This document shows, one piece after another, positions 1 through 64,000 of a stretch of DNA of 64,000 bases (within the stretch, counting starts at the first letter, position 1; each line of letters begins with the position of its first letter). The notes below the pieces were generated by a model. It did no database searches and was not told where the DNA came from. It saw only the letters and a program-made list of their open reading frames with translations. Both the position numbers and the translations under genes were made by a program. Source of the DNA: Thraustochytrium sp. TN22 (lineage: Eukaryota; Sar; Bigyra; Thraustochytrida; Thraustochytriidae); assembly GCA_013306675.1 (NCBI GenBank), contig JABLUY010000002.1, positions 434,001 through 498,000 on the forward strand, in the 5' to 3' direction.

Positions 1-816
1 GCGCGCAAAAAGTCATCGCAAGCCTCGGACTCGCGAGCAGCGAGCAAGGAAGCGCACGGCGCTGGCGTGCGCGGCGCGGCGGGCAGCCAGCCAGCTAGCC
101 AGCCTCAGGCGGGGGAGGCGGAGTCTGGCCGAGGCGTGGGCGGTCGTACTTCATCTGAATCGGCAGCCGTGTCATCGATGTGACATGTACATGAGTTAAT
201 TCCTGCGGGAGCCAAACATGAAGCCCACCCGTCGACTGACTCGGACTGTGACTGAATGGAGACGACCACCGAATTATCTTTGTCGGGCTCCCCGGAGCAA
301 TCTCCAAGCATGCACGAACTTGAATGGCTCTCGACAAGGCTTCGGACAAGCTGACGTGAGGAGGTTTCACCCCAAGGGAACCACGGCAACAACCACATGA
401 CTCGGAGGGCATCGTTCGAGCCTCCGAGCACCGCCGACCGTGACCTCCAAGAAATTCATTCACTGTGGCGGCCAGCAAGCAAGATGATCTTGGGACTGAC
501 GCCGGCCAGCCACCGGGCACGCGGGCGCCCTGACATTGAGCCCCGACGGCAGCTGCAGCCACCGCGGCCGCCCCGGCCCCCGTCTCCGACGCCTAACGTT
601 GATCAGAAGGAGCGATGAGGCGCAGCTGAGAGCTCAATCAGCGCCTCGCGTCGGCCGCAGCAGGGCAACAAGGAGAGACCGCGGCGGCTCCGCGCCAGGT
701 CCGCAAGCCGCGCGCGCGGCACGGCAGGCGGCGCAGCAGGGCGCGGCGCGGGCGAGCGCGGTCGGGCGAGGGTCGGGCGAGGCACAGGACCGGCCGGCGT
801 CCCTCACGCCGCCAGG
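1..816. other. Gene-free leader upstream of pelota
   Basis: This stretch is GC-rich DNA without a convincing gene. The short frames on both strands are rich in Arg, Ser, Pro and Ala and look like no family I know. It should contain the promoter and 5' untranslated leader of the pelota gene starting at 817. No TATA-like element or other defined signal stood out. A gene lying mostly beyond the left edge cannot be excluded. Confidence 0.5.
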
Positions 817-921
817 ATGCGGCTCGTGAAGAAGAGCGTGTCCGCCAAGGACGGCGAGGGCCTGGTGAGTTTGTTGCTTGTCGTCCTCGCGCGGCGCGCC
901 GGGCAGGCTGTGGACGGCGAC

Positions 922-959
<38 letters not shown>

Positions 960-2406
960 GTGAGGTAGAAGGAGAACTGACCCGACGCGACGCGACGCAA
1001 CGCGACGCAACGCAACGCGATGTGAGGCGCTGCAGGTGGTGCTGTGCGCGGAGGATGGCGAAGACATGTGGCACGTGTACAACCTCATCTCCAAAGGCGA
1101 TCTGGTCAAGGCGAGCACGTTCCGCAAGGTGGTCAAGGAGGGCACGACGGCGGTCTCGTCGCAAAAGGTGCGTCTGACCATCACCATCGTGGTGGAGGGG
1201 GTGGACTTCGACCCGGACGAGTGCGTGATCCGCTTGAGCGGGCGCAACCAGACCGAGTCGCCGCACATCAAGCAGAATGCCTACCACACCATCGAGCTAG
1301 AGCCGCACCGCAACTTCACCATCCACAAGACAAGCTGGGACACCATCTTTTTGGAGCGTCTCGAGACGGCCTGCAACCCGGTCAAGCAGGCACAGCTCGC
1401 TGCCGTCGTCATGCAGCAAGGACTCGCGCACGTCTGCCTCATCACGGGCCACATGACCATCTTGCGCGCCAAGATCGAGCGAAACATTCCGAAGAAGCGC
1501 GCAGATGGCAAGATCCACCGGGAAAATGTCAACAAGTTCTTCGAGATGGTTCTGCAGGCACTCATGCGCGAAGTGGACTTCTCCATCGTCAAGAGCGTGA
1601 TCATCGCCAGCCCAGGCTACGTGAAGGATGATTTCTTCAAGTACATCCAGACCGAGGCGGTAAGTAGAGCAACAAGCAGATGCGGGGCGGGGGAGGAGGA
1701 GCAGGAGGAGGACGGGAGACTCACGCTTCATCGTACACAGGGAAAGCGGCCCGACCTGAAGGTGCTTTTGCAAAACAAGGATCGCTTCGTGCTCGCGCAC
1801 TCTTCGTCCGGCTACAAGCACGCCCTGGACCAGGTCCTGGCGGACCCTGGGCTGCAGTCGCAGCTTCTAGATTCGCAGGCGGCCAAGGAGGTTCGCGAAC
1901 TGAATCGGTTCTTTAAGATGCTCAACGAGAACTCCGAGATGGCTTACTACTCCTACCGCCATGTGGCGTCCGCACTGGAAAAGGGCGCCATCGACTCGCT
2001 TCTGGTCACGGACTCGCTCTTCCGCGCCTCCGACGTCAAGACGCGCCGCCAGTACGTGGACCTCGTCGAGGCCGCGCGCGACGCAGGAGCCAAGGTCTTC
2101 ATCTTCTCGGCCCTGCACACCTCCGGGGCGCAGCTCGCGCAGCTCTCAGGGGTTGCTGCCATTTTGCGCTTTCCGCTTCCTGAACTCGATGACCTCGAGG
2201 CCCTGGACGATGCCGATGACGGCGCTGAGGAGGACGACCCGTACGCCGGCATCGACAACGACGAGGACGACGACGACGAGGAGGAGGACGGCGGCCCTAC
2301 GGACGTGCACCTGAGCTCGGACGTTGCAGACCGCGCAGGCGCAGGCGCAGGCGCGCATACGCATGACGAAGAAACCGCGGACGAGTTCCTGCGCGACATG
2401 TTTTGA
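817..2406 (+). CDS. PELO: Pelota / Dom34, ribosome-rescue factor (three exons)
   Basis: Pelota is the eRF1-like factor that, with Hbs1, splits ribosomes stalled on mRNA (no-go and non-stop decay). The exons are 817-864, 1036-1659 and 1741-2406, giving about 445 residues. Exon 1 encodes the family start MRLVKKSV, followed by GTGAGT. Exon 2 resumes after CTGCAG with VVLCAEDGEDMWHVYNL. Family hallmarks follow: AYHTIELEPHR, AAVVMQQGLAHVCLI, the ASPGYVKDDFF block, HASSGYKHAL-like HSSSGYKHAL, and GVAAILRFPLPELDDLE. All three eRF1-like domains are present, without a GGQ motif, as expected for pelota. The protein is longer than the human one (385 aa) because of an acidic tail of about 70 residues. 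Intron 2 is 81 bp and open in frame. The family is certain; splice sites are inferred from consensus and homology. Confidence 0.96.
925..1018. repeat. Simple repeats inside pelota intron 1
   Basis: Intron 1 (865-1035) holds eleven GGC units at 925-957 and seven units of the pentamer [GA]ACGC at 984-1018. They make up most of the 171-bp intron, between a GTGAGT donor and a CTGCAG acceptor. The reading frame from exon 1 hits a stop just after the GGC run, so retaining this intron would truncate the protein. Confidence 0.85.
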
Positions 2407-2435
2407 GCCAAGGGCAAGAGAGCCCAGTCACCCGT

Positions 2436-2529
2436 TCATCTCGCTAGGTGAAGCCCACCTGGATGCCCCTGCGTGCCGGCGGTCATCTCGCCAGGTGAAG
2501 CCCACCAGGATGTCCCTGCGCGCCGGCGC
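2436..2529. repeat. 47-bp tandem duplication after pelota
   Basis: Two copies of a 47-bp unit lie head to tail at 2436-2482 and 2483-2529. Both begin TCATCTCG and differ at only a few positions, so the duplication looks fairly young. It starts 30 bp after the pelota stop, so it probably lies in the pelota 3' untranslated region. It overlaps the 3' end of a doubtful minus-strand ORF. Confidence 0.85.
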
Positions 2530-3275
2530 GCTCGGAGGTCGCTCACGAACACCCGTGCGCGCCGCTGTCGCCACCACGCCTGTAGCATCGTCGCGGACTT
2601 TTGCGCTTTCGGCGTGTGCAACCGGAAGAGCGCGCGTGGGTCCACCAGTGCCGTGCCATCGCTATGGCCCACAAAGAAGTGTAGTCGCTCGCGGAATGCC
2701 AGTTTGCGCGTGTGTCGAGGGTCCTGTTGGCGGGCCGGCGCCACGCGCGGCCCCAGCGGACCCTGGGCCCTCTCCAGTCGCTCTCGCTCCTGATTCCAAT
2801 AGTCCGCGTCGCGAGTCCCGCTGAGGACGTAATCGTTAAGCACACGTATTGGCCCGTCGTACACCAGATTATGCTCGCGCCGATGCACTGTGGCTGTTGC
2901 CGTCGGTGCGCGGCCCTTTGGCTTGAGCTCGTACTGCAGAACGCGCCGTTCACCGAGCTCCGTGTTCCGTATCCTGCCCATTTGATGATGAGGGATTCTC
3001 ATAACGCCACGCCGCTGCTTACGCCCGGCGGCCTGCATATGCATCCAACTACGCTCTCGGTGATGCTCACCATCTGCGCGAACCAATGATGCTATGGCTT
3101 CAGACGTGGAGGCGTCCGTCCCTCGGTGCGAGACGCGCGTCGATGCGTACGCGTGCCATGGCGTCGCGCGCTCCATGATGTTGGGATTTGGGCGATCTGA
3201 GCCATGCAACAACTCGATTGTCCCGCGTCGGGGATGACAGCAGCGATGCTGGCAACCACGTCTTGAAGATGGCAC
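2436..3275 (-). CDS. Hypothetical protein with an IQ-like motif (doubtful)
   Basis: This 279-residue open frame converges on pelota. I do not recognise it. Its middle and C-terminal half read more like protein than the shadow frames do, with mixed composition through LNDYVLSGTRDADYWNQERE and RERLHFFVGHSDGT. Near the end, MLQAWWRQRRARVF resembles a calmodulin-binding IQ motif. The N-terminal part is less convincing and the true start is unclear. The last 30 codons are made of the 47-bp tandem repeat. GC content here looks lower than in the neighbouring genes. It could be a small real gene, the last exon of one, or a chance ORF. Confidence 0.3.
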   Translation of the reverse strand: MPSSRRGCQHRCCHPRRGTIELLHGSDRPNPNIMERATPWHAYASTRVSHRGTDASTSEAIASLVRADGEHHRERSWMHMQAAGRKQRRGVMRIPHHQMGRIRNTELGERRVLQYELKPKGRAPTATATVHRREHNLVYDGPIRVLNDYVLSGTRDADYWNQERERLERAQGPLGPRVAPARQQDPRHTRKLAFRERLHFFVGHSDGTALVDPRALFRLHTPKAQKSATMLQAWWRQRRARVFVSDLRARRRAGTSWWASPGEMTAGTQGHPGGLHLAR

Positions 3276-3468
3276 TGAAAATCATGTGGACTTGTGATGG
3301 GTGTGCAGTGTGGGGTGTGCAAAAGATGGAACCCGAGCCGACTTCGGGAACGTAACGGGTCCAGAGCGAGAGCGAGCGAGAAGCAGCGAGAGCGAGCGAG
3401 AGCGAGCGAGAGCGAGTGAGAGCGACGACAGCGAGAGCCTGAGAGGGCGAGAGCTCTCTCTCTCTAGG

Positions 3469-3525
<57 letters not shown>

Positions 3526-4196
3526 CGAGAGAGTGATAGAGGACGAGAGACACAGACGGCAAGACAGAGTGAAACAGAGACCCGGCGGTCGAGACCTGTG
3601 GCACGCAAGACTTGCGCGGCGAGTCGCGGCCCAGTCGCGCGGATACTCCTTGGGTCGCCCATGCGCTGCCGCCAGGCGACGAACGGGCCTCCGCTGCGCC
3701 AGCTACATGATCATTTCGACCGGTCGCTCCCTTACACCGCTCAAACAGGACGCCAGCAAGGCGCCAGCTCGAGTTGCTTACAATGGCTACCCTGTGACAC
3801 TTCACTGCTGTGGCTGCTGGCTGCACCGCGGCCGCGGCCCGGGGCCCGGGCCGCCGCGGGGCAGTCAGTCAGTTGGCTGTGCGCTCATGTCCCTAAAAGG
3901 CAGCAAGTCGGTTTCGGGCCAGCCGTGGCCCCCGGCCCGGCCAGCCTCACTGGCAGCCTTCAGAAGACAGTGCCACTGCACGGTAGCCAAAGAATGTTCC
4001 GGATGTCTACAGGCTGCTTTTCAGCAAAAAGCAGGAGGTTTGCTTTGCAGCAATCTCAACAGCAACAGTGACATCAGCGGCTGAGCGGCGCGAAGCAATC
4101 GGACCGTTTGGTTGCTCTTTGTCGCGACTCAGAGGCCCGTGGCGCGGGATCAGACATGACTAGCAAGGCTGCTCGCCTTCCACAGTCCTCGATGGC
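3276..4196. other. Intergenic region before receptor 1
   Basis: No gene is supported here. The long plus-strand frame from 3301 is built from GA-type repeats and Arg/Ser/Gln-rich sequence and is probably fortuitous. Purine-rich GAGC/GAGA tracts dominate 3360-3540. The remainder should carry the promoter of the receptor gene starting at 4197, but I see no defined element. Confidence 0.5.
3454..3522. repeat. CT/GA microsatellite pair able to form a hairpin
   Basis: A CT run at 3454-3465 is followed after five bases (AGGCC) by 26 GA units at 3471-3522. The CT run can pair with the start of the GA run as a 12-bp stem. The long homopurine strand could also form triplex DNA. Confidence 0.85.
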
Positions 4197-7100
4197 ATGG
4201 ATGCTTTGCGAGGGCAGCGTGCGCCGCGCGGCGCGCGGCCACGAGCGGCAGCCTGGGTTCTGGCCGTCACGGTCATCTCGACCATCTTAGGGGCGGCGTC
4301 AGTGACTGCAGCGGCCCGGCCCGTGCGCTTTGTGGACGGCCGTGAGACGCCGGTCTTCCCGGCCTGCTCGGCCGCGTACGCGACGCCATGCGCGTTCAAT
4401 AACGTGTACCGACTTGTGGAGGATCTCGCCGACGAGCTCCTCGTGTCGACCAACGTGACCGCCACTCTGGACGCCGTCGACGCTGGCGATCACAACGTTC
4501 TCGGTGGCTTTGGTTTCTCACCTCTCGTACTGCGCGCATCCGACTTGGTCTGCGTAGCGAGTGGTCGCGACACGAGCTTCAAGGGCCTCGGGATTCTCGG
4601 GATCATCAACTCGCTCGGCGTGGCGACCCCGCAAGACAGCCTTCCGCAAACGGTCCTCGAGGCCGCCTCGGAGGACGCCGACGGCTGGTTTGAGTTCGTC
4701 TTCACGTCGGAGCTGCACCCATTCGAGCCGGCGGCGCATCTCGGTTACGCGAAGCTTGTTCTGCCCCCGTCGGGGGACGGAACGGAGTACGTCGTGCTCG
4801 CAGCCCTCGGACTGCTCACGCTGCCACACATGCACGTGGACGCCTGCCCGGTACGCTACAATCGCCGCTGCAGCGTCCCAAACACGCGGTCTTTCCTCGG
4901 AGCCGCGCTTCAAAGAGCCATGAAGTCCACCTCTCAAGCACAGCTCAACCGTCTCTGGAGCGAGTTGACGTACTCGAGAGTCGACAGCGACCTGCGGGAC
5001 GGCGCATGGTACGTCTTCGCAATCGAGTACTTCAACGAGACCAACCACTCCATTGTTGCCCACTTCAACCCAGATTACGTTGGCCTCTCGCTCACCGAGC
5101 TCTCTAACATGGTCAACCCTGGTTCAGATGCCTCTCAGCTCCACAACGACCTCCTATCGCAGGTCCGCAAGGGCGGTGGCTGGTGGAAGTACGACTTCAA
5201 CGTTGGCGTGGACGCCCTGCTACCCAAGGTGACTTTTGCAGTGGGCTTCAACCGCTTTGGGTCCAACTACTACCTCGGCGCGGGCTTTTACCATATGCGC
5301 GATCCTGCGGCGGCGTCCGCACTTTGTGGCGTGTGCTCTGCAGCTTGCAGCGAGCCGTGCGCCATCGGAAATGCGCTCACCCTCAGCGCCCACGCCGAGG
5401 TTGAGATGCTCACAGACATCGGTGCGCAATTCGCCTTTCTGAAGCTGACGCAGGACGAGGATTTTGCCATGGCTGGCGGCTTTGGTGTCCTGCTTGTTGA
5501 CTATCTCGACCTCAGCGTCAAGGCGGACAGCGTCAGCCCGGCTGCGGTGAATGCCTCTCTCGCGCTGGCGCTTACCGCGCGTGGCATCGACGCCACCGAG
5601 GAGACCGTGGTGCACGCTACGCTCAGGGCCGTGGCGGATCGCGGCGGCGGCTGGGTGCGCTTGGCTGGAGAGGGTGGCGGCGCTGATTTCGCGGCTTACG
5701 TCAAGAAAGTCTCCAAAGAAGGCCATGAGTATTATCTGTTGACGGGCTACAACGAGCAACGCGCGCCTACGGACATCGCATGTTCGTCGGCATATTCAGC
5801 AGAGTGCTCCGAGGCAAACACCAGGGCCCTGGTAGGCGAGGTAGTCACAGCGCTGCAGCTCGCGAGCCATTCAGCGGACGTTCTCGAGGCGATCAACCGA
5901 GGGGACTTCGTCGTAATGCCAGATTTTGTCGGCATTGTCTTGGACGAGCAGCTCAACCTGGTCGCGCACGGCGATGCAGCAGCGCGCCTCGCCTGGAACA
6001 TGAGCGCAAGGGAGCCGTACTCGTCCTTTCTGCTACAGCACGAGCAGGTTACAAGCGTAGGCAACGAAGAGGTCGAGGCCATCCGCTCTGCAGCGCTGCA
6101 GGTCGGCGGCAGCGCGCTCCGTCTCGCGTGGAGTTCGCCGTCCGACAAAGTGGACCAGAGTGATCGAGTGATCTTCGCGCAGGTTGCGAAGCGTCCGCTT
6201 CCTACCGGCGCCGACGAGACCTTTTACGTCCTGTCCATGTTCGCCGATACGCCAGCCCGCCCGCTGTGCTCATCTGAATGCCCCGAGCACGCGTACTGCG
6301 TATCAAGCGATCAGTCAAGCAACCAAAACGTGTCGAATCGGTGCGCGTGCGGCTTCTATTACCAGGAGACTTACTCCGTCGAAACTCCCAGCGAGTGCGC
6401 GGGTTCTTTCGCGCATAGGATGACAATGTCTTGCATACCCGACACCAGCAAAGCCAGAATTCACAGTGTCAAGCGGCTCCTCAATGTGCTGGCCTGCCTC
6501 AACATCACCTTCGCGATGGCCTGCATTGCATGGACCATCCTTCTGCGCCGCGACGTGATCGTCAAGGCCTCACAACCCCCACTGCTGATTCTCGTGGCTG
6601 TTGGCACCATCGTGTCCTCCTGCACGCTCTTCTGGATGGCAATTGACGACGAGATCGGGCCTTCCGCCGGCCCGGACGGAGACAATGAACGGGCAAACCT
6701 TGCCTGCACAATGCAAGCTGTCTTGTACGGCCTGGGTTTTGCCATCACATACTGCTCTCTCATTGTCAAACTGCGGCGCATCACCCGAATCTTCAGGTCT
6801 GTCTCGCAGGTCTTCAAGCAGCAGCCACGTAGGTTACGCGGCGTGTCCATGCAGGGAACGCTTACCAGTTTATCCTTCCTCCTGAGCGGCGAGATTGCTA
6901 TACTCGTGTCAGGCGCGACGCTCGCTCCGCTCCGCTTTGTTCGACCAGACTCGGATCCAGCCAACGGCAAGTGTGTCGGAACAAATACCGGGCCCTTCGT
7001 TTCGCTCATGATCATCTACCACCTGGTCCTGCTCATCTTTGGGGCGTACCAAAGCTACTGCTGCCGCAAAGTCAACGGAGTCTTTGCAGAGACAAAGTAC

Positions 7101-7382
7101 TTTAGCCTGGCCATGGTGAGCAACCTGCAGGTACTGCTCCTAGCGCTTCCTGTCATCTTGCTCACGGCCGACGACATGGAGACATCCATGTTTATCCGCG
7201 GCGGCGCGATCTTCCTCAACGACTTTAGCACGACTGCGCTGATTTTCCTGCCCAAGGCATACTTCCGCCGGTACGGCGTTCCCGAGTCCTCGGGCAAGGG
7301 CGGAGACATCCTCGCGAAGCGGCAGCGGGAACAAGCTGCTACATCGGTCGACCAACACACCACGCGCGCCTCCTCACTCTAG
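4197..7382 (+). CDS. Receptor 1: four Cache-like modules, EGF-like knot, class C GPCR core
   Basis: The 1061-residue protein starts with a signal peptide (hydrophobic core VLAVTVISTILGAASV, about residues 20-40). Four modules of about 160 residues follow, each opening with a two-cysteine motif and a conserved Asn: CSAAYATPCAFNN (~56), CPVRYNRRCSVPN (~216), CSAACSEPCAIGN (~378) and CSSAYSAECSEAN (~528). Each ends in the sCache_2-like pattern GGGW...Y...GYYLxxGxY. A Cys-rich EGF-like knot (CPEHAYC to CACGFYY) lies at about 691-735. Seven helices span about 759-1020, with class C marks: VIVKASQP before TM2, a TM3 Cys, NGVFAETKY before TM6 and FLPKAYF at the end of TM7. Likely role: plasma-membrane or ciliary sensor of a small ligand signalling through G proteins. 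The ligand is unknown. Single exon; first of four tandem paralogs. The Cache call is by pattern only; the 7TM call is firm. Confidence 0.9.
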   Translation: MDALRGQRAPRGARPRAAAWVLAVTVISTILGAASVTAAARPVRFVDGRETPVFPACSAAYATPCAFNNVYRLVEDLADELLVSTNVTATLDAVDAGDHNVLGGFGFSPLVLRASDLVCVASGRDTSFKGLGILGIINSLGVATPQDSLPQTVLEAASEDADGWFEFVFTSELHPFEPAAHLGYAKLVLPPSGDGTEYVVLAALGLLTLPHMHVDACPVRYNRRCSVPNTRSFLGAALQRAMKSTSQAQLNRLWSELTYSRVDSDLRDGAWYVFAIEYFNETNHSIVAHFNPDYVGLSLTELSNMVNPGSDASQLHNDLLSQVRKGGGWWKYDFNVGVDALLPKVTFAVGFNRFGSNYYLGAGFYHMRDPAAASALCGVCSAACSEPCAIGNALTLSAHAEVEMLTDIGAQFAFLKLTQDEDFAMAGGFGVLLVDYLDLSVKADSVSPAAVNASLALALTARGIDATEETVVHATLRAVADRGGGWVRLAGEGGGADFAAYVKKVSKEGHEYYLLTGYNEQRAPTDIACSSAYSAECSEANTRALVGEVVTALQLASHSADVLEAINRGDFVVMPDFVGIVLDEQLNLVAHGDAAARLAWNMSAREPYSSFLLQHEQVTSVGNEEVEAIRSAALQVGGSALRLAWSSPSDKVDQSDRVIFAQVAKRPLPTGADETFYVLSMFADTPARPLCSSECPEHAYCVSSDQSSNQNVSNRCACGFYYQETYSVETPSECAGSFAHRMTMSCIPDTSKARIHSVKRLLNVLACLNITFAMACIAWTILLRRDVIVKASQPPLLILVAVGTIVSSCTLFWMAIDDEIGPSAGPDGDNERANLACTMQAVLYGLGFAITYCSLIVKLRRITRIFRSVSQVFKQQPRRLRGVSMQGTLTSLSFLLSGEIAILVSGATLAPLRFVRPDSDPANGKCVGTNTGPFVSLMIIYHLVLLIFGAYQSYCCRKVNGVFAETKYFSLAMVSNLQVLLLALPVILLTADDMETSMFIRGGAIFLNDFSTTALIFLPKAYFRRYGVPESSGKGGDILAKRQREQAATSVDQHTTRASSL

Positions 7383-8153
7383 AGCAACAGATACAACCAC
7401 TCCAGAAGCAGTTAAAATGGCCGAGATAGCTGAAGATGAGACGAGAGGAGGGAGAGACAAGCACGGAAATTGTATGCGGGCCGGAACGGCCATGTACCAC
7501 CACTGGGAGGCCAATTTGAAAGGCCACCCTACCTGTATAAGCGCTAATTTGCAGCAGGTAGTAAGTTATCACCCAATCAAATTTTTGACGCTCTGGAATT
7601 GACTTGCTTAGCTGGAGCGCACTGGCTAGCTAGGATAAGCTGGAAGGGGGCTCGCAACTCTTGTGGCACGGTGACGCGATGCCAGCCTCAAGCGGCCCGG
7701 ACGCCGGCCCAAACAACAAATCAGCGAGTTCCAACTGACAGCCCGGCCTTCCAGCTGCGTTCGCACCGGTAGCGCGGTCCGAGTGATGCCCTCGAGGCTT
7801 GCCGCCGATGTGAGGCCACAGGTCCGATGTCGAATTTCCCTTGACCGCCCCCCCCCCCCCCCTTGGACTAGGGCCTCCTAGGACTTCATGTTGGTCGTGG
7901 CCGTGGAGGCACAAGCCGATCTCCCGTTTCGAGAGGGCTGCTGGTGCTGCAATGGCGATGAGGGCGTTTCTCGCCGCTCGACTCGCATACACCACCAAGC
8001 GTTGTTCGAGTCAGACCTGGCCCCGTAACGGCTTCATTCCAACAATGGAGCCCCTGAATTGTGAATGAGTGCGAATGTGCACGGACGCAAACCGAGAGTG
8101 AGGTGAACTGCGCGGTCCTGCCTGGCCTGGCGCGGGCGCGGGCAACTGCTCCC
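7383..8153. other. Spacer between receptors 1 and 2
   Basis: No gene is supported in this 771-bp gap. It contains a run of 15 C at 7848-7862. An in-frame ATG at 8061 would add 31 residues to receptor 2, but the signal peptide fits the ATG at 8154 better. No promoter element shared with the other receptor genes was found by eye. Confidence 0.5.
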
Positions 8154-11100
8154 ATGGCGCTGCGCCCCATGGCCGACACGGCCGTGGCGGCCTTCGCGGC
8201 CCTCGCCGTGGTGAGCTCGTTGTGCACCATCGCAGAGGCGCAGCGGCCGCTGCGCTTCGTCGACTCGCTCGCCGCAGATGCGCTTACACCATATGCGGCC
8301 TGCTCCGCAGATTTCGCATCACCGTGCGCCTTCGGCCACGTCTATCGTCTCGTCGAGCGGCTTGTCGTGCAACTCGAGAGCGAGACGGACACAACCCAAC
8401 TTCTGGCCGCCGTGGACGCGCAGACTTACAATGCAGCAGATGGGTTCGGATTTGCACCCTTCGTGCTCGATCTTGACACCGATGGCGCTTGCGTCGCGAA
8501 CGGGCGCGATGCGAGCTTCAACGGCCTCTCCATGTTCGAGATCGCAAGAGATCGTCTGGGCGTCTTGACGCTCCAGGAGGCGCTGACAGAAGCTGTGGCC
8601 GAGGCGGCCGCGGCGAATCAACACGGATGGTTTCTCTTCTCGTTCACCTCCCAAGGGCGACCAGACGAGCCGATCGGGCATCTTGGCTACGCAAGCGCGG
8701 CCACAACGCCATCTGGGCGCCGCTTGGTTGTTCTCTCGAGTCTGGCGCGCCGACTCTTACCGCGCCAGGACGTCGAAGTGTGCCCCGCCGATGTGAACAG
8801 ACCGTGCACGATCCGCAACGCGCGGTCCTTCGTCGGTGCAGCGCTCATGTACGCCATCAGCGCCGCAAGCGAGGCTGACGTGCGCGAACTGTGGCGGAAG
8901 ATGACCTATCCTGAAGACAGCACCTTCCAAGATGGCTCCTGGTATGTTTTCGCGGAGGAGAAGTCGCCGAAGAATCACTTTGTGGCGCACCGGCAGCCCA
9001 ATTACATCAACACCAGCTTGAGCAGCATTCTCGAAAATGGGCCCCAAGTCGAAGACGACATAGCGGACGCTATTGCGCGTGGCGGAGGCTGGGTGGACTA
9101 TCAGTGGCAGCCTGACCTAGCCGTCACCGCGAAGCCCAAGGTGAGCTTCATCGTTGGCGTTCAGTTCGGAGACAGTCTCTTCTCCCTCGGCAGCGGCTTT
9201 TTCCACACACGTGACGCTGCGGAGGCTGCCGCCCTGTGTGCCGCATGTTCCGCGGCCTACAGTGAGCCGTGTGCTATAGGCAACGCTCTGGCTCTCAGCG
9301 CCCACGCCGAGGTCGAGCTGCTCACGGACATCACTGCGTACGACGCCTTCGACAGGCTCACGGCACAAGAAGACTTTGTCATTTCAGGTGGCTTTGGCGT
9401 CCTCCTCGTGGACTACGTGTCGGAGATAGTGCAAGCCGACAGCCTTGAACCTTCGGTCGTCAACGCCTCCCTCGCTGTCGCACTTTCTACTCGCGGCATT
9501 CGTGCCACAGAGGTCGACGCCGTGCACGCCACGCTCATGGCCGTGGCGGACCGCGGAGGCGGCTGGGCGCGTTTGGGCAGCGGGGACGGCGACGCTGACT
9601 TTGCGGCATACGTGAAGAAGATCTCCAGGCATGGCTCAGCATACTACCTGCTGACGGGCTACCACGACCGGCGCGCACCGACGGACCCCGCGTGCTCGTC
9701 GGCGTACGCAGCGGGCTGCTCAGAAGTGAACGCACGGGCCTTGGTCGGAGAGATTGTGACGGCGCTGCAGCTCGCCACAGACCCGGCCGACGTGCTGAAC
9801 GCCATCAACGACGGTGAAAACCAAACCTACGTCGTTTCGCCTGACTTCTATGGCATCGTGCTGGACGAGGAGCTGAACTTGCTGGCGTACGGCGACGCGG
9901 CGTCCCGCGGAACGTGGAACATGAGTGCCGTGCAGCCGTTCACATCCTTTCTGCAGCAGGAGCTGCTCATCACAAGTGTACGCGACAGCGACTTGCAGAC
10001 CAGGCTGCCTGCCGCGGCTCTCCACATCAGCGGCGGCACCATCCGGGTAGCTTGGCAGTCGCCGATCAGCTCCGTGGTGGACCAGGCCGACCGAATAATC
10101 TTTGCGCAGGCCGCCAAGCGACCCTTAGCAAACGGCGAGGAGACCACCTTTTATGTGCTGTCCATCTTTGCTGACGCGCCGGCGCCGCCACTGTGCTCAC
10201 AGGGCTGCCCGGAACATGCCTACTGCACGAGCGATCAAGAGGACGCAGACGGAGAGGCTCCGGTCCGCTGCGCGTGCGGCTTTTACTACCTGGAGAGCTT
10301 CGCCTCAGTGGAGTCGAGCGAATGCGACGCCTCATTTTCCAGAACGGACGTGATGTCGTGCGTGCTCGATGAGGACAAGGCGCACATCTGGCAGGTCAAG
10401 CTCATCCTCCGGGTTCTCGGGTCCACCAACATGGTTGTTGCCCTCGTCTGCGCGGTGTGGACCATGTACATGCGGAATCACGTCATTTTGAGGGCATCGC
10501 AGCCGTGGATTCTGGTCCTTGTGCCCGTCGGCGTGATGGTCTCCAGCCTCACCATCTTTGCCATGACCATCGACGATGAAGTGGGTCGTGCGGCCGGTCC
10601 AGACGGCGCCAACAACCGCGCCAATCTCGCCTGCGTTCTACAGCCCTTTTTCTATGGGGTTGGTTTCAGTGTTTCCTACAGTTCGCTCATCGTCAAGCTG
10701 CGCCGCGTAGTCAAGATCATCACCATGACGTACCGGAAGCGGAAGATGCATGATGTCTCTCTACTGGGCGCCTATGCAAATCTAGCGGGCCTCGTTTCTT
10801 TTGAGTGCATTCTCATCCTTTTGGGCGGCTCGTTCTCGCCTCTGCGCTTCACACGGCCCGAGGAGAATCCTATGGGCGGTACCTGCCGCGGTGAGAATTC
10901 CACCCCATTTCTCGTGCTTCTGGCCTCCTATCACCTCGCATTGCTCCTCTACGGTGCACATCTCAGCTATCGCTGCCGTTTGATGAATGGCGTCTTTGCG
11001 GAAACCAAGTATCTGAGCCTGGCCATGATGAGCAACCTGCAGATCCTCATGCTCGCCATTCCGGTCGTCGCGCTCACCGCTGACAACACTGACACCACGA

Positions 11101-11327
11101 CATTCATTCGCGGTGGCGCGGTCTTCCTCAACGACCTGGCCACCATGGCGCTCATCTTTCTTCCCAAGGTCTATTTCACCCTCTTTGGAGTGCCAGAAAA
11201 CTCCATGAACACCAGTCCCGGCGTGTTGGACAACATGTGGAAGGATTCCAAGGCATACTCGAGCAAAATCAGGCCCAACGGCTTCTTAGGTTCCAGCCGC
11301 ATGAGCGAGATTTCCGACGTTGGCTGA
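8154..11327 (+). CDS. Receptor 2: four Cache-like modules, EGF-like knot, class C GPCR core
   Basis: The protein has 1057 residues from the ATG at 8154, chosen because a signal peptide follows directly (TAVAAFAALAVVSSLCTIAE). Layout matches receptor 1. Module openings are CSADFASPCAFGH, CPADVNRPCTIRN, CSAAYSEPCAIGN and CSSAYAAGCSEVN. The EGF-like knot runs from CPEHAYC to CACGFYY, and the class C core begins at about residue 747. The helix 2 entry reads VILRASQP and TM7 ends FLPKVYF. Module 2 has the clear sCache_2 signature GGGWVDYQW ... KPKVSFIVG ... LGSGFF. The cytoplasmic tail of about 50 residues (Ser-rich, ending SEISDVG) differs from the other copies. It shares a Gly-Glu-Asn insertion in module 4 with receptor 4. 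Single exon; same strand as its neighbours. Confidence 0.9.
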   Translation: MALRPMADTAVAAFAALAVVSSLCTIAEAQRPLRFVDSLAADALTPYAACSADFASPCAFGHVYRLVERLVVQLESETDTTQLLAAVDAQTYNAADGFGFAPFVLDLDTDGACVANGRDASFNGLSMFEIARDRLGVLTLQEALTEAVAEAAAANQHGWFLFSFTSQGRPDEPIGHLGYASAATTPSGRRLVVLSSLARRLLPRQDVEVCPADVNRPCTIRNARSFVGAALMYAISAASEADVRELWRKMTYPEDSTFQDGSWYVFAEEKSPKNHFVAHRQPNYINTSLSSILENGPQVEDDIADAIARGGGWVDYQWQPDLAVTAKPKVSFIVGVQFGDSLFSLGSGFFHTRDAAEAAALCAACSAAYSEPCAIGNALALSAHAEVELLTDITAYDAFDRLTAQEDFVISGGFGVLLVDYVSEIVQADSLEPSVVNASLAVALSTRGIRATEVDAVHATLMAVADRGGGWARLGSGDGDADFAAYVKKISRHGSAYYLLTGYHDRRAPTDPACSSAYAAGCSEVNARALVGEIVTALQLATDPADVLNAINDGENQTYVVSPDFYGIVLDEELNLLAYGDAASRGTWNMSAVQPFTSFLQQELLITSVRDSDLQTRLPAAALHISGGTIRVAWQSPISSVVDQADRIIFAQAAKRPLANGEETTFYVLSIFADAPAPPLCSQGCPEHAYCTSDQEDADGEAPVRCACGFYYLESFASVESSECDASFSRTDVMSCVLDEDKAHIWQVKLILRVLGSTNMVVALVCAVWTMYMRNHVILRASQPWILVLVPVGVMVSSLTIFAMTIDDEVGRAAGPDGANNRANLACVLQPFFYGVGFSVSYSSLIVKLRRVVKIITMTYRKRKMHDVSLLGAYANLAGLVSFECILILLGGSFSPLRFTRPEENPMGGTCRGENSTPFLVLLASYHLALLLYGAHLSYRCRLMNGVFAETKYLSLAMMSNLQILMLAIPVVALTADNTDTTTFIRGGAVFLNDLATMALIFLPKVYFTLFGVPENSMNTSPGVLDNMWKDSKAYSSKIRPNGFLGSSRMSEISDVG

Positions 11328-12013
11328 GACGCAGAGGATCTGTTGTGAACCTATTGATCAACATCTGAATTTCAAATTTTCATTCCGCGCCGGCGCTCCT
11401 TCGTGACACTGCTGCTCAGGCGACGGTGAGCGTTCTCCCGTTGCTGCGGCGTGGAGGCGCGCGATACGCTTTCCGGCGGCTGGGCGAGGGCGGGGGGCGG
11501 ACTCGCGTTCAAGCTTTGTAGGTGGGACCACTGTGCGAGACAGGTTGCATCACAGTGCGATTGTCGGGCCCTACGTGGCTTGCTCAGCGCTTCGCGTGAC
11601 ACTGACGCCGCCGCACTGCAATGCCATGACGTGTGGCTACTATGGCATTCTCAGGATGCAGCATCACTACCTACCCTCCGATTCCAGTGCCGTTTGATGA
11701 TAAAATGGCTCGTGGCACGGTCCCTGACTCCCTGCACTGTGGCATGACACTGTGTGCCTCGTCACGCCTCGAGCGAGTGGAACGGACCGCAACGGAACCC
11801 TTGGAAGCCAGCAAGCTAGCCCGGTGCGATCAGCCAGACGATCAGTTCTGTCACCATTATCGTGAGGCGCCGCGAGGCGCGCGCGCGCGCGCGCGTCGCA
11901 CGACGCGAGCGTGCGCTTCCGCTTGCTCTTGCCTGTGAACGGAGCCAGCGCGCGTGCCTTTCGCCACGCTTCGCTGTGCGACGCGGTGCGGTGCGGTCAA
12001 TGCGCCAGCCGTG
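11328..12013. other. Spacer between receptors 2 and 3
   Basis: No gene is supported in this 686-bp gap. It contains an alternating GC run of 19 bp at 11877-11895 that could adopt Z-DNA, about 120 bp before the receptor 3 start. An upstream in-frame ATG at 11954 would lengthen receptor 3 by 20 residues. Confidence 0.5.
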
Positions 12014-15000
12014 ATGATGCAGGCAGCGAAGTCATGCTTACTGCTGTGGACTACGCTCTTGTTGAGTGCGCTGTACATGGACAAGGCGCAGGCGCAGCGC
12101 CCGAGACGCTTCGTGGACTCGCTCTCCGACGACGCGATCACGCCCTTTCCGGGCTGCTCTGCAGATTTTGCCACGCCCTGCTCGTTCAACCACGTCTATC
12201 GCGTCGTCGAGAGGCTCAGCCTAGTGCTCGAGACGAATGCGGATACCGAAGCCGTTCTCGCAGCAGTGGACGCCCAGGCGCACAACGCGGCGGACAGCAT
12301 TGGCTTCATTCCCTTCGTGCTGGATTTGGACAATGGAGGCATTTGCGCGGCGAACGGCCGCGATGTGAACTACAATGGGCTCTCGCTCTACGAGATCGCC
12401 CAGGTCAAGCTTGGTGTCCCCATGTTGCAAGAGAGCCTCACAGAGATTATCGTTGTAGCTAGTGCCTCGAACCAGCACGGGTGGTTCAAATTCGCCTTCA
12501 CGTCCTTTGGCCGGCCGGAGGAGCCCATCGGACACCAGGGCTATGCGCGCGAGGTCCTCACGCCAGGTGGGCGCCACCTCGTGGTGGTTGCGAGCTTCGC
12601 TCGACGACTGTTGCCTCGCATGGACGTCACCCATTGCCCGGCCTCCGTGAACAGGCAGTGCACGATCCGCAACACGCGCTCCTTCGTTGGTGCGGCGCTC
12701 ATGCATGCGATGGACGCTGCCGACCTCGCGGATTTGCGCAAAGTATGGACTGACATTACCTACAATGCCCTGAACGGTGACGACACCTTCACTGCAGGGG
12801 CATGGTACGTCTTCGTGGACCAGGTGCAGCCCTATGTGCACAACGTGGCACACCCTAGGCCGCACCTGATCAATTCAAGCGTCTTTGACATTCTTCCCGA
12901 CGGCGGAGCCCAGGATGAGTTTGACATTGCGTTCGCTCAAGGAGGGGGCTGGGCAAGCTATCAGTGGCAGGTGAACCCGGCTGTCCCGGTCGAGCCCAAG
13001 ATCACGTATGTGGTCGGCTTTGAGTTCGACTCGACGCCTTTCTACATTGGGGTCGGCTTTTTCCACAACCGCGATCCTGCCATGACGGCAGCCCTGTGCG
13101 CGTCTTGCTCTGAGGCGTACAGTGAACCGTGCGCGATCGGAAATTCGCTCTCCCTGAGCGCTCACGCGGAGGTTGAGATGCTCACGAATATCCAAGCGCA
13201 CGTCGCCTTCGCTAAACTCACCGAACACGAGGACTTTGTCATGCCGGGCGGCTTTGGCGTGCTTCTCGTCGACTATTTCGACAGTACTGTCAGGGCCGAC
13301 AGCCTCTATCCTTTGGCGGTCAACGCCTCGCTCTCAGCCGCGCTTCTCGCGCGACAAATTAGCGCCGCGGACGAGGCCGCGGTGCACTCCATGCTCGTGG
13401 CCAAGGCGAGCGGCGGCGGAGGCTGGACGCGACTACCTGGCGAGAACGACGGAGATGAATTTGCCGGCTTCGTGCGGGAGGTTGCAAAGTACGGGAGGCA
13501 GTATTATTTGCTGACAGGCTACCGTGTGCGGCGCGCGCCGACGGACCCATTTTGCTCCTCGGCGTTTTCAGCGCCATGCTCCGAGGTCAATGCCCGAGCC
13601 GTAGTGGGCGAGATCGCGACGGCCCTGCAGCTGGCTGACGATCCGACAAGCGTCCTCCAAAGCGTCAACGCAGGCGGGTTTGCTGTCTCTGACTTCTCTG
13701 GCATCGTTCTGGACCAGGACTTTGGCCTCCTCGCGTACGGCGATGCAACAAGCAGGGGCACGTGGAACATGAGCCTCGTTCAGCCCTTCCTGAGCTTTCT
13801 GCATCATCAACTGCTCGTGACAAACGTGGGCCAGCCCGAGCTCGAACTCCTGCAGGCAGCCGCCCTCAGCGTCGGAGGCGACTACCTCCGAATCTCTTGG
13901 CACGAGATGCAAGGCGCTCCCAGAAGTACCTCAGACAGCAAATCTGGCAGGCCGAGCGCACGAATGGGCTTTGCGCTGGCGGCGAAGCGCGAGACGCCGT
14001 CTGGCGAAGACGAGACGTACTACGTGCTGTCTCTCTTCGTCGACGCCCCGGCGCCGCCCCTGTGCTCCTCGGGTTGTCCCGAAAACGCCCATTGCACCGG
14101 GGATCGCTGTTTGTGCGGCTTCTACTACCAGCCTGTCTTCACGCTCGTGGGCCCGGCCGAGACTTGTCAAGATGCGGCCACGCGCGCGACGACAATGTTG
14201 TGTGAGCTGGACATGGACCGCGCCGGAGGGCGGAAAATCAAGCGACTCCTGAATGCCCTTGCGACCATCAATATCACTTTCGCGCTCATTTGCGTTGCAT
14301 GGACCTTCATTATGCGACGCGATGTGATCGTGAAGGCCTCTCAGCCAGCACTCCTTGTGCTGGTCGGCGTTGGCACAATCGTCTCCTCCACGACGCTGTA
14401 TGCCATGGGTGTCGATGATGAGATCGGACCACAAGCTGGGCCCACAGGAGCGAATGGGCGGGCAAATTTCGCCTGCAAAATGCAACCAATCCTCTATGGA
14501 CTTGGCTTCGCAATCACCTATTGCTCGCTCATTGTCAAGCTGCGACGAATTGACACGATATTCTCGCAGGCGTCGGAGAAAGGTGCAGGTCGCAAGGTCT
14601 CTACGCGCGACACATTTGTGACGCTCGGCCTTCTTCTCTCGGTCGAAGTCATCATCATGAGTATCGGAGAGACCCTCTCGCCGTTCTCCTTCGTGCGAGC
14701 GGCAGAGGATCCCCTCAACGGGGGATGCCGCTCGGAAACGTCCACACCTTTCCTTGTCCTCCTAGGTTCCTATCATTTGGCGCTGCTCCTGTACGGTGCG
14801 TACATCAGCTATCGCTGCCGCAAGGTGAACGGTGTCTTCGCTGAGAGCAAGTACCTCAGCCTTGCCATGGTTGGCAATCTTCAAGTGCTGCTTCTCGCGG
14901 TCCCTGTCATCCTGCTGACAGCTTCGGACGCCTCGACCTCTGTGTTCATCCGCGGCAGTGCCATCTTCCTTAATGACTTTGGCACCACTGCGCTGATCTT

Positions 15001-15262
15001 CATACCCAAGGTCTACTTTACCATCTTTGGCCCGCCCGAATCGTCCGGCGCCGAGGCCTTTCTGCTCCAGCAGAAGTGGCAGGGCACTCGAAAGGGGTCT
15101 CGCATGCTCAGCGACCGCCCCTTGTCTACACGCGCCAGCTCTCAGTGCCTGCAGAGCAGCAAGGGATTTGCAACTGTCCCTGCGGTGAAGGTGCTTGACT
15201 TCAAGACAATCGTTTCCAGTGGCGGTACACTGCAGGCTGACAGGGACGGTGCAGGAGAATAA
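12014..15262 (+). CDS. Receptor 3: four Cache-like modules, EGF-like knot, class C GPCR core
   Basis: The protein has 1082 residues from the ATG at 12014, the one directly before a signal peptide (SCLLLWTTLLLSALYMDKAQ). Module openings are CSADFATPCSFNH, CPASVNRQCTIRN, CSEAYSEPCAIGN and CSSAFSAPCSEVN. The EGF-like knot is the shortest of the four (CPENAHC to CLCGFYY). The class C core carries VIVKASQP, NGVFAESKY and FIPKVYF. Its N-terminal module is closest to receptor 2, whereas the helix 1-2 region is closest to receptor 1, a sign of recombination within the array. The cytoplasmic tail is the longest (about 80 residues) and begins with the PPESSG motif shared with receptor 4. Single exon. 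Confidence 0.9.
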   Translation: MMQAAKSCLLLWTTLLLSALYMDKAQAQRPRRFVDSLSDDAITPFPGCSADFATPCSFNHVYRVVERLSLVLETNADTEAVLAAVDAQAHNAADSIGFIPFVLDLDNGGICAANGRDVNYNGLSLYEIAQVKLGVPMLQESLTEIIVVASASNQHGWFKFAFTSFGRPEEPIGHQGYAREVLTPGGRHLVVVASFARRLLPRMDVTHCPASVNRQCTIRNTRSFVGAALMHAMDAADLADLRKVWTDITYNALNGDDTFTAGAWYVFVDQVQPYVHNVAHPRPHLINSSVFDILPDGGAQDEFDIAFAQGGGWASYQWQVNPAVPVEPKITYVVGFEFDSTPFYIGVGFFHNRDPAMTAALCASCSEAYSEPCAIGNSLSLSAHAEVEMLTNIQAHVAFAKLTEHEDFVMPGGFGVLLVDYFDSTVRADSLYPLAVNASLSAALLARQISAADEAAVHSMLVAKASGGGGWTRLPGENDGDEFAGFVREVAKYGRQYYLLTGYRVRRAPTDPFCSSAFSAPCSEVNARAVVGEIATALQLADDPTSVLQSVNAGGFAVSDFSGIVLDQDFGLLAYGDATSRGTWNMSLVQPFLSFLHHQLLVTNVGQPELELLQAAALSVGGDYLRISWHEMQGAPRSTSDSKSGRPSARMGFALAAKRETPSGEDETYYVLSLFVDAPAPPLCSSGCPENAHCTGDRCLCGFYYQPVFTLVGPAETCQDAATRATTMLCELDMDRAGGRKIKRLLNALATINITFALICVAWTFIMRRDVIVKASQPALLVLVGVGTIVSSTTLYAMGVDDEIGPQAGPTGANGRANFACKMQPILYGLGFAITYCSLIVKLRRIDTIFSQASEKGAGRKVSTRDTFVTLGLLLSVEVIIMSIGETLSPFSFVRAAEDPLNGGCRSETSTPFLVLLGSYHLALLLYGAYISYRCRKVNGVFAESKYLSLAMVGNLQVLLLAVPVILLTASDASTSVFIRGSAIFLNDFGTTALIFIPKVYFTIFGPPESSGAEAFLLQQKWQGTRKGSRMLSDRPLSTRASSQCLQSSKGFATVPAVKVLDFKTIVSSGGTLQADRDGAGE

Positions 15263-17308
15263 CGAGCAGCCGGTGACATAGCCTCTACATGTACTTTAAT
15301 CAAGACGAAAGGTGTCTCTGCTTGCTGCGTTGAGCTGCGATGGGCTGACTGCAAGCACCGCAGCGTTCCTTTAGGGCCAGCCTTGCTTGCGCAGAGAGCC
15401 CTTGTTGCGCAGACTGCCTCAAGGCAAGCGATTCGAACTCGAAAGGGTGGGCGGAGCTCGCTCATGTGGACGGTGGCGTTCACGCACAGTCGCAGTCTGA
15501 AGGGCACTGGTGTGTCGTTCCGCGGCTAGAGGCTGTGGCGGAGGTGCAGCATCGTGGCTTGTCTGCGGCAGAGCGAGCAGACTCGACAGCGCTCGGAGGG
15601 CTGCAAGGAGGGCGGCTGTGGGCGGATGAGAACAACGGGAATTAGTTTCTCGGCCAACGAACTGGGCGCTCACCCGTCAAAGTCGGTTGGCATTTAATTT
15701 AGCTTTCCTTCCTTTTTTTGGCGCCCGCGACCTCCCTGCCTGCCGGCGTGCTCGACCTCTCTGCTAAATTATGACTCACACTCAGGGCCGCCTCTTTTCC
15801 CCTTTCTCAAACACGACCGTCTGATGATAGCCTCGCGCTAATCCGCGCTCGGACCGCGCTCGACCGCGCTCCGACCGACCGTGCTCCACCCGCCTGGCAG
15901 ACGAACCTGAGCCTGTAGCGCACTCACTCACTCATGTCATGTCAGTCGCTGAGCCACGATTTCACCTTGTCTTCAAGTCAAGTCCCATCGCCGCCACGGG
16001 CGAGAAACGGGTCGTGGGTGCTGTCGTTTCGCGCGGTCCCGCTCGGCGCAGGACCGCCGCTCTGTGCGACGACCCGCGCAAGTTCGCTCGGCGTGGACCA
16101 AGTAAAGTGGCCGGCCAAGCCGCCGTTTTCCAGCTTCGACGACGGGTTCATGCCGGCGATGCGAAATTCACCCTCACTGGGAAGAAGTTCCGCCGGGCCG
16201 ACTCGAACGCCCCTGTCCGTGCCAACGAGTCTTTCCTTGAAGATACCGTTGCGCGCAGTCACGGTCACTGTCCGTGACTCATGGATGCGGGCATCACCTA
16301 GCAGTAAGTTCGCCGGCGAACAGCGATAGCCGCGTTCACAGTGACTGCGTCAAGGGGAGGGGGAAAAGAAAGAGTGCCGCGCCTCGGCCGAGGCTCGGCC
16401 GCGGCGCACGGCACGACCTCCGCTCCCGGCGCTGCGCTGCCGGAGTTGGAAGGCGGGCAGACGAAGCAACCCTGCCCCGGCTGCCCGTTCACCAAGCCTC
16501 TGGGCCTCGTGGGTACCTGGGTACCGGGCACCACCTGGATGTACGCAGCCCTGGCGCCGGTGGCGCCATGGGCGTCTACAGCAAGTCGAGTAGCTTTTCG
16601 CGATGCAGTGCTGGCCGTCGCACACGTCAGCCCAACCCACCGGAGCGGCGGCGGCGGCGGCGGCGCAGTCTAGTGGCGCTCGATCGCTCGATCGCTGGCT
16701 GGAAGTTCTCGCAAAAAGCAGCGGCCGCCTGTTCGCGGGCCATGGCGCGGAGACCGGGCGCGGAGACCGCCCGCACCGCGAATTATCGTCCTACGAGGAC
16801 CCGACAGTTGTACTTGGCAAGAAGCGGTTCGGCGAGCCTCCAGCTTGGGTCGGGCGAACCAGTGCGCCTCCAGCACGGCACGAGCGATCGAGCCTCGCGT
16901 CGCCAAGACACCGCGTCGCAGACCAATAGCAAGAAGCTCAACCTCGAGTTAGACGAAGCGGTAACGGACGCCCTGCGGCGCGCTTGAGCTTTGCTAGCTC
17001 GCGAGCTTGCCTACTAGCGACCAGAAGAGATGCGATGTCTGGTCTACAGACGACATGGCCGAAGCGCAGGCGCACAGTTTGAGCAGGCGCACAGTTTGAG
17101 CCGCTCCGCGAGCCTGCGCTGGACAGTCTCGCCAGAAGGTCCCGAAACGGCTCATCACATGCAAGAGGACTCGGAGCCACGCCACAGCATTTCGGGAGAG
17201 CCGAGCAGCTCTCCATCAAGACTTTGGAGGGAGCGCGTTTTTCCGGCTCGCCAGAACCCTCTGGAGAGAGCATTGGCGGCATCTCTCGGGTCTTGGGCAG
17301 ACGCGCGC
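15263..17308. other. Two-kilobase spacer before receptor 4
   Basis: This is the longest gap in the receptor cluster. Frames here are Arg/Ser/Pro-rich and unrecognised, and I found no remnant of a fifth receptor by eye. A 17-bp motif (AGGCGCACAGTTTGAGC) occurs twice in tandem at about 17067-17100. An open frame runs into receptor 4 from 17030, but its first 93 residues lack any signal sequence and look like translated leader. Confidence 0.5.
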
Positions 17309-20300
17309 ATGCTCACACGTAGTCGCCTGAGGATGGTTCAGGTGTCGCGCGGCCTGCAGCTCCTGGCTGTCGTGGTTGCCCTCCTGGGCATTCTGCCCTC
17401 GGCCGCAGGCTCTCGTCCAGTGCGCTTCTTCGACGGCGGCGAGACGCCGGTCTTCCCGGCGTGTTCGGCTAGCTACGCGACACCCTGCGCCTTCAATAAT
17501 GTCTACCGCACTGTGGAGACGCTCAGCGCAACGATTGAGGCAACGACAGCGGCGGACATGAACGCTTTGCTGGCGAGTACGACAGCGAAAACCTACAACG
17601 TGCAAGACGGCTTTTACTTCGCGCCCTTCGTTCTTGATTCAAGCTCACAGACCATACTTGCCAACGGGCGCTCCAGTGACCTGAATGGCATGACCATGGA
17701 GGCTGCGGCCGTGGAGATCGGCGCGCTGAGCAACCAGGATGGCCTCAGCACAGAGATCGCGGCCGCTGCGGACGCGAGCGCCGACGGCTGGTTTCGCTTC
17801 GTCTTCATCTCGGAGGACTACCCGGGTGAGCCGCGCACCTTCATCGGCTACGCTCGGACGGCCAGCGACGCAGACAGCGCCGCGGACTATATCGTGCTCT
17901 GCGCACTCGCGCATCGCTCGCTGAGCCGGATGGACATTGACGCGTGCCCGACCAGCCTGAACCGCCGCTGCAACATCCGCAACGTGCGCAGCATTGTCGG
18001 CAACGTCTTGTCCGCTGCAATGCTTGCTAGTAACGAGGCCGAGCTTCGCGATGTTTGGTCGGCGGTAACCTACCCAGTGGACACATCCTTTCGTGATGGC
18101 AGCTGGTACACCTTTGTCTTCGCCATGGATGAGGCCCCGGAGGACCGCAACTGCTACGGCCACACACGCAGTGACTGGATTGGCATGACCTTGCACGAGA
18201 TCTCGGAAACCTTCGTCTCGGTGGAGCAGCAAAATGGCACGACGCTGCACTTCAACTTCGTCGACGCCGCCGTGGCAGGCGGTGGCTGGGCTCGCTACAG
18301 CTGGAAAGCCAATCCCGATATTCCGGCCCAGGAGAAGGTCAGCTACGTCACCGGGGTCCGCAGGTTCGGCAAAGACTACTTTTTCGGCGTGGGCTTCAAC
18401 CACATCCGCGATGACCCGGAGGAGAGCGCACTGTGCTCTACATGCACCGCCGCGAGCAGCGCGCCCTGCGCGATCGGCAATGCACTTTCACTCAGCGCTC
18501 ATGCAGAGGTTGAGCTTCTGACAGACATCGCCGCGGAGATCGTCTTCCCGCGCCTCACGTCGCGGGACGATTTCCAAATGGAGGGCGGCTTTGGCATACT
18601 TCTGGTGGATTACGCAGATCTCATGGTCAAAGCGGACAGTGTGTTGACCACCACTGTCGGCAACACCCTGGGAACGGCGCTCGGAGCGCGCCACATTCTT
18701 GCCACCTCGGAAAACACGATACACGAGTTGCTCAAGGACAAGGCCGACCATGGCGGCGGCTGGATCCGCCTGCCCGGGGCGGAAGGCTACGCGGACTATG
18801 CCGCCTTCGTCAACAAGATCTCAAAGTATGATCAGGAGTACTACCTGGTCAATGGCTATCGGGCAGAACGCGCGGCCAGTGTCGCGGCGTGTTCTGCCGA
18901 GTACTCTGCGCCCTGCTCGGAAACCAACGCCGAGGCGCTCATTGGCGACATCGTGACGGCCATCCAGCTCGCCGATGACATCCAGGACGTGCTCGACGAT
19001 ATCAACCAAGGTGAGAACTCGAGTCTCTTCATCCAGCCCAACTTTTACGGCATCGTCCTTGACCAGAACTTCAACCTCCTCGCCTTGGGTGATGTGGAGG
19101 CGCGCAGCACGTGGAACATCTCGACGCCAGAGCCTTACACGCAATTTGTACAGCAGGTGCAGGGCGTATCGACGCTGGGCAATGAGTTCACTGAAGACCT
19201 CCGTCTCGCCGCGCTCGGGGTGGGTGGCGGCTCCCTCAAACTCATTTGGAATAGTGCGCAGGGTGCCAACGAGGATCGCATCGTATATGCGCAGTCCGCC
19301 AAGCGCATCTCGGAGAACGGCGACGACCTCACCTACTACGTGATGACCATGTTCACGGACGCCCCGGCCCCACCTCTCTGCGCAGACGGCTGTCCCGAGA
19401 ACTCCTTCTGCATCGCCACCGATGATGGCCTGCCAGACCGCTGCACGTGCGGCTTCTACTACGAGGCGATCTTCACAGACGACGATGATGCGAACACGTG
19501 TGCGACGACGGAGACACGCGCCAAAGTGATGACGTGCGGTGTCGACGCGGCCAAGTCACACATCCAGAGTGTCAAAGGCATCTCCTATGCGCTCGGGAGC
19601 ATCAACTGCATCTTTGCCGCTGCTTGCATCGTCTGGACACTCATCATGCGTCGCCACATGATTGTGCGAGCTTCGCAGCCGCAGCTCCTCGTGCTCGTCG
19701 GCGTTGGCACCATCGTCTCCTCTGTCACCATCTTCATTATGGCCATCGACGACGATGTCGGCCCGCCGGCTGGTGACGGAATCAACGAGCGCGCTAACTG
19801 GGCCTGCATGGTACAGCCCTGGTTTTATGGTGTCGGCTTCGCCATCACGTACTGCTCCATGATTGTCAAGCTGCGTCGCGTCGCCAAGGTTTTTCGTAGC
19901 GCTGCGAACCTCAAGAAGGCCAAGGGCGTCTCCCTCAAGGTGACCATGGCGTGGCTCGTGGTTCTCGTCTCAATTGAGCTCTTCGTCCTGGCCATCTGGA
20001 CCATCAGCGACCCGCTCATCTTTGTGCGCCCGGAAGACTCGCCGCTGAATGGGTCCTGCCAGTCGGCCTCCTCGCGCAACTTCATCACCATCGTTGCCCT
20101 CTACCACCTCAGCCTCCTAATCTACGGCGCCTTTCTCAGCTACAAGCTGCGCAAGATGAACGGTGTCTTCGCGGAGACCAAGTATCTCAGTCTTGCCATG
20201 CTTGGCAACCTGCAGGTGCTCCTCCTCGCGCTGCCCGTCATTGTGCTCACCGCCGACGACGCCGAGACCTCCATGTTCATTCGCAGCATCGCCATCTTCC

Positions 20301-20506
20301 TTAACGACTTCTCCACGACCGCCCTCATCTTCGGCCCCAAGGTCTTCTTTAGCATCTTCGGCCCGCCCGAATCCAGTGGTGCCGGTGGCAGTGTCCTGTC
20401 CAAAAAGAGCGGCGGCAAGTACGCCGCCAACGGCAGTGTTGTCCCGACCTCCATGACCGGCGTTACCTCTGTGGCTCACTCGACGCCCGGCGCGTCTGGC
20501 GGCTGA
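17309..20506 (+). CDS. Receptor 4: four Cache-like modules, EGF-like knot, class C GPCR core
   Basis: The protein has 1065 residues from the ATG at 17309, preceding a signal peptide (GLQLLAVVVALLGILPSAAG). Module openings are CSASYATPCAFNN, CPTSLNRRCNIRN, CTAASSAPCAIGN and CSAEYSAPCSETN. The EGF-like knot runs from CPENSFC to CTCGFYY. The class C core carries MIVRASQP, NGVFAETKY and FGPKVFF; the last is closest to the FxPKxY motif of animal class C receptors. The first module resembles receptor 1 (shared ETPVFPACSA), while the segment after TM7 resembles receptor 3 (FGPPESSG). Last of the array, with IFT140 starting 489 bp downstream on the same strand. Single exon. Ligand and G-protein partner are unknown. 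Confidence 0.9.
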   Translation: MLTRSRLRMVQVSRGLQLLAVVVALLGILPSAAGSRPVRFFDGGETPVFPACSASYATPCAFNNVYRTVETLSATIEATTAADMNALLASTTAKTYNVQDGFYFAPFVLDSSSQTILANGRSSDLNGMTMEAAAVEIGALSNQDGLSTEIAAAADASADGWFRFVFISEDYPGEPRTFIGYARTASDADSAADYIVLCALAHRSLSRMDIDACPTSLNRRCNIRNVRSIVGNVLSAAMLASNEAELRDVWSAVTYPVDTSFRDGSWYTFVFAMDEAPEDRNCYGHTRSDWIGMTLHEISETFVSVEQQNGTTLHFNFVDAAVAGGGWARYSWKANPDIPAQEKVSYVTGVRRFGKDYFFGVGFNHIRDDPEESALCSTCTAASSAPCAIGNALSLSAHAEVELLTDIAAEIVFPRLTSRDDFQMEGGFGILLVDYADLMVKADSVLTTTVGNTLGTALGARHILATSENTIHELLKDKADHGGGWIRLPGAEGYADYAAFVNKISKYDQEYYLVNGYRAERAASVAACSAEYSAPCSETNAEALIGDIVTAIQLADDIQDVLDDINQGENSSLFIQPNFYGIVLDQNFNLLALGDVEARSTWNISTPEPYTQFVQQVQGVSTLGNEFTEDLRLAALGVGGGSLKLIWNSAQGANEDRIVYAQSAKRISENGDDLTYYVMTMFTDAPAPPLCADGCPENSFCIATDDGLPDRCTCGFYYEAIFTDDDDANTCATTETRAKVMTCGVDAAKSHIQSVKGISYALGSINCIFAAACIVWTLIMRRHMIVRASQPQLLVLVGVGTIVSSVTIFIMAIDDDVGPPAGDGINERANWACMVQPWFYGVGFAITYCSMIVKLRRVAKVFRSAANLKKAKGVSLKVTMAWLVVLVSIELFVLAIWTISDPLIFVRPEDSPLNGSCQSASSRNFITIVALYHLSLLIYGAFLSYKLRKMNGVFAETKYLSLAMLGNLQVLLLALPVIVLTADDAETSMFIRSIAIFLNDFSTTALIFGPKVFFSIFGPPESSGAGGSVLSKKSGGKYAANGSVVPTSMTGVTSVAHSTPGASGG

Positions 20507-20995
20507 GATTTGATTCCTTTCTTTTGTGCGACGAGATGATTCGAGTCCGAGTCGATGAAAAGAAGAACCTTCCACAAACACAGTTTGTGATGATTTGACT
20601 TGAGAACATTTCTGCGAGCCCGGTGGTTTCAATGCGGCACGACGGCACCAACGTAGTCTAGATGGACTGCTGTTGCTCGCCACTCTTGCGTGGCGTGTAA
20701 AGCTCAGTATCGTATGAAGCAGCCTGAGGCCTGTGTGTCTGACAGTGAGACAGAGGCGGGACACGGGCGCGCAGTCCCGCCCAACGGCCACATGTCGAGC
20801 ATAAGCACTGGCACTCAACATCATTCGGCGCCTTGGCGCAGGGCATCTCGGAGCGTGCAGCAAAGAGTGAGCGCGAGGCGGCGCTGGTGGCCTTCTTGCT
20901 TGCTTGCTCGAGGCCGGCGCTACCGCCGCCGCCCTCTACCTCAGCCCTGGCTCTGTCTCCAACGTGCCGGCCGTGGTCGCGAGCGCGTCGCACAA
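20507..20995. other. Receptor 4 to IFT140 spacer, with a small hairpin
   Basis: A perfect 7-bp inverted repeat with a 3-nt loop (CACAAAC ACA GTTTGTG) lies at 20573-20589, 66 bp after the receptor 4 stop and so probably in its 3' untranslated region. The frame of IFT140 stays open back to 20690, but those 102 codons are Arg-rich and have no family counterpart. Nothing else stands out. Confidence 0.45.
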
Positions 20996-23900
20996 ATGTC
21001 GCTCTACATCGACGTGCCGGTCGCGGCGCCGCCTGCGCCGGAGCTCGCGGAGGCAGGCTACGACGGCAATGCTGGCGGCGAACACAAGGAGGGTAGCGCG
21101 AGCGCCGCCTTTCAGGCGGTTGCGACGAGCTGGTGCAAGTCTGAGAGCATTCTCGCGGTGGCTGGCAAGGGTCGCGGCGTCTGGTTCGTGAACGAGGAGG
21201 GCGAGCTGGTGCAGGGCGCCGACCTGGTGCGCAAAAGCGCAGGCAGCAGCACCGACGCCTGCGTGCTGGACTGGCGCGTGCGCAGCAAGGTGCTGGCTGC
21301 CGGCTGGGAGGACGGTGCCGTGACGCTTTGGAATGTCAAGGACCGCATCCTCAAGGAGGACACCTCCGTGCACGCGGCGGCCGTCACCGTCACGTCGTGG
21401 ACGCCCGAGGGCTCGCGTCTGCTCACTGCGGACAAACATGGACTCATGGCGCTCTGGCGCACCGACCACCGTGGTCGTCTGGCCGTCGTGTGCAAGCGTG
21501 ACCTTGGCAGCGGCGAGGACATCACATGCTGCTGCTGGATGCTCACGCCTGAGTACCGCGAGGCTCAGCGAGAGCTGGCCTCGCCGCCCCACCAGGTCTT
21601 TATTGGCACTAAATTTGGGCACGTCTACCTCGTCAACCTCAAGGGCGAGATGCTCTGCGCCGCCCGCCTCAACTCTGGCCTGCGCAGCATGCGCTGGTTC
21701 GAGGAGGAGCAGCGGCTCGTCGTGGTCACCGATGACGCCTCGCTTGTGCAGCTCAAGCCGGAGAGCAACTGCACGGAGCTCCTCATCGCTTCGCAATCCA
21801 AGCTCTCCCTGAGCGCCACGGCCGCCATCAGCGGCATCACCGAGGCCGTTTGGACGTGTCCGGGTCTCCTGGCCACTTGCGCCGCAGAGCCGCACGTCCG
21901 CCTGTGGGACCTTGCCAACGACACGAGCTACTCGCTCCCGCTTCCTGTCGTGGCCCCCGATGCCGAGGACAACGCTGCAGCCGAAACAACGACGACGATG
22001 ACGACGACGACGACGACGACGGTGGTAGGCCACAGCCCGCGCGGCGGTGAGGACTACGCAACGCACGTCGCTTTCAATGCCAAGACGCGCGTGCTCGCCG
22101 TCAGCACGCGCCAGGGCCGCCTTGCGCTGTGGCGCTTCGTTGGCGAGGGTGCGACGCCAATCCTTGACGAAGATGCGACCGCCAAGACGGAGACGGACGA
22201 CCTGAGCGAAGATGAGCGCGGCGGGGACAAGGAGAACTCGCCAAGCGCGCGCCTCGGCGTCCAGCGATTCCAGTACCCAGAGTCGAGCCGTGCGAGCTGG
22301 GAGTCCGTTGCTACCCTGAGCGCCGTGTCGGCACCCGTGCTCTCCGTGGGATGGGGCCACCGCGAGGGCTGCTTGGCTGTCGTGATGCGCGACCGCGTTA
22401 GCATCATGAACGAGACCGTGCTGCACCGCGCGCTGCGCTGCGACGTGGCCGCCATGCAGCTCTCAGCGCAACGCCTTCTTGTGCAGCGCGGAGGCTCGGT
22501 CCGTATGGAGAAACACGTGGGCCTCCGCATCAAAGGCCTCGATGTGAACGACTCGCACGCGCTCGTGTGGTCTCAGCGCAAAGCAGAGGTGTACGCCTTT
22601 CAGGACGATCGCATGGAGCGCGTCGCCAGCTTCACCACCAAGGCGGAGGCCATGGCGCTCTACGGCGAAACCATCGTGCAGACCTGCGGGGCCCAGCTCT
22701 CGGTGTGCAACCTTCAGGGCGTGGCGCGACATGAGATCAAGTTTTCCGAGCAGGAGGGCGAACCACGCTTCCTGCACATCAACGGCAAGTTTCTCGCTGT
22801 CGCCACGCACCGCAACGTGCTCAAGGTCTTCGACGTGTCGCGACGAGAGCCGCGCCAGGTCGGCGCGAGCGCCAGCTTTGTGTCGCAGCGCTCGCGGGCG
22901 GCCAGCACGAGCAAGAAGGGCGCGCCGATCGGCGAGATCCGCTCCATTCGCTGCAACGCAGATGGCACGCGCGTTAGCATCCTGTGCGACGTGGTGCGCG
23001 GTCAGCAAATGCGCGAGCCCGACACGCGCATTCATGTGTGGAACGTAGACCGAGACGAATTCCAGCCGTACGAGTTCGGCCCGCAGCGCTACCCGGTTTC
23101 GCACTTTTGGGACAACCAGGAGCCCAAGCTCCTGGCCTGCGAGGCCAAACGCCTGCGCAAGAGCGTGAGTTCCTTTGACGAGCCCTCAAACGCCAGAACC
23201 AAGTCATCGCGCGAGCTCAAGGGCAGCCGCTTACGCATCGTTGGCGACGAGGACGACGAGAACGGCGACGAGGAGACCAGCGCAGGGGACGGTGACGCCG
23301 CGGATGCGCTGCGATCTGACCAAGCCGCTGAGGAGGAGCGCGCGCATCTGCAGAAGATGCGCGCAGCGCTGCGCCAGCGGCGCGCGGGAGGTGGTGGTGA
23401 AGGCGGCGGCGGCAGCAGCGGCGGTGGCACCCTGGAGGTGGCCGAGGTCGAAGTAGTGACGCTCTTCGCCACCAACGAGCGCGTCGGCGTTCTCATGCAA
23501 GACAGCTTTCCGCTCGAGGGCAACCTGGAGGCGCTGCTGGGCATCCGCGTGCCTCGGCTCTTCTTCATCAGCAAGCCTGGCGACGATGGCGCGCCCAAGC
23601 TCAAGGGTCGCACAATGCGCGACTTTGTGGGCCTGGAGCCGCCCATCGATGAGGACACCAAGCGCGCGCTCATCGACTTTAGCTACTTCCTCACGATCGG
23701 CAACATGGACGAGGCGTATCGTGCCGTGAAACTGATCGACAACGTCTCGGTCTGGGAGAACATGGCGCACATGTGCGTCAAGACGCGCCGCCTGGACGTG
23801 GCCGAGATGTGCATGGGCAACATGGGCCACATCCGAGGCGCGCAGGCTCTTCGCGAGAGCAAGCGCGAGCCCGAGGTGGAGGCGCGCATTGCCACTGTTG

Positions 23901-25921
23901 CCATCCAGCTTGGCCTCCTCGACGACGCGGAGCGGCTCTACCTGGAGTGCGGCCGCTATGACCTGCTGAATCGCATGCTTCGCCACAGCGGCCAGTGGTC
24001 CAAGTCGCTGGACCTAGCCAACAGCTTCGACCGCATCCACTTGCGCGAGACGCACTTCGAGTACGGCCGCCACCTGGAGAGCATGGGCGACTTCAAGGCG
24101 GCCATCGCCAACTACGAGGCGTCTGGCACGCATCGGAAGCAGGTACCGCGCATGCTCTTTGAGGCGGAACGCCTCGAGGAGCTCGAGGCGTACATCCAGG
24201 CGCAGTGTGACGAAGAACTCACCAAGTGGTGGGGACAGTACTGCGAGAGCCTCGGCGAGTTCGACCGTGCCGTCCACGTTTACCAGCGCGCTTCGGACGA
24301 CTTCTCCCTGGTCAGGGTGCATTGTGTCATGGAAAACTTCCGTGCAGCGGCTGAGATTGCGCTCAATAGCTCCAACGCGGCGGCGTCCTATCACCTGGCG
24401 CGCCAGTACGAACAGCGCGGCGAGGTGTCCGACGCGATCCAGTTCTACTCTCGTGCCGGCCGCTACAACCACGCGGTGCGCCTGGCGCGGGAGCGCGGGC
24501 TGAATGGGGAGATCGTCAACCTTGCGCTGCGCGCGTCCAAGACCACCATGGTGGAGGCTGCGCGCTACCTGGAGGCCAAGGGCCTCAACGAGGACGCCGT
24601 CGTGCTCTATCAGAAGGGCGGCAACGTGCCCCGTGCGCTGGACCTCTGCTTCCGGGCGCAGCTTTTCGACCAGCTCACCGCCATCGCGGACGGCCTGACG
24701 CTGCGCAAGGCGTCGGCGCGGCCCGACTCTGGGGCCCGCAGCCGGCCCACCTCGGCGGTCTCGGGCCGCAGTGGGGCGCAGGACCGCCCCGAGAGCGCCT
24801 CGGCGCAGCGTGAAGAGTATGAGCAAGACACCACCGAGTCCTCGCCAGAGATTCTCATGCGCTGCGCCGAGTTCTTCATTGAGCACCGCAAGTTCGACAA
24901 GGCCGTGCATCTGTATATCACGGCCGGCGACTTCGAGACAGCCTTGGAAATCTGCTTCCATCAGAAGGTGCACATCTCCGAGGATATGGCGGAGTCTATG
25001 ACGCTCGACAAGCTGGCTCTGACGGCAGCTGACAAAAAGGATCCGCGGGCGGCGGCGAAGGTGAAGGAGAACAACGAGCGCCGCCAGCGCCTGCTCGAGA
25101 GCATCGCCAAGTGCTGCAAGAAGCAGGGGTCCTTCCACCTGGCCACGAAGAAGTACACGCAGGCTGGCGACCGTCTACGCGCCATGAAGTGTCTTCTGCG
25201 CTCCGGCGACACGGAGAAGATCATCCTTTACGCCGGCGTGTCTCGGAACCGCGAAATTTACGTGCTCGCGGGCAACTATTTGCAAAACCTCGACTGGCGC
25301 AACGACCCGGAGATCATGAAGACCATCATCAGCTACTACTCCAAAGCCAAGGCATTCACGCAGCTCGCCGGGTTCTACGAGGCTTGCGCGCAAATGGAGG
25401 TGGATGAGTACCGCGACTACGACAAGTCTCTGGGTGCGCTCAAGGAGGCGGTCAAGGCGCTCGGCAAGGACAAGGACAGCGAGCTCAAGGAGGACATGCT
25501 CGCATCGCTGCAGCAGCGCATCTCCCTCGTGGAGCGCTTTGTCCATGCGCGTGCCCTCGTGAACTCCGATCCGGACGAGGCGGACCGCATCTGCAATTCG
25601 CTCCTGGCGCACCCGGACGCCGACGCGGCGGTACGCACCGGTGACGTCTTCGCGCTTCTGGTCGAGTTCCACGTCAAGAGTCGCGACTTCGACGAGGCGC
25701 ATCGCCTCGTGGAGAAGATGAAGGCACGCGACGTTGCCATCGCGCCCTTCATTGACGCTGCCGTCCTCGATCAGATCGCCCGCGCCGTCGGCGTCGACTC
25801 CCTCCTCGACGATGACGACGCGGGTGCGGCCAGGCCCGCAAAGGGCCATGCGCTCGCTGCCACCTCGGACGACGAGCTCGACGACGAGGTGGAGGAGGAC
25901 CTCGACTGGAGCCACAAGTAA
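20996..25921 (+). CDS. IFT140: IFT140, intraflagellar transport complex A subunit
   Basis: IFT140 is a core subunit of IFT-A, which drives retrograde transport and ciliary entry of membrane receptors. The ATG at 20996 gives 1641 residues beginning MSLYIDVPVAAP, matching the family start (human MALYFDHRIEAP). WD40 propellers fill about residues 1-760 and close with the typical HFWDNQEPKLLACEA. A TPR-like solenoid begins at about 887 with DFSYFLTIGNMDEAYRAVKL and contains VWENMAHMCVKTRRLDVAEM, AASYHLARQYEQRGE, SFHLATKKYTQAGD and LAGFYEACAQMEVDEY. The acidic C-terminus (DELDDEVEEDLDW) is also typical. It exceeds the human length (1462) through low-complexity inserts: a Thr run near residue 330-345, a Gly/Ser run near 800 and a Ser/Arg-rich loop near 1240-1290. 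Single exon. Confidence 0.97.
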   Translation: MSLYIDVPVAAPPAPELAEAGYDGNAGGEHKEGSASAAFQAVATSWCKSESILAVAGKGRGVWFVNEEGELVQGADLVRKSAGSSTDACVLDWRVRSKVLAAGWEDGAVTLWNVKDRILKEDTSVHAAAVTVTSWTPEGSRLLTADKHGLMALWRTDHRGRLAVVCKRDLGSGEDITCCCWMLTPEYREAQRELASPPHQVFIGTKFGHVYLVNLKGEMLCAARLNSGLRSMRWFEEEQRLVVVTDDASLVQLKPESNCTELLIASQSKLSLSATAAISGITEAVWTCPGLLATCAAEPHVRLWDLANDTSYSLPLPVVAPDAEDNAAAETTTTMTTTTTTTVVGHSPRGGEDYATHVAFNAKTRVLAVSTRQGRLALWRFVGEGATPILDEDATAKTETDDLSEDERGGDKENSPSARLGVQRFQYPESSRASWESVATLSAVSAPVLSVGWGHREGCLAVVMRDRVSIMNETVLHRALRCDVAAMQLSAQRLLVQRGGSVRMEKHVGLRIKGLDVNDSHALVWSQRKAEVYAFQDDRMERVASFTTKAEAMALYGETIVQTCGAQLSVCNLQGVARHEIKFSEQEGEPRFLHINGKFLAVATHRNVLKVFDVSRREPRQVGASASFVSQRSRAASTSKKGAPIGEIRSIRCNADGTRVSILCDVVRGQQMREPDTRIHVWNVDRDEFQPYEFGPQRYPVSHFWDNQEPKLLACEAKRLRKSVSSFDEPSNARTKSSRELKGSRLRIVGDEDDENGDEETSAGDGDAADALRSDQAAEEERAHLQKMRAALRQRRAGGGGEGGGGSSGGGTLEVAEVEVVTLFATNERVGVLMQDSFPLEGNLEALLGIRVPRLFFISKPGDDGAPKLKGRTMRDFVGLEPPIDEDTKRALIDFSYFLTIGNMDEAYRAVKLIDNVSVWENMAHMCVKTRRLDVAEMCMGNMGHIRGAQALRESKREPEVEARIATVAIQLGLLDDAERLYLECGRYDLLNRMLRHSGQWSKSLDLANSFDRIHLRETHFEYGRHLESMGDFKAAIANYEASGTHRKQVPRMLFEAERLEELEAYIQAQCDEELTKWWGQYCESLGEFDRAVHVYQRASDDFSLVRVHCVMENFRAAAEIALNSSNAAASYHLARQYEQRGEVSDAIQFYSRAGRYNHAVRLARERGLNGEIVNLALRASKTTMVEAARYLEAKGLNEDAVVLYQKGGNVPRALDLCFRAQLFDQLTAIADGLTLRKASARPDSGARSRPTSAVSGRSGAQDRPESASAQREEYEQDTTESSPEILMRCAEFFIEHRKFDKAVHLYITAGDFETALEICFHQKVHISEDMAESMTLDKLALTAADKKDPRAAAKVKENNERRQRLLESIAKCCKKQGSFHLATKKYTQAGDRLRAMKCLLRSGDTEKIILYAGVSRNREIYVLAGNYLQNLDWRNDPEIMKTIISYYSKAKAFTQLAGFYEACAQMEVDEYRDYDKSLGALKEAVKALGKDKDSELKEDMLASLQQRISLVERFVHARALVNSDPDEADRICNSLLAHPDADAAVRTGDVFALLVEFHVKSRDFDEAHRLVEKMKARDVAIAPFIDAAVLDQIARAVGVDSLLDDDDAGAARPAKGHALAATSDDELDDEVEEDLDWSHK

Positions 25922-26367
25922 AGCAATGATCTTTTGGTATGGCGCGCGTGTTGGTGTTGACGTCAAGAGTCAGAACAGCTTGTGGCAATCCACGAGCAAA
26001 TGAATCGAATCGCTTGCGCGAAACTTTCTGCAGGACTCATACCTAGAGGTCCTAGAGCTCAGTAGCTGGAGCCTAGCCTAGCCAGCTAGAGAGGCCTCTT
26101 GGTTTCTGTACAGCAGCCGGCGACTGCGCGGCCGCTGCGGCGGCCGGTCCCGGCGCAGCCCCTTTTCATGCACGCGCAGCCACGCCTGCACAAGCCTCGA
26201 CACGTCACGGTAGCTTCTTCTCTATTCTCAAGCCAGTAGACGCCAACCAACAAGGAGGCCAAGCAGCAGGAAAAAAAAAAAGACGCTCCTCTTCCATGAT
26301 CGCAATGGCGCGCGTGCACGCAGGCAGGAGATGCGTGCGGACCCTCCTCTACTTGTAAACAGCTCGA
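25922..26367. other. Convergent gap between IFT140 and MTD1
   Basis: This 446-bp gap receives the 3' ends of both converging genes. It includes an A-rich run at about 26270-26282. No gene or canonical AATAAA signal was identified. Confidence 0.5.
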
Positions 26368-27372
26368 TCAGGCCTCCTCGAGGATGCGACCGCCGGCCTC
26401 AACAACCTTGACGCGGGAGTCAGGCAGGTGGAAGTTGTTGATGAGGCGGATGAGGTTGCGCTCCAGCATGGCGACCGTGACCTTGCCGACCAGGGGCACG
26501 TAGCGCACGCCAGGAATCTGCAGCAGTTTCTCCTCGTCGACGTTCTTGAAGTGGGAGACGTTGAGCACCACGGTGCCGGGCTGCACCCACTCGGTGGGGA
26601 GCTTGTAGTTGGCCGTGGGCACGCCCGTGACGATGACGCGCGAGCGTTTGCAGGCCTCCTCGACAGTGACGTCGGTGGGCAGCATCTTGGCGCGGCGCAT
26701 AAGGTAGATGGAGTCGATGTCGACGCTGAAGACGTCGGCGCCGTCATTGGCCAGCATGGCGCCGAGTGGGCGACCGACGATCTCACTGCGGTTGATGACG
26801 GTGACGGTCTGGCCCGACATGCGGTTCCCGGCCGGGAGCGAGTCGTCGTAGATCTTGAGGCTCTCAAGGATCTTGACAAGCGCGAGGGGCGTGCACGGCA
26901 GCAGGCACTTCTTCTCGGACGGCTCGCCAGAGAGCTTGGGCAGGTACCGCACGTTGTGGTACAGGTAGTGGCGGTACGTGAAGCAGAGGCCCTCCACGTC
27001 CTTCTCCACCGCGACGATGTCGCGCAGGTGGTCGTCCATGCGACCGCCGTAGAAGGACGGCACCGCGCCGAAGCACGGGTAGTAGATCATGATGCCGTGC
27101 ACCTTGGGATCCGCGTTGGCCTCCTGCACCTTGGCCTCGAGCTCCAGCGGCGCGCACTCGCGCAGCTCGAAGGCGATCCCGTCCTTCTCGCACGACTTGC
27201 CGGTCCACTCCGCGTACCGCTTGCTCGCCGGGTCCTCGCTCGCCAGGAACCCCACCAGCAGCGGCTTCACCTCCGCCGGCATGGCCTGCACCAGCCGCTG
27301 CGTCTCCTGCCTGAACGGCTCCGCCACCTCGCCGGCCTGCACCTTGAGCGCGGGGCCCAGGTCCTCCGCCAT
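26368..27372 (-). CDS. MTD1: NAD-dependent 5,10-methylene-THF dehydrogenase, MTD1 type
   Basis: This enzyme oxidises 5,10-methylene-THF to 5,10-methenyl-THF with NAD in one-carbon metabolism. The 334 residues from the ATG at 27372 align end to end with the yeast monofunctional enzyme (320 aa): PLLVGFLASEDPASKRYAEW near the start, GIMIYYPCFG, EKDVEGLCFTYRHYLYHNVR, LPCTPLALVKILESLKIY, the nucleotide-binding INRSEIVGRPLGAMLANDGA at about 190-209, VIVTGVPTANYK and VPLVGKVTVAMLERN. These are MTD1 features rather than those of the bifunctional FolD/MTHFD family. The frame stays open upstream. An ATG at 27486 would add 38 residues, rich in Arg and Ala and free of acidic residues, that resemble a mitochondrial presequence. 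A cytosolic form from 27372 and a mitochondrial form from 27486 are both possible. Single exon. Confidence 0.93.
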   Translation of the reverse strand: MAEDLGPALKVQAGEVAEPFRQETQRLVQAMPAEVKPLLVGFLASEDPASKRYAEWTGKSCEKDGIAFELRECAPLELEAKVQEANADPKVHGIMIYYPCFGAVPSFYGGRMDDHLRDIVAVEKDVEGLCFTYRHYLYHNVRYLPKLSGEPSEKKCLLPCTPLALVKILESLKIYDDSLPAGNRMSGQTVTVINRSEIVGRPLGAMLANDGADVFSVDIDSIYLMRRAKMLPTDVTVEEACKRSRVIVTGVPTANYKLPTEWVQPGTVVLNVSHFKNVDEEKLLQIPGVRYVPLVGKVTVAMLERNLIRLINNFHLPDSRVKVVEAGGRILEEA

Positions 27373-28935
27373 GATGCCGCTGCCCGCGCGCCGCGCGCCG
27401 CCGCCCGCTTTCGCCCGCCGCGCCCCGCTCGCCCACGCCGCCGCCGCCGCCCGGGCTCCGGCCTGCCCCGCGCGCGCGCTCCGCATGCACGACTGCCGCC
27501 TCGCCCGAACCGGACCCGGCCCGCCGGGGCTCGCCGCCTGCCAGCGCCAGCGCGCAGCCGAGGCCGCTGCGGGCGACCCGCCACCGACCGGAGCCACCGG
27601 TTGCCCACTGCCAGGGCCTGCAGGCACTGGCGCTGCAACCAGTGCAAGTGCTGCTTCAAGGGCAAGCAAGTGCAAGCAAGTGCAAGCAAGTGCAAGGCAG
27701 CCGGGCGGCGCCGTGGCCGCTGGCCGCTGGCGGCCGCGCGCCGCCGGCCACGGCCACTGCACTGCTGGCTGGCACTGGCAGCACTCTCACTCTGATCTTC
27801 GTGGCGTCTTCTCTGATGACAGTGCTGGCTGGCTGGCCGGCGACTTGCTCGTTGCGTTGCTGCTCGCCTCGCTCGTTGCTGCTCGCGCCTGGCCAACCGC
27901 CTCCGGCCAGTTCGGCCTGCGCGCCAGCCACGCTGCACCGCCGCAGCGCCGCTGCCGTCTCTCACTGACTGGGCTCCAAGGCTGACAGGCTGACTGGCCA
28001 ATCAATCCCAATCCATCCGAATTCTCTCGCATCCTCTCAGCTCATCACGATCTGGCTGGCGTGGGCGAGCTCTCGCGTGGCTGCGGAGCCTGCGGAGCTC
28101 GAACTTGGAGCGAGGCCGCGTCTAGGAACTTGCTGCGAGACCGCGGCGCCGCGAGCTGCCCGGAGGCGCGAGGCGCGAGCTGCAGGCGTGCCTTCCCCAG
28201 CCAGCCAGTGGACAGCCTGAGAGAGAGCGCAGGCACTGGCGCTAGCTAGCTAGCAAGAGCGCGGCGGCGGCGGCGCGCCGCGGTCAAGCCAACTTGAACG
28301 CCCGGCGGAGGCGCGGGCGTTCAGGCTGGGCAGGGCGGGCCAAGCAGGCCAGGGCAGCGTGGCTGCCGTGGCACGAAGAAGCCGAGGCGTGGACCAGAAG
28401 GAGCCTCTCCGCTTGGATCCGACTGGCTCGGGTTCGGATTCGAGCGCCAGCCCAGCAACGAGCTGCCGCCTGGCAGCCAGCCTGCCAGGCCCAGGAGCCA
28501 CCGGCCCAGCCCATCATCCGTGGCCCCGAGTTGCTCGCTCGGGCGAAGTCGCCTCGCCACGATGCGCTCGGGTCGCCCGGACAGCTGGGCCCCGGCGCAT
28601 CGCATCGCACCGCAACTTGAGCGGCTGCCAGTGCCTGTCCTGTCTCAGCGAGCAGGCGCTGGGCCGCCGGGACCCGGCGCAGGGGTCCCGCCGCCAAGCG
28701 GCCCGCCGCGGCGAGGGCGCAACGCGCGTCAACGGGCAGATGGCGGCGGAGCGCGCCGCGCAAGCACGAGTCACTCCGCGCAGCGGGCGGTGGGCGGGCG
28801 GGCGGCGCGTCGCGGCGTGGCGTGGGTTGGCGTGGGCTGGCGCGGCTCGGTTCTTGGTTCGACTTGGCTTGGCTTGGCTTGGCTGGCTGGCTTGACGCGC
28901 GACGCGACGAGACGCCGTGCGTGCGGCACTGCAGG
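27373..28935. other. Divergent region between MTD1 and the EF-hand gene
   Basis: This 1.56-kb region carries the promoters of two divergent genes. The first part (27373-27486) may be the MTD1 targeting extension. Simple repeats include a 10-bp unit (TGCAAGCAAG) at about 27663-27695 and a CTTGG run at about 28863-28889. The ATG of the EF-hand gene is directly preceded by CACTGCAG, which looks like a splice acceptor, so an untranslated first exon may lie here. No other gene is supported. Confidence 0.5.
27998..28012. promoter_or_regulatory. Paired CCAAT boxes (putative)
   Basis: Two CCAAT pentamers lie at 27998-28002 and 28008-28012, between the divergent MTD1 and EF-hand genes and about 510 bp upstream of the alternative MTD1 start at 27486. 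Their spacing of one helical turn is suggestive of NF-Y binding, but such short motifs occur by chance. Confidence 0.25.
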
Positions 28936-29400
28936 ATGTCCATCAACGTGCACGAGGTGCTGACGGAGGAGGAAATCGAGGACTGCCACAAGGCGTTTAT
29001 CCAGTTCGACACGGACGGGAGCGGCACGATCGAGTCCTGGGAGCTCAAGGGCATCCTGGAGGCGCTCGGCCAGAAGCCGACGGACCAGGAGATCCTGCAC
29101 ATGATCAGCGAAGTGGACGATAATGACTCCAACAGTATTGAATTCAGCGAGTTCCTCATCGTCATGGCTAGGCAAAAGCTCGAGAGCAACGACACTGGCA
29201 AGGAGCGCGACATTTCTGACGCCTGGGTGGCGGTCGGCGGTGGCGCGGACCTCAGTGGCTACGTGGATGCGGAGAAGCTAATCAAGATCATCAAGCACGA
29301 CTTTTGCCTCAACATCGACATTGAGACCATGATCCGCGAGATGGACACCTCTGGCGATGGTCGCGTCGATTACGAGGAGTTCGTTGCGCTATTCAAGTGA
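28936..29400 (+). CDS. Small calmodulin-superfamily EF-hand protein
   Basis: The 154-residue protein has four EF-hand positions. Loop 1 (residues 25-36, DTDGSGTIESWE) and loop 4 (137-148, DTSGDGRVDYEE) are canonical. Loop 2 (61-72, DDNDSNSIEFSE) has Asn at the usual Gly. Loop 3 (about 103-114, GADLSGYVDAEK) lacks the first Asp and last Glu and probably does not bind calcium. The two-lobed layout and length match calmodulin, centrin and flagellar dynein-arm or docking light chains. The C-lobe with one dead loop argues against calmodulin itself. A flagellar role would fit IFT140 and CFAP251 nearby, but that is inference. The start at 28936 is the first ATG in frame with the conserved N-lobe. 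Confidence 0.9.
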   Translation: MSINVHEVLTEEEIEDCHKAFIQFDTDGSGTIESWELKGILEALGQKPTDQEILHMISEVDDNDSNSIEFSEFLIVMARQKLESNDTGKERDISDAWVAVGGGADLSGYVDAEKLIKIIKHDFCLNIDIETMIREMDTSGDGRVDYEEFVALFK

Positions 29401-29429
29401 CGTAGCTTCAGGAACGGAAGCTTGACAAG

Positions 29430-29434
<5 letters not shown>

Positions 29435-29476
<42 letters not shown>
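29435..29476. repeat. (CAG)14 in the EF-hand gene 3' region
   Basis: Fourteen uninterrupted CAG units begin 35 bp after the EF-hand stop codon. They lie in the 308-bp convergent gap (29401-29708) before the midasin stop. That gap otherwise shows nothing recognisable. The repeat should be transcribed as CAG from the EF-hand gene and as CTG if midasin transcripts extend past their stop. Confidence 0.9.
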
Positions 29477-29479
<3 letters not shown>

Positions 29480-29708
29480 TCACAACGACAAGGATCAGCG
29501 CGAGTGGAACTGGTTGTGGAGCGAGCGCGCTTCAAGGCTGTGCAGCCTTGCCTCCTTGCTCCAACACCAATTGATGTACTTTGACCTTCGCCGCAAGTCG
29601 GGACAAGATAACTTTCTCATTTACAGAGACACAGACTGCGTTCATGTACTACATCTTGTCATGTTGTCGTTTGCTTGCTTAGAAGGCGAATACGCAGGTC
29701 CTTGACGC

Positions 29709-32700
29709 TCATTCGCGGGAGCTGAGGAGCTCGAACCACTGACGCAGGCCGTCCGCGAGCACCTCTGGAAGCGTGGCCATGTCCTTGAGCACAATATAGA
29801 GCGGGAACGGGTAGTCGTCGAGGTAGTTGCTCATCTTGACCTTGCCCTTGACAAAGCTAGCCTGGCGCGTGGTGAGGATGCTCTCCTGGCCAGCAAACTC
29901 GACGATGACCAGCACGATGAGCACGCGCTGTGCCATCGCCTCGCGAACCATGCGCTTGACGCGCTCGCGCGCCGCCGAGTCGAAGCGGCCGTCCGAGATG
30001 AAGAAGGCCAGCTGCCGGAACTCGGTCGTCTGCCCGCCGCCGCTGCCGGAGCGCAGTGCGCCCAGGCCCTCGCGCGCCGTCTCGAAGCGCTCCGAAATCA
30101 CGCGCAGACCCTCTTCAATCGAGGTCTTCTCCTGATCGAACTTCACTTGCGCCACCACCGAGGCGCCGCTGTTGTCCGAAAACGGCTCGTGCAGGTCGTG
30201 AACTGTGCGCACATCCTCACCGAAACTCACTACACCCACCTGGCCGACCTCCAGCTTCGTAAGCGCTTTGCTGATAGTCACGAGCGCCGTCAGCGCCAGG
30301 TCGCCACAGGCTGCCATTGACTTGGAGTCGTCGATTGCAAGCACCACCTGGTACTCGCGCTTGCTCGGCTTGGTGCGCCGCAGCCAGATCTTGTCCTTGC
30401 GGAACTGGCTCGCGATGTAGGGAATCACCCGCCGCATGTTGATGCGCTTGCCCGTACGGTAGTCGCCGCGCAGCTTTGAGGCCAGCGTCGGCTCTAGCAG
30501 CAGCCGCAGCTGCTCACACAGTCGCTGTGAGCTCTCGTTCGTGTCGCCCGCCAGCCGGCTCCACCGCTCGCGGTCCGCCTCGCTTAGCTCAACCTCTACC
30601 TTGAAGCGACCGGTCTCGGCATCCTCGTCCCCGTCCTCCAGGTCGTCGCCCGCGCGCGCGCCGCGCCGGGTATGCTCCAGGCCGTCGCGCGCCGCCGCGA
30701 CCTGCGTGGCGAGATCGGCCTCGGTCTCGATCACAAAGTCCTGCGCCTCCGGGTCCTCGCCGTCCTCCTCCTCCTCGTCCGAGCCCTGCCCATCCGAGCC
30801 CTGGTCCATCTTGCGGTCCTCCTCGTCCTGATCTGCGCCCTCGAGGTCCACCCCCGAGGTACGCTGCCGCTTCTTGCGTGGCTGGGCGTTCTTTCGGGCC
30901 TCTTCCTCCTCCATCTTGCTGTTATCGTTCTCATCATGCGCTGCTTCTTCCGCCGACTTGCGCTTGCCCTCGCGGTTCTTGCCGTCGGCGTCCTCGTCCT
31001 CGTCCTCGGCTGCAGCCTCATCGTGCACCTCCTCCTTCTTCTTGTCGTCCTCGGCCTCGCCCTTCTCGCCGGCCTCAGCCTCGTCCTCCTCGTCCTCGGG
31101 CGGGAGACCGGCCTCCTCCGCAATATCCTTAGCGGACGGCGCCAGGACTTGGGTCGTTGACTCGGCCTTGGACTCAGAAAACTCATAGGTGCGCTCGTCT
31201 TCGCCGGCCGGCTGGTCCTCTTGGTTCTTCTTGTCCTCAGCCTCCTCCTTGTTCTGAAGCCCAGCATCACTATCAGTCTCGTCCTGCTGCTGCTGCTGCT
31301 TGTCCTCGTCCGTCAACATCGAGAGTCGCCGATTCCAGTGCTCCAGCGCGCTGCCCGCGTCGCGCCACGGGTTCGGCCGCTCGCGAGGCTGCTGCTCGCG
31401 CTGCGGATCCTTGTCTGCGTCCGTGTCGCGCTGCTCCGGAGGTGCCATGCGCTCGTCCTTGACCCAGCTCTCATCCGCTGTGTCGCCGTCGTCTTGAGGT
31501 TTCCCGCGCTGCGAGCTCTGCTTCCCGGCGTCGCGCTCCTCCTCGCGCTCCTCCGTGGCATCGTCTGCGTTTTGCGCGGCCGACGCGGCGGTCGGCTTGT
31601 CCTCCTCCTCCTGGCCATCGTGCTCGCCCGCCTTGGGCGCGTCCGTTCCGAAAGCGCGGTCGTCCAGCTCCTGGTCACCATCTTCGTGAGCCTGTTCCGG
31701 GACTTGGACGGGCTCCTGCTCGTCGTCCTCCTCCATCGCGTCGTCCTCGTCTTCGTCGCCAGCGCCGTCACCGTCGTCGCCAGCCTCCTCGTCCAGCTCT
31801 CGCTCGCCGCGCCGCTCGTCCTGCGGCGCCTGCTGGCCATCCTCATCCTCATTCTCGTTCTCTGCGGCAGCCTCGTCCTGGTCACCGCCCTCGTCCTCCT
31901 CCTTGGCATCGGGATCACGCATCACGTCCTCCCCATCCTCCTCGTCCACCTCGCCATCCTGCTGCTCCTGCGCCTCGGCGCCATCCTCATCGCCGTCCGC
32001 GCCCTCGTCCTCGATCTGCATCTCGTCAGGAAGGTCCTCCACGTCGCCGTCTTCGCGGTCCTCCGGCTCCTGTTGCGGTGCGTCATCCGCATCCTCGCCG
32101 GTCACATCCTCATCCTCGTTGTCCGGGACGTCCATGTTGCGCTCCTCGACATTGTCCGCATCGTCAACGCGCTTGGAGTCATTTTCCTGAGCGTCTTCAT
32201 CTTCGTCCTGCTTGCCGCTCTCTTCCTCGCGCTTCTTCTGCTCATCGCCCTGCTGGCCCTCGTCCTCCTCAGGCTTCTTCTTCTTGTCCTTCTTCTTGTC
32301 ACTCTCCTCGTCTTCCTCGTCCTTGGCGCGGAGCTCGTCGCGGCCGTCGTCGCCCTTCATCGGCGCGTCCTTCTCGAAGGTGTCCTCGCCCTCGTCCTCG
32401 CCCTCGTCGTCGCTATCGTCCTCGTTCCACAGGCGCTCGTCGACCACTTGCTCGTCGTCGCGGTCCAGGTCACCCATCTCGCGGTCGAGCTCCTCCTCCT
32501 GGTCATTCTCCTCCTCCTGCTCCTCATCGCCCTTTTGGTCTGGCTCCTCCACGTCGTACATCTCGCCTTCAAATTCGTTCTCCATCTCCATGCCGTCGTC
32601 GCCCTTGCGCTCATCCTGGTCGCGGGCCTCGTCGGCCTCGTCCTCCTTCTTCTCTTCCGGGTCCTTTTTAAGGCCTAGGAGCTGCTCCTCATCCTCAATC

Positions 32701-35700
32701 TCATCCGTCACGTCCTGCCGGCCCTTGCCGTCGCCCATGCCGGTGCCGTCGCCCTCGCCAAACGCGTCCGCGTCCTCGCCCTCACCCTCGTCGTCCGCGT
32801 CGGGTGGCTTGCACAAGCCGTTGCTCGCGAGCGTGCGAAACACACGGAGCAGAAGGTACTCGAGGCGGCCCGCGCTGCTCAGGTACTCCACGCACTGCAC
32901 CTCCACAGCCTGCGCCGCCGTCTCCACGTGTTCCACAAGGAGGCCCAGCATCTGCGCGAGCGAGCGAACCTGCTTGGTCGCGCGCCCGGCGCTCTGCAGC
33001 GCCTGCAAACATTCGGAGGCTGCTGCCGACACCGCCACGCGCACCTTGGCAAGCTTGGTCGCGCGCAACAGCTTAACGTGCTCCTCATGCCGGGACAGGA
33101 GCGTGGCGGCGCTGCTGGGCTTGGCCTCGGCCTCAGCCTCGAGGCCACCCTCACCGTCCACGCCAGCCGGTTCCGCCCCCGCACCATCCTTGCGTTCTGT
33201 GTAGGCCAAAAGTGCCGCACGCAGATCCTGCATGGCGACCAAAGAGATCTCGACGGCCGCATCCACGTTCGCCAGAGCCGGCCCAGTCTGGGTCGCGTTC
33301 GAACAGACCTCGTCCGCGCGCTCGCGCGCTCGGGCCAGGGCAGTCCCAAAGTCGTCGCCTAGGCGAGCTGACTCGCGCAGGTTCGCCAGAAGCTCGGCAA
33401 CCACCTCGGTCGGAAGCCCAGCTCTAGCGAGCCGCGCGCTGCAGTCCGCGAAGCCGGTCTGCACGTCGCGCAGAAGCTCGGGCAGCTCCTCCAGCTCAGC
33501 CGACTCTGCATCTGTCACACAAGCCTCGCCCAGGCCAAGCGCGGCCAGCCGCGCAGCGCGTGCCACGCGCGACGTCAATTCGCTCAGGTCGCCGCTGGAC
33601 GCCTGTGCGCACGAGCGCAACGCGCCGATCGAGGCTAACCGCGAAAGCATCGCCCGCGACCCCCGCGCGCGGAGGAAGTCCGCCATTTCCTCAGCCCCAG
33701 GTTGTCCAGCGAGAACGCGCACGAGCTCGACGAGCTCCTGCAGGTTCGCCTGCATCAGCCGCAGCAGGGCGTGCAGGTTGGCCTGCACCTGCTGCGCCTC
33801 GGCGCCGAGCGTCGCACCGGCGTGCGCCACGCGGCGCAGGCTCGCAAGCGCAGCGCGCACCTCCAGGCGCTCATGCACGTGCTCCGCCAACTGCGCCCGC
33901 TGGTCCACAATGATCTCCAGGAGGTGCTCGCACAGCCAGAGACCACGCTGCATCTGCATGCGCGGCACGTCGGGCGAGATTGCGCCGGATGCAATGTCCA
34001 CGCGCAGGCGCTGCAGCTGCGCGAGATTCTTGTAGAAGACCGCGTCCGCGCGCGCGTGTGTCGCGCAGGCTGCGGGTGCGAGCCCACCTGCCTCGAGCTG
34101 GCTCCGCAGCAGGGGCCGCACGCCAAAGAGCTTGAGGGGCGTAGTCGCCGCGGCCGACTCGTCGCCGCCCGCCCTGGCGAATAGCATCTCGTTGTCCGGC
34201 CGCGCGTGAGCGAGGCCCTCCTCGCGCAGCGCGCGGAAGAGGTCCGTCAGCGCGCGCTGTTTCGCGCTTTGCGGCGCCTTGCCCTCGCGAAGGGACTTGA
34301 TGCGGTGCACGATGGCATCGTTGATCTCACAGGCGCGGTCCATGCCCTCGCGCCAGTCCGCGCTCGTCAGGGCGCGCCGCACCACCTTGCGCGCGATGAC
34401 CGCGCTCCTGCCCACAAGCTTGGGCAGGCGCTCACCAAAGCCCTTGGGCGTGGCCGCGCACGTCTCGGCCGTCTCGGTCGCTGCCTCGGGCGCTGCGCGC
34501 ACCGAGGGCACGCCCAGCGCACTCGGGCGGCCACCGTCCACGTCGTCCAGCTCTACGAGGGTCGCCGTGCCCTCCCCGGCGCGCGGCTCCGTGCGCTTCC
34601 CCACGCGGCTGTCGAGCACGTGCTCCACCGTGCGATACGCGGGCTGCTCGAGGATCTCGTCCACCTCCTTGGAAAGCTTGTGCAAGAGGCGATGCGTGCG
34701 CTCTGCGCTCACCTTGAGCGTGTAGTAGTTGCGATCGTCCCACTTGGCCAGCTTGACCTGGTCCTTGAGCTTCTGGCGAATCGGGGCGCGTTGACGGTCC
34801 GCGCTCGCGCGCACGTCCGCAGCCCACTGCGCGTAGTACTGCTGCAGGTGCCACAACTGATACTCGAGCTCAGACCCGGGCGCCGAACGGCGCACCAGCT
34901 CGCACAGGGCGCCAAGCAGCGAGAGGCGGGTCTCGAAGCACCCCAGCGTCGCGGTGCGCGCGAACTGGTCCATCGTAGAGAAGAGGCCCTCGCGCGCGAC
35001 CGCGTCCTCCGGATCGCCATTTACCAGGGCGAAGGTGTCGTAGAACCAGAGCTTGGCTTCATCCTGCGCGACGCGGGCGCGCTGCTCCAGGACGAACGGC
35101 CACGAGCGCAGCTCCAGCTTGCGCCAGCGGACCACGAGGCGCACAAAGGGGGCGGTGAATGCGCGGATGCTGACGTCCTTGTGAGCCATCACCTCCCAGT
35201 CGTTGGCGATGCGCAGCAGCGTCTCGATACCCACCAGCGCGCGCATGAGCGGCGACGTGAGCGGCAGCTCGCGCAGGCGCATCGTGAGCTTTGCCAGTTG
35301 CAGCAGCGCTGCGTTTTCGGGCCAAGCAGCCAACAGCTCATCCAGCTTCGCGGAGAGCTGCAACAATGGCATCTCCAGGAGGGCAATCTCCTCCACAAAG
35401 CTGTCGCGATTAAGGTCCAGACGGACCGGCACCACCTCGTCGAGAGTAGCCGCCTCCTCGCCGTGCTTCATCTCGTCGTCCAGCGGCACGAGCCGCACGC
35501 GCCGCTGGCACTCCTGCGCACCCAAACCCAACGCGAGCAGGTGAGCGCCCAGCATTGTGCCGCCCGGGCTCCGCTCCAGCGGGTCCGCAAAGATGCCAGC
35601 CGCGTGGTACGCCGTCGCGAACTGCGCGACCAGCGGGTGGACCGCCTGCTCACGCAGCACCCGCTGCCCGGGTCGCGCGCCGCTCGCGCGGGCGGCGCCC

Positions 35701-38700
35701 AGCAGACCGAGAACTCGATCCACGACCTTGACAAAGCTCGACTGGTCCACGCCCTCCAGGCGAATCGTCTCCTCGTCCTCGTCCGCCTCACCAGGGGCCT
35801 CGGCCTCGCCGTCGGCTGGCCCGTTCGCCAACTCAAAGTCGTCGCGCTGCTCCAGGTCATCCAAGACGGTCTGCGCAAGGCGGTCGAACTCCTGGTGAAA
35901 GTCAGGGAACATTTCGCGGAACGAGGCCTCCTCCTGCGCCTTCAGCGCCTCGGGCGTACCCGCGCTCAGGTGCTCGCGCGTCTTGAAGCGGAACGTCTGA
36001 TTCTCCTCCTCCTCGCGCTTCTTGCGCTCCATCTTCTCTCGCAGGTACTCGTCGGCGAAGACGGAGAGAACCCCAGCCATAGTTGACCAAGCCTCGGCCG
36101 GAGGCTCGCGGCTGTCGCCGCTGCCGCCGCAGTCAAGCAACGACGCCGTGCGCACGAAGACAGCCTCCAGCACGCGGGTCCACGTCCGCCGCCCCACGAG
36201 CGAGCGCGCGGAGAGCACCGAGGCGAGCGCCACGAGCGGGTCCTTGGTCTGCACGCGCTCCACGTCCACGCCGGTGGACGGGAAGGCGCCCAGCACGCGG
36301 CGAACCTCGCCCAGTGTGCGCGCCCGTAGGCTTGCCTCCGAGTCACGGCGCGCCTCGACGCCCAGCGCACGCAAACCATGCTGCAGATGACGCAGAGACA
36401 CCTGCACAGGCCGCACTACATCTTCAAAGCCCGCGAAGTCGCGCTCGAGGCGCTCGCACAGCAATCGACACGCCTCCAGCAGCATGTCCTCTTGACGGTC
36501 AGCGTCAGCGGAGCGCTTCCGTACTGCCGAGACGACGGCCAGTACGCGCTGTGTCGCGCCGATGGAGGCGTTGAACTCGTGCACGGCCGCGAAGAGGGCC
36601 GCAAAGCCCGCCTCGCCGTGCGCGGGACGGTAGACAACGCGCTTGCGCAGGGCACCGGTCTGAAGGCGCAGCGCGTCCATGCGCTCCACCAGGCATTCGT
36701 GCACGTGCGCCGAGGGCCCCGCCGCGCGTCCTGTGGCGCAGTCATTCACCTCGCGCACCTGAACGACGCCCTCCAGCTCCTCATGCGCAAGAGTTGTGCG
36801 CGAAAGGCGGACCTGCGGCTTGAGGCAGGGGTCCACCGCGGACGCGGGCGCTAGCGCGTGCAGCCGGAAGAGCGCCAGCAGCGTCGAGGCATGCGCAAGT
36901 TCGGCGCGCGAGAGCGGCTTGCGCAGTAGACCCACAAGGGGACGCAGGGTTTCATCCACCAGGGGCGAGCTCAGGACCGCCAGGGCGGCGTCCAGCATGT
37001 CCGCCGTGCGTTCCACCTCGGCGTTTTCGAGCACCTGCTCGCCAGAGGCGTGCGCCGGGCAAACCGAGGCAAGTAGAGGTGCCAGCACGGCGGACTCCAA
37101 GCCGCTGACGATGAGGAGCGTCGGCTCCAGGAGATGCCAGAGCAGCGCGCGCTCATCGCTGGCCACGGCGTCGTCCGTCGTGGCAGCAAGGGCCGCGGTC
37201 TCGGTTTGCGCCTCGCGCGACTCGGCGTCCAGCAGATGCGCAAGGAGGACCTGGTGCTGGCCGAGGCGCATGGCCCGGTCCCGGATCGACACCGTCTCGC
37301 CGTATGGGCGCACCGCGCGGTCACGAGGCTGGCCGCGGTCGAGGCCAACGCCGCTCCCGCGAACGACCCGCAAGACCGCGACGCTGACAATGTCCTGCGA
37401 CAGACGCGGCATGCCAGCGCTTAGACCGTCGCCGAAGGTATCAATCTCCACCATCGCCGTTGCCTGGGCCGCAGCATTCAGTATGAGCCTGGCGAGCGAG
37501 TCACTAATGTGTGCTCCGGCGTTGGGATCTACCGCGTTGCGAACGTTGAAGGTGGCCCCATGCACGGCTTCGTAGAAGCCGTGCAGCAGGTCGAGTTCGA
37601 GGTTGTCGCAGGACGCTCCGGCATCGACCCGTAGGGCGAGTTCCTTGAAGGGCACGAGCAGGTGGAGCGGGACGGAGGAGGCCTCCAGGGCGTAGGCGAC
37701 CGTGTCCTCGATAGCACCCACCGCGTCGCCGGGCGCCACGTCCCTCGTGGCGAGGACACGAACAAAGACACGCAGCAGCGCGCGGCACGCCCAGGCGTCG
37801 ATCACGGGCTGCAGCTGTACAAGACCCCAGCGGCGGCTCGCCTCGGGCGCCAGGCCGCGCATCGACTTGGCCTCATCTGGATCAGCGAGCTGCTCGAGGC
37901 TACCCAGCGAGAGCACGGGCCAGCGGTCCACCGCACCTAGCATGCGGTCCTCCGTGTTGGCCTTGCGCACCACAGCGAGCTTGGCATCGAGGCTCGCCTT
38001 CGTGTGCTCCACGCTTTCACTCACGGCTGCCAGGCGCGCCTCCAGCGCGGGTGCCTGATCAAGGTCATCTTGCGCATTCGCCCAGCGCAGCGCGCACGCG
38101 GCGTCCACGAGCAGGTGACGCTGGTCATCCGTAATGAGCAGTGCGGCGTGGCCCGCCTCCAGCGCGGAGCGGAAGGAAGCACTGAAGGCCCCGAGGCTCG
38201 CCTGGTGGGACAGCTCGCTGGTCCGCTGGAGCGCTGCAAAGAGTGCGGCGGACCGCATCGGGCGCGGCTGGCCGCAGCGCTTCCACAGGCGGCGCAGCAC
38301 CTTGACCTCCTCCTGGCGCAGGGGCTCCGTAGAAGACTCGCCCGAGAAGGCGCCGGCGCAGTTGCTCGCGAGCGCTCCGAGCGCCTGGTCAACGCGCTTG
38401 AAGGCGTGCGTGAGGTCCTGCACGGCGCGGCGCAGCACGTCGTCCTGCACAGCGCCGTCAGGGCCGGCAAGCTCCAGCACGAGCCGACGAGCCTGCTTCG
38501 CGGCAGCCCGGGCCTCCAGCGAAGCCTTGCCCACCGCGAGCTGCAGCGAGGCCACCTCCTTGACCTTGCCCTTGACGCGCACGGTGCAGAGGATGCGTAC
38601 CATGTTCGCCCGGACGGAGCGCAGGTCACCCAAGTGTTCGAGAGCGCGGTCCCAGTCAGACACATCGTTCTCCAATGCCGGCGCCTCTACGGGCGACGTG

Positions 38701-41700
38701 GCGCGGAGAAGTGCAATGCCGGCGTCCTCCATGAAGGTCTCGAGGGCCGCAAAAAGCGTTGGCATCACGGCTGCGCCCGGCACGCCGAGGTCGGCCTTTG
38801 CCAGCACGCCGCGCGCACAGAGCACGGTGGCATCATAGAGAGAGATCTCCGTGGTTTCCAGGTCCAGATCCATGGCCGCGTTGCCCGCAGACGAGGAGGC
38901 GATCGGGAGGCGGTTGGCAGCAGCATACATGTCGGCCCACAGGAGCAGGAGGGTGCGGGAGACGCCGCCGCGCGCCCGAGCTGCAGAGACTGTCAGGCAG
39001 GCATCCAGAAGCTGAGGCTCAGCGCGCGCATCGAGGCCTCCAACACGCACGGCCACCTTTTCGAGCTTGTGCTGCAGCGCCGCAACGGTGTCGGCGACCT
39101 TGGGGCTGCCTAGCATGGCCACAAAGGCCCGGCGGAGCGCCCAGTCGTCTTCGGATGCCTCATGCACCAGCGCCATGACGCGAGCGCGGAGTGTGGCGGA
39201 GAGGCCGTCGTCCAAACCGCCTGTCTGCCCAGGCAGCGCGAGCGCCAAGCTCGCGCCGCTCTGCAGAACGGCCATAAGGCGCGCATCGCCACTGCCCAAA
39301 ACAGGCGCGGACGCCCACGGAAAGTGCAAGGAGTCCAGTGCCTGCACGCTCACACCCGCATCGCGAGGCAGCTGCACACCAAAGAGCGCTGCGAAGCTCT
39401 GCGCGAGCGTCGCGTCCACGCCCTCAGGACAGACGCCAAAGCCATCAAAGGTGCGGAACATGCGGGCCCAGCGCACGAGGTTGCTCGGCGTGGCGAGCGA
39501 GACGGCGGCCCTGTCGCCTGAGACCGCAAGTGCCGAGAAGGCAGCCAGCATGCGACCGGCGGCCAGCGTGGATACTCCGGCCTGAGCCAGCGCCCGCGCA
39601 GCGTCGCCGGACTCCACGACAGCGGACCAGGGCGGAGCGAGTACAGAGATCTCCACGCAACGGTTGCGCATGGCGCGCGAGACCTCACCAAAGGCAGGAT
39701 CCGCCACGAGGAAGATGCGAAAGTCGCGGTGCGGCCGGACGACCCGCGGCTGGCCGTTCACCATGCCGCACTCGTTGATCATGAGTTCACCGCCCATCTC
39801 CAACACAGGGTTGAGTCGGTCCAGCACGGTTGGATTGCACAGGTTCGCATTGTTGAGTACGACCCAGTCGCCGCGCTCCATGGCGCGGACGAGCGTGCCG
39901 TCGACCCACTCAAAGGCGCCCAGTAGGGAGCCAGACCGTGACGCCTCCATCTCCGCGACCCATTCTCGCTCGATCCGGGCGAGCTCGGCGCGCCACGCAG
40001 CGGTTTGTGCGGCGCCCCGCGTCGACAACTTCATGTGTTCCTCGTCCTGCTCCTGCTGCTGCTGCTGCTGCAGCAGCAGCGCCGCATCAAGGTCGCCGAG
40101 GATGACCTCCAGCTCCGTCCGGGGCAGGGGCGAAGGCCCGTTCACCAGCAAGTGGCGGTGCGCCTCAAGCGCGCGCGCGCGCTCGAGTGCCGAGACGTCT
40201 GCCTCGCGATCCCCAGCGGCGAAGAGCTCGCGGAGGACCTCGCAGCACAGCCCGGTGAGCGCGGAGCGCAGCTCGCGCACCTTGCGGTCCAGGTCGACCT
40301 GCTCAAAGCAGCCGAGCAGCTCGGTGGAATCCGTCGAGCTGGTGACGGCGAACTCGTGCAGGCGACGCCCGCATAGACCAGCAAATGCGCGAAGCATCGC
40401 AGTCTTGCCCGTGCCGCTTGCGCCCAGCAAGAGCACCGGCCATTGCTTCTCCACGCAGTGCGCCACGTGCTCCAGCGTTGAGAGCGCGCTGCGCGGCAAG
40501 AAGCCACTCGGGATTTCGGCCTCGCCGCAGGACGCTCGCGGCGCAGCGGCGCCGCGTGGCCGCTCGAGCGCGGCCGAACCGACCATCACGCGCTCCGGCG
40601 TGCAGCGCAGCTCGACGCGGCGTGGCGCCCACACCACGCCAAAGTGCTCAGCGAAGGCCAGGCGCATCTTGGCGCGGTCCGCCTCGGTGCGCAGGCGGTC
40701 GAAGTAGATCATCGCCACGTGACGCACCACGGCGGCGCTCACGTCTTTGGCGCCGGCGCACAGCTCGCAGAGGCGGAAAATGTCGCGCAGGTTGAACTCC
40801 CACGGAGCACCGGCGCGCCCATAGGTGAGCGAAGTGACAGTGTCGCGCACGACTGCGCTGTTGAAGGCGATGAGGCGCTGGGTCAGGTCCTCGTCCATGG
40901 CCGGATACATGCGCGACACGATGAAGCCATAGTCGGCGTTCGTCAGGGTTTGCACGTAGACCTTGGTGAAGCGGTTCAAGAAGCTCTTGGGGAGGCCCTT
41001 GCGGCCGCCGCCCTGCTGGACCGGGTTCTGTGCGGCAAAGACACGGAAGGATGGGGGGCAATGAAAGGACTGGTTCAGCTCCGGGACGTACACGGTGCCG
41101 CGGTGGTCGAGGCAGGCGTTGAGGCCCTCGAGCACGGACTGCGAGGCCAGGTTAAGCTCATCGAGAAGCACCCAGTCACCCGCCTTGAGCGCGGCCAGAA
41201 ACACGCCGTCGCTCCAGGTGAAGCGGGCACCCGCGGAAGCCTGGTCGCTCACCGCGCCGGCCTCCTGCGTGGCCGGCGTGGCGGCAGCCGGGATATCGGA
41301 GCCGATCAGGTCCGCAAAGTCCGTCTGCTCCGAAAGGTTGATGCGCACGAGGCGGTGGCCGGACCGCTTTGCAAGCGAGGCAATCAAGCTCGTCTTGCCC
41401 ACACCCGGGCTACCCTCGAGAAGGATGGGGCGCTCCAGCTGCATGGCGCGCAGGACGCGCGCCAGATTGCACGAGGTCGTGGGTGCGTCGAGCGCATACT
41501 CGGCGGCGCCGCCCGGGGCGCGGTTCGCCTCGACGGGCCCGCGCGAGATGAAGAAGGGTCGGATACCAAAGCGACCCACATCGCCCGAGTCGGCGGCATC
41601 AGCATCGTCGTCGTCGTTTCCGTGGTGATCCTCCGTATCCATGGCGATGTTTGCAGCGGCCCCGCCCTCATGCACCTGCAATTGCACGGCGGGCCCGGCT

Positions 41701-44700
41701 TCGCTGTCCTGCGGGGCAACGAGACCGGCCAGCAGGACATCCTCGCCACGGCGCACGAGCTTGCGCGTCTGCTCTGGCACGCCAACGAGAAGGAAGCTCG
41801 ACGCGCGCGCGCGAAGCTGCTCGCAGCTGGCCTCCGAGACTCCGGAGCCGAGACCGAGGCCGTCCAGCAGCACGAGGCCCGCGCCGTGAAGGTAGGCCAC
41901 CCAGGGGTCGACGCGGTCGCGGTCGTCACCGCACGCGACGCGCACGACAAAGGCAGCCCAGGAGATGAGATCACGCAGGGTAAGCTGAATGAGAGCGTGA
42001 TGATCCTGACCCGGGCCGTTGAACCACGTGTAGAAAGAAGCGAGCGCGGCGGCGACCGCGGTCCGCAGCGAGGTGTCGGCGACCGCGGCGAGGTGCTGCG
42101 CCAAGATGAGGCGCAGGTCGGCCTCCTCATGGATCTGCGGGATCCAGATCTCCGTGAAGCGATTGCGCAGTGCTGGCGAGAGCTCGCGCTTGCCGTAGTC
42201 GCCACCCGGGTTCATGGTGGCGAGAATGCGGAAGGCCTCGTTGGCGACGATCTCCTCTACCTGGTCGCCGCCGCGCTCTGCAAGAAAGAGCGTGCGTGAG
42301 GGCTCGAGGACACTGTTCAGGCGCTCTAGGACGGCATCCTCGGCCAGGGAGAGCTCATCAAGCAGGAGCATGTCGCCGGCGCGCATTGCGGAGACCAGCG
42401 GGCCGTCCTGCCACTCGAAGAGAGCGCGGTAGCTGCGCACAAGCGCAACAATCTCGGCGACTGCGGCGCAGTCAGCTTCAGGTGCCTCAGTCTCGTTGGC
42501 GAGGAACTTGACGGCAAGCGCCTCGAGCGCATCGAGCGAGCCAACCTCCTCGGAAGCCCAGCCGCGCGGTGACGCGAGCTCCCAGGCGCGCGACTGGAGC
42601 TGGTTCTTGTTGCGCGTGGGCCGCAGACTGCCGAGGATGTCCGCCGTGTCGGTATTCTGATGACAGTTGAGGATTTGAAGTGCCTGTGCGGCCTCGATGG
42701 CGAGCATCTGGCACACGGTGGTCTTGCCGCATCCGGTCTCACCGATGAGCAGCGCGGGCTCCTTCACCTGCAGACAGCGGCGCACGAGCGCGTAGGTGCG
42801 GCGCATGGCGCGCGTGGGCACGACCTTGCTAACGCCCTCGCGCTGCGCACGGTCGCCCTGACAGGCCGCCTCGAAGACCGTGCCATCGACCGGGTAGAGC
42901 AGATCGTCGTTGAGCTTGGTCTTGCAATGCTTCTCAATGACCGCGCGGACCACCTCCTTGTCGGTGTCCGTTCGAACGCGGTCGCCCAAGAGGCGAAAGC
43001 CCTCAACGGCGAGCTCCTCGTAGGAGAGAGGATTGCGGTTTGCCCAGCGCAAGAGGTCACGCGGGGTGATGAAGCCCTCCTTGCCCGCAAAGAGGCGGCT
43101 CTGCTGGCGGTGCATCTGCAGGTCGGTCATGACCTTGACAAGCACCGTGCAGAAGGTCGGCGCGAGCGCGCAACGCTTGTTGAGGATGGTCTCGAGCTCC
43201 TTGGTCGGGATCTCGCCGACGTGGAGCTCAAGAAAGCGGTTGCGAAAGGCGCGTGAGAGCATCTTGCGGCCGCCATAGAGCCCGGGCGGGTTTTGCGTGG
43301 CAAAGAGCATGAAGTTCGGGTGCGGCTTCACGACCTCCTGCGTCTCCGGGATGAAGACCTCGCGGTTGTCGTCCAGCAGCCGGTTGAGCGCCTCCAGAAC
43401 CTCGGAGGGTGCCAAGTTGAGCTCGTCCAGCACGATCCAGTAGCCCTTGCGCACCGCCTCGACGAGGGCGCCCTCGCGGAAGACCAGGTTGCCACGCTCG
43501 TCGCTCACGTAAGAGCCCATATACTCCTGTAGGTCCGTGTGCTCATGGTTGTTGATGCGCACGCACTTATAGCCGGCCTTGGCCGCCAGGTACGAGACCA
43601 TGGTTGTCTTTCCGCTGCTGGTGGGGCCCTGCAAGAGCACCGGGTACTTTTGCGCCGCGATGGCGCGCGCCAGCGCTTGAATATTGCGAAGCACCGTTGG
43701 CGTTTCCACAAAGGCGTCCAGGGTGGCCTTCGCGGCGCGGTCCTCGGCATCAGCCGCAAGCTTGGCAGCTTCGGCTGCCGGCCCCGCCTCAGGGAGCGCA
43801 ACCTCCGCGTCGCGGCACAGGCGCGGGCCCTTGTGGAGCCAGAACTTGTCGCAGAGGATGTATTGGTCGCGGGTGCTCTTGGTACCCGGGCAACGCGGCG
43901 CGGCCTCGAGCGCCTTTGCGGGAACGTCCGCCACGAAGGTCTTCTTGAGTAGCTTGGTCATTGTCTTGAGCGACTTGTCGTTGAGCAGCGTGGCAAAGGT
44001 CATGATGAAGCTCTCGTACAGCGCGCGGGAGAGACCAAAGCCCTTGGTCAGCAGCACACGTGCCGTGAGAAGCGCGCGGCACAGCGTGCGAAGGCTGTAG
44101 CGCGGCGGCTGGTTAGCCCCGTCCAGTAGCGTCTGCTCGTCGGCCCGCGCGCGTGCGCCCAAGTAGAGGTCCACAATGTCCTGGACGGGCGGGTTCGGGA
44201 TGTCGTTCAAGTAGAGGCTGACGACGAGGCGGAGGTCTGCAGGGTCCTCAACCTCGTCAACGAAGAGCTCGGTGAAGCGGCTGCGGAGCGCCGGTGGCAG
44301 ATCGCGCTTGCCAACGTCCGTAGCCGGGTTCATGGCTGCAAAGAGGCGAAAGTCGGGGTGCCGATGGACGCGCTCGAGGTCGCCGCGCTCCGTGAGCGAG
44401 AGCGTGCCATCCTCGTCGTCGAGGAGCGCGGAGAGGCGCTCCAGTGTCTCGCCGCTGGCCAGGTTGATCTCGTCCAGAAGAACCCAGTCGCCTGCGCGAA
44501 TGGCCTTGACGAGCGCGCCCTCCTCGAAGGAGAAGGCGAAGCTATTCTCCACGCGCTTGCGCTGCCGTTCAAAGCGCTCCGCGTCCGCACGGAAGGCCTC
44601 CCAGGCCGCCTCAGTTTCGGCGAGCTCTGTCGCGTCCACCGTCTCGTCAGCATCCTCCTGGTCGTCACTTGCGCGCCCGGACTTGGCCGCGGCGGCCTCC

Positions 44701-47204
44701 TTTCGCCTACGCTTGGAGGGCTTCTGCGGCTGCGCGGGCGGCGCAGGTGCGGCGTGGTCCGTGTTTTGGCCTTCCAGAGCGCGGCGCATCTTGACAAACT
44801 TCGCATCGGCCATCTTGCAGGCGGCCATGCAGGCCTTGCTGAGGCGTTTCCAGTTGGCCTGCGCGACACCCTCCTGTACGGCACTCAGGAAACGTTGGTT
44901 GGAGCTCTCGGAGAAGAGGGCGCAGAAGAGCTCCAGCAAGCGCGAGAAGAGCGGGAGCGCGACGTGACGCAGCTGAACTGGCTTGAAGCCGCCAAGGAGC
45001 TCCGTCGTGTCGCTCTGTACGTGCATGTTCTGCACCACAAGGCGTTTGCCCAGCAGACGGGCCAGATGCTGCACCATGGACGTCTTACCGGCGCCGGTCT
45101 CGCCCACAAGGAGAACCGGCTCGCTCATCTGCACGCAAGATGCGATCTGCTCGAGCAGGCGCATGCTGACACCGGTGGCCGCAACCTGGCCAGGCGGCGT
45201 GGCGTCCTCCGAGGGCGTCATGCGCAGGTGCGCGCGGCCCACGCGCACGCTCGGGTCCTTGCGGTGCCTGGGCACGACCTCGGGCTTGTAGACGCGCAGG
45301 CGGTGGTCGAGGCGCTCCTCGGGCAGGCGCCAGACCTGCGCGAGCCAGCGCGCCATGGCAATGCGTGAGTCGGCGCGCGGCATGGCGACCACGAAGCAGT
45401 CCATGGCCTCGACGAGGAGGTCCTCGCGCTCCTGCTCCGTGAGGAAGATGCCACCTGCGTTGGTGCGCTCCCGCGCGTGCAGGCGGACAAGCGTGCCGAC
45501 GCGGCGCAGCCACTTGAAAAGGTCGCGCTCCGACATGGTGCGTCCGGGAATTACGCGCCGCGGGTCGACAGGGAGGTCTGGAAGGGCACCCGCCTCCCTG
45601 TCCTCCTCGGCCTCCTCCTCCTCCTCCTCCTCCTCCTGCTGCTGCTGCTGCTGCTGCTTCTCGTCCACCACGACCTTGCCAGCGTCGTTCCTCTTACGGC
45701 CGCCCTGCACAATGCACTGAAAGGTGCGCAGAATAAGGGCCACGAGCGACGGGCTGAGCGAGGTATACGAATGCTTGACCACCTCAAGAAGCTCCGCAGG
45801 CGGCAGAGGCTGCACCTGCACCGAGGTCCAGAGGCGCTCCAACAGAGGTGGCGCCCTGACGGCCGTGCGCCGCGTGGCAAGAAGCTGGAAGCCTGGCGCG
45901 GCCGTGATGACCTCGTCGCGGTTGGGGAGCAGGAGCTGGCGCGACTCAAAGAGGGGAATGAGCGCAGCGAGCACCTCGAAGGGCGCGCGGTCAATGTCCT
46001 CGATGAAGACCCAGCAGCCGCTGAGCACGGCCTGCGTGAGTGCGCCGGGCTGCCAGCGAAATTCGCCGGGCACATCTGTGCATACATAGGTGCCCAGGAG
46101 CGTCTTGCTGTCCATCTGGTCGTCCAGCTGCAGCTCCACGAGCGTGCTCTCCTTGCCATGCATGCGCGCGAGCTCATGCACGAGGAGACTCTTGCCAGCG
46201 CCGCTGCGGCCCTCGAGAAGCACGGGCGCACCATTGCGCAAGGCCACAAGCGCGGCGCGCAGGTTGCGCTCGGTGGTTGGCGCGCGGACTGCCCGCGCGC
46301 TGCCGCCGGCCGCGAAGTGGCGCTCCACGGCCTCCGTGATGCTGCCGGTGCCAGCTGCGGCAGCTGCGGCAGCTGCGGCGTGGGTCTCCGATGGGTTCTC
46401 GTCCGCGTCGGCCGCAAGGGCGTGCACGCGCACGGGCGGCCGCAGGAGCGCGGCGTCCTCGCGCGCTGCATCACGGGGCGCGCCGCTCTGCACCAGCGCC
46501 GCAGGGGCGAGGCCCAGAAGCATGCGCACAGCGCGGCTCGCGTGCGCGCGCACGGCAGGGTCGGCGTCCTGCGCGAGCGCGTAGAGCGGCCGCCAGTCCC
46601 GCAGGGCGACCACGGCCGGGCCGGCTCCGCTCGCAAAGAGCAGCTCGCAGGCCCTGCAGACGGCCACACGCTCGTCGGCCGTCTTGGCGGCCGCGAAGGC
46701 GTCGCCTGCCAGGGCGCCGGCCTCTGCCTCGGACCTGGCCGCCGCGGTCACCACCTCGACCGCGAGCGGCGCGCAGGCCTCGTTGATGCTGACGGCCTCT
46801 GCGACGCCTGCGAAGACCGCGAGCACTCGCCTGTCCATCTCGCGCCTCCGCGCGCCTGTCTGGCGCTTGGCCCCGTTCGCGCCGCGCTTCGCGCCGGCCT
46901 GGCCCTCCTCCTCGCGCGCCTCGCGCAGGTCCTGCGCCAGCCGCGCCACGGCGCGCGCCGCCAGGCGCTCCAGTCCCTCATGCGCGCCCAGCCCGCCCAG
47001 CTGCGCCTCCAGCGCCGCCACCGCGTCCGCCTCGCCCGCCTCGCCGCCCGCCCGCGCCGCGCCGCGCCGCGCCATCGCCCGACCCGCGCGCGCCGCGCCA
47101 CCCACCGCTTTTGCCACGCCGCGCTGCGACTGGCGGAGAAGACGCGCCGCGGGTCTCCCCGCGCCTGTCCCGCCACCCACGCACCCTCCTTTGCGGTCGC
47201 CCAC
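29709..47204 (-). CDS. MDN1: Midasin / REA1, giant AAA+ ATPase of 60S ribosome assembly
   Basis: Midasin pulls assembly factors (Ytm1/WDR12, Rsa4/NLE1) off pre-60S particles. The frame is 5831 residues, or 5788 from the ATG at 47075; human has 5596 and yeast 4910. Six AAA+ Walker A motifs are intact: GRSGAGKS (~331), GETGAGKT (~698), GPTSSGKT (~1192), GETGCGKT (~1486), GSPGVGKT (~1929) and GASGTGKT (~2259). Walker B reads LLDEINLA, VLDELNLA, LLDELSLA and LLDELNLA in AAA2-5. AAA1 has FIEDIDRA, and AAA6 has VLNNANLC with the acidic pair lost. A long helical linker follows, then an Asp/Glu-rich stretch at about 4815-5520, then the MIDAS domain with AIDDSKSM at about 5620. A poly-Gln/Glu insert lies in AAA1-2. 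All of it is one uninterrupted exon. Divergent from PWP1, another ribosome-assembly gene. Confidence 0.97.
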   Translation of the reverse strand: MGDRKGGCVGGGTGAGRPAARLLRQSQRGVAKAVGGAARAGRAMARRGAARAGGEAGEADAVAALEAQLGGLGAHEGLERLAARAVARLAQDLREAREEEGQAGAKRGANGAKRQTGARRREMDRRVLAVFAGVAEAVSINEACAPLAVEVVTAAARSEAEAGALAGDAFAAAKTADERVAVCRACELLFASGAGPAVVALRDWRPLYALAQDADPAVRAHASRAVRMLLGLAPAALVQSGAPRDAAREDAALLRPPVRVHALAADADENPSETHAAAAAAAAAGTGSITEAVERHFAAGGSARAVRAPTTERNLRAALVALRNGAPVLLEGRSGAGKSLLVHELARMHGKESTLVELQLDDQMDSKTLLGTYVCTDVPGEFRWQPGALTQAVLSGCWVFIEDIDRAPFEVLAALIPLFESRQLLLPNRDEVITAAPGFQLLATRRTAVRAPPLLERLWTSVQVQPLPPAELLEVVKHSYTSLSPSLVALILRTFQCIVQGGRKRNDAGKVVVDEKQQQQQQQEEEEEEEEAEEDREAGALPDLPVDPRRVIPGRTMSERDLFKWLRRVGTLVRLHARERTNAGGIFLTEQEREDLLVEAMDCFVVAMPRADSRIAMARWLAQVWRLPEERLDHRLRVYKPEVVPRHRKDPSVRVGRAHLRMTPSEDATPPGQVAATGVSMRLLEQIASCVQMSEPVLLVGETGAGKTSMVQHLARLLGKRLVVQNMHVQSDTTELLGGFKPVQLRHVALPLFSRLLELFCALFSESSNQRFLSAVQEGVAQANWKRLSKACMAACKMADAKFVKMRRALEGQNTDHAAPAPPAQPQKPSKRRRKEAAAAKSGRASDDQEDADETVDATELAETEAAWEAFRADAERFERQRKRVENSFAFSFEEGALVKAIRAGDWVLLDEINLASGETLERLSALLDDEDGTLSLTERGDLERVHRHPDFRLFAAMNPATDVGKRDLPPALRSRFTELFVDEVEDPADLRLVVSLYLNDIPNPPVQDIVDLYLGARARADEQTLLDGANQPPRYSLRTLCRALLTARVLLTKGFGLSRALYESFIMTFATLLNDKSLKTMTKLLKKTFVADVPAKALEAAPRCPGTKSTRDQYILCDKFWLHKGPRLCRDAEVALPEAGPAAEAAKLAADAEDRAAKATLDAFVETPTVLRNIQALARAIAAQKYPVLLQGPTSSGKTTMVSYLAAKAGYKCVRINNHEHTDLQEYMGSYVSDERGNLVFREGALVEAVRKGYWIVLDELNLAPSEVLEALNRLLDDNREVFIPETQEVVKPHPNFMLFATQNPPGLYGGRKMLSRAFRNRFLELHVGEIPTKELETILNKRCALAPTFCTVLVKVMTDLQMHRQQSRLFAGKEGFITPRDLLRWANRNPLSYEELAVEGFRLLGDRVRTDTDKEVVRAVIEKHCKTKLNDDLLYPVDGTVFEAACQGDRAQREGVSKVVPTRAMRRTYALVRRCLQVKEPALLIGETGCGKTTVCQMLAIEAAQALQILNCHQNTDTADILGSLRPTRNKNQLQSRAWELASPRGWASEEVGSLDALEALAVKFLANETEAPEADCAAVAEIVALVRSYRALFEWQDGPLVSAMRAGDMLLLDELSLAEDAVLERLNSVLEPSRTLFLAERGGDQVEEIVANEAFRILATMNPGGDYGKRELSPALRNRFTEIWIPQIHEEADLRLILAQHLAAVADTSLRTAVAAALASFYTWFNGPGQDHHALIQLTLRDLISWAAFVVRVACGDDRDRVDPWVAYLHGAGLVLLDGLGLGSGVSEASCEQLRARASSFLLVGVPEQTRKLVRRGEDVLLAGLVAPQDSEAGPAVQLQVHEGGAAANIAMDTEDHHGNDDDDADAADSGDVGRFGIRPFFISRGPVEANRAPGGAAEYALDAPTTSCNLARVLRAMQLERPILLEGSPGVGKTSLIASLAKRSGHRLVRINLSEQTDFADLIGSDIPAAATPATQEAGAVSDQASAGARFTWSDGVFLAALKAGDWVLLDELNLASQSVLEGLNACLDHRGTVYVPELNQSFHCPPSFRVFAAQNPVQQGGGRKGLPKSFLNRFTKVYVQTLTNADYGFIVSRMYPAMDEDLTQRLIAFNSAVVRDTVTSLTYGRAGAPWEFNLRDIFRLCELCAGAKDVSAAVVRHVAMIYFDRLRTEADRAKMRLAFAEHFGVVWAPRRVELRCTPERVMVGSAALERPRGAAAPRASCGEAEIPSGFLPRSALSTLEHVAHCVEKQWPVLLLGASGTGKTAMLRAFAGLCGRRLHEFAVTSSTDSTELLGCFEQVDLDRKVRELRSALTGLCCEVLRELFAAGDREADVSALERARALEAHRHLLVNGPSPLPRTELEVILGDLDAALLLQQQQQQEQDEEHMKLSTRGAAQTAAWRAELARIEREWVAEMEASRSGSLLGAFEWVDGTLVRAMERGDWVVLNNANLCNPTVLDRLNPVLEMGGELMINECGMVNGQPRVVRPHRDFRIFLVADPAFGEVSRAMRNRCVEISVLAPPWSAVVESGDAARALAQAGVSTLAAGRMLAAFSALAVSGDRAAVSLATPSNLVRWARMFRTFDGFGVCPEGVDATLAQSFAALFGVQLPRDAGVSVQALDSLHFPWASAPVLGSGDARLMAVLQSGASLALALPGQTGGLDDGLSATLRARVMALVHEASEDDWALRRAFVAMLGSPKVADTVAALQHKLEKVAVRVGGLDARAEPQLLDACLTVSAARARGGVSRTLLLLWADMYAAANRLPIASSSAGNAAMDLDLETTEISLYDATVLCARGVLAKADLGVPGAAVMPTLFAALETFMEDAGIALLRATSPVEAPALENDVSDWDRALEHLGDLRSVRANMVRILCTVRVKGKVKEVASLQLAVGKASLEARAAAKQARRLVLELAGPDGAVQDDVLRRAVQDLTHAFKRVDQALGALASNCAGAFSGESSTEPLRQEEVKVLRRLWKRCGQPRPMRSAALFAALQRTSELSHQASLGAFSASFRSALEAGHAALLITDDQRHLLVDAACALRWANAQDDLDQAPALEARLAAVSESVEHTKASLDAKLAVVRKANTEDRMLGAVDRWPVLSLGSLEQLADPDEAKSMRGLAPEASRRWGLVQLQPVIDAWACRALLRVFVRVLATRDVAPGDAVGAIEDTVAYALEASSVPLHLLVPFKELALRVDAGASCDNLELDLLHGFYEAVHGATFNVRNAVDPNAGAHISDSLARLILNAAAQATAMVEIDTFGDGLSAGMPRLSQDIVSVAVLRVVRGSGVGLDRGQPRDRAVRPYGETVSIRDRAMRLGQHQVLLAHLLDAESREAQTETAALAATTDDAVASDERALLWHLLEPTLLIVSGLESAVLAPLLASVCPAHASGEQVLENAEVERTADMLDAALAVLSSPLVDETLRPLVGLLRKPLSRAELAHASTLLALFRLHALAPASAVDPCLKPQVRLSRTTLAHEELEGVVQVREVNDCATGRAAGPSAHVHECLVERMDALRLQTGALRKRVVYRPAHGEAGFAALFAAVHEFNASIGATQRVLAVVSAVRKRSADADRQEDMLLEACRLLCERLERDFAGFEDVVRPVQVSLRHLQHGLRALGVEARRDSEASLRARTLGEVRRVLGAFPSTGVDVERVQTKDPLVALASVLSARSLVGRRTWTRVLEAVFVRTASLLDCGGSGDSREPPAEAWSTMAGVLSVFADEYLREKMERKKREEEENQTFRFKTREHLSAGTPEALKAQEEASFREMFPDFHQEFDRLAQTVLDDLEQRDDFELANGPADGEAEAPGEADEDEETIRLEGVDQSSFVKVVDRVLGLLGAARASGARPGQRVLREQAVHPLVAQFATAYHAAGIFADPLERSPGGTMLGAHLLALGLGAQECQRRVRLVPLDDEMKHGEEAATLDEVVPVRLDLNRDSFVEEIALLEMPLLQLSAKLDELLAAWPENAALLQLAKLTMRLRELPLTSPLMRALVGIETLLRIANDWEVMAHKDVSIRAFTAPFVRLVVRWRKLELRSWPFVLEQRARVAQDEAKLWFYDTFALVNGDPEDAVAREGLFSTMDQFARTATLGCFETRLSLLGALCELVRRSAPGSELEYQLWHLQQYYAQWAADVRASADRQRAPIRQKLKDQVKLAKWDDRNYYTLKVSAERTHRLLHKLSKEVDEILEQPAYRTVEHVLDSRVGKRTEPRAGEGTATLVELDDVDGGRPSALGVPSVRAAPEAATETAETCAATPKGFGERLPKLVGRSAVIARKVVRRALTSADWREGMDRACEINDAIVHRIKSLREGKAPQSAKQRALTDLFRALREEGLAHARPDNEMLFARAGGDESAAATTPLKLFGVRPLLRSQLEAGGLAPAACATHARADAVFYKNLAQLQRLRVDIASGAISPDVPRMQMQRGLWLCEHLLEIIVDQRAQLAEHVHERLEVRAALASLRRVAHAGATLGAEAQQVQANLHALLRLMQANLQELVELVRVLAGQPGAEEMADFLRARGSRAMLSRLASIGALRSCAQASSGDLSELTSRVARAARLAALGLGEACVTDAESAELEELPELLRDVQTGFADCSARLARAGLPTEVVAELLANLRESARLGDDFGTALARARERADEVCSNATQTGPALANVDAAVEISLVAMQDLRAALLAYTERKDGAGAEPAGVDGEGGLEAEAEAKPSSAATLLSRHEEHVKLLRATKLAKVRVAVSAAASECLQALQSAGRATKQVRSLAQMLGLLVEHVETAAQAVEVQCVEYLSSAGRLEYLLLRVFRTLASNGLCKPPDADDEGEGEDADAFGEGDGTGMGDGKGRQDVTDEIEDEEQLLGLKKDPEEKKEDEADEARDQDERKGDDGMEMENEFEGEMYDVEEPDQKGDEEQEEENDQEEELDREMGDLDRDDEQVVDERLWNEDDSDDEGEDEGEDTFEKDAPMKGDDGRDELRAKDEEDEESDKKKDKKKKPEEDEGQQGDEQKKREEESGKQDEDEDAQENDSKRVDDADNVEERNMDVPDNEDEDVTGEDADDAPQQEPEDREDGDVEDLPDEMQIEDEGADGDEDGAEAQEQQDGEVDEEDGEDVMRDPDAKEEDEGGDQDEAAAENENEDEDGQQAPQDERRGERELDEEAGDDGDGAGDEDEDDAMEEDDEQEPVQVPEQAHEDGDQELDDRAFGTDAPKAGEHDGQEEEDKPTAASAAQNADDATEEREEERDAGKQSSQRGKPQDDGDTADESWVKDERMAPPEQRDTDADKDPQREQQPRERPNPWRDAGSALEHWNRRLSMLTDEDKQQQQQDETDSDAGLQNKEEAEDKKNQEDQPAGEDERTYEFSESKAESTTQVLAPSAKDIAEEAGLPPEDEEDEAEAGEKGEAEDDKKKEEVHDEAAAEDEDEDADGKNREGKRKSAEEAAHDENDNSKMEEEEARKNAQPRKKRQRTSGVDLEGADQDEEDRKMDQGSDGQGSDEEEEDGEDPEAQDFVIETEADLATQVAAARDGLEHTRRGARAGDDLEDGDEDAETGRFKVEVELSEADRERWSRLAGDTNESSQRLCEQLRLLLEPTLASKLRGDYRTGKRINMRRVIPYIASQFRKDKIWLRRTKPSKREYQVVLAIDDSKSMAACGDLALTALVTISKALTKLEVGQVGVVSFGEDVRTVHDLHEPFSDNSGASVVAQVKFDQEKTSIEEGLRVISERFETAREGLGALRSGSGGGQTTEFRQLAFFISDGRFDSAARERVKRMVREAMAQRVLIVLVIVEFAGQESILTTRQASFVKGKVKMSNYLDDYPFPLYIVLKDMATLPEVLADGLRQWFELLSSRE
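40061..40080. repeat. Perfect 20-bp CTG/CAG palindrome inside midasin
   Basis: Three GCTG-type CTG units run directly into three CAG units, making a perfect palindrome within the AAA6 coding region. On the coding strand it specifies a Leu run followed by a Gln run in a variable loop. It could form a cruciform and may be prone to length change. Confidence 0.8.
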
Positions 47205-47831
47205 GTCTCTTCAGCCCCCAGGGCTCGAGCCCGAGCCCGGCCACAGCCATGCTCATGTCGCTGTACTGATCGCCATCGCGGAGGCCGCCACCTCGGACGC
47301 AGCAGAACCGCACATCGCCTCATGTGATCATGAGCGCCCGGTTCCTGCGTGGCGCAGCAGCTCACTGGGATTCATCGCGAGCGACGCCCGCCCGCCGGGC
47401 GGGGTCTCGAGTTTCTTGGCCCTTGCCGCAGCCTGCCAGGGAGTGTCCTGAGAGGACTCCATGGTCTTTGCAGGCCTCGGGCTCACTGCACCTGGACATG
47501 GACCTCATGACCTGGGCCTGGACCACAAGTCCATGGCTAGCTTGTTAGCAATGACGAGGAAGACGTCGGCGGCGGCAGCGGCGGCGGCACCGACACTAGC
47601 TTAAGTGTACCTGTAAGAGCACTGCCAGGGGAAGTTGAACTTCGTCGACATTGAGGTTGAACTTGAACTTGAACTTGAACGCACAGCTCGAATGGTCCGC
47701 TTGCGGAAAGCGGCCCAAGGGCGCGGCGCCGATTGGCTGGCCATCGCGGCGCGGGCGCGCGCAGAACCGGGGCCTGGGAGTCTGACTGTCTGTCTGCGCG
47801 CGGCGGCGGCGACGCTCGCGCGGGGCGGAGG
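47205..47831. promoter_or_regulatory. Divergent promoter region of midasin and PWP1
   Basis: The 627 bp between two head-to-head ribosome-assembly genes probably serves as a shared promoter region. An inverted CCAAT box (ATTGG) lies at 47732-47736, about 95 bp before the PWP1 ATG. Four TTGAAC units stand at 47657-47680. No TATA-like element was found. Confidence 0.45.
47657..47680. repeat. (TTGAAC)4 hexamer repeat
   Basis: Four exact TTGAAC units lie about 150 bp upstream of PWP1. A further GTTGAACTTC stands just before them, suggesting local expansion of the hexamer. Confidence 0.8.
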
Positions 47832-49598
47832 ATGATCTCGTCGATCAGCTGGGTGCCGCGCGGCGCGGCCAAGCGCAAGCCGGACCGGTACGAGCTGTCG
47901 GCCGAGGAGGTGGAGCAGGTGCGCAAGGCGCAGGAGACCGAGGCGCTCAAGGCGAGCGGCGGCGCGGCGGCCGCGGGCGACAAGGCCGCGGGCGAGGCCA
48001 CGGGCGGCAGCAAGGCGAGCGAGCTGGACCGCCATGGGCTGCCCAAGGAGCTGCGCATGGACGACTACGGCGAGGACGAGGACGAGCTGGCGTGGCAAGC
48101 CGAGGGCGACGACGAGGACGAGGACGACGAGGACGACGAGGACGAGGCTGCCGCCGCGGCCCGCATGGAGGACATCATGGAGAAGGCGAGCGGCGCGCAG
48201 AGCGACCCGGACGACGACGATGAGGGCGATGAAGAGATCGAGGGCCTCGAGGACGGCGACGAGGACATGAGCGAGGAGGACGCGGCGGCAGAGATGGACG
48301 GCGGCGACCTGGGCGTGGGCCTGGACGATGATGATGATGATGATGATGATGACGAGAATTCGGACGCTGAGGACATGCTCATCAAGCCGAGTGACCGCAT
48401 CGTCGTGGTTGCCAACACGGACGAGGAGTACAGCAACCTGGAGGTCTACCTCTACGACGATGAGGAGGGCAGCATGTATGTGCACCACGACGTGCCGATG
48501 CCGGCGTTCCCGCTGTGCACGACGTGGATCGGTTGCGGCGCTGAGGTGCTGGGCGACGTGGCGGTCTCGAACGGGTCGCGCAACCTCATGGGCGTTGGCA
48601 CCTTCAAGCCTGTGATCGAGGTGTGGAACCTGGACGTCCTGGACGCGCTCGAGCCGACGCTGGAGCTGGGCAAACGCGAGGGCGAGGGTGGGCGGTCGTC
48701 GGTGAGCACGGGCGCCCCGCACGAGGACGCGGTCATGGGCCTGGACTGGAACCGCGCGCACCCGCACCTGCTAGCGAGCTCGTCGGCGGACAAGACCATC
48801 AAGCTGTGGGATATGTCCAAGAATGCCTGCGTGCAGACGTACACGCACCACACGGACAAGGTGCAGACGGTGGCGTGGAACCCGGCGGAGTCGAGCGTGC
48901 TCCTGGCTGGGTCCTTTGACAAGTCGCTCTCGGTTTTCGACGCCAACGCTGGCGCGGGTGCCCAGGTGCTGCGCATGCAGCTGGGCGCTGACGTGGAGGG
49001 TTGCGTGTGGAACCCGCACCGGCCCGAGCAGGTGCTGGCCTGCACCGAGGACGGCAAGGTGACCTGCTTCGATGTGCGTAACGCCGGCGCCGGCCCTCTG
49101 TACTCTTTCCAGGCGCACGCGCGCAAGCCTTGCTCCTCTCTTGCGCTCAGCCCGCTGGCGCGCGGCCTGCTGGCCACCTGCTCGGTGGACAAGTCTGTCA
49201 AGCTGTGGGATCTCGAAGCGCTTCCGGCGCCGCGGTGCATTGGCCAGAAGATCATGAGCGTCGGCCCGCTCTTCGACGTCGCTTTCGACCCGGACTCGCC
49301 CTACATGCTGGCCGCGGGTGGCCAGGGCCCGCTCGCGCTCTGGGACGTGGAGGAGGAGGGCGACGTGGCCAAGATCTTTAAGTCGCGCCTCTCCACGCCG
49401 CAGGCGCAGCAGCAGCAAGAGACCAGCCCCAGCTCAGACGACGCCAAGTCCGCCGCTGCGGAGAGCATGGACACCAGCGCGACAGGTGCTTCCAAGCCCG
49501 CGAGCGCGGCTGCCCAGCCTCCCCGTGCCCCTGCCAGCGGCGCTGCCAAGAAGAAGAAGGGCGGCAAGGGCAAGGCCAAGGGCGGCAAGAAGAGGTGA
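47832..49598 (+). CDS. PWP1: PWP1, WD40 nucleolar ribosome-assembly protein
   Basis: PWP1 is a nucleolar WD40 protein needed for rRNA processing and 60S assembly. The ATG at 47832 gives 588 residues starting MISSISWVPRGAAKRKPDRY, which matches the family start. An acidic region follows (about residues 80-180, with a run of Asp from a GAT/GAC repeat at 48328-48351). Then come LIKPSDRIVVVANTDEE, SMYVHHDVPMPAFPL, PVIEVWNLDVLDALEPTLEL and WD40 repeats such as LASSSADKTIKLWDMSK, HHTDKVQTVAWNP, LLAGSFDKSLSVFD and LLATCSVDKSVKLWD. The C-terminus ends in a Lys/Gly-rich nuclear-type tail. Longer than the human protein (501) mainly through acidic and tail sequence. Single exon, divergent from midasin. 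Confidence 0.96.
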   Translation: MISSISWVPRGAAKRKPDRYELSAEEVEQVRKAQETEALKASGGAAAAGDKAAGEATGGSKASELDRHGLPKELRMDDYGEDEDELAWQAEGDDEDEDDEDDEDEAAAAARMEDIMEKASGAQSDPDDDDEGDEEIEGLEDGDEDMSEEDAAAEMDGGDLGVGLDDDDDDDDDDENSDAEDMLIKPSDRIVVVANTDEEYSNLEVYLYDDEEGSMYVHHDVPMPAFPLCTTWIGCGAEVLGDVAVSNGSRNLMGVGTFKPVIEVWNLDVLDALEPTLELGKREGEGGRSSVSTGAPHEDAVMGLDWNRAHPHLLASSSADKTIKLWDMSKNACVQTYTHHTDKVQTVAWNPAESSVLLAGSFDKSLSVFDANAGAGAQVLRMQLGADVEGCVWNPHRPEQVLACTEDGKVTCFDVRNAGAGPLYSFQAHARKPCSSLALSPLARGLLATCSVDKSVKLWDLEALPAPRCIGQKIMSVGPLFDVAFDPDSPYMLAAGGQGPLALWDVEEEGDVAKIFKSRLSTPQAQQQQETSPSSDDAKSAAAESMDTSATGASKPASAAAQPPRAPASGAAKKKKGGKGKAKGGKKR

Positions 49599-49821
49599 AA
49601 ACGATTTTGACGTAGGATGCATGACTGGGCTGGTGAATTGACTGTTTTCCATTCTTTCTTTCAAACTTTTCCTTCCATATTGCTGGCGTGAGCTTAGCTT
49701 CGGAGAAGGAGTTTTGGTGCGAACGGGGGTTGAATACCAGGAGGGACCCGGGTGTCAACTTGCTTCTTCTAGCTAGCTAGCTTGGAGAGTGGAAGCGTCC
49801 ATCCATGAACCGATTGCTATC

Positions 49822-51123
49822 TCACGCATACGCGTTACAGGACTCTAGCGGTCGCGTCCACTGCGCCGCGTAGAGCCGCTTGGCGGCCTCGTAGATGCGA
49901 ATGTCGTCGGCGAGGCGGGTGCGCAGATCTGCCATGAGCGCTGCGTCCTGCAACTGCGCCTGAATGCGCACGCCATAAGTGGCAGCATTCGCAGTTTTTC
50001 GCGTTTCGCGCAGGTGGCGCAAGGCGTCGCCGAAGGCCGGGCCAAGCTCCGTCTCGAGGCGAGACAGGCCGTCCTGCAGGTCCTCGAGCAGGAGAAAGCG
50101 CACGCACGGATGCGCGAGGTTATGCACCGCTGCCTCAACGCCACAGCCCGTGTCACAGCCGCGCGTGAGGCGCCAGAGGAGAAACTGTGGCTCGCCAAGG
50201 CCTGACTCGAAGAAAGCGCCAAGGTCGAGCGGGCACTCGCCGGCCTTACGCCAGGCCGGCAACCACTTCTTGCGATTCTCCGCGCCTTCAATACATACGT
50301 AATTGTAGTTGCTCACAGCGCGCGCCACCGGGTCGCGTAGAACCACCAGGTAGATGCAGGGCCGGCCGGGCAGGTGGTCGCATAGGCCCATGGTCATGCT
50401 GCCCCAGAGCGCGCGCAGCGGGCATTCACTGGCGCTGTTCTCAGCCTCGAAAGGCACGCGTGGCTCCTGGACCGTGGCGCCGCAGCGCACGTACAATGGC
50501 TCCGAGCCCTCGCCCCAGCCCCGCTGCACGGGCGAGCGTTGTTGCAGTGCCCGGCGCAGCGACCGTGGCGGGGATGGTCTCGGCGTGGCCCACGGCCGCC
50601 CGAGCCCGCGCCAGCCTCGAAAGGCACCTAGACCGGCGCCGTCCCACCCACGCGCCTCCAGCGTGGGGAAGATGACGTCCTTCTTAATGGTCGATCCGCC
50701 AGCCTTGTTGACATGGATGAAGGCCAGCACGAGGCGGTCCCTGATGGTTGCTTCGTCCAGCACCAAGCCTCGCTGGCTGTGGCCCGTCGCGCTGGGCAGC
50801 CAGTAGGTGACCGAGTTTGCGCCCGGCCCCAGGTCTCTGCAGTTGCAGCGCCGGATATCTGCTCGGCGCTCCGGAGCATAGCACGGGTCCTGCTCGATGG
50901 TCCCGATGCGGCGCGTCTGCGCGCACTGGCCAGCGGGCTCCGGCGTCACGGCATCCAGCTCGAGCGGCACCCCGTCCATGGCGACGTCCAGGCTTCCAGC
51001 CCCTACGCGGCTGGACCAGCGCAGCGCGACGACCACGAGAGCGCCGCACAGCGCCGCCCATGCCCATCGAGGGCCTGGCCGCCGCCGTGGCGGCTGGTGC
51101 GCCGGCGGTGGCGGCTGGTCCAT
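49822..51123 (-). CDS. Golgi-type carbohydrate sulfotransferase (Sulfotransfer_2 family)
   Basis: The 433-residue protein has type II membrane topology, with a short basic cytosolic tail and one helix at about residues 18-37 (WAWAALCGALVVVAL). The two PAPS-binding signatures are visible: 5'-phosphosulfate loop FIHVNKAGGSTIKKD at about 135 and 3'-phosphate motif VVLRDPVARAVSNYNYV at about 258. This pattern is that of heparan-sulfate 2-O/6-O and related carbohydrate sulfotransferases, which transfer sulfate from PAPS to glycans in the Golgi lumen. The acceptor cannot be told from sequence. A Gly/Pro/Arg-rich insert (about 165-205) separates the two motifs and may be a variable loop. Single exon; tail to tail with PWP1. 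Confidence 0.85.
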   Translation of the reverse strand: MDQPPPPAHQPPRRRPGPRWAWAALCGALVVVALRWSSRVGAGSLDVAMDGVPLELDAVTPEPAGQCAQTRRIGTIEQDPCYAPERRADIRRCNCRDLGPGANSVTYWLPSATGHSQRGLVLDEATIRDRLVLAFIHVNKAGGSTIKKDVIFPTLEARGWDGAGLGAFRGWRGLGRPWATPRPSPPRSLRRALQQRSPVQRGWGEGSEPLYVRCGATVQEPRVPFEAENSASECPLRALWGSMTMGLCDHLPGRPCIYLVVLRDPVARAVSNYNYVCIEGAENRKKWLPAWRKAGECPLDLGAFFESGLGEPQFLLWRLTRGCDTGCGVEAAVHNLAHPCVRFLLLEDLQDGLSRLETELGPAFGDALRHLRETRKTANAATYGVRIQAQLQDAALMADLRTRLADDIRIYEAAKRLYAAQWTRPLESCNAYA

Positions 51124-51409
51124 GGCTGTTTGACCACGTGAACGTGACCGTCACGGTGAGGCCCGGCCCGGCCCGGCCCGGCCCGGGCGGGGGCCGTCCA
51201 CCGCTTGCAGAGGGCCGACGGTGACTTGGAGTCAAGTCACAAGGAAAAGCGCCAAGAACTTCTCCGAGGCTGTAAAACATAATAAGAACTCTACCGTTCA
51301 TGCCTGGCCTCCTCGCTAGAGGCTAGAGCTTAGCTAACTAGCTAGCTGGGTGTCGGTGCTGTGCTTGAGACGAGAAGATTCTCAGCATTCAGCATGCATC
51401 CTGGTGGAC
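51124..51409. promoter_or_regulatory. Upstream region of the sulfotransferase gene
   Basis: Just upstream of the sulfotransferase ATG stand an E-box (CACGTG, 51135-51140) and an inverted repeat CGTGAC-C-GTCACG (51143-51155), followed by GCCCG units at about 51161-51186. Their closeness to the ATG suggests the 5' untranslated leader, so regulatory function is speculative. The region also receives the 3' end of nothing on this strand, since the carboxypeptidase stop lies at its other edge. Confidence 0.25.
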
Positions 51410-53296
51410 TCACTTGAGAGTGAATTTGCGGACCATGTCAAGGGCGACCGCGGGCTGGTCCATGGGGACCATGTGGCCGGCTTGGTAAATCTGGAGAAAG
51501 GTAAAGGTGCCGGCGTCCTCGGCGTGGGAGCGCACCTTGCCGACGGTGGTGCCGTTGAAGACGTAATCCTTGTCCTCAGCGCTCGCGAAGGCGTCGTGGC
51601 CGGGCCAGTCGAGGTCGGTGGCCCAGACCTTGTTGCCGAGCCAGTTGCAGATATAGTCGACGTCACCGGCATAAATGAGTACGTTGATGCCGTCGGCAAG
51701 CAGCGGCGGGATGAGGTACTCGCGGTCGCGCATCTCCTGGCCGGCGAACTCGAGCGCCGTGGTGGTGTCGCACTCCTGCCAGGGCGAGTTGACGCCGAGC
51801 TGCTCCTGCACGTCGGAGCGGTCGAGGTACTTGGCAACATTAGAGAAGTCGTAGCAGAGGCCCGGGACGTCGCACTTGATGCGCATGTCGTAGTGGTTGT
51901 AGCCGGTAGCCGCGTAGGGTGCGATGAGGCCCATGGACCAGGCCTGCTGGGCAGCCTGGCAGACCGGAAAGGTGCCAATGGTGTTGCAGGCCTTGGTGGC
52001 AGCCCAGACGACGGGCGTGGCGATGTTCTTGAGGACAGCGTACTCCTCCTTGCTGATGCGCGAGGGCGCTGTCCCGCTCTTAAAGGCCATGTCAGCGTAG
52101 GAGCCGAGCTGCTTGAGCGGCGAGGTGAGACCATTGCCGATGGCGATGCCCTTGAGATTGATGGGCTTCTCGCCAGGCGCGAGCGCCTTGTTGGCCTCAT
52201 TGATGGCCGTGGCCGCGGAGGGCGCCCATTTGCCACCGTAGCTCTCGGCGAAGATGTAAAAGGGCAGGTCGGAGAAGGCAGTGAGCTTGGAGAAAAAGAC
52301 GCGCAGGAACGCGTCAAGATCCTGGCCGACGCGCTTCTCAGACCAGTCCGGCGTGCCCCAGGACCAGCCCGTACCGGGCGGGCTGTCGACGAAGATGATG
52401 GAGGCGTTGGCGTTCCACGAGTACGGGTTGTTGATCACGCCGTCGGAGTCGCTGTTGATCTTGCACGGGCCGTTCTCCACGTAGAGCGCCATCGTGGAGG
52501 AGCATCCGGGACCGCCCGTGAGCCAGAGGATGACCGGGTCGGTAGCCGGGTCGTTGCGGCTCTCGAAGAACCAGAAGAAGTAGTGTTTGTCCGCTTTGGG
52601 CAGTCTGAAGAAGCCGTTCACCTGGCGCACGTTCGGGTCGCAGTCCGTCACGTTGACGCCGGCGTCGTCGGCGCGCAAGCTGCGCTCGCCGCGGCCCTTT
52701 TCCGCGGCCGCGCGCAGGCGGTCCGCCGAGGTGTCGCGCTTGATGTCGATCCACGCGCCCTCGCGCACGTCCGGCGCGTCCATGAGGGCCTCGGTCGCGG
52801 CATCAAGGCGCGGTGGCAGCCGCGGGTCGTCGCCTCCCGGCGCCTCCTTCTCCTGCCGCTGCTCCTGCTCCTGCTGCTCCTGAATGGAGTTCCACGGCGC
52901 GCTCGCGAGGCGCTTCGCGTCGCACTGAAAGACGCCCGGCGGCACCTGCTTGGACTGCTCCACCGTCAGGCACTCGGACGGCACGGCCTGCGCCTTGCAC
53001 CAAACGCATGCGCTGTCGGCGTTGCACGCAGCCTCGCCCTTGTACTTGGTCACGCAGTCCACCTCCTTCTTGAGCACCTTGTTGTCGCACTGGAAGACAC
53101 CCGGCGGCACCTGCTTGGACTGCTCCAGCGTCAGGCACTCGGACGGAATGGCCTGCGCATTGCACCACACGCACGCCGCGTCCGCGTTGCACGCCGACGA
53201 GTCCTTGTACTTGCTGATGCAGTCCACTTCCGCGGCGGCCACGGTCACGAGGCCCAGGCCCAGTAGCACCAGCAGCGCGCACCGACCCGGCGCCAT
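51410..53296 (-). CDS. Secreted serine carboxypeptidase (S10) with two N-terminal Cys-rich repeats
   Basis: S10 carboxypeptidases remove C-terminal residues in acidic vacuoles or outside the cell. The ATG at 53296 precedes a signal peptide (CALLVLLGLGLVTVAAAE) and gives 628 residues. The catalytic triad looks complete: Ser352 in ESYGG, Asp545 in YAGDVDYICNW and His608 in QAGHMVPMDQP. LWLTGGPGCSS and FVDSPPGTGWSW are family motifs. Before the enzyme lie two near-identical repeats (about residues 24-78 and 79-130) with spacing C-x9-C-x5-C-x2-C-x8-C-x15-C, including CVWC and ending PPGVFQC. They resemble PSI-like or lectin-type knots but I cannot name the family. Their close similarity points to recent internal duplication. 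A Gln/Glu-rich linker joins the repeats to the enzyme. Single exon. Confidence 0.94.
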   Translation of the reverse strand: MAPGRCALLVLLGLGLVTVAAAEVDCISKYKDSSACNADAACVWCNAQAIPSECLTLEQSKQVPPGVFQCDNKVLKKEVDCVTKYKGEAACNADSACVWCKAQAVPSECLTVEQSKQVPPGVFQCDAKRLASAPWNSIQEQQEQEQRQEKEAPGGDDPRLPPRLDAATEALMDAPDVREGAWIDIKRDTSADRLRAAAEKGRGERSLRADDAGVNVTDCDPNVRQVNGFFRLPKADKHYFFWFFESRNDPATDPVILWLTGGPGCSSTMALYVENGPCKINSDSDGVINNPYSWNANASIIFVDSPPGTGWSWGTPDWSEKRVGQDLDAFLRVFFSKLTAFSDLPFYIFAESYGGKWAPSAATAINEANKALAPGEKPINLKGIAIGNGLTSPLKQLGSYADMAFKSGTAPSRISKEEYAVLKNIATPVVWAATKACNTIGTFPVCQAAQQAWSMGLIAPYAATGYNHYDMRIKCDVPGLCYDFSNVAKYLDRSDVQEQLGVNSPWQECDTTTALEFAGQEMRDREYLIPPLLADGINVLIYAGDVDYICNWLGNKVWATDLDWPGHDAFASAEDKDYVFNGTTVGKVRSHAEDAGTFTFLQIYQAGHMVPMDQPAVALDMVRKFTLK

Positions 53297-53869
53297 CGCT
53301 CCTGCTTCGCCCGCCCGCCTGCTCGCTCGCTCGCTCGCTCGCTCGCTCGCTCGCTCCGCAGTGCCGCGCGATCGGGCTCGACCGATCGCGATCGATCGCG
53401 GTTTGCTCTTCGAGCGGACTTGGAGTCCCACCGAGCCGTGCCGTGGTTTGATCACGCTGGCGGCGCGAAGAACCGTCGCGGGTAAAGATTGCGGCGCAAC
53501 GCTGCGCCGAAGAAGCTTCGTGGCCCGCCGATGAACCCTGGGGCGAGGGGTGGGGGAACTTGAAGCTCACTGCACTGCGAGTCAAACAGAAGAACGGCGG
53601 TAACTAACTTTGTTCGTAAGCACCTGGCGTGGCGTGGCGTGCCAAGGTTGCCATTTTATGAAAGTTAGCGTGGCTGGCGTGATGTGGGACGAGAAGGGTT
53701 GCAAAAGGACGCTACCAGGTACCACCATTTTTTCATCACGTCGAAGAGACTCGGCATTGGCATCGGAAGCGGGCGAGCAGTGCTTCTTTGCGGCTCAGGC
53801 TGTATGTACAGCACTTGGTCTTTTAATTTTTCTTTGGTGGTCGGTGCCGGTACGGCGATGTCGAGGTCG
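53297..53869. other. Upstream region of the carboxypeptidase, with a GCTC repeat
   Basis: Nine GCTC units at 53321-53356 lie 24 bp upstream of the carboxypeptidase ATG, in its probable 5' leader. The frame stays open through them to 53455, but that extension is Arg/Ser-rich and would bury the signal peptide. The rest of the region receives the 3' end of CFAP251. No other gene is supported. Confidence 0.55.
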
Positions 53870-56583
53870 TCATCGGTCGTCGTCACGCGGGGCGTCAAAG
53901 CCAAGCACGTCAGCGCAAAAGGTGCGCGGGCCGACCTTGGTGGTGGGCTTGAGGGCATCGACCGCGGCACGGCCCATGAGCATGGTGAGGCAGCTCTGGA
54001 GCTCGGTGAGGGGTAGGGCCTCGGCGTGGTCCGCGAGAAAGGTCTGCAGCATGCTCCAGGAGACGCTCATGGCGTCGGGCGAGGCGCTCTGCACGGCATC
54101 GAAGGCGGCACGGATCTGCGCCAGGGTGACGCCGGCGACCGGGCGGTGGTTAATATAGAGTCGGACGAGGTCTTCGAGCTGGATGGAGTCTCGCGTGCGG
54201 GCGGTGGAGGCGAAGTCTGCGTAGCGCACCTCGGCGCACATGTCCTCAATCTGGCGCTCGGAAGGGTAGAAGCCGAGGGCGCGCATGAGATTGGGAATCT
54301 CGCGGAGCGGGACGCTGCCCTCGGTGCGGCGTGGCGAGGTGGTCTCCTCGCCCTGGCAGCGGATCTGGGCATAGTAGAAGAAGTCGACGATGTCCTCGAA
54401 AACCGGGCTGCGCTCGGTTGGGTCACGCGCCTCCGGGTCAAGAAGGGGCATGAACGGGAGCAGCGCGCGCGGCACACCAAGGACGGCCGGCATGGCGGAG
54501 GCCAGGCCGGCCATGTCGAGCGCCGCGGTGTTGACCGACCACAGGTTGATGGTCATGTCCGGGCCGCCGCAGGTGACCAGGTAGCGGCCGTCGTGCGTAG
54601 CGGCAAAGCCGGAGATGGCTCCCGGGTGCGCGATGAGCCCCATGCTCTTGAATGGGTTGCCGTCGAAGGGAAGCTTGACGAGGCCAATCACCTTGTCCTC
54701 CGTGGCGTACGCGAGGTAGTCCGCAGTGCTGGCAGCGCTGGCGCCGCCGTTGGCGCCGCCGCCGCTGCTGCCGCCCGTGCCCGTGCCCGTCCCCTCCGAG
54801 GAATGCGCCGCCTTGCGGGACAGGAGCTGCATGCGCTTGATGGGCCCGCCGAAGGTTGGGCCAAGGGCGGTCTTGCGGCAAGCTCGGTTGTCGGCATTGA
54901 AGAGCTTGAGCTTGTACTCTGTGTTGGCGGTGATGACCATGTCCTCACGCGACTCGCGCGTGGCGGTCTGCAGGAGGCAGGCGGTGGGCTGGCACGTGCC
55001 GTGCTCAACGCGCGCCGGCTCCGCAGCGAGCTGGATACCGTCCACGACAGAGCTGCGGTCCAGGTCGTACTCGACGAGCGTGCCGTCGGCCGCGGCGGAG
55101 AAGAACCGATTTGCGCCCTCCACCGAGAGGCCAAAGGCGAGGCAGCTGACTCGGCTCGTGTGGCTCTGGTAGCGGCCCAGGTAGGTCCAGCCGTTGCGCG
55201 GCTCACTGCCGTCGCCGGGCTCGAGGCCGGGCCCCGCCTCGCCGCGACGCTTGCCACCGTTCACGCGCATGTGATCGACGCTCGTAAAGGCCTGGCCATT
55301 GACGCTGACCACATCGCTGGCGATGAAGCGGTACAGGCCAACGGCGCAGTCGGCGTCCGCAACGCCTAGGAAGCGGCCGTCGCGCGAGAAGGCGACCTCG
55401 GTGATGGCCACGTCCGCGTGAATCTGGAAGCAGGCCACCTCGGCCAGGTCGTGCTTGGAGCCCCATCGCAGGAGGCGCAGAAGGCCGTTTTCAAAGCCGA
55501 GCGCTAAGAAGGCACCATCTGGGGAGAAGGTGATGCACTTGGGCACGTCGTCTGGGTGCATGACCTGGACGACCTCGAGGCGCTTCTCGTCATAGTCCCA
55601 GCCCTGAACGACGCCCGACCGGGAGACGGCCACCACAACAGCCTCCATCGGGTGCGCGCAAAGTGCGGCGATGGCGCTGTCAAAGCCTTGCAGGAGCAGC
55701 ACGCCATGGCGGTTGTCCGAGGACGGCTCGTCAAACACGGCGGCGTCGACGCCCACGAGGAAGGCGCGCGAGGTGCCGACCACGAAGTCTGGCAGCCCGT
55801 GCTTGATGGTCTTGGCGCGCGAATCGGGCGGGGCCATGGACGCGATTTCGGGTGGCAGGCTGCCCTCCGCGGAGCCAGCGCCGCCTGTCGCCCCCGCTCC
55901 CGCCGCTGCTGCCGCCGCAGCGGCCTGCGAGGTCTCGTTGACCGGGACGTCAACGTAGTGCAGCGTCGAGGTATTAGCGAATGACACGCTGGTCACCGGG
56001 CCGGCGTCCAGGTCCTCGTACCAGGCGATGATGCGAAAATCCATATCGTAGAAGCGCACGCTCTCGTCTGTGCCGCACACCACGAGCAAGTCATCGCACA
56101 TGCGCATGAAAGTGATGCCTCCCACGCGGTTCAGCTTGACCACCTTGACGGCCACGCGCACCGGCATGTCTGAGAGGGTTGTGGTCTTGGATGCCAGCTT
56201 GGCCTCGTCCAAGAAGGCCTCGGATCCGCCCTCGGGCCCGCCCGCCACGCCCGCCGCTGCCGCTGCCGCAGCGCCCGACACCACGTCCCAAAGCACCAGG
56301 TTGCCCTCGTCTGTGCTGGACACGGCGCGCGAGGCGCCGCCTCCGCTGCCCGAAGCCGGGCTGAGGAAGATGGAGTGCGAAAATGCGCCCACCTTGGCGC
56401 CGAAGTCCGCGGCGTCCAGCGGCGGCGGCGTGCGGCACTCGAGCTTGTGCGCCGCCCAGGACCAGAAGCTCACGCGCTGCGGCGCCGTCGTCACGAACTC
56501 GTGCACGTCGCTGCCATTGAATTCAATGCTCGTGTAGCGCCACGCGTTGTCGCCAGGGTCTGCCCCGGCCTCCGCATCTGCGC

Positions 56584-56618
<35 letters not shown>

Positions 56619-57200
56619 ACGCCCACGCCCACGCCGGAGGCGCAGGGGCTCAGGTGCAGCGCGCCCTCGTGCTCCACGGTCCACTCCCAGACCGCCACTT
56701 CTTGCCTGCCGTCGGCCCGACTGCCCAGTGTCACAATGAACATGGCGTCGGGCGAGATGTCCACGTCTGTGACCCCGCCCTCGTGCGGCTGCGGGATCGT
56801 CTTGATTGGGGTGCCGGAGTACGAGTCCCAGACCACCACCATGGCGTCTGCGCCGGCATCTGCCGTCACGATCCAGCGCTTGTCGGCGCTAACCGCGCAG
56901 CATGTGATCGGGTTGCAGTGGCCCTGCAGCAGCGTCTGCTTCCTGTGTACGTAGTCGTACAGGACGCCTGTATGGGCCGCCACGTAGAGGATAACCTGCG
57001 CATCACATGGTCTTGGTTAGTCTGCCGGCCGTGCCGTGCCGTCGCGCGTCGCCCCCAACCTTCGTTCGGCACCCCGCCTTTCCACGTACATTGCGGTTGT
57101 CATCCGACAGGTTGTGCACGCTGCCGCGCGCGTCCCTGTTAAACCCAAAGCTCCACCGCAGCGCCTGCGCACGCGGTCTTTCGTCAGTCTCTATGCCCAT
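53870..57200 (-). CDS. CFAP251: CFAP251 / WDR66, radial-spoke-associated WD40 protein (two exons)
   Basis: CFAP251 belongs to the calmodulin- and spoke-associated complex at the base of radial spoke 3 in motile cilia. Exon 1 is 57200-57090 (37 codons, MGIETDERPR ... WSFGFNRDARGSVHNLS), followed by GTACGT. Exon 2 is 56995-53870 after a GCGCAG acceptor, resuming VILYVAAHTGVLYDY. The joined product is about 1078 residues. WD40 hallmarks include LLQGHCNPITCCAVSADKRW, GADAMVVVWDSYSGTPI, NTEYKLKLFNADNRACRKTA, VDGNPHKTS-like FDGNPFKSMGLIAHPGAISG and CGGPDMTINLW. The C-terminal EF-hand-like part has DFFYYAQIRCQGE, LMRALGFYPSERQIEDM and LYINHRPVAG, as in human WDR66. Gly/Val-rich and Gly/Ala-rich low-complexity inserts are present. 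Divergent from uS11. Confidence 0.95.
56584..56634. repeat. Hexamer minisatellite inside CFAP251
   Basis: A GCGCCC-type hexamer, grading into CACGCC, is repeated about eight times within the coding region. On the coding strand it encodes an alternating Gly-Val/Gly-Ala run in a loop between WD40 blades. Length stays in frame because the unit is a multiple of three. Confidence 0.8.
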
Positions 57201-57883
57201 TTCTCGCCCGCGTCGCCTTCGTCGCCGCCTCTTCCTCCCTCTTCGCCACGTACCAGCGCCTGGCCGTGGTCGCGGCCGTCTTCCGCCGCCATGGCTCGCT
57301 CCGCTGCACTCCAAACTTCGATCTCCGCTGCACACGTCGCGCCGCGTCGCCTGCCTCCAGGCCCTCCGTCTACCGCGCGCGCCCCTGCGGCACCGCCGCG
57401 CCCGCGCCCGCCACGCCCCGCGACGTACGCGGCGGAGTTCTGCAAAAACCAAAGCCGATGCCTGCGAGAAAATGCGAGAAAATGCGAGCCTCCGGGGACC
57501 CTGCGCACCCCCGTGCGCGCCAACGGCTCGCTTTCCCGCCGATGTTTCCCCGGCGCAGCGCGCCCCTGCTTGCACCGGGTCACACGGCGCTATTTCCTGG
57601 CGCCCCAAGGCCCTCACGGAGAAACCTTCCCCGAGGGGGCGCCACTGCCCCCTGCGCCACTGGGGCGGAGGCAACCCGTGGCTCGGCGCGCGGCGCCTTA
57701 CGGCCGCGGTCGCGCGCCGGGCCGGGAGCAGGGCGGGTAAGGTGGCGGGGCGCGCGGGATTGATGGCGGGGAGGCGGCGGGAAGGAGGGGAAGAGGGGCA
57801 GGGCGCGGCCGGAGCATAGCGGGATTGAGGAGGAGAGGGAGGAGGAGCGGAGAGAGAGGCAGGAGCAGGCGGCGAGCAGCAAG
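57201..57883. promoter_or_regulatory. Divergent promoter region of CFAP251 and uS11
   Basis: The 683 bp between head-to-head CFAP251 and uS11 must hold both promoters. It is GC-rich and has purine-rich sequence (GGAGGAGAGGGAGG type, about 57818-57870) just before the uS11 ATG. No CCAAT or TATA element was found. Open frames on both strands are shadows of biased base composition. Confidence 0.4.
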
Positions 57884-58339
57884 ATGGCCAGCATGAAGAA
57901 GAAGGGCGCCGCCGTGGAGGAGAAGACGACCCTGGGCCCGAACCGGCGCGAGAACGAGCACCTGTTCGCCGTGGCTCACATCTACGCGAGCTTCAACGAC
58001 ACCTTCGTGCACGTGACCGATATCTCGGGCCGCGAGACGCTCGTCCGCGTGACCGGCGGCATGAAGGTCAAGGCCGACCGCGACGAGTCGTCGCCGTACG
58101 CCGCCATGCTTGCCGCGCAGGACGTCGCCGCCCGCCTGAAGGAGCTCGGCGTGACCGCCCTGCACATCAAGCTGCGCGCCACTGGTGGCAGCAAGACCAA
58201 GACCCCGGGCCCGGGCGCCCAGTCGGCCATGCGCGCGCTCGCCCGCGCCGGCATGACCATCGGCCGCATTGAGGACGTCACGCCCATCCCGCACGATAGC
58301 ACCCGCCGCAAGGGTGGTAAGCGCGGTCGCCGCCTGTAA
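57884..58339 (+). CDS. RPS14: 40S ribosomal protein uS11 (RPS14)
   Basis: uS11 lies on the platform of the small ribosomal subunit near the mRNA exit and the 3' end of 18S rRNA. The 151 residues equal the human length. Matches run through the whole protein: [98 protein letters not shown] and the basic C-terminus [14 protein letters not shown]. Single exon without an intron, though RPS14 carries introns in many eukaryotes. Confidence 0.98.
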
Positions 58340-59122
58340 GGCGCCGGCGATGGGCTTATGCTCCGTCGACACTCCGTCTCCTGCTGGCTGCTCTGGGCGT
58401 ACCAGGGGCCACACGCCGTCAGGCGTGCAGCTCTGGGCGCGCTCATCTCTCCCAGCGTCGGTCTTGGGACCCCACCGGCGCGCCGTCGCGCAGGGGTGGC
58501 CGCCCTCGGGCGCCCAGCCTCTGCCCCGGGTCCCGCGCGCTCGCTCTGGAGCGCGTCTCTATTCCGTCTGGCCGCGGGCATCCATTTGTCTTCTTTCCAC
58601 CCTCATTTCGTAGCGTAGAACCGATCGATGTTTGCTCTGGCTGGCTGTGGTCGTTCTTGGCTTCTTCGGCGAAATGAGCTGATTCGAATGCGTCGCCGTC
58701 AGTGTGTCACAGTTGTACCCAGTCGATTCCAGTGGCTTGCGCATGAGTCTGTCTTAGCCCTTCTTTTTGCAGTGGCGCTTGTTTGCCCGCCGACGTGCGT
58801 CGTCTCGCCAGCACCCATGCAACTTGACTAAAAGTACGAGGAAGAGGTCGTCCTTGGAACTTACTTCGATGATTGCGACCCGAGGATGGGGCGTTGGGAA
58901 AGAACCGAAACCTTTGCGGACTTGATCGCGCACATGTCCAAGGCGCTCTCGTACCAAAAAGAGGTTGTCCTTGTACATGCCTGAGTGCCACTCGAGGATC
59001 GGGCGTTGAAAAGGACCTTTGCGGACTTGATCGCGCACACGTCCAAGGCGCTCTCGTACCAGGTTCTCTGGAGCAATCTTCTAACGTAAGGTTACAGACT
59101 ACTTACAAAGAAGGCGAAGCGA
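58340..59122. other. Convergent gap between uS11 and the polycystin-like gene
   Basis: This gap holds the 3' regions of two converging genes and a tandem duplication (58844-59061, listed separately). Several minus-strand frames run through the duplication but match no family I know. Confidence 0.5.
58844..59061. repeat. Imperfect tandem duplication, unit about 100-117 bp
   Basis: Two copies lie at 58844-58960 and 58961-59061. Both begin GAGG[TC][CT]GTCCTTG and share an almost identical core, CCTTTGCGGACTTGATCGCG, at 58911 and 59016. The copies differ by small insertions and deletions near their starts, whereas the last 50 bp are nearly unchanged. It may be a satellite-like unit or the remains of a repeat-containing gene read on the minus strand. 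Confidence 0.75.
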
Positions 59123-62100
59123 TCAGGAGGCCACTGGGGCGCGATGGACATGTACAGACGGAGGAGGGGCAAGGAGGGCGACGCTGCGACGCATTTCGTC
59201 AATGCTGCGGCGCATGGCGGCCTCGTCGTTCTGGAGATTATCCAGGTCATGAAGGAGAATAGCGAGCGAGACGGAGCTGGTGTCGCGAAGCCGGAGGACG
59301 CGCTCTGTAAGCACTGCAATCTCAGCAGCGTCGGAGCGCGTCTCTCTCCACTGATTGATGGTAATGCGGCGACGGCGGCCCTCGGCAGCAGCAATATCAG
59401 CTGCGGAGGGCTTGCCCGAGGAGGATGTGCTGCGTTTGCCGCTCGACGAGGAGCCGCCGCCGTACGAGGTGCCGGTCGTGGCGGAGAAGGACCCACCTGA
59501 GGAGCCGTAAGCACCTGCGCCGAGCGAGGGCGCCGGGCCGGCGAAGGAGGCGTAGGCGGAGGAGGCGTAGGAGGACACGGAGTGCCTGGTCGTGCCCCCG
59601 CGGTGTCGCGCGAGGGCCTCACGCTCGTAGCGGCGCGCGACGCTGGCCTCGTAGACGTTGCCGTGGCCGACGAGGTCCATGATGGCGAGCACGTCCTCCT
59701 CGAGTACGTGGTTGCGGCCGCTCTGCACGACGTCGGCGATCTCACGGTAGCTGATGAGCACCTTGTCTCGATTCTCGGGGCGCGCCGCGTAGAGCTGCAG
59801 GCGCTCGAGCGCGATGTGCGGGTCGAGGTGCCGGTTTGATGATTTGCGGAGGCGGAAGGCGACGCGCGGATCGAGCAGGGCGCAGAGCCAGGCGACGGAG
59901 CTGTTCGCCATGTTAGCGAGGGCCGCCAGGGCGGTTCGCAGGGCTGGGCGCGGCGCAGGCCCCGCGGCGAGGTGGAGAGATGCGGGCGACGCAAGTTGTT
60001 TGCCCAGGACCTTGTCGAGGCGCGTGGTGTAGCGCGTAGGCGGCGAGGAGGACGGGCCACGCCTGGCGCGGGTCGGCGAGGAGGAGGAGGAGGTCGACAG
60101 GGTGGCATCTTGGGCGGAGGAGCTCTCGGCGGCGACGCGGAGTGCGCGCGCTTGGATGGCCTTGTCGTCCTCGCCGAGGTCGTTGTCTGGATCGTCAACG
60201 TCTTTGGTCACGGCGCTGGTCGCGCCGTCGGAGCCGTCGTCGGTCTTGGCGGCGGTGTCACGGAGAAGAGCGAGGGTCTCCTCAGCGCGCAGCGCGCGCG
60301 CGTCGGCGGCCGCCTGCTCGGTGCGCTGTCGGTCCTCCGCGGAGACGAGGACGATGGCGAAGAAGAAGGCAGCGACGCACAGCGCGGAAAAGGGGATGAC
60401 GACGAAGAACTCGAAGAGCCAGAGGAGCGGGAAAAAGCGAACGCGCACGTTGGACGCGAGCTCGTAGGGGCCGTCGAAGATGCGCTGCGGTTGCATGAGC
60501 GAGGCCCAGGCGGAGGTGCCGGCGTCGACGTGCATGAGAACGACGGAGAGCAGCGCGTCGTAGTAGCTGGCGAACTGCGCGAAGGAGGCGTGCAGCGTGA
60601 CGAGGTTGGCCATGGCGAAGACAATCCAGCAGGAGGCGAGCACGAGGAAGGGCGCGAGCAAGAAGTAGACCCCGCGTGAGATGGCGGCCCAGGTGAGCGC
60701 GAGCGAGGGCGCGAGCGCGACGTACTTCATGAGGCGCAGCGAGAGCACGAGCAGCACGAGGCCGACGAGCTGGCGCGTGCGGTGCATTTGCATGACGTAT
60801 GACTCGTAGTCGCAGACAACGGCATCGTCGACGGTGGCCGGGTCGAGCAGGTCGCCGTAGACGAGGCCGCGTTGCGCGATGTGCGCGAGCAGCACGCAGT
60901 ACAGCACGAGGAGCGTGAGGTCGACGAGGTGCCAAACGGACCAGGCGGCGACCAGCAGGCGCAGGCGCGCGGCGCGCTCGGCGCCACGTGCGCGGCAGAG
61001 CGCGCGCGCCAGCGCACGCGGGTGCACGAGGCGTACGGCGGTGACGGCGATGGCGGCGCTCAGCAGGACGGCAAGCAGAACGGCGGCCGGTGCAAGGTTG
61101 CCGCTCGCCGTGTCGGCGCCGAGCTGCGCGAGCGCCAGAACGCGCTGCGACGGTTGCACGACGCCAGTGAGGCTGATTTGCAGCGAGAGGCGCATGGCCG
61201 TGACGGACTCCGCCGGCAGGCTGCCCTCGACGAAGGCCGTGGTGAGGCTCCGCGTGTTGCCGTCGGCCCAGGCGAAGGTGTAGGTGTCCGGGTCGACGGT
61301 GGCCTCGGTAACCTCGGCGTGGCGCGTGGTGAACTCGATGGCGCCCACGCGGTCCTGGAAGGCGGCGTTGCTCAGCGACGCGTTGATGGCGAAGGCCTGC
61401 CAGCCGTCCTCGGCCAGGTAGCAGCCCGGGCGCGCCCCAAAGGCGACCACGGCGCAGCCCTCCAGGCTCGCGTCCATGAGCAGGCGGTCGCGCAGCGGAG
61501 AGGCGTCCGCGCCGCGCTGCCACAGACCGTTGAGCACTTCGGTCGTCTCCGAGTCGTCGCTAGCGAGGCCATCGAAGCAGAGTGGACCGCTGCTGCGCCG
61601 CAGGCGCGCCGTGGCGCAGACCAGGTTGACGTCATCGAAGGCGGTCGAGTCGAGGTCCTGGCGTGCGAGGCAAGACGCGCCCTCCGAGGACGCCCGCGAG
61701 CCCTGCAGCACGTCGCTGCGCTGCTGCTCCTGGCGCGCGCGCGCGTTGCAGACGCCTGTGGCCGATCCGGGCTGGCACACCTGGAAGGCGATCATGTTGC
61801 CAAAGCTCGCGAAGTAGTCGTCCATCGTCTGCACCTCAAAGCCGCGGATGCGCAGGATCAGCGCCGTCTCCTCCACGCCCTCGTCGCCCACGCGCAGGAC
61901 AGGCCGCGTCACCACGGTCCACCAGGCCAGGGCCGCCTGCAACTGCGTCCCGGCGAAGAGTATCGCCGTCGCCTGGCCCCCGGCCACGGCCACCGCGGCC
62001 ACCAGCAGCAGCGCCAGCCACGTCACGTGCCAGCACACGCCTCGCCGCAGCTGGCCCTGCTGCACGCGCCGGTCGCACCGCTCCAGCAGCAGCTCCAGCG

Positions 62101-62209
62101 GCACGCAGCAGTTGCGCTCGCGCCATGCCCGCCGCGCGGGCGGCACGGCCGCTGCGCCCGCCGCCGCCGCCGCCGCCCCCGCCGCCTCTGCGCCCGCCGC
62201 CCGCCCCAT
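59123..62209 (-). CDS. Polycystin-like (PKD2/TRPP) cation channel
   Basis: The 1028-residue protein has the polycystin layout. A first helix at about 60-84 (WLALLLVAAVAVAGGQATA) is followed by a large extracytosolic domain to about 370, containing paired cysteines and NASLSNAAF. Five more helices follow: VLLAVLLSAAIAVTAVRLV, WHLVDLTLLVLYCVLLAHI, VGLVLLVLSLRLMKYVALA, FLLAPFLVLASCWIVFAMAN and LWLFEFFVVIPFSALCVAAF. The RLMKYV segment and the loop before the last helix match the channel domain. The pore loop (FAQFASYYDALLSVVLMHVD) lacks the usual Leu-Gly-Asp filter. The cytosolic C-terminus has a short coiled coil and Ser/Thr/Gly-rich low-complexity sequence. Polycystins often sit in cilia, consistent with the neighbouring ciliary genes. 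The family call is fairly firm; ion selectivity is unknown. Confidence 0.8.
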   Translation of the reverse strand: MGRAAGAEAAGAAAAAAGAAAVPPARRAWRERNCCVPLELLLERCDRRVQQGQLRRGVCWHVTWLALLLVAAVAVAGGQATAILFAGTQLQAALAWWTVVTRPVLRVGDEGVEETALILRIRGFEVQTMDDYFASFGNMIAFQVCQPGSATGVCNARARQEQQRSDVLQGSRASSEGASCLARQDLDSTAFDDVNLVCATARLRRSSGPLCFDGLASDDSETTEVLNGLWQRGADASPLRDRLLMDASLEGCAVVAFGARPGCYLAEDGWQAFAINASLSNAAFQDRVGAIEFTTRHAEVTEATVDPDTYTFAWADGNTRSLTTAFVEGSLPAESVTAMRLSLQISLTGVVQPSQRVLALAQLGADTASGNLAPAAVLLAVLLSAAIAVTAVRLVHPRALARALCRARGAERAARLRLLVAAWSVWHLVDLTLLVLYCVLLAHIAQRGLVYGDLLDPATVDDAVVCDYESYVMQMHRTRQLVGLVLLVLSLRLMKYVALAPSLALTWAAISRGVYFLLAPFLVLASCWIVFAMANLVTLHASFAQFASYYDALLSVVLMHVDAGTSAWASLMQPQRIFDGPYELASNVRVRFFPLLWLFEFFVVIPFSALCVAAFFFAIVLVSAEDRQRTEQAAADARALRAEETLALLRDTAAKTDDGSDGATSAVTKDVDDPDNDLGEDDKAIQARALRVAAESSSAQDATLSTSSSSSPTRARRGPSSSPPTRYTTRLDKVLGKQLASPASLHLAAGPAPRPALRTALAALANMANSSVAWLCALLDPRVAFRLRKSSNRHLDPHIALERLQLYAARPENRDKVLISYREIADVVQSGRNHVLEEDVLAIMDLVGHGNVYEASVARRYEREALARHRGGTTRHSVSSYASSAYASFAGPAPSLGAGAYGSSGGSFSATTGTSYGGGSSSSGKRSTSSSGKPSAADIAAAEGRRRRITINQWRETRSDAAEIAVLTERVLRLRDTSSVSLAILLHDLDNLQNDEAAMRRSIDEMRRSVALLAPPPSVHVHRAPVAS

Positions 62210-62220
62210 GCTCGTCGCGG

Positions 62221-62290
62221 CTACGACGACGCGGCTACGCCGACGCGGCTACGCCGACGCGGCGACGCCGACGCGGCGACGCCGACGCGG
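62221..62290. repeat. 14-bp minisatellite, five units, upstream of the polycystin-like gene
   Basis: Five head-to-tail units of consensus C[TG]ACGCCGACGCGG fill 62221-62290 without gaps. The block ends 12 bp from the ATG at 62209, so it probably lies in the 5' untranslated leader. Its GC-rich CGNCG content could form stable RNA structure. Confidence 0.9.
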
Positions 62291-62742
62291 CTCTGGCGCT
62301 CGGACGTTGACGCGAGGTCCGGGTCACGGTCCTCCTCGGCCACGTACAGCTCCGGGAAGGGCAGCGCCGGGGACCCTTGCAAGCGTGCCGGCAAGGCGAG
62401 CGAGGCGAGCGACGCCAAGGACGCGTTGACCAGGCGAGCAAGGCCGGGCAGGGTGGGCGAGGCAAGCGACGAGGGCGAGATGGCTGTCGGCAGGGCATGA
62501 TGCAGGCCTCCAGGCAAGATGAGGCTTGTCAACTTGGGCAAGTCCGGCAGTTGACGCGGAGCTTGACGAGAGAGAGAGGGAGTGCTTGCTCGTGCCCATG
62601 ACGACGATCAGCGGAGCTGGAGTGGCCGAGCGACTCGGGGCGAGCAGTCAGCATTTTCTTCAAGTTCTTGAGAGGTGCTTCGCATGCCTCCGCGGACCGC
62701 GACCTTCACAGAGTATCAGTGGTAGTTAAGTTACCACGTACC

Positions 62743-63000
62743 ACGGAGGCGGTCAAGGACGCAGGACAGCAAGTCGCCAAGCCAGTTGATTGGCGAACTC
62801 TAGCTTGTAGGAGTAGAGTTCTAGCTGTAACTAACTTAGCCAGCTGGCTGCCTGGCCGCTGGCAGTTGACTGGCTAGTACGTCTTACAAGCCCGGCCAGG
62901 CCAGTGCTTCAGATTATCAAGCAACTTACCACAGAGGCAGTCCAGAACGGAGGACAGCAAGTCGTCAGAGGCAGTCCAGAACGGAGGACAGCAAGTCGCC
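62743..63000. repeat. Decayed direct repeats with an exact 34-bp tandem pair
   Basis: A 34-bp unit, CAGAGGCAGTCCAGAACGGA and onward to AAGTCG, occurs in tandem at 62933-62966 and 62967-63000 with one difference. A diverged copy lies at 62743-62776. Flanking sequence is also related (GTTGATTGGCGAAC near 62785 and ATTGATTGGCTAAC near 63008; later CGGCCAGGCCAGTGCTT near 62894 and CAGCCAGGCCACTGCTT near 63082). A larger unit of roughly 190-220 bp therefore seems to have been duplicated first, and the 34-bp block again later. Confidence 0.75.
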
Positions 63001-64000
63001 AAGATAATTGATTGGCTAACGCTGAATGCCTGACCGTTGGCTGGCTTGAGGATGAATTTGACTGCGAACGCCTCGCATGCCCAGCCAGGCCACTGCTTTC
63101 AAACTCTCCAGGAGAGGTGCCATGGACTTGCGTCGTTTGTGCAAGCACGGATTTGGCCGCCAGCCGGGCCAGCCCACAGCATGGGACCGAAAGGCAGAAG
63201 GCGAGCGACGACCGTTGAGAATTCGAGTATCGAGAGCCGCACAATTAAAGCCAATCAAATGGGGTTGGTGCACGGCAGTTGGCGGGCCGTAAGTTTAGCC
63301 GGAGGACACTGGGCAGGCGTGGTCCTCTCTCGTCGCGACAGCAACGCACCACGCAAGCGGTAACTTATGGATGCATTGCATGCGACGCGATCCTACATTT
63401 GTCCTCGTCGCTGCCTCATCGCACCACTTGCATTTCGTGCACCGTTTGCTCCTCCTTGGCCCGGCGGGGTGGCAGCGCGAGCCGCCGTTAGTGTCAACCC
63501 ACCTTGGCCGCCGGTGCAGAGACCGTACGAAGCCGGCGCCTTACTAGTAACTACTAAGCCAGCCGCTAAGCCAGCGGCTAAGCCAGGGGCCAGGCGGCGC
63601 CCGGAAGCGCGCGCCGCGCGCGGCAGCGCCACGTCGGGCGCGTCCCCGCGGCAGCCCGGCTGCCCCGGCAGTTGGCTTCGGCGGTCCGGGGCCGGGGTGC
63701 GGCGGCACTGCGGCCAGAGCACGCCGGGACCGCCGGGCCAAGCGGCCCACATCTCCCCGCAGAAGAATCTAGGGGTAGCGTAGAAGAGCCAGAGGCAGCG
63801 ACAACCTGGGCCCGGCAGCAGTGGGCCGGCACGGCACGAGCCAGGTCGACACGCGTTGCGCCGTTGACACGCTGGGCTCGCGAGCCTGAGCGAGCCGTGA
63901 TCGCTGGTCCCAGAACCCTGGACCGAAGATGTGATGCGTGGGCATGAGCGGTGCGCTGTCGTCATTGCACCATGCGACAGGCCGACGTTCAATGCCGCCG

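Follow-up and report, generated by a model that had tools for sequence, protein, structure and literature searches.

Four tandem class C receptor genes with stacked Cache-like modules and one candidate carboxylate pocket apiece in Thraustochytrium sp. TN22

How many chemical inputs can a receptor sense when its ectodomain stacks four related modules? The question is raised by a tandem cluster of four intronless ORFs of 1061–1158 aa, all on the + strand, in the window analyzed here (the whole stretch of 64,000 nucleotides). The original prediction described class C G-protein-coupled receptors (GPCRs) with four Cache-like sensor modules each, offering four potential binding pockets. The ORFs lie where that prediction placed them, the outer limits of the cluster (4197 and 20506) hold, and the four proteins share 47–56% pairwise identity over more than 1000 aa. 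A tblastn search with all four queries (E ≤ 1e-3) found no fifth receptor copy in the window, and no relatives were found in other species.

Gene limits and the seven-transmembrane bundle

The four genes and their seven-transmembrane (7TM) bundles are as follows:

4197..7382, + strand: receptor gene 1, 1061 aa, ATG start, no intron; 7tm_3 E 1.5e-30
6477..7265, + strand: gene 1, class C 7TM bundle (PF00003)
8154..11327, + strand: receptor gene 2, ORF with 7tm_3 E 2.4e-28
10395..11168, + strand: gene 2, class C 7TM bundle (PF00003)
12014..15262, + strand: receptor gene 3, ORF with 7tm_3 E 5.5e-34
14249..15010, + strand: gene 3, class C 7TM bundle (PF00003)
17333..20506, + strand: receptor gene 4, ORF with 7tm_3 E 8.4e-38
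19586..20341, + strand: gene 4, class C 7TM bundle (PF00003)

The ORFs of genes 2 and 3 open with GTG (at 8061 and 11954, respectively), and that of gene 4 contains earlier ATGs at 17030, 17159, and 17309. The likely true starts are internal ATGs: 8154, the first ahead of the hydrophobic leader of gene 2; 12014 in gene 3; and 17333, directly ahead of the leader of gene 4. Hydropathy alone, the basis used here, places a hydrophobic segment close to the N-terminus of all four receptors, and to that extent the predicted signal peptides are borne out. Nonsynonymous divergence is below synonymous divergence (pN < pS) for every segment and every receptor pair; synonymous sites are close to saturation (pS 0.58–0.77), and selection on these genes is therefore poorly measurable.

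The class C assignment is supported. The 7tm_3 profile (PF00003), which spans the full 7TM bundle, scores above the Pfam cut-off in 4/4 receptors (99.9–130.9 bits versus 33.5; E 2.4e-28 to 8.4e-38). A simple Kyte–Doolittle scan gave exactly seven helices in none of the four and also marked weak segments inside the modules of genes 1 and 2. Among the class C residues described as conserved or needed in PMC3727952 are the loop cysteines, Lys/Arg at the end of TM3, an acidic residue at the end of TM6, and PK in TM7; as assigned here, these are invariant in 4/4 receptors (Cys837/Cys926, Lys858/Arg860, Glu965, and Pro1019-Lys1020 in gene 1 numbering). The class C marks originally listed for all four genes vary slightly: KASQP occurs in genes 1 and 3 but is RASQP in genes 2 and 4, ETKY occurs in three genes but is ESKY in gene 3, and FxPKxY occurs in three but is FGPKVF in gene 4.

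Within class C, a four-sequence profile of linker plus 7TM, compared with solved structures, leans toward a GABA-B-like bundle (GABA-B1 85 bits, GABA-B2 75, mGlu7 56, CaSR 41), and GPR158 and GPR179 are absent among the best 60 of its 76 matches. A single-sequence search gave a near tie between GABA-B2 (29.9 bits) and GPR179 (28.2 bits). No ANF or periplasmic-binding family matched any of the four receptors at E ≤ 1 in the Pfam search.

The four modules and the cysteine-rich linker

Each ectodomain consists of four modules of ~160 residues apiece, whose predicted relatedness is upheld: all six module-pair profile comparisons (hhalign) scored above all 60 column shuffles (28–60 versus shuffle maxima of 17–22), the weakest being the pair 2–4, with a score of 27.8 across only 37 columns. 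The modules group by position, and the four-module layout is therefore older than the gene duplications. Features along the ectodomains are:

4329..4817, + strand: gene 1 module 1, Cache-like by profile comparison with bacterial sCache_2, lacking the carboxylate residue set
4818..5306, + strand: gene 1 module 2, sCache_2-like, with Tyr272, His289, Tyr332, and Lys344
5307..5762, + strand: gene 1 module 3, kin to the other three, without a direct link to bacterial Cache beyond chance
5763..6251, + strand: gene 1 module 4, Cache-like, with Arg at the Lys position
6252..6476, + strand: gene 1 cysteine-rich linker, six conserved Cys with EGF-like spacing
8256..10178, + strand: gene 2 ectodomain, modules 1–4 (starts 8256, 8754, 9219, 9675)
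8754..9218, + strand: gene 2 module 2, Cache fold in the AlphaFold model; sCache_2 E 2.3e-4
12110..14047, + strand: gene 3 ectodomain, modules 1–4 (starts 12110, 12608, 13079, 13535)
17426..19363, + strand: gene 4 ectodomain, modules 1–4 (starts 17426, 17918, 18416, 18872)

The modules were said to share an opening of two Cys plus Asn and a common closing pattern. The cysteines stand, as C-x7-C, in 16/16 modules, whereas the Asn is present in 14/16 (genes 2 and 3 have His instead in module 1). The closings differ between modules: complete GGGW is found only in modules 2 and 3 (4/4 receptors for each), module 1 has GW only (4/4), and module 4 has no W (0/4). The linker that follows the modules carries C-x3-C-x5-C-x(4-14)-C-x-C-x(15-16)-C in all four receptors, consistent with an EGF-like knot in its spacing, but no linker reaches the cut-off of a Pfam EGF family (0/4), the sole EGF-type match being EGF_MSP1_1 in gene 4 (E 0.81).

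Checked one by one, none of the 16 modules reaches the cut-off of 25 bits for sCache_2 (PF17200); three match at E ≤ 1, the best at 21.6 bits and E 2.3e-4 (gene 2 module 2). Profile-to-profile comparison does connect module 2 to this family. Against a reference of 13 bacterial domains, 13/13 of them above the sCache_2 cut-off, the module-2 profile gave a single-comparison E of 2.7e-15 and a score of 96 over 87 columns (shuffle maximum 23.5, 0/60 shuffles as high), while a 7TM control scored 15, inside its own null. The match is confined to the sheet half of the domain, with the N-terminal helix outside it. Weak matches were obtained for module 1 (E 1.3e-4, probability 54%, score 33.2 versus a shuffle maximum of 21.5, 0/60 shuffles as high) and module 4 (E 3.6e-4, probability 37%, 0/60 shuffles as high). 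For module 3, the direct comparison with bacterial sCache_2 did not rise above chance (E 0.036, 1/60 shuffles as high), and by profile this module is Cache-like only through modules 1, 2, and 4.

Structure prediction favors a Cache fold over a Venus flytrap, as had been proposed. The AlphaFold model of gene 2 module 2 (pLDDT 77.7) has a long N-terminal helix and a PAS-like sheet, and its top Foldseek match in the PDB is 4k08 (Adeh_3718), followed by TlpB and PscD-type sCache. The 18 matches at E ≤ 0.001 are modest (TM 0.41–0.49 by query length) and comprise nine Cache chains (Adeh_3718, PscD-type, and seven TlpB chains) and nine PAS/LOV chains; no Venus flytrap is among the best 50 of 1376 fold matches. 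The full-length receptor model was unusable (mean pLDDT 40, pTM 0.29). In a tblastn search of 7.3 Gb of plasmids (E ≤ 10), module 2 returned one record for gene 3 (best E 3) and seven for gene 2 (best E 0.4), none significant. The top plasmid match for each module-2 query is a Cache or chemotaxis protein, and a further match (H5) overlaps the site of a Cache-protein match (H20).

One carboxylate pocket or several

In PscD, the carboxylate is hydrogen-bonded by Tyr90, His103, Tyr143, and Lys156 (PMC5062169). The same Tyr/His/Tyr/Lys set stands at these positions in module 2 of 4/4 receptors and, residue by residue, in 13, 11, 11, and 13 of the 13 bacterial rows. Just 36 of 155 module-2 positions are invariant across the paralogues, all four carboxylate residues among them. 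The full set is kept in 0/12 of modules 1, 3, and 4; where the Lys would stand, module 4 always has Arg (4/4). The idea of four potential binding pockets is not supported by this comparison; on residue conservation, the best reading is that a receptor has one canonical small-carboxylate pocket and that its other three modules have diverged, rather than that all four pockets are equivalent. A warning in the PscD paper applies here: conserved pocket residues do not set the ligand range, as TlpB shares a Tyr yet binds urea (PMC5062169).

With the 7TM class, module relatedness, module-2 Cache fold, and conserved residue set computed in this analysis, we consider it rather probable that these genes encode tandem chemosensory class C GPCRs in which a Cache stack sits over a six-Cys linker and a GABA-B-like 7TM, and module 2 binds the ligand. 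Module 2 would offer a bacterial sCache_2 pocket for a small carboxylate, most likely of the size of acetate, propionate, pyruvate, or glycolate; modules 1, 3, and 4 would be diverged Cache copies, more likely to act as spacers, to make dimer contacts, or to bind something else. A bound ligand may shift the Cache stack in a receptor dimer, and this shift would pass via the cysteine-rich linker to the 7TM pair and on to a heterotrimeric G protein. Mean identity among paralogues is lowest in module 2 (42.5%, versus 49–59% in the other modules and 58.7% in the 7TM). Since module 2 diverges most while its four carboxylate residues are fixed, a difference in carboxylate preference among the four genes is probable. 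The host would be a flagellated, intron-poor protist carrying four chemosensory receptors in tandem, flagellation being suggested by an IFT140 neighbor gene.

Alternatively, as in the multi-ligand sensing of the original prediction, each of the four modules might take its own ligand, and several chemical inputs would then be summed or gated within one receptor. Retention of four modules in 4/4 receptors, pN below pS in all segments and pairs, conservation of module 3 equal to that of the 7TM (59.0% versus 58.7% mean identity), and the module 4 Arg, which could hold an acid group, agree with such a scheme. We nonetheless regard it as unlikely: the carboxylate residues of sCache are absent as a set from modules 1, 3, and 4 (0/12), and alpha2delta has four Cache domains while PMC9901441, where it discusses them, names one universal amino-acid pocket. 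An adhesion, mating, or partner-binding role for the stack, with the module-2 pocket a relic, would suit the long stalk formed by four modules and the variability of module 2 (also expected of recognition surfaces) but is improbable, as the variation spares the four carboxylate residues.

Relation to known receptors

Among the closest parallels is metazoan mGlyR (GPR158)/GPR179, described as an extracellular Cache over an EGF-like region and a class C 7TM, with no Venus flytrap (PMC12716839; PMC10921406). Protist orthologues of mGlyR/GPR158, sensing glycine or a related amino acid, would share this order, with an EGF-like or cysteine-rich linker in the middle, and GPR179 comes near GABA-B2 in the single-sequence search (28.2 versus 29.9 bits) and is found (chain 8irj) in the Foldseek list of the low-confidence full-length model. 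We find such orthology hard to credit, as the four-sequence profile puts GABA-B first (85 bits) without GPR158/GPR179 among its best 60 of 76 matches, and mGlyR has one glycine-binding Cache, whereas the receptors here have four modules, of which module 2 is sCache_2-like with the carboxylate set. Tentatively, and with less confidence than in the sensory role of module 2, a protist lineage may have evolved the mGlyR plan independently by joining a bacterial-type, carboxylate-sensing sCache_2 domain to a GABA-B-like 7TM, raising the module count to four and duplicating the gene in tandem, yielding a set of metabolite receptors that differ in the carboxylate they prefer, a single receptor perhaps responding to more than one ligand.

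GABA-B, the nearest 7TM among solved structures by profile, differs by its Venus flytrap (ANF) ectodomain (PMC12716839), absent here from the Pfam matches (E ≤ 1) and from the best 50 of 1376 fold matches of module 2. The alpha2delta subunits of voltage-gated calcium channels are described as carrying four Cache domains on a single extracellular chain (PMC9901441). The Cache domains there form two dCache_1 pairs. To our knowledge, alpha2delta has no 7TM. The claim of a layout without a described family calls for a caveat: the exact combination of four Cache modules, cysteine knot, and 7TM was not found in open-licence literature, but its parts have precedents in the mGlyR group, in alpha2delta, and in the diatom Thalassiosira pseudonana, where TP_7830 is a 7tm_3 protein with Cache_1 (PMC3251606). 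As described there, TP_7830 has Cache_1 alone and no four-module stack; in PMC3727952, too, a Cache 1 box appears among diatom GPCRs in the legend to Figure 4.

A 2025 survey (PMC12716839) reports Cache ectodomains in no non-metazoan GPCR within the groups it examined for ectodomains; the taxa it gives for that search do not include stramenopiles, though stramenopile 7TMs entered its clustering. The four genes and the earlier diatom report indicate Cache–7TM fusions outside animals, here in richer form. Bacterial sCache_2 domains (PscD, McpP, Adeh_3718/4k08) share with module 2 the fold, the GGG-[WF]..Y..K order, and the four carboxylate-holding residues, but are single extracytoplasmic domains of chemoreceptors or kinases, whereas here four modules follow one another above a 7TM, and every one of them opens with C-x7-C. 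How Cache binding drives the class C bundle is unsettled even for mGlyR, for which PMC12834959 notes no glycine-bound structure; if the favored chemosensory reading is true, the present receptors would be natural protist metabolite GPCRs and a scaffold for this problem. In these proteins, a sensor known from bacterial chemotaxis is joined to a eukaryotic G-protein receptor, and since the ligand chemistry of that sensor is known, the proposed ligand class, small carboxylates, is testable at once.

Four receptor genes and their membrane domain

The four tandem receptor genes are open reading frames of 1061, 1088, 1102, and 1158 aa on the + strand, without intron, with pairwise identities of 47–56% over more than 1000 aa. 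By hydropathy, an ATG followed by a hydrophobic leader is found in all four, and in genes 2–4 this ATG is internal to the ORF. PF00003, the class C 7TM family (7tm_3), exceeds its cut-off in 4/4 frames, confirming both the array and the receptor class of the original prediction. A tblastn search with all four receptors found no fifth copy in the window at E ≤ 1e-3, and on that result a further receptor or remnant in the 15.3–17.3 kb gap was rejected. Relatives were sought in IMG/VR and the genome_contigs set, giving 48, 64, 102, and 73 pattern matches, of which none was confirmed.

Among solved structures, a profile of the cysteine-rich linker and 7TM scores GABA-B1 at 85 bits, GABA-B2 at 75, mGlu7 at 56, and CaSR at 41, with GPR158 and GPR179 absent from the best 60 of 76 structure matches. 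With gene 1 alone, GABA-B2 (29.9 bits) is barely ahead of GPR179 and mGlu2 (both 28.2), so ‘GABA-B-like’ describes a leaning of the 7TM sequence and not a placement. A plain hydropathy scan resolves exactly seven helices in none of the four receptors. By our own assignment, the class C functional positions listed in the available text of PMC3727952 are invariant in 4/4.

Each ectodomain consists of four serial modules of 152–171 aa. In hhalign comparisons, all six module pairs score above every one of 60 column-shuffled versions (28–60 versus shuffle maxima of 17–22), with 7TM control segments at 9–19; the weakest pair is 2–4, whose alignment spans only 37 columns. A tree of all 16 modules places every module position in one group (support 98/99, 99/99, 92/90, and 97/96), a topology from which we infer that the four-module layout predates the four genes. 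In the same tree, a weakly supported split (76/78) separates modules 1 and 4 from modules 2 and 3, a hint that the modules duplicated in a nested sequence. Between genes, mean identity is lowest among modules for module 2 (42.5%) and highest for module 3 (59.0%), the 7TM standing at 58.7%. The closing motif GGGW, originally predicted for every module, is complete in modules 2 and 3 and incomplete in modules 1 and 4. A C-x7-C pair opens 16/16 modules just before the long helix; it is a possible disulphide cap and is absent from two bacterial sCache_2 proteins inspected.

Probable Cache identity of the modules

At E ≤ 1, a whole-protein Pfam scan finds sub-cut-off sCache_2 (PF17200) matches in genes 2, 3, and 4, each on module 2 (best 20.7 bits versus a cut-off of 25), and gives no sCache_2 match in gene 1. 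In the module-by-module search proposed with the original prediction, 3/16 modules match sCache_2 at E ≤ 1, the best at 21.6 bits, and none reaches the cut-off of 25. Profile searches of the PDB returned weak matches (E 0.06 or worse) that include the sCache structures 4exo, 2qhk, and 4k08, together with chains of unrelated proteins, CD82 and parvalbumin among them; module 2 of gene 3 as a single query gave no PDB match at E ≤ 10.

For a direct comparison, 13 bacterial sCache_2 domains were taken from plasmids, and all 13 exceed the sCache_2 cut-off. Ten (L006–L015, 10/10 over the cut-off) were picked for spread from 42 listed rows, and the first two were found by module 2 itself as top tblastn matches in 7.3 Gb of plasmids. 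Those tblastn matches are non-significant (one record for module 2 of gene 3, best E 3; seven for module 2 of gene 2, best E 0.4); of the eight records, two are annotated as Cache/chemotaxis (H1, H2), one is annotated otherwise (H3), one lies where a Cache protein has a match as well (H5 = H20), and four lack useful annotation. Against the bacterial set, module 2 scores 96 over 87 columns (E 2.7e-15 as a single-comparison value, as are all hhalign E-values here; shuffle maximum 23.5), module 1 scores 33 (21.5), and module 4 scores 31 (20.5), while modules 1, 3, and 4 pooled reach 39 (E 1.4e-5; 16.8). Module 3 alone scores 18.6 against a shuffle maximum of 19.7 (1/60 shuffles as high), and the 7TM control 15 against 17.7 (8/60). 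The module-2 match takes in the half of the domain that holds the sheet and leaves out the first helix. On this evidence, module 2 can be called sCache_2-like with high confidence and modules 1 and 4 probably belong to the Cache class, whereas module 3 would count as Cache only through its sequence kinship to the others.

Two copies of module 2 lie at:

8754–9218, + strand: module 2 of gene 2
12608–13078, + strand: module 2 of gene 3

The 16 modules of the window itself were the basis for a structural model of the gene 2 copy (mean pLDDT 77.7), whose elements run helix, helix, two strands, two helices, three strands. Foldseek returned 18 PDB matches at E ≤ 0.001, with TM scores of 0.41–0.49 by query length: nine PAS/LOV chains and nine sCache chains from three proteins, namely 4k08 (top), 5g4y, and TlpB (seven chains). 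The predicted Cache fold thus holds directly for module 2. Cache domains are told from PAS by a long N-terminal helix, and sCache_2 is counted mostly in bacterial signalling proteins (Upadhyay et al., PMC4822843, available text). The low-confidence full-length model roughly repeats the secondary-structure order in each module (one strand in module 3, two in the others) and carries seven long C-terminal helices, but we give the model as a whole no weight; its Foldseek matches, mostly PAS proteins but also 4k08, 5g4y, GABA-B, and GPR179, are a hint only. Pairing of modules as dCache_2 was considered and rejected: the weak PF08269 matches, which lie on module 2, hit different halves of the profile. 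A Venus flytrap ectodomain was likewise rejected, with neither a Pfam family nor a fold match among the matches listed for module 2.

A candidate carboxylate pocket in module 2

In the bacterial sCache_2 protein PscD, the carboxylate of propionate is hydrogen-bonded by Tyr90, His103, Tyr143, and Lys156, and three of these, Tyr90, His103, and Lys156, are described there as critical and as highly conserved among single Cache domains (PMC5062169, available text). These positions were mapped through the bacterial rows by spacing (Tyr-to-His 13, Tyr-to-Lys 13) and not through the PscD sequence itself; the Aliivibrio row keeps both spacings. Module 2 has Tyr, His, Tyr, and Lys at the mapped positions in 4/4 receptors, residues present in 13, 11, 11, and 13 of the 13 bacterial rows. 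Because only 36/155 module-2 positions are invariant among the four genes, retention of all four is notable as an informal observation, albeit one on related genes. The position of PscD tryptophan 92 is Phe in module 2 of all four genes, while at the position of tryptophan 145 gene 1 has Phe and the other three genes keep Trp.

Four potential pockets per receptor had been envisaged, which is too strong, and four equal pockets are rejected: the complete set occurs in 0/12 of modules 1, 3, and 4. The four columns read Phe, Gly, Phe, and His or Phe in module 1; gap, Ser, Leu, and Phe or Tyr in module 3; and Gly, Ala or Val, Leu/Val/Ile, and Arg in module 4. Module 4 of gene 1 has a His three columns off, which the hhalign alignment puts on the bacterial His; genes 2–4 have Tyr or Leu at that column. 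The receptors yield a testable ligand prediction, a small carboxylate.

In the mechanism we propose, the receptor would be a class C dimer in which module 2 binds a small carboxylate; modules 1, 3, and 4 may supply reach, dimer contacts, or other ligands; and the cysteine-rich linker would relay movement to the 7TM pair. By analogy with class C receptors, ligand binding would then act on a G protein. In mGlyR, glycine binding in the Cache domain alters an RGS complex, and since no glycine-bound structure exists (PMC12834959, available text), even this model system is unsettled.

Precedents and genomic setting

mGlyR/GPR179 combine Cache, EGF-like, and 7TM regions, as set out in a paper whose available text has Cache detected in no non-metazoan GPCR among the groups surveyed for ectodomains (PMC12716839). 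A Cache_1 domain was reported earlier in a Thalassiosira 7tm_3 protein (PMC3251606, in part), and a Cache 1 box appears in the legend of Figure 4 of PMC3727952. Four Cache domains, as two dCache_1, occur in alpha2delta proteins (PMC9901441, in part). The claim that the layout is undescribed overlooked the mGlyR and diatom precedents; among the open-licence papers listed, none on a 7TM receptor with several Cache modules was found.

The window has a GC content of 58–73% in 2-kb steps and is eukaryotic DNA. Thraustochytrid genes are intron-poor. IPR000337, IPR002455, and IPR017978 are class C domains. All three are GPCR domains enriched in thraustochytrids (PMC6050695, in part), which made a thraustochytrid a candidate source of the window. 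The cluster's neighbours are a Pelota/eRF1-like protein, IFT140, a FolD-type enzyme, midasin, a serine carboxypeptidase, and a WD40 protein; a tRNA scan of the window found no genes. Midasin and IFT140 (1743 aa) each lie in a single frame, suggesting that this part of a eukaryotic genome has almost no introns. Four further frames were annotated:

29709–47204, − strand: midasin-like AAA protein, one unbroken 5831-aa frame that matches VWA close to its C-terminal end
49825–51150, − strand: 442-aa frame that matches Sulfotransfer_2 below threshold (E 0.015) and shows, by eye, an N-terminal hydrophobic segment
53873–57016, − strand: 1048-aa WD40 frame
59126–62248, − strand: 1041-aa frame with a sub-threshold polycystin-channel match (E 0.11) and no Pfam family over cut-off

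The WD40 frame carries two repeat blocks (residues ~8–116 and ~435–571), and its best propeller profile is Beta-prop_EML_2.
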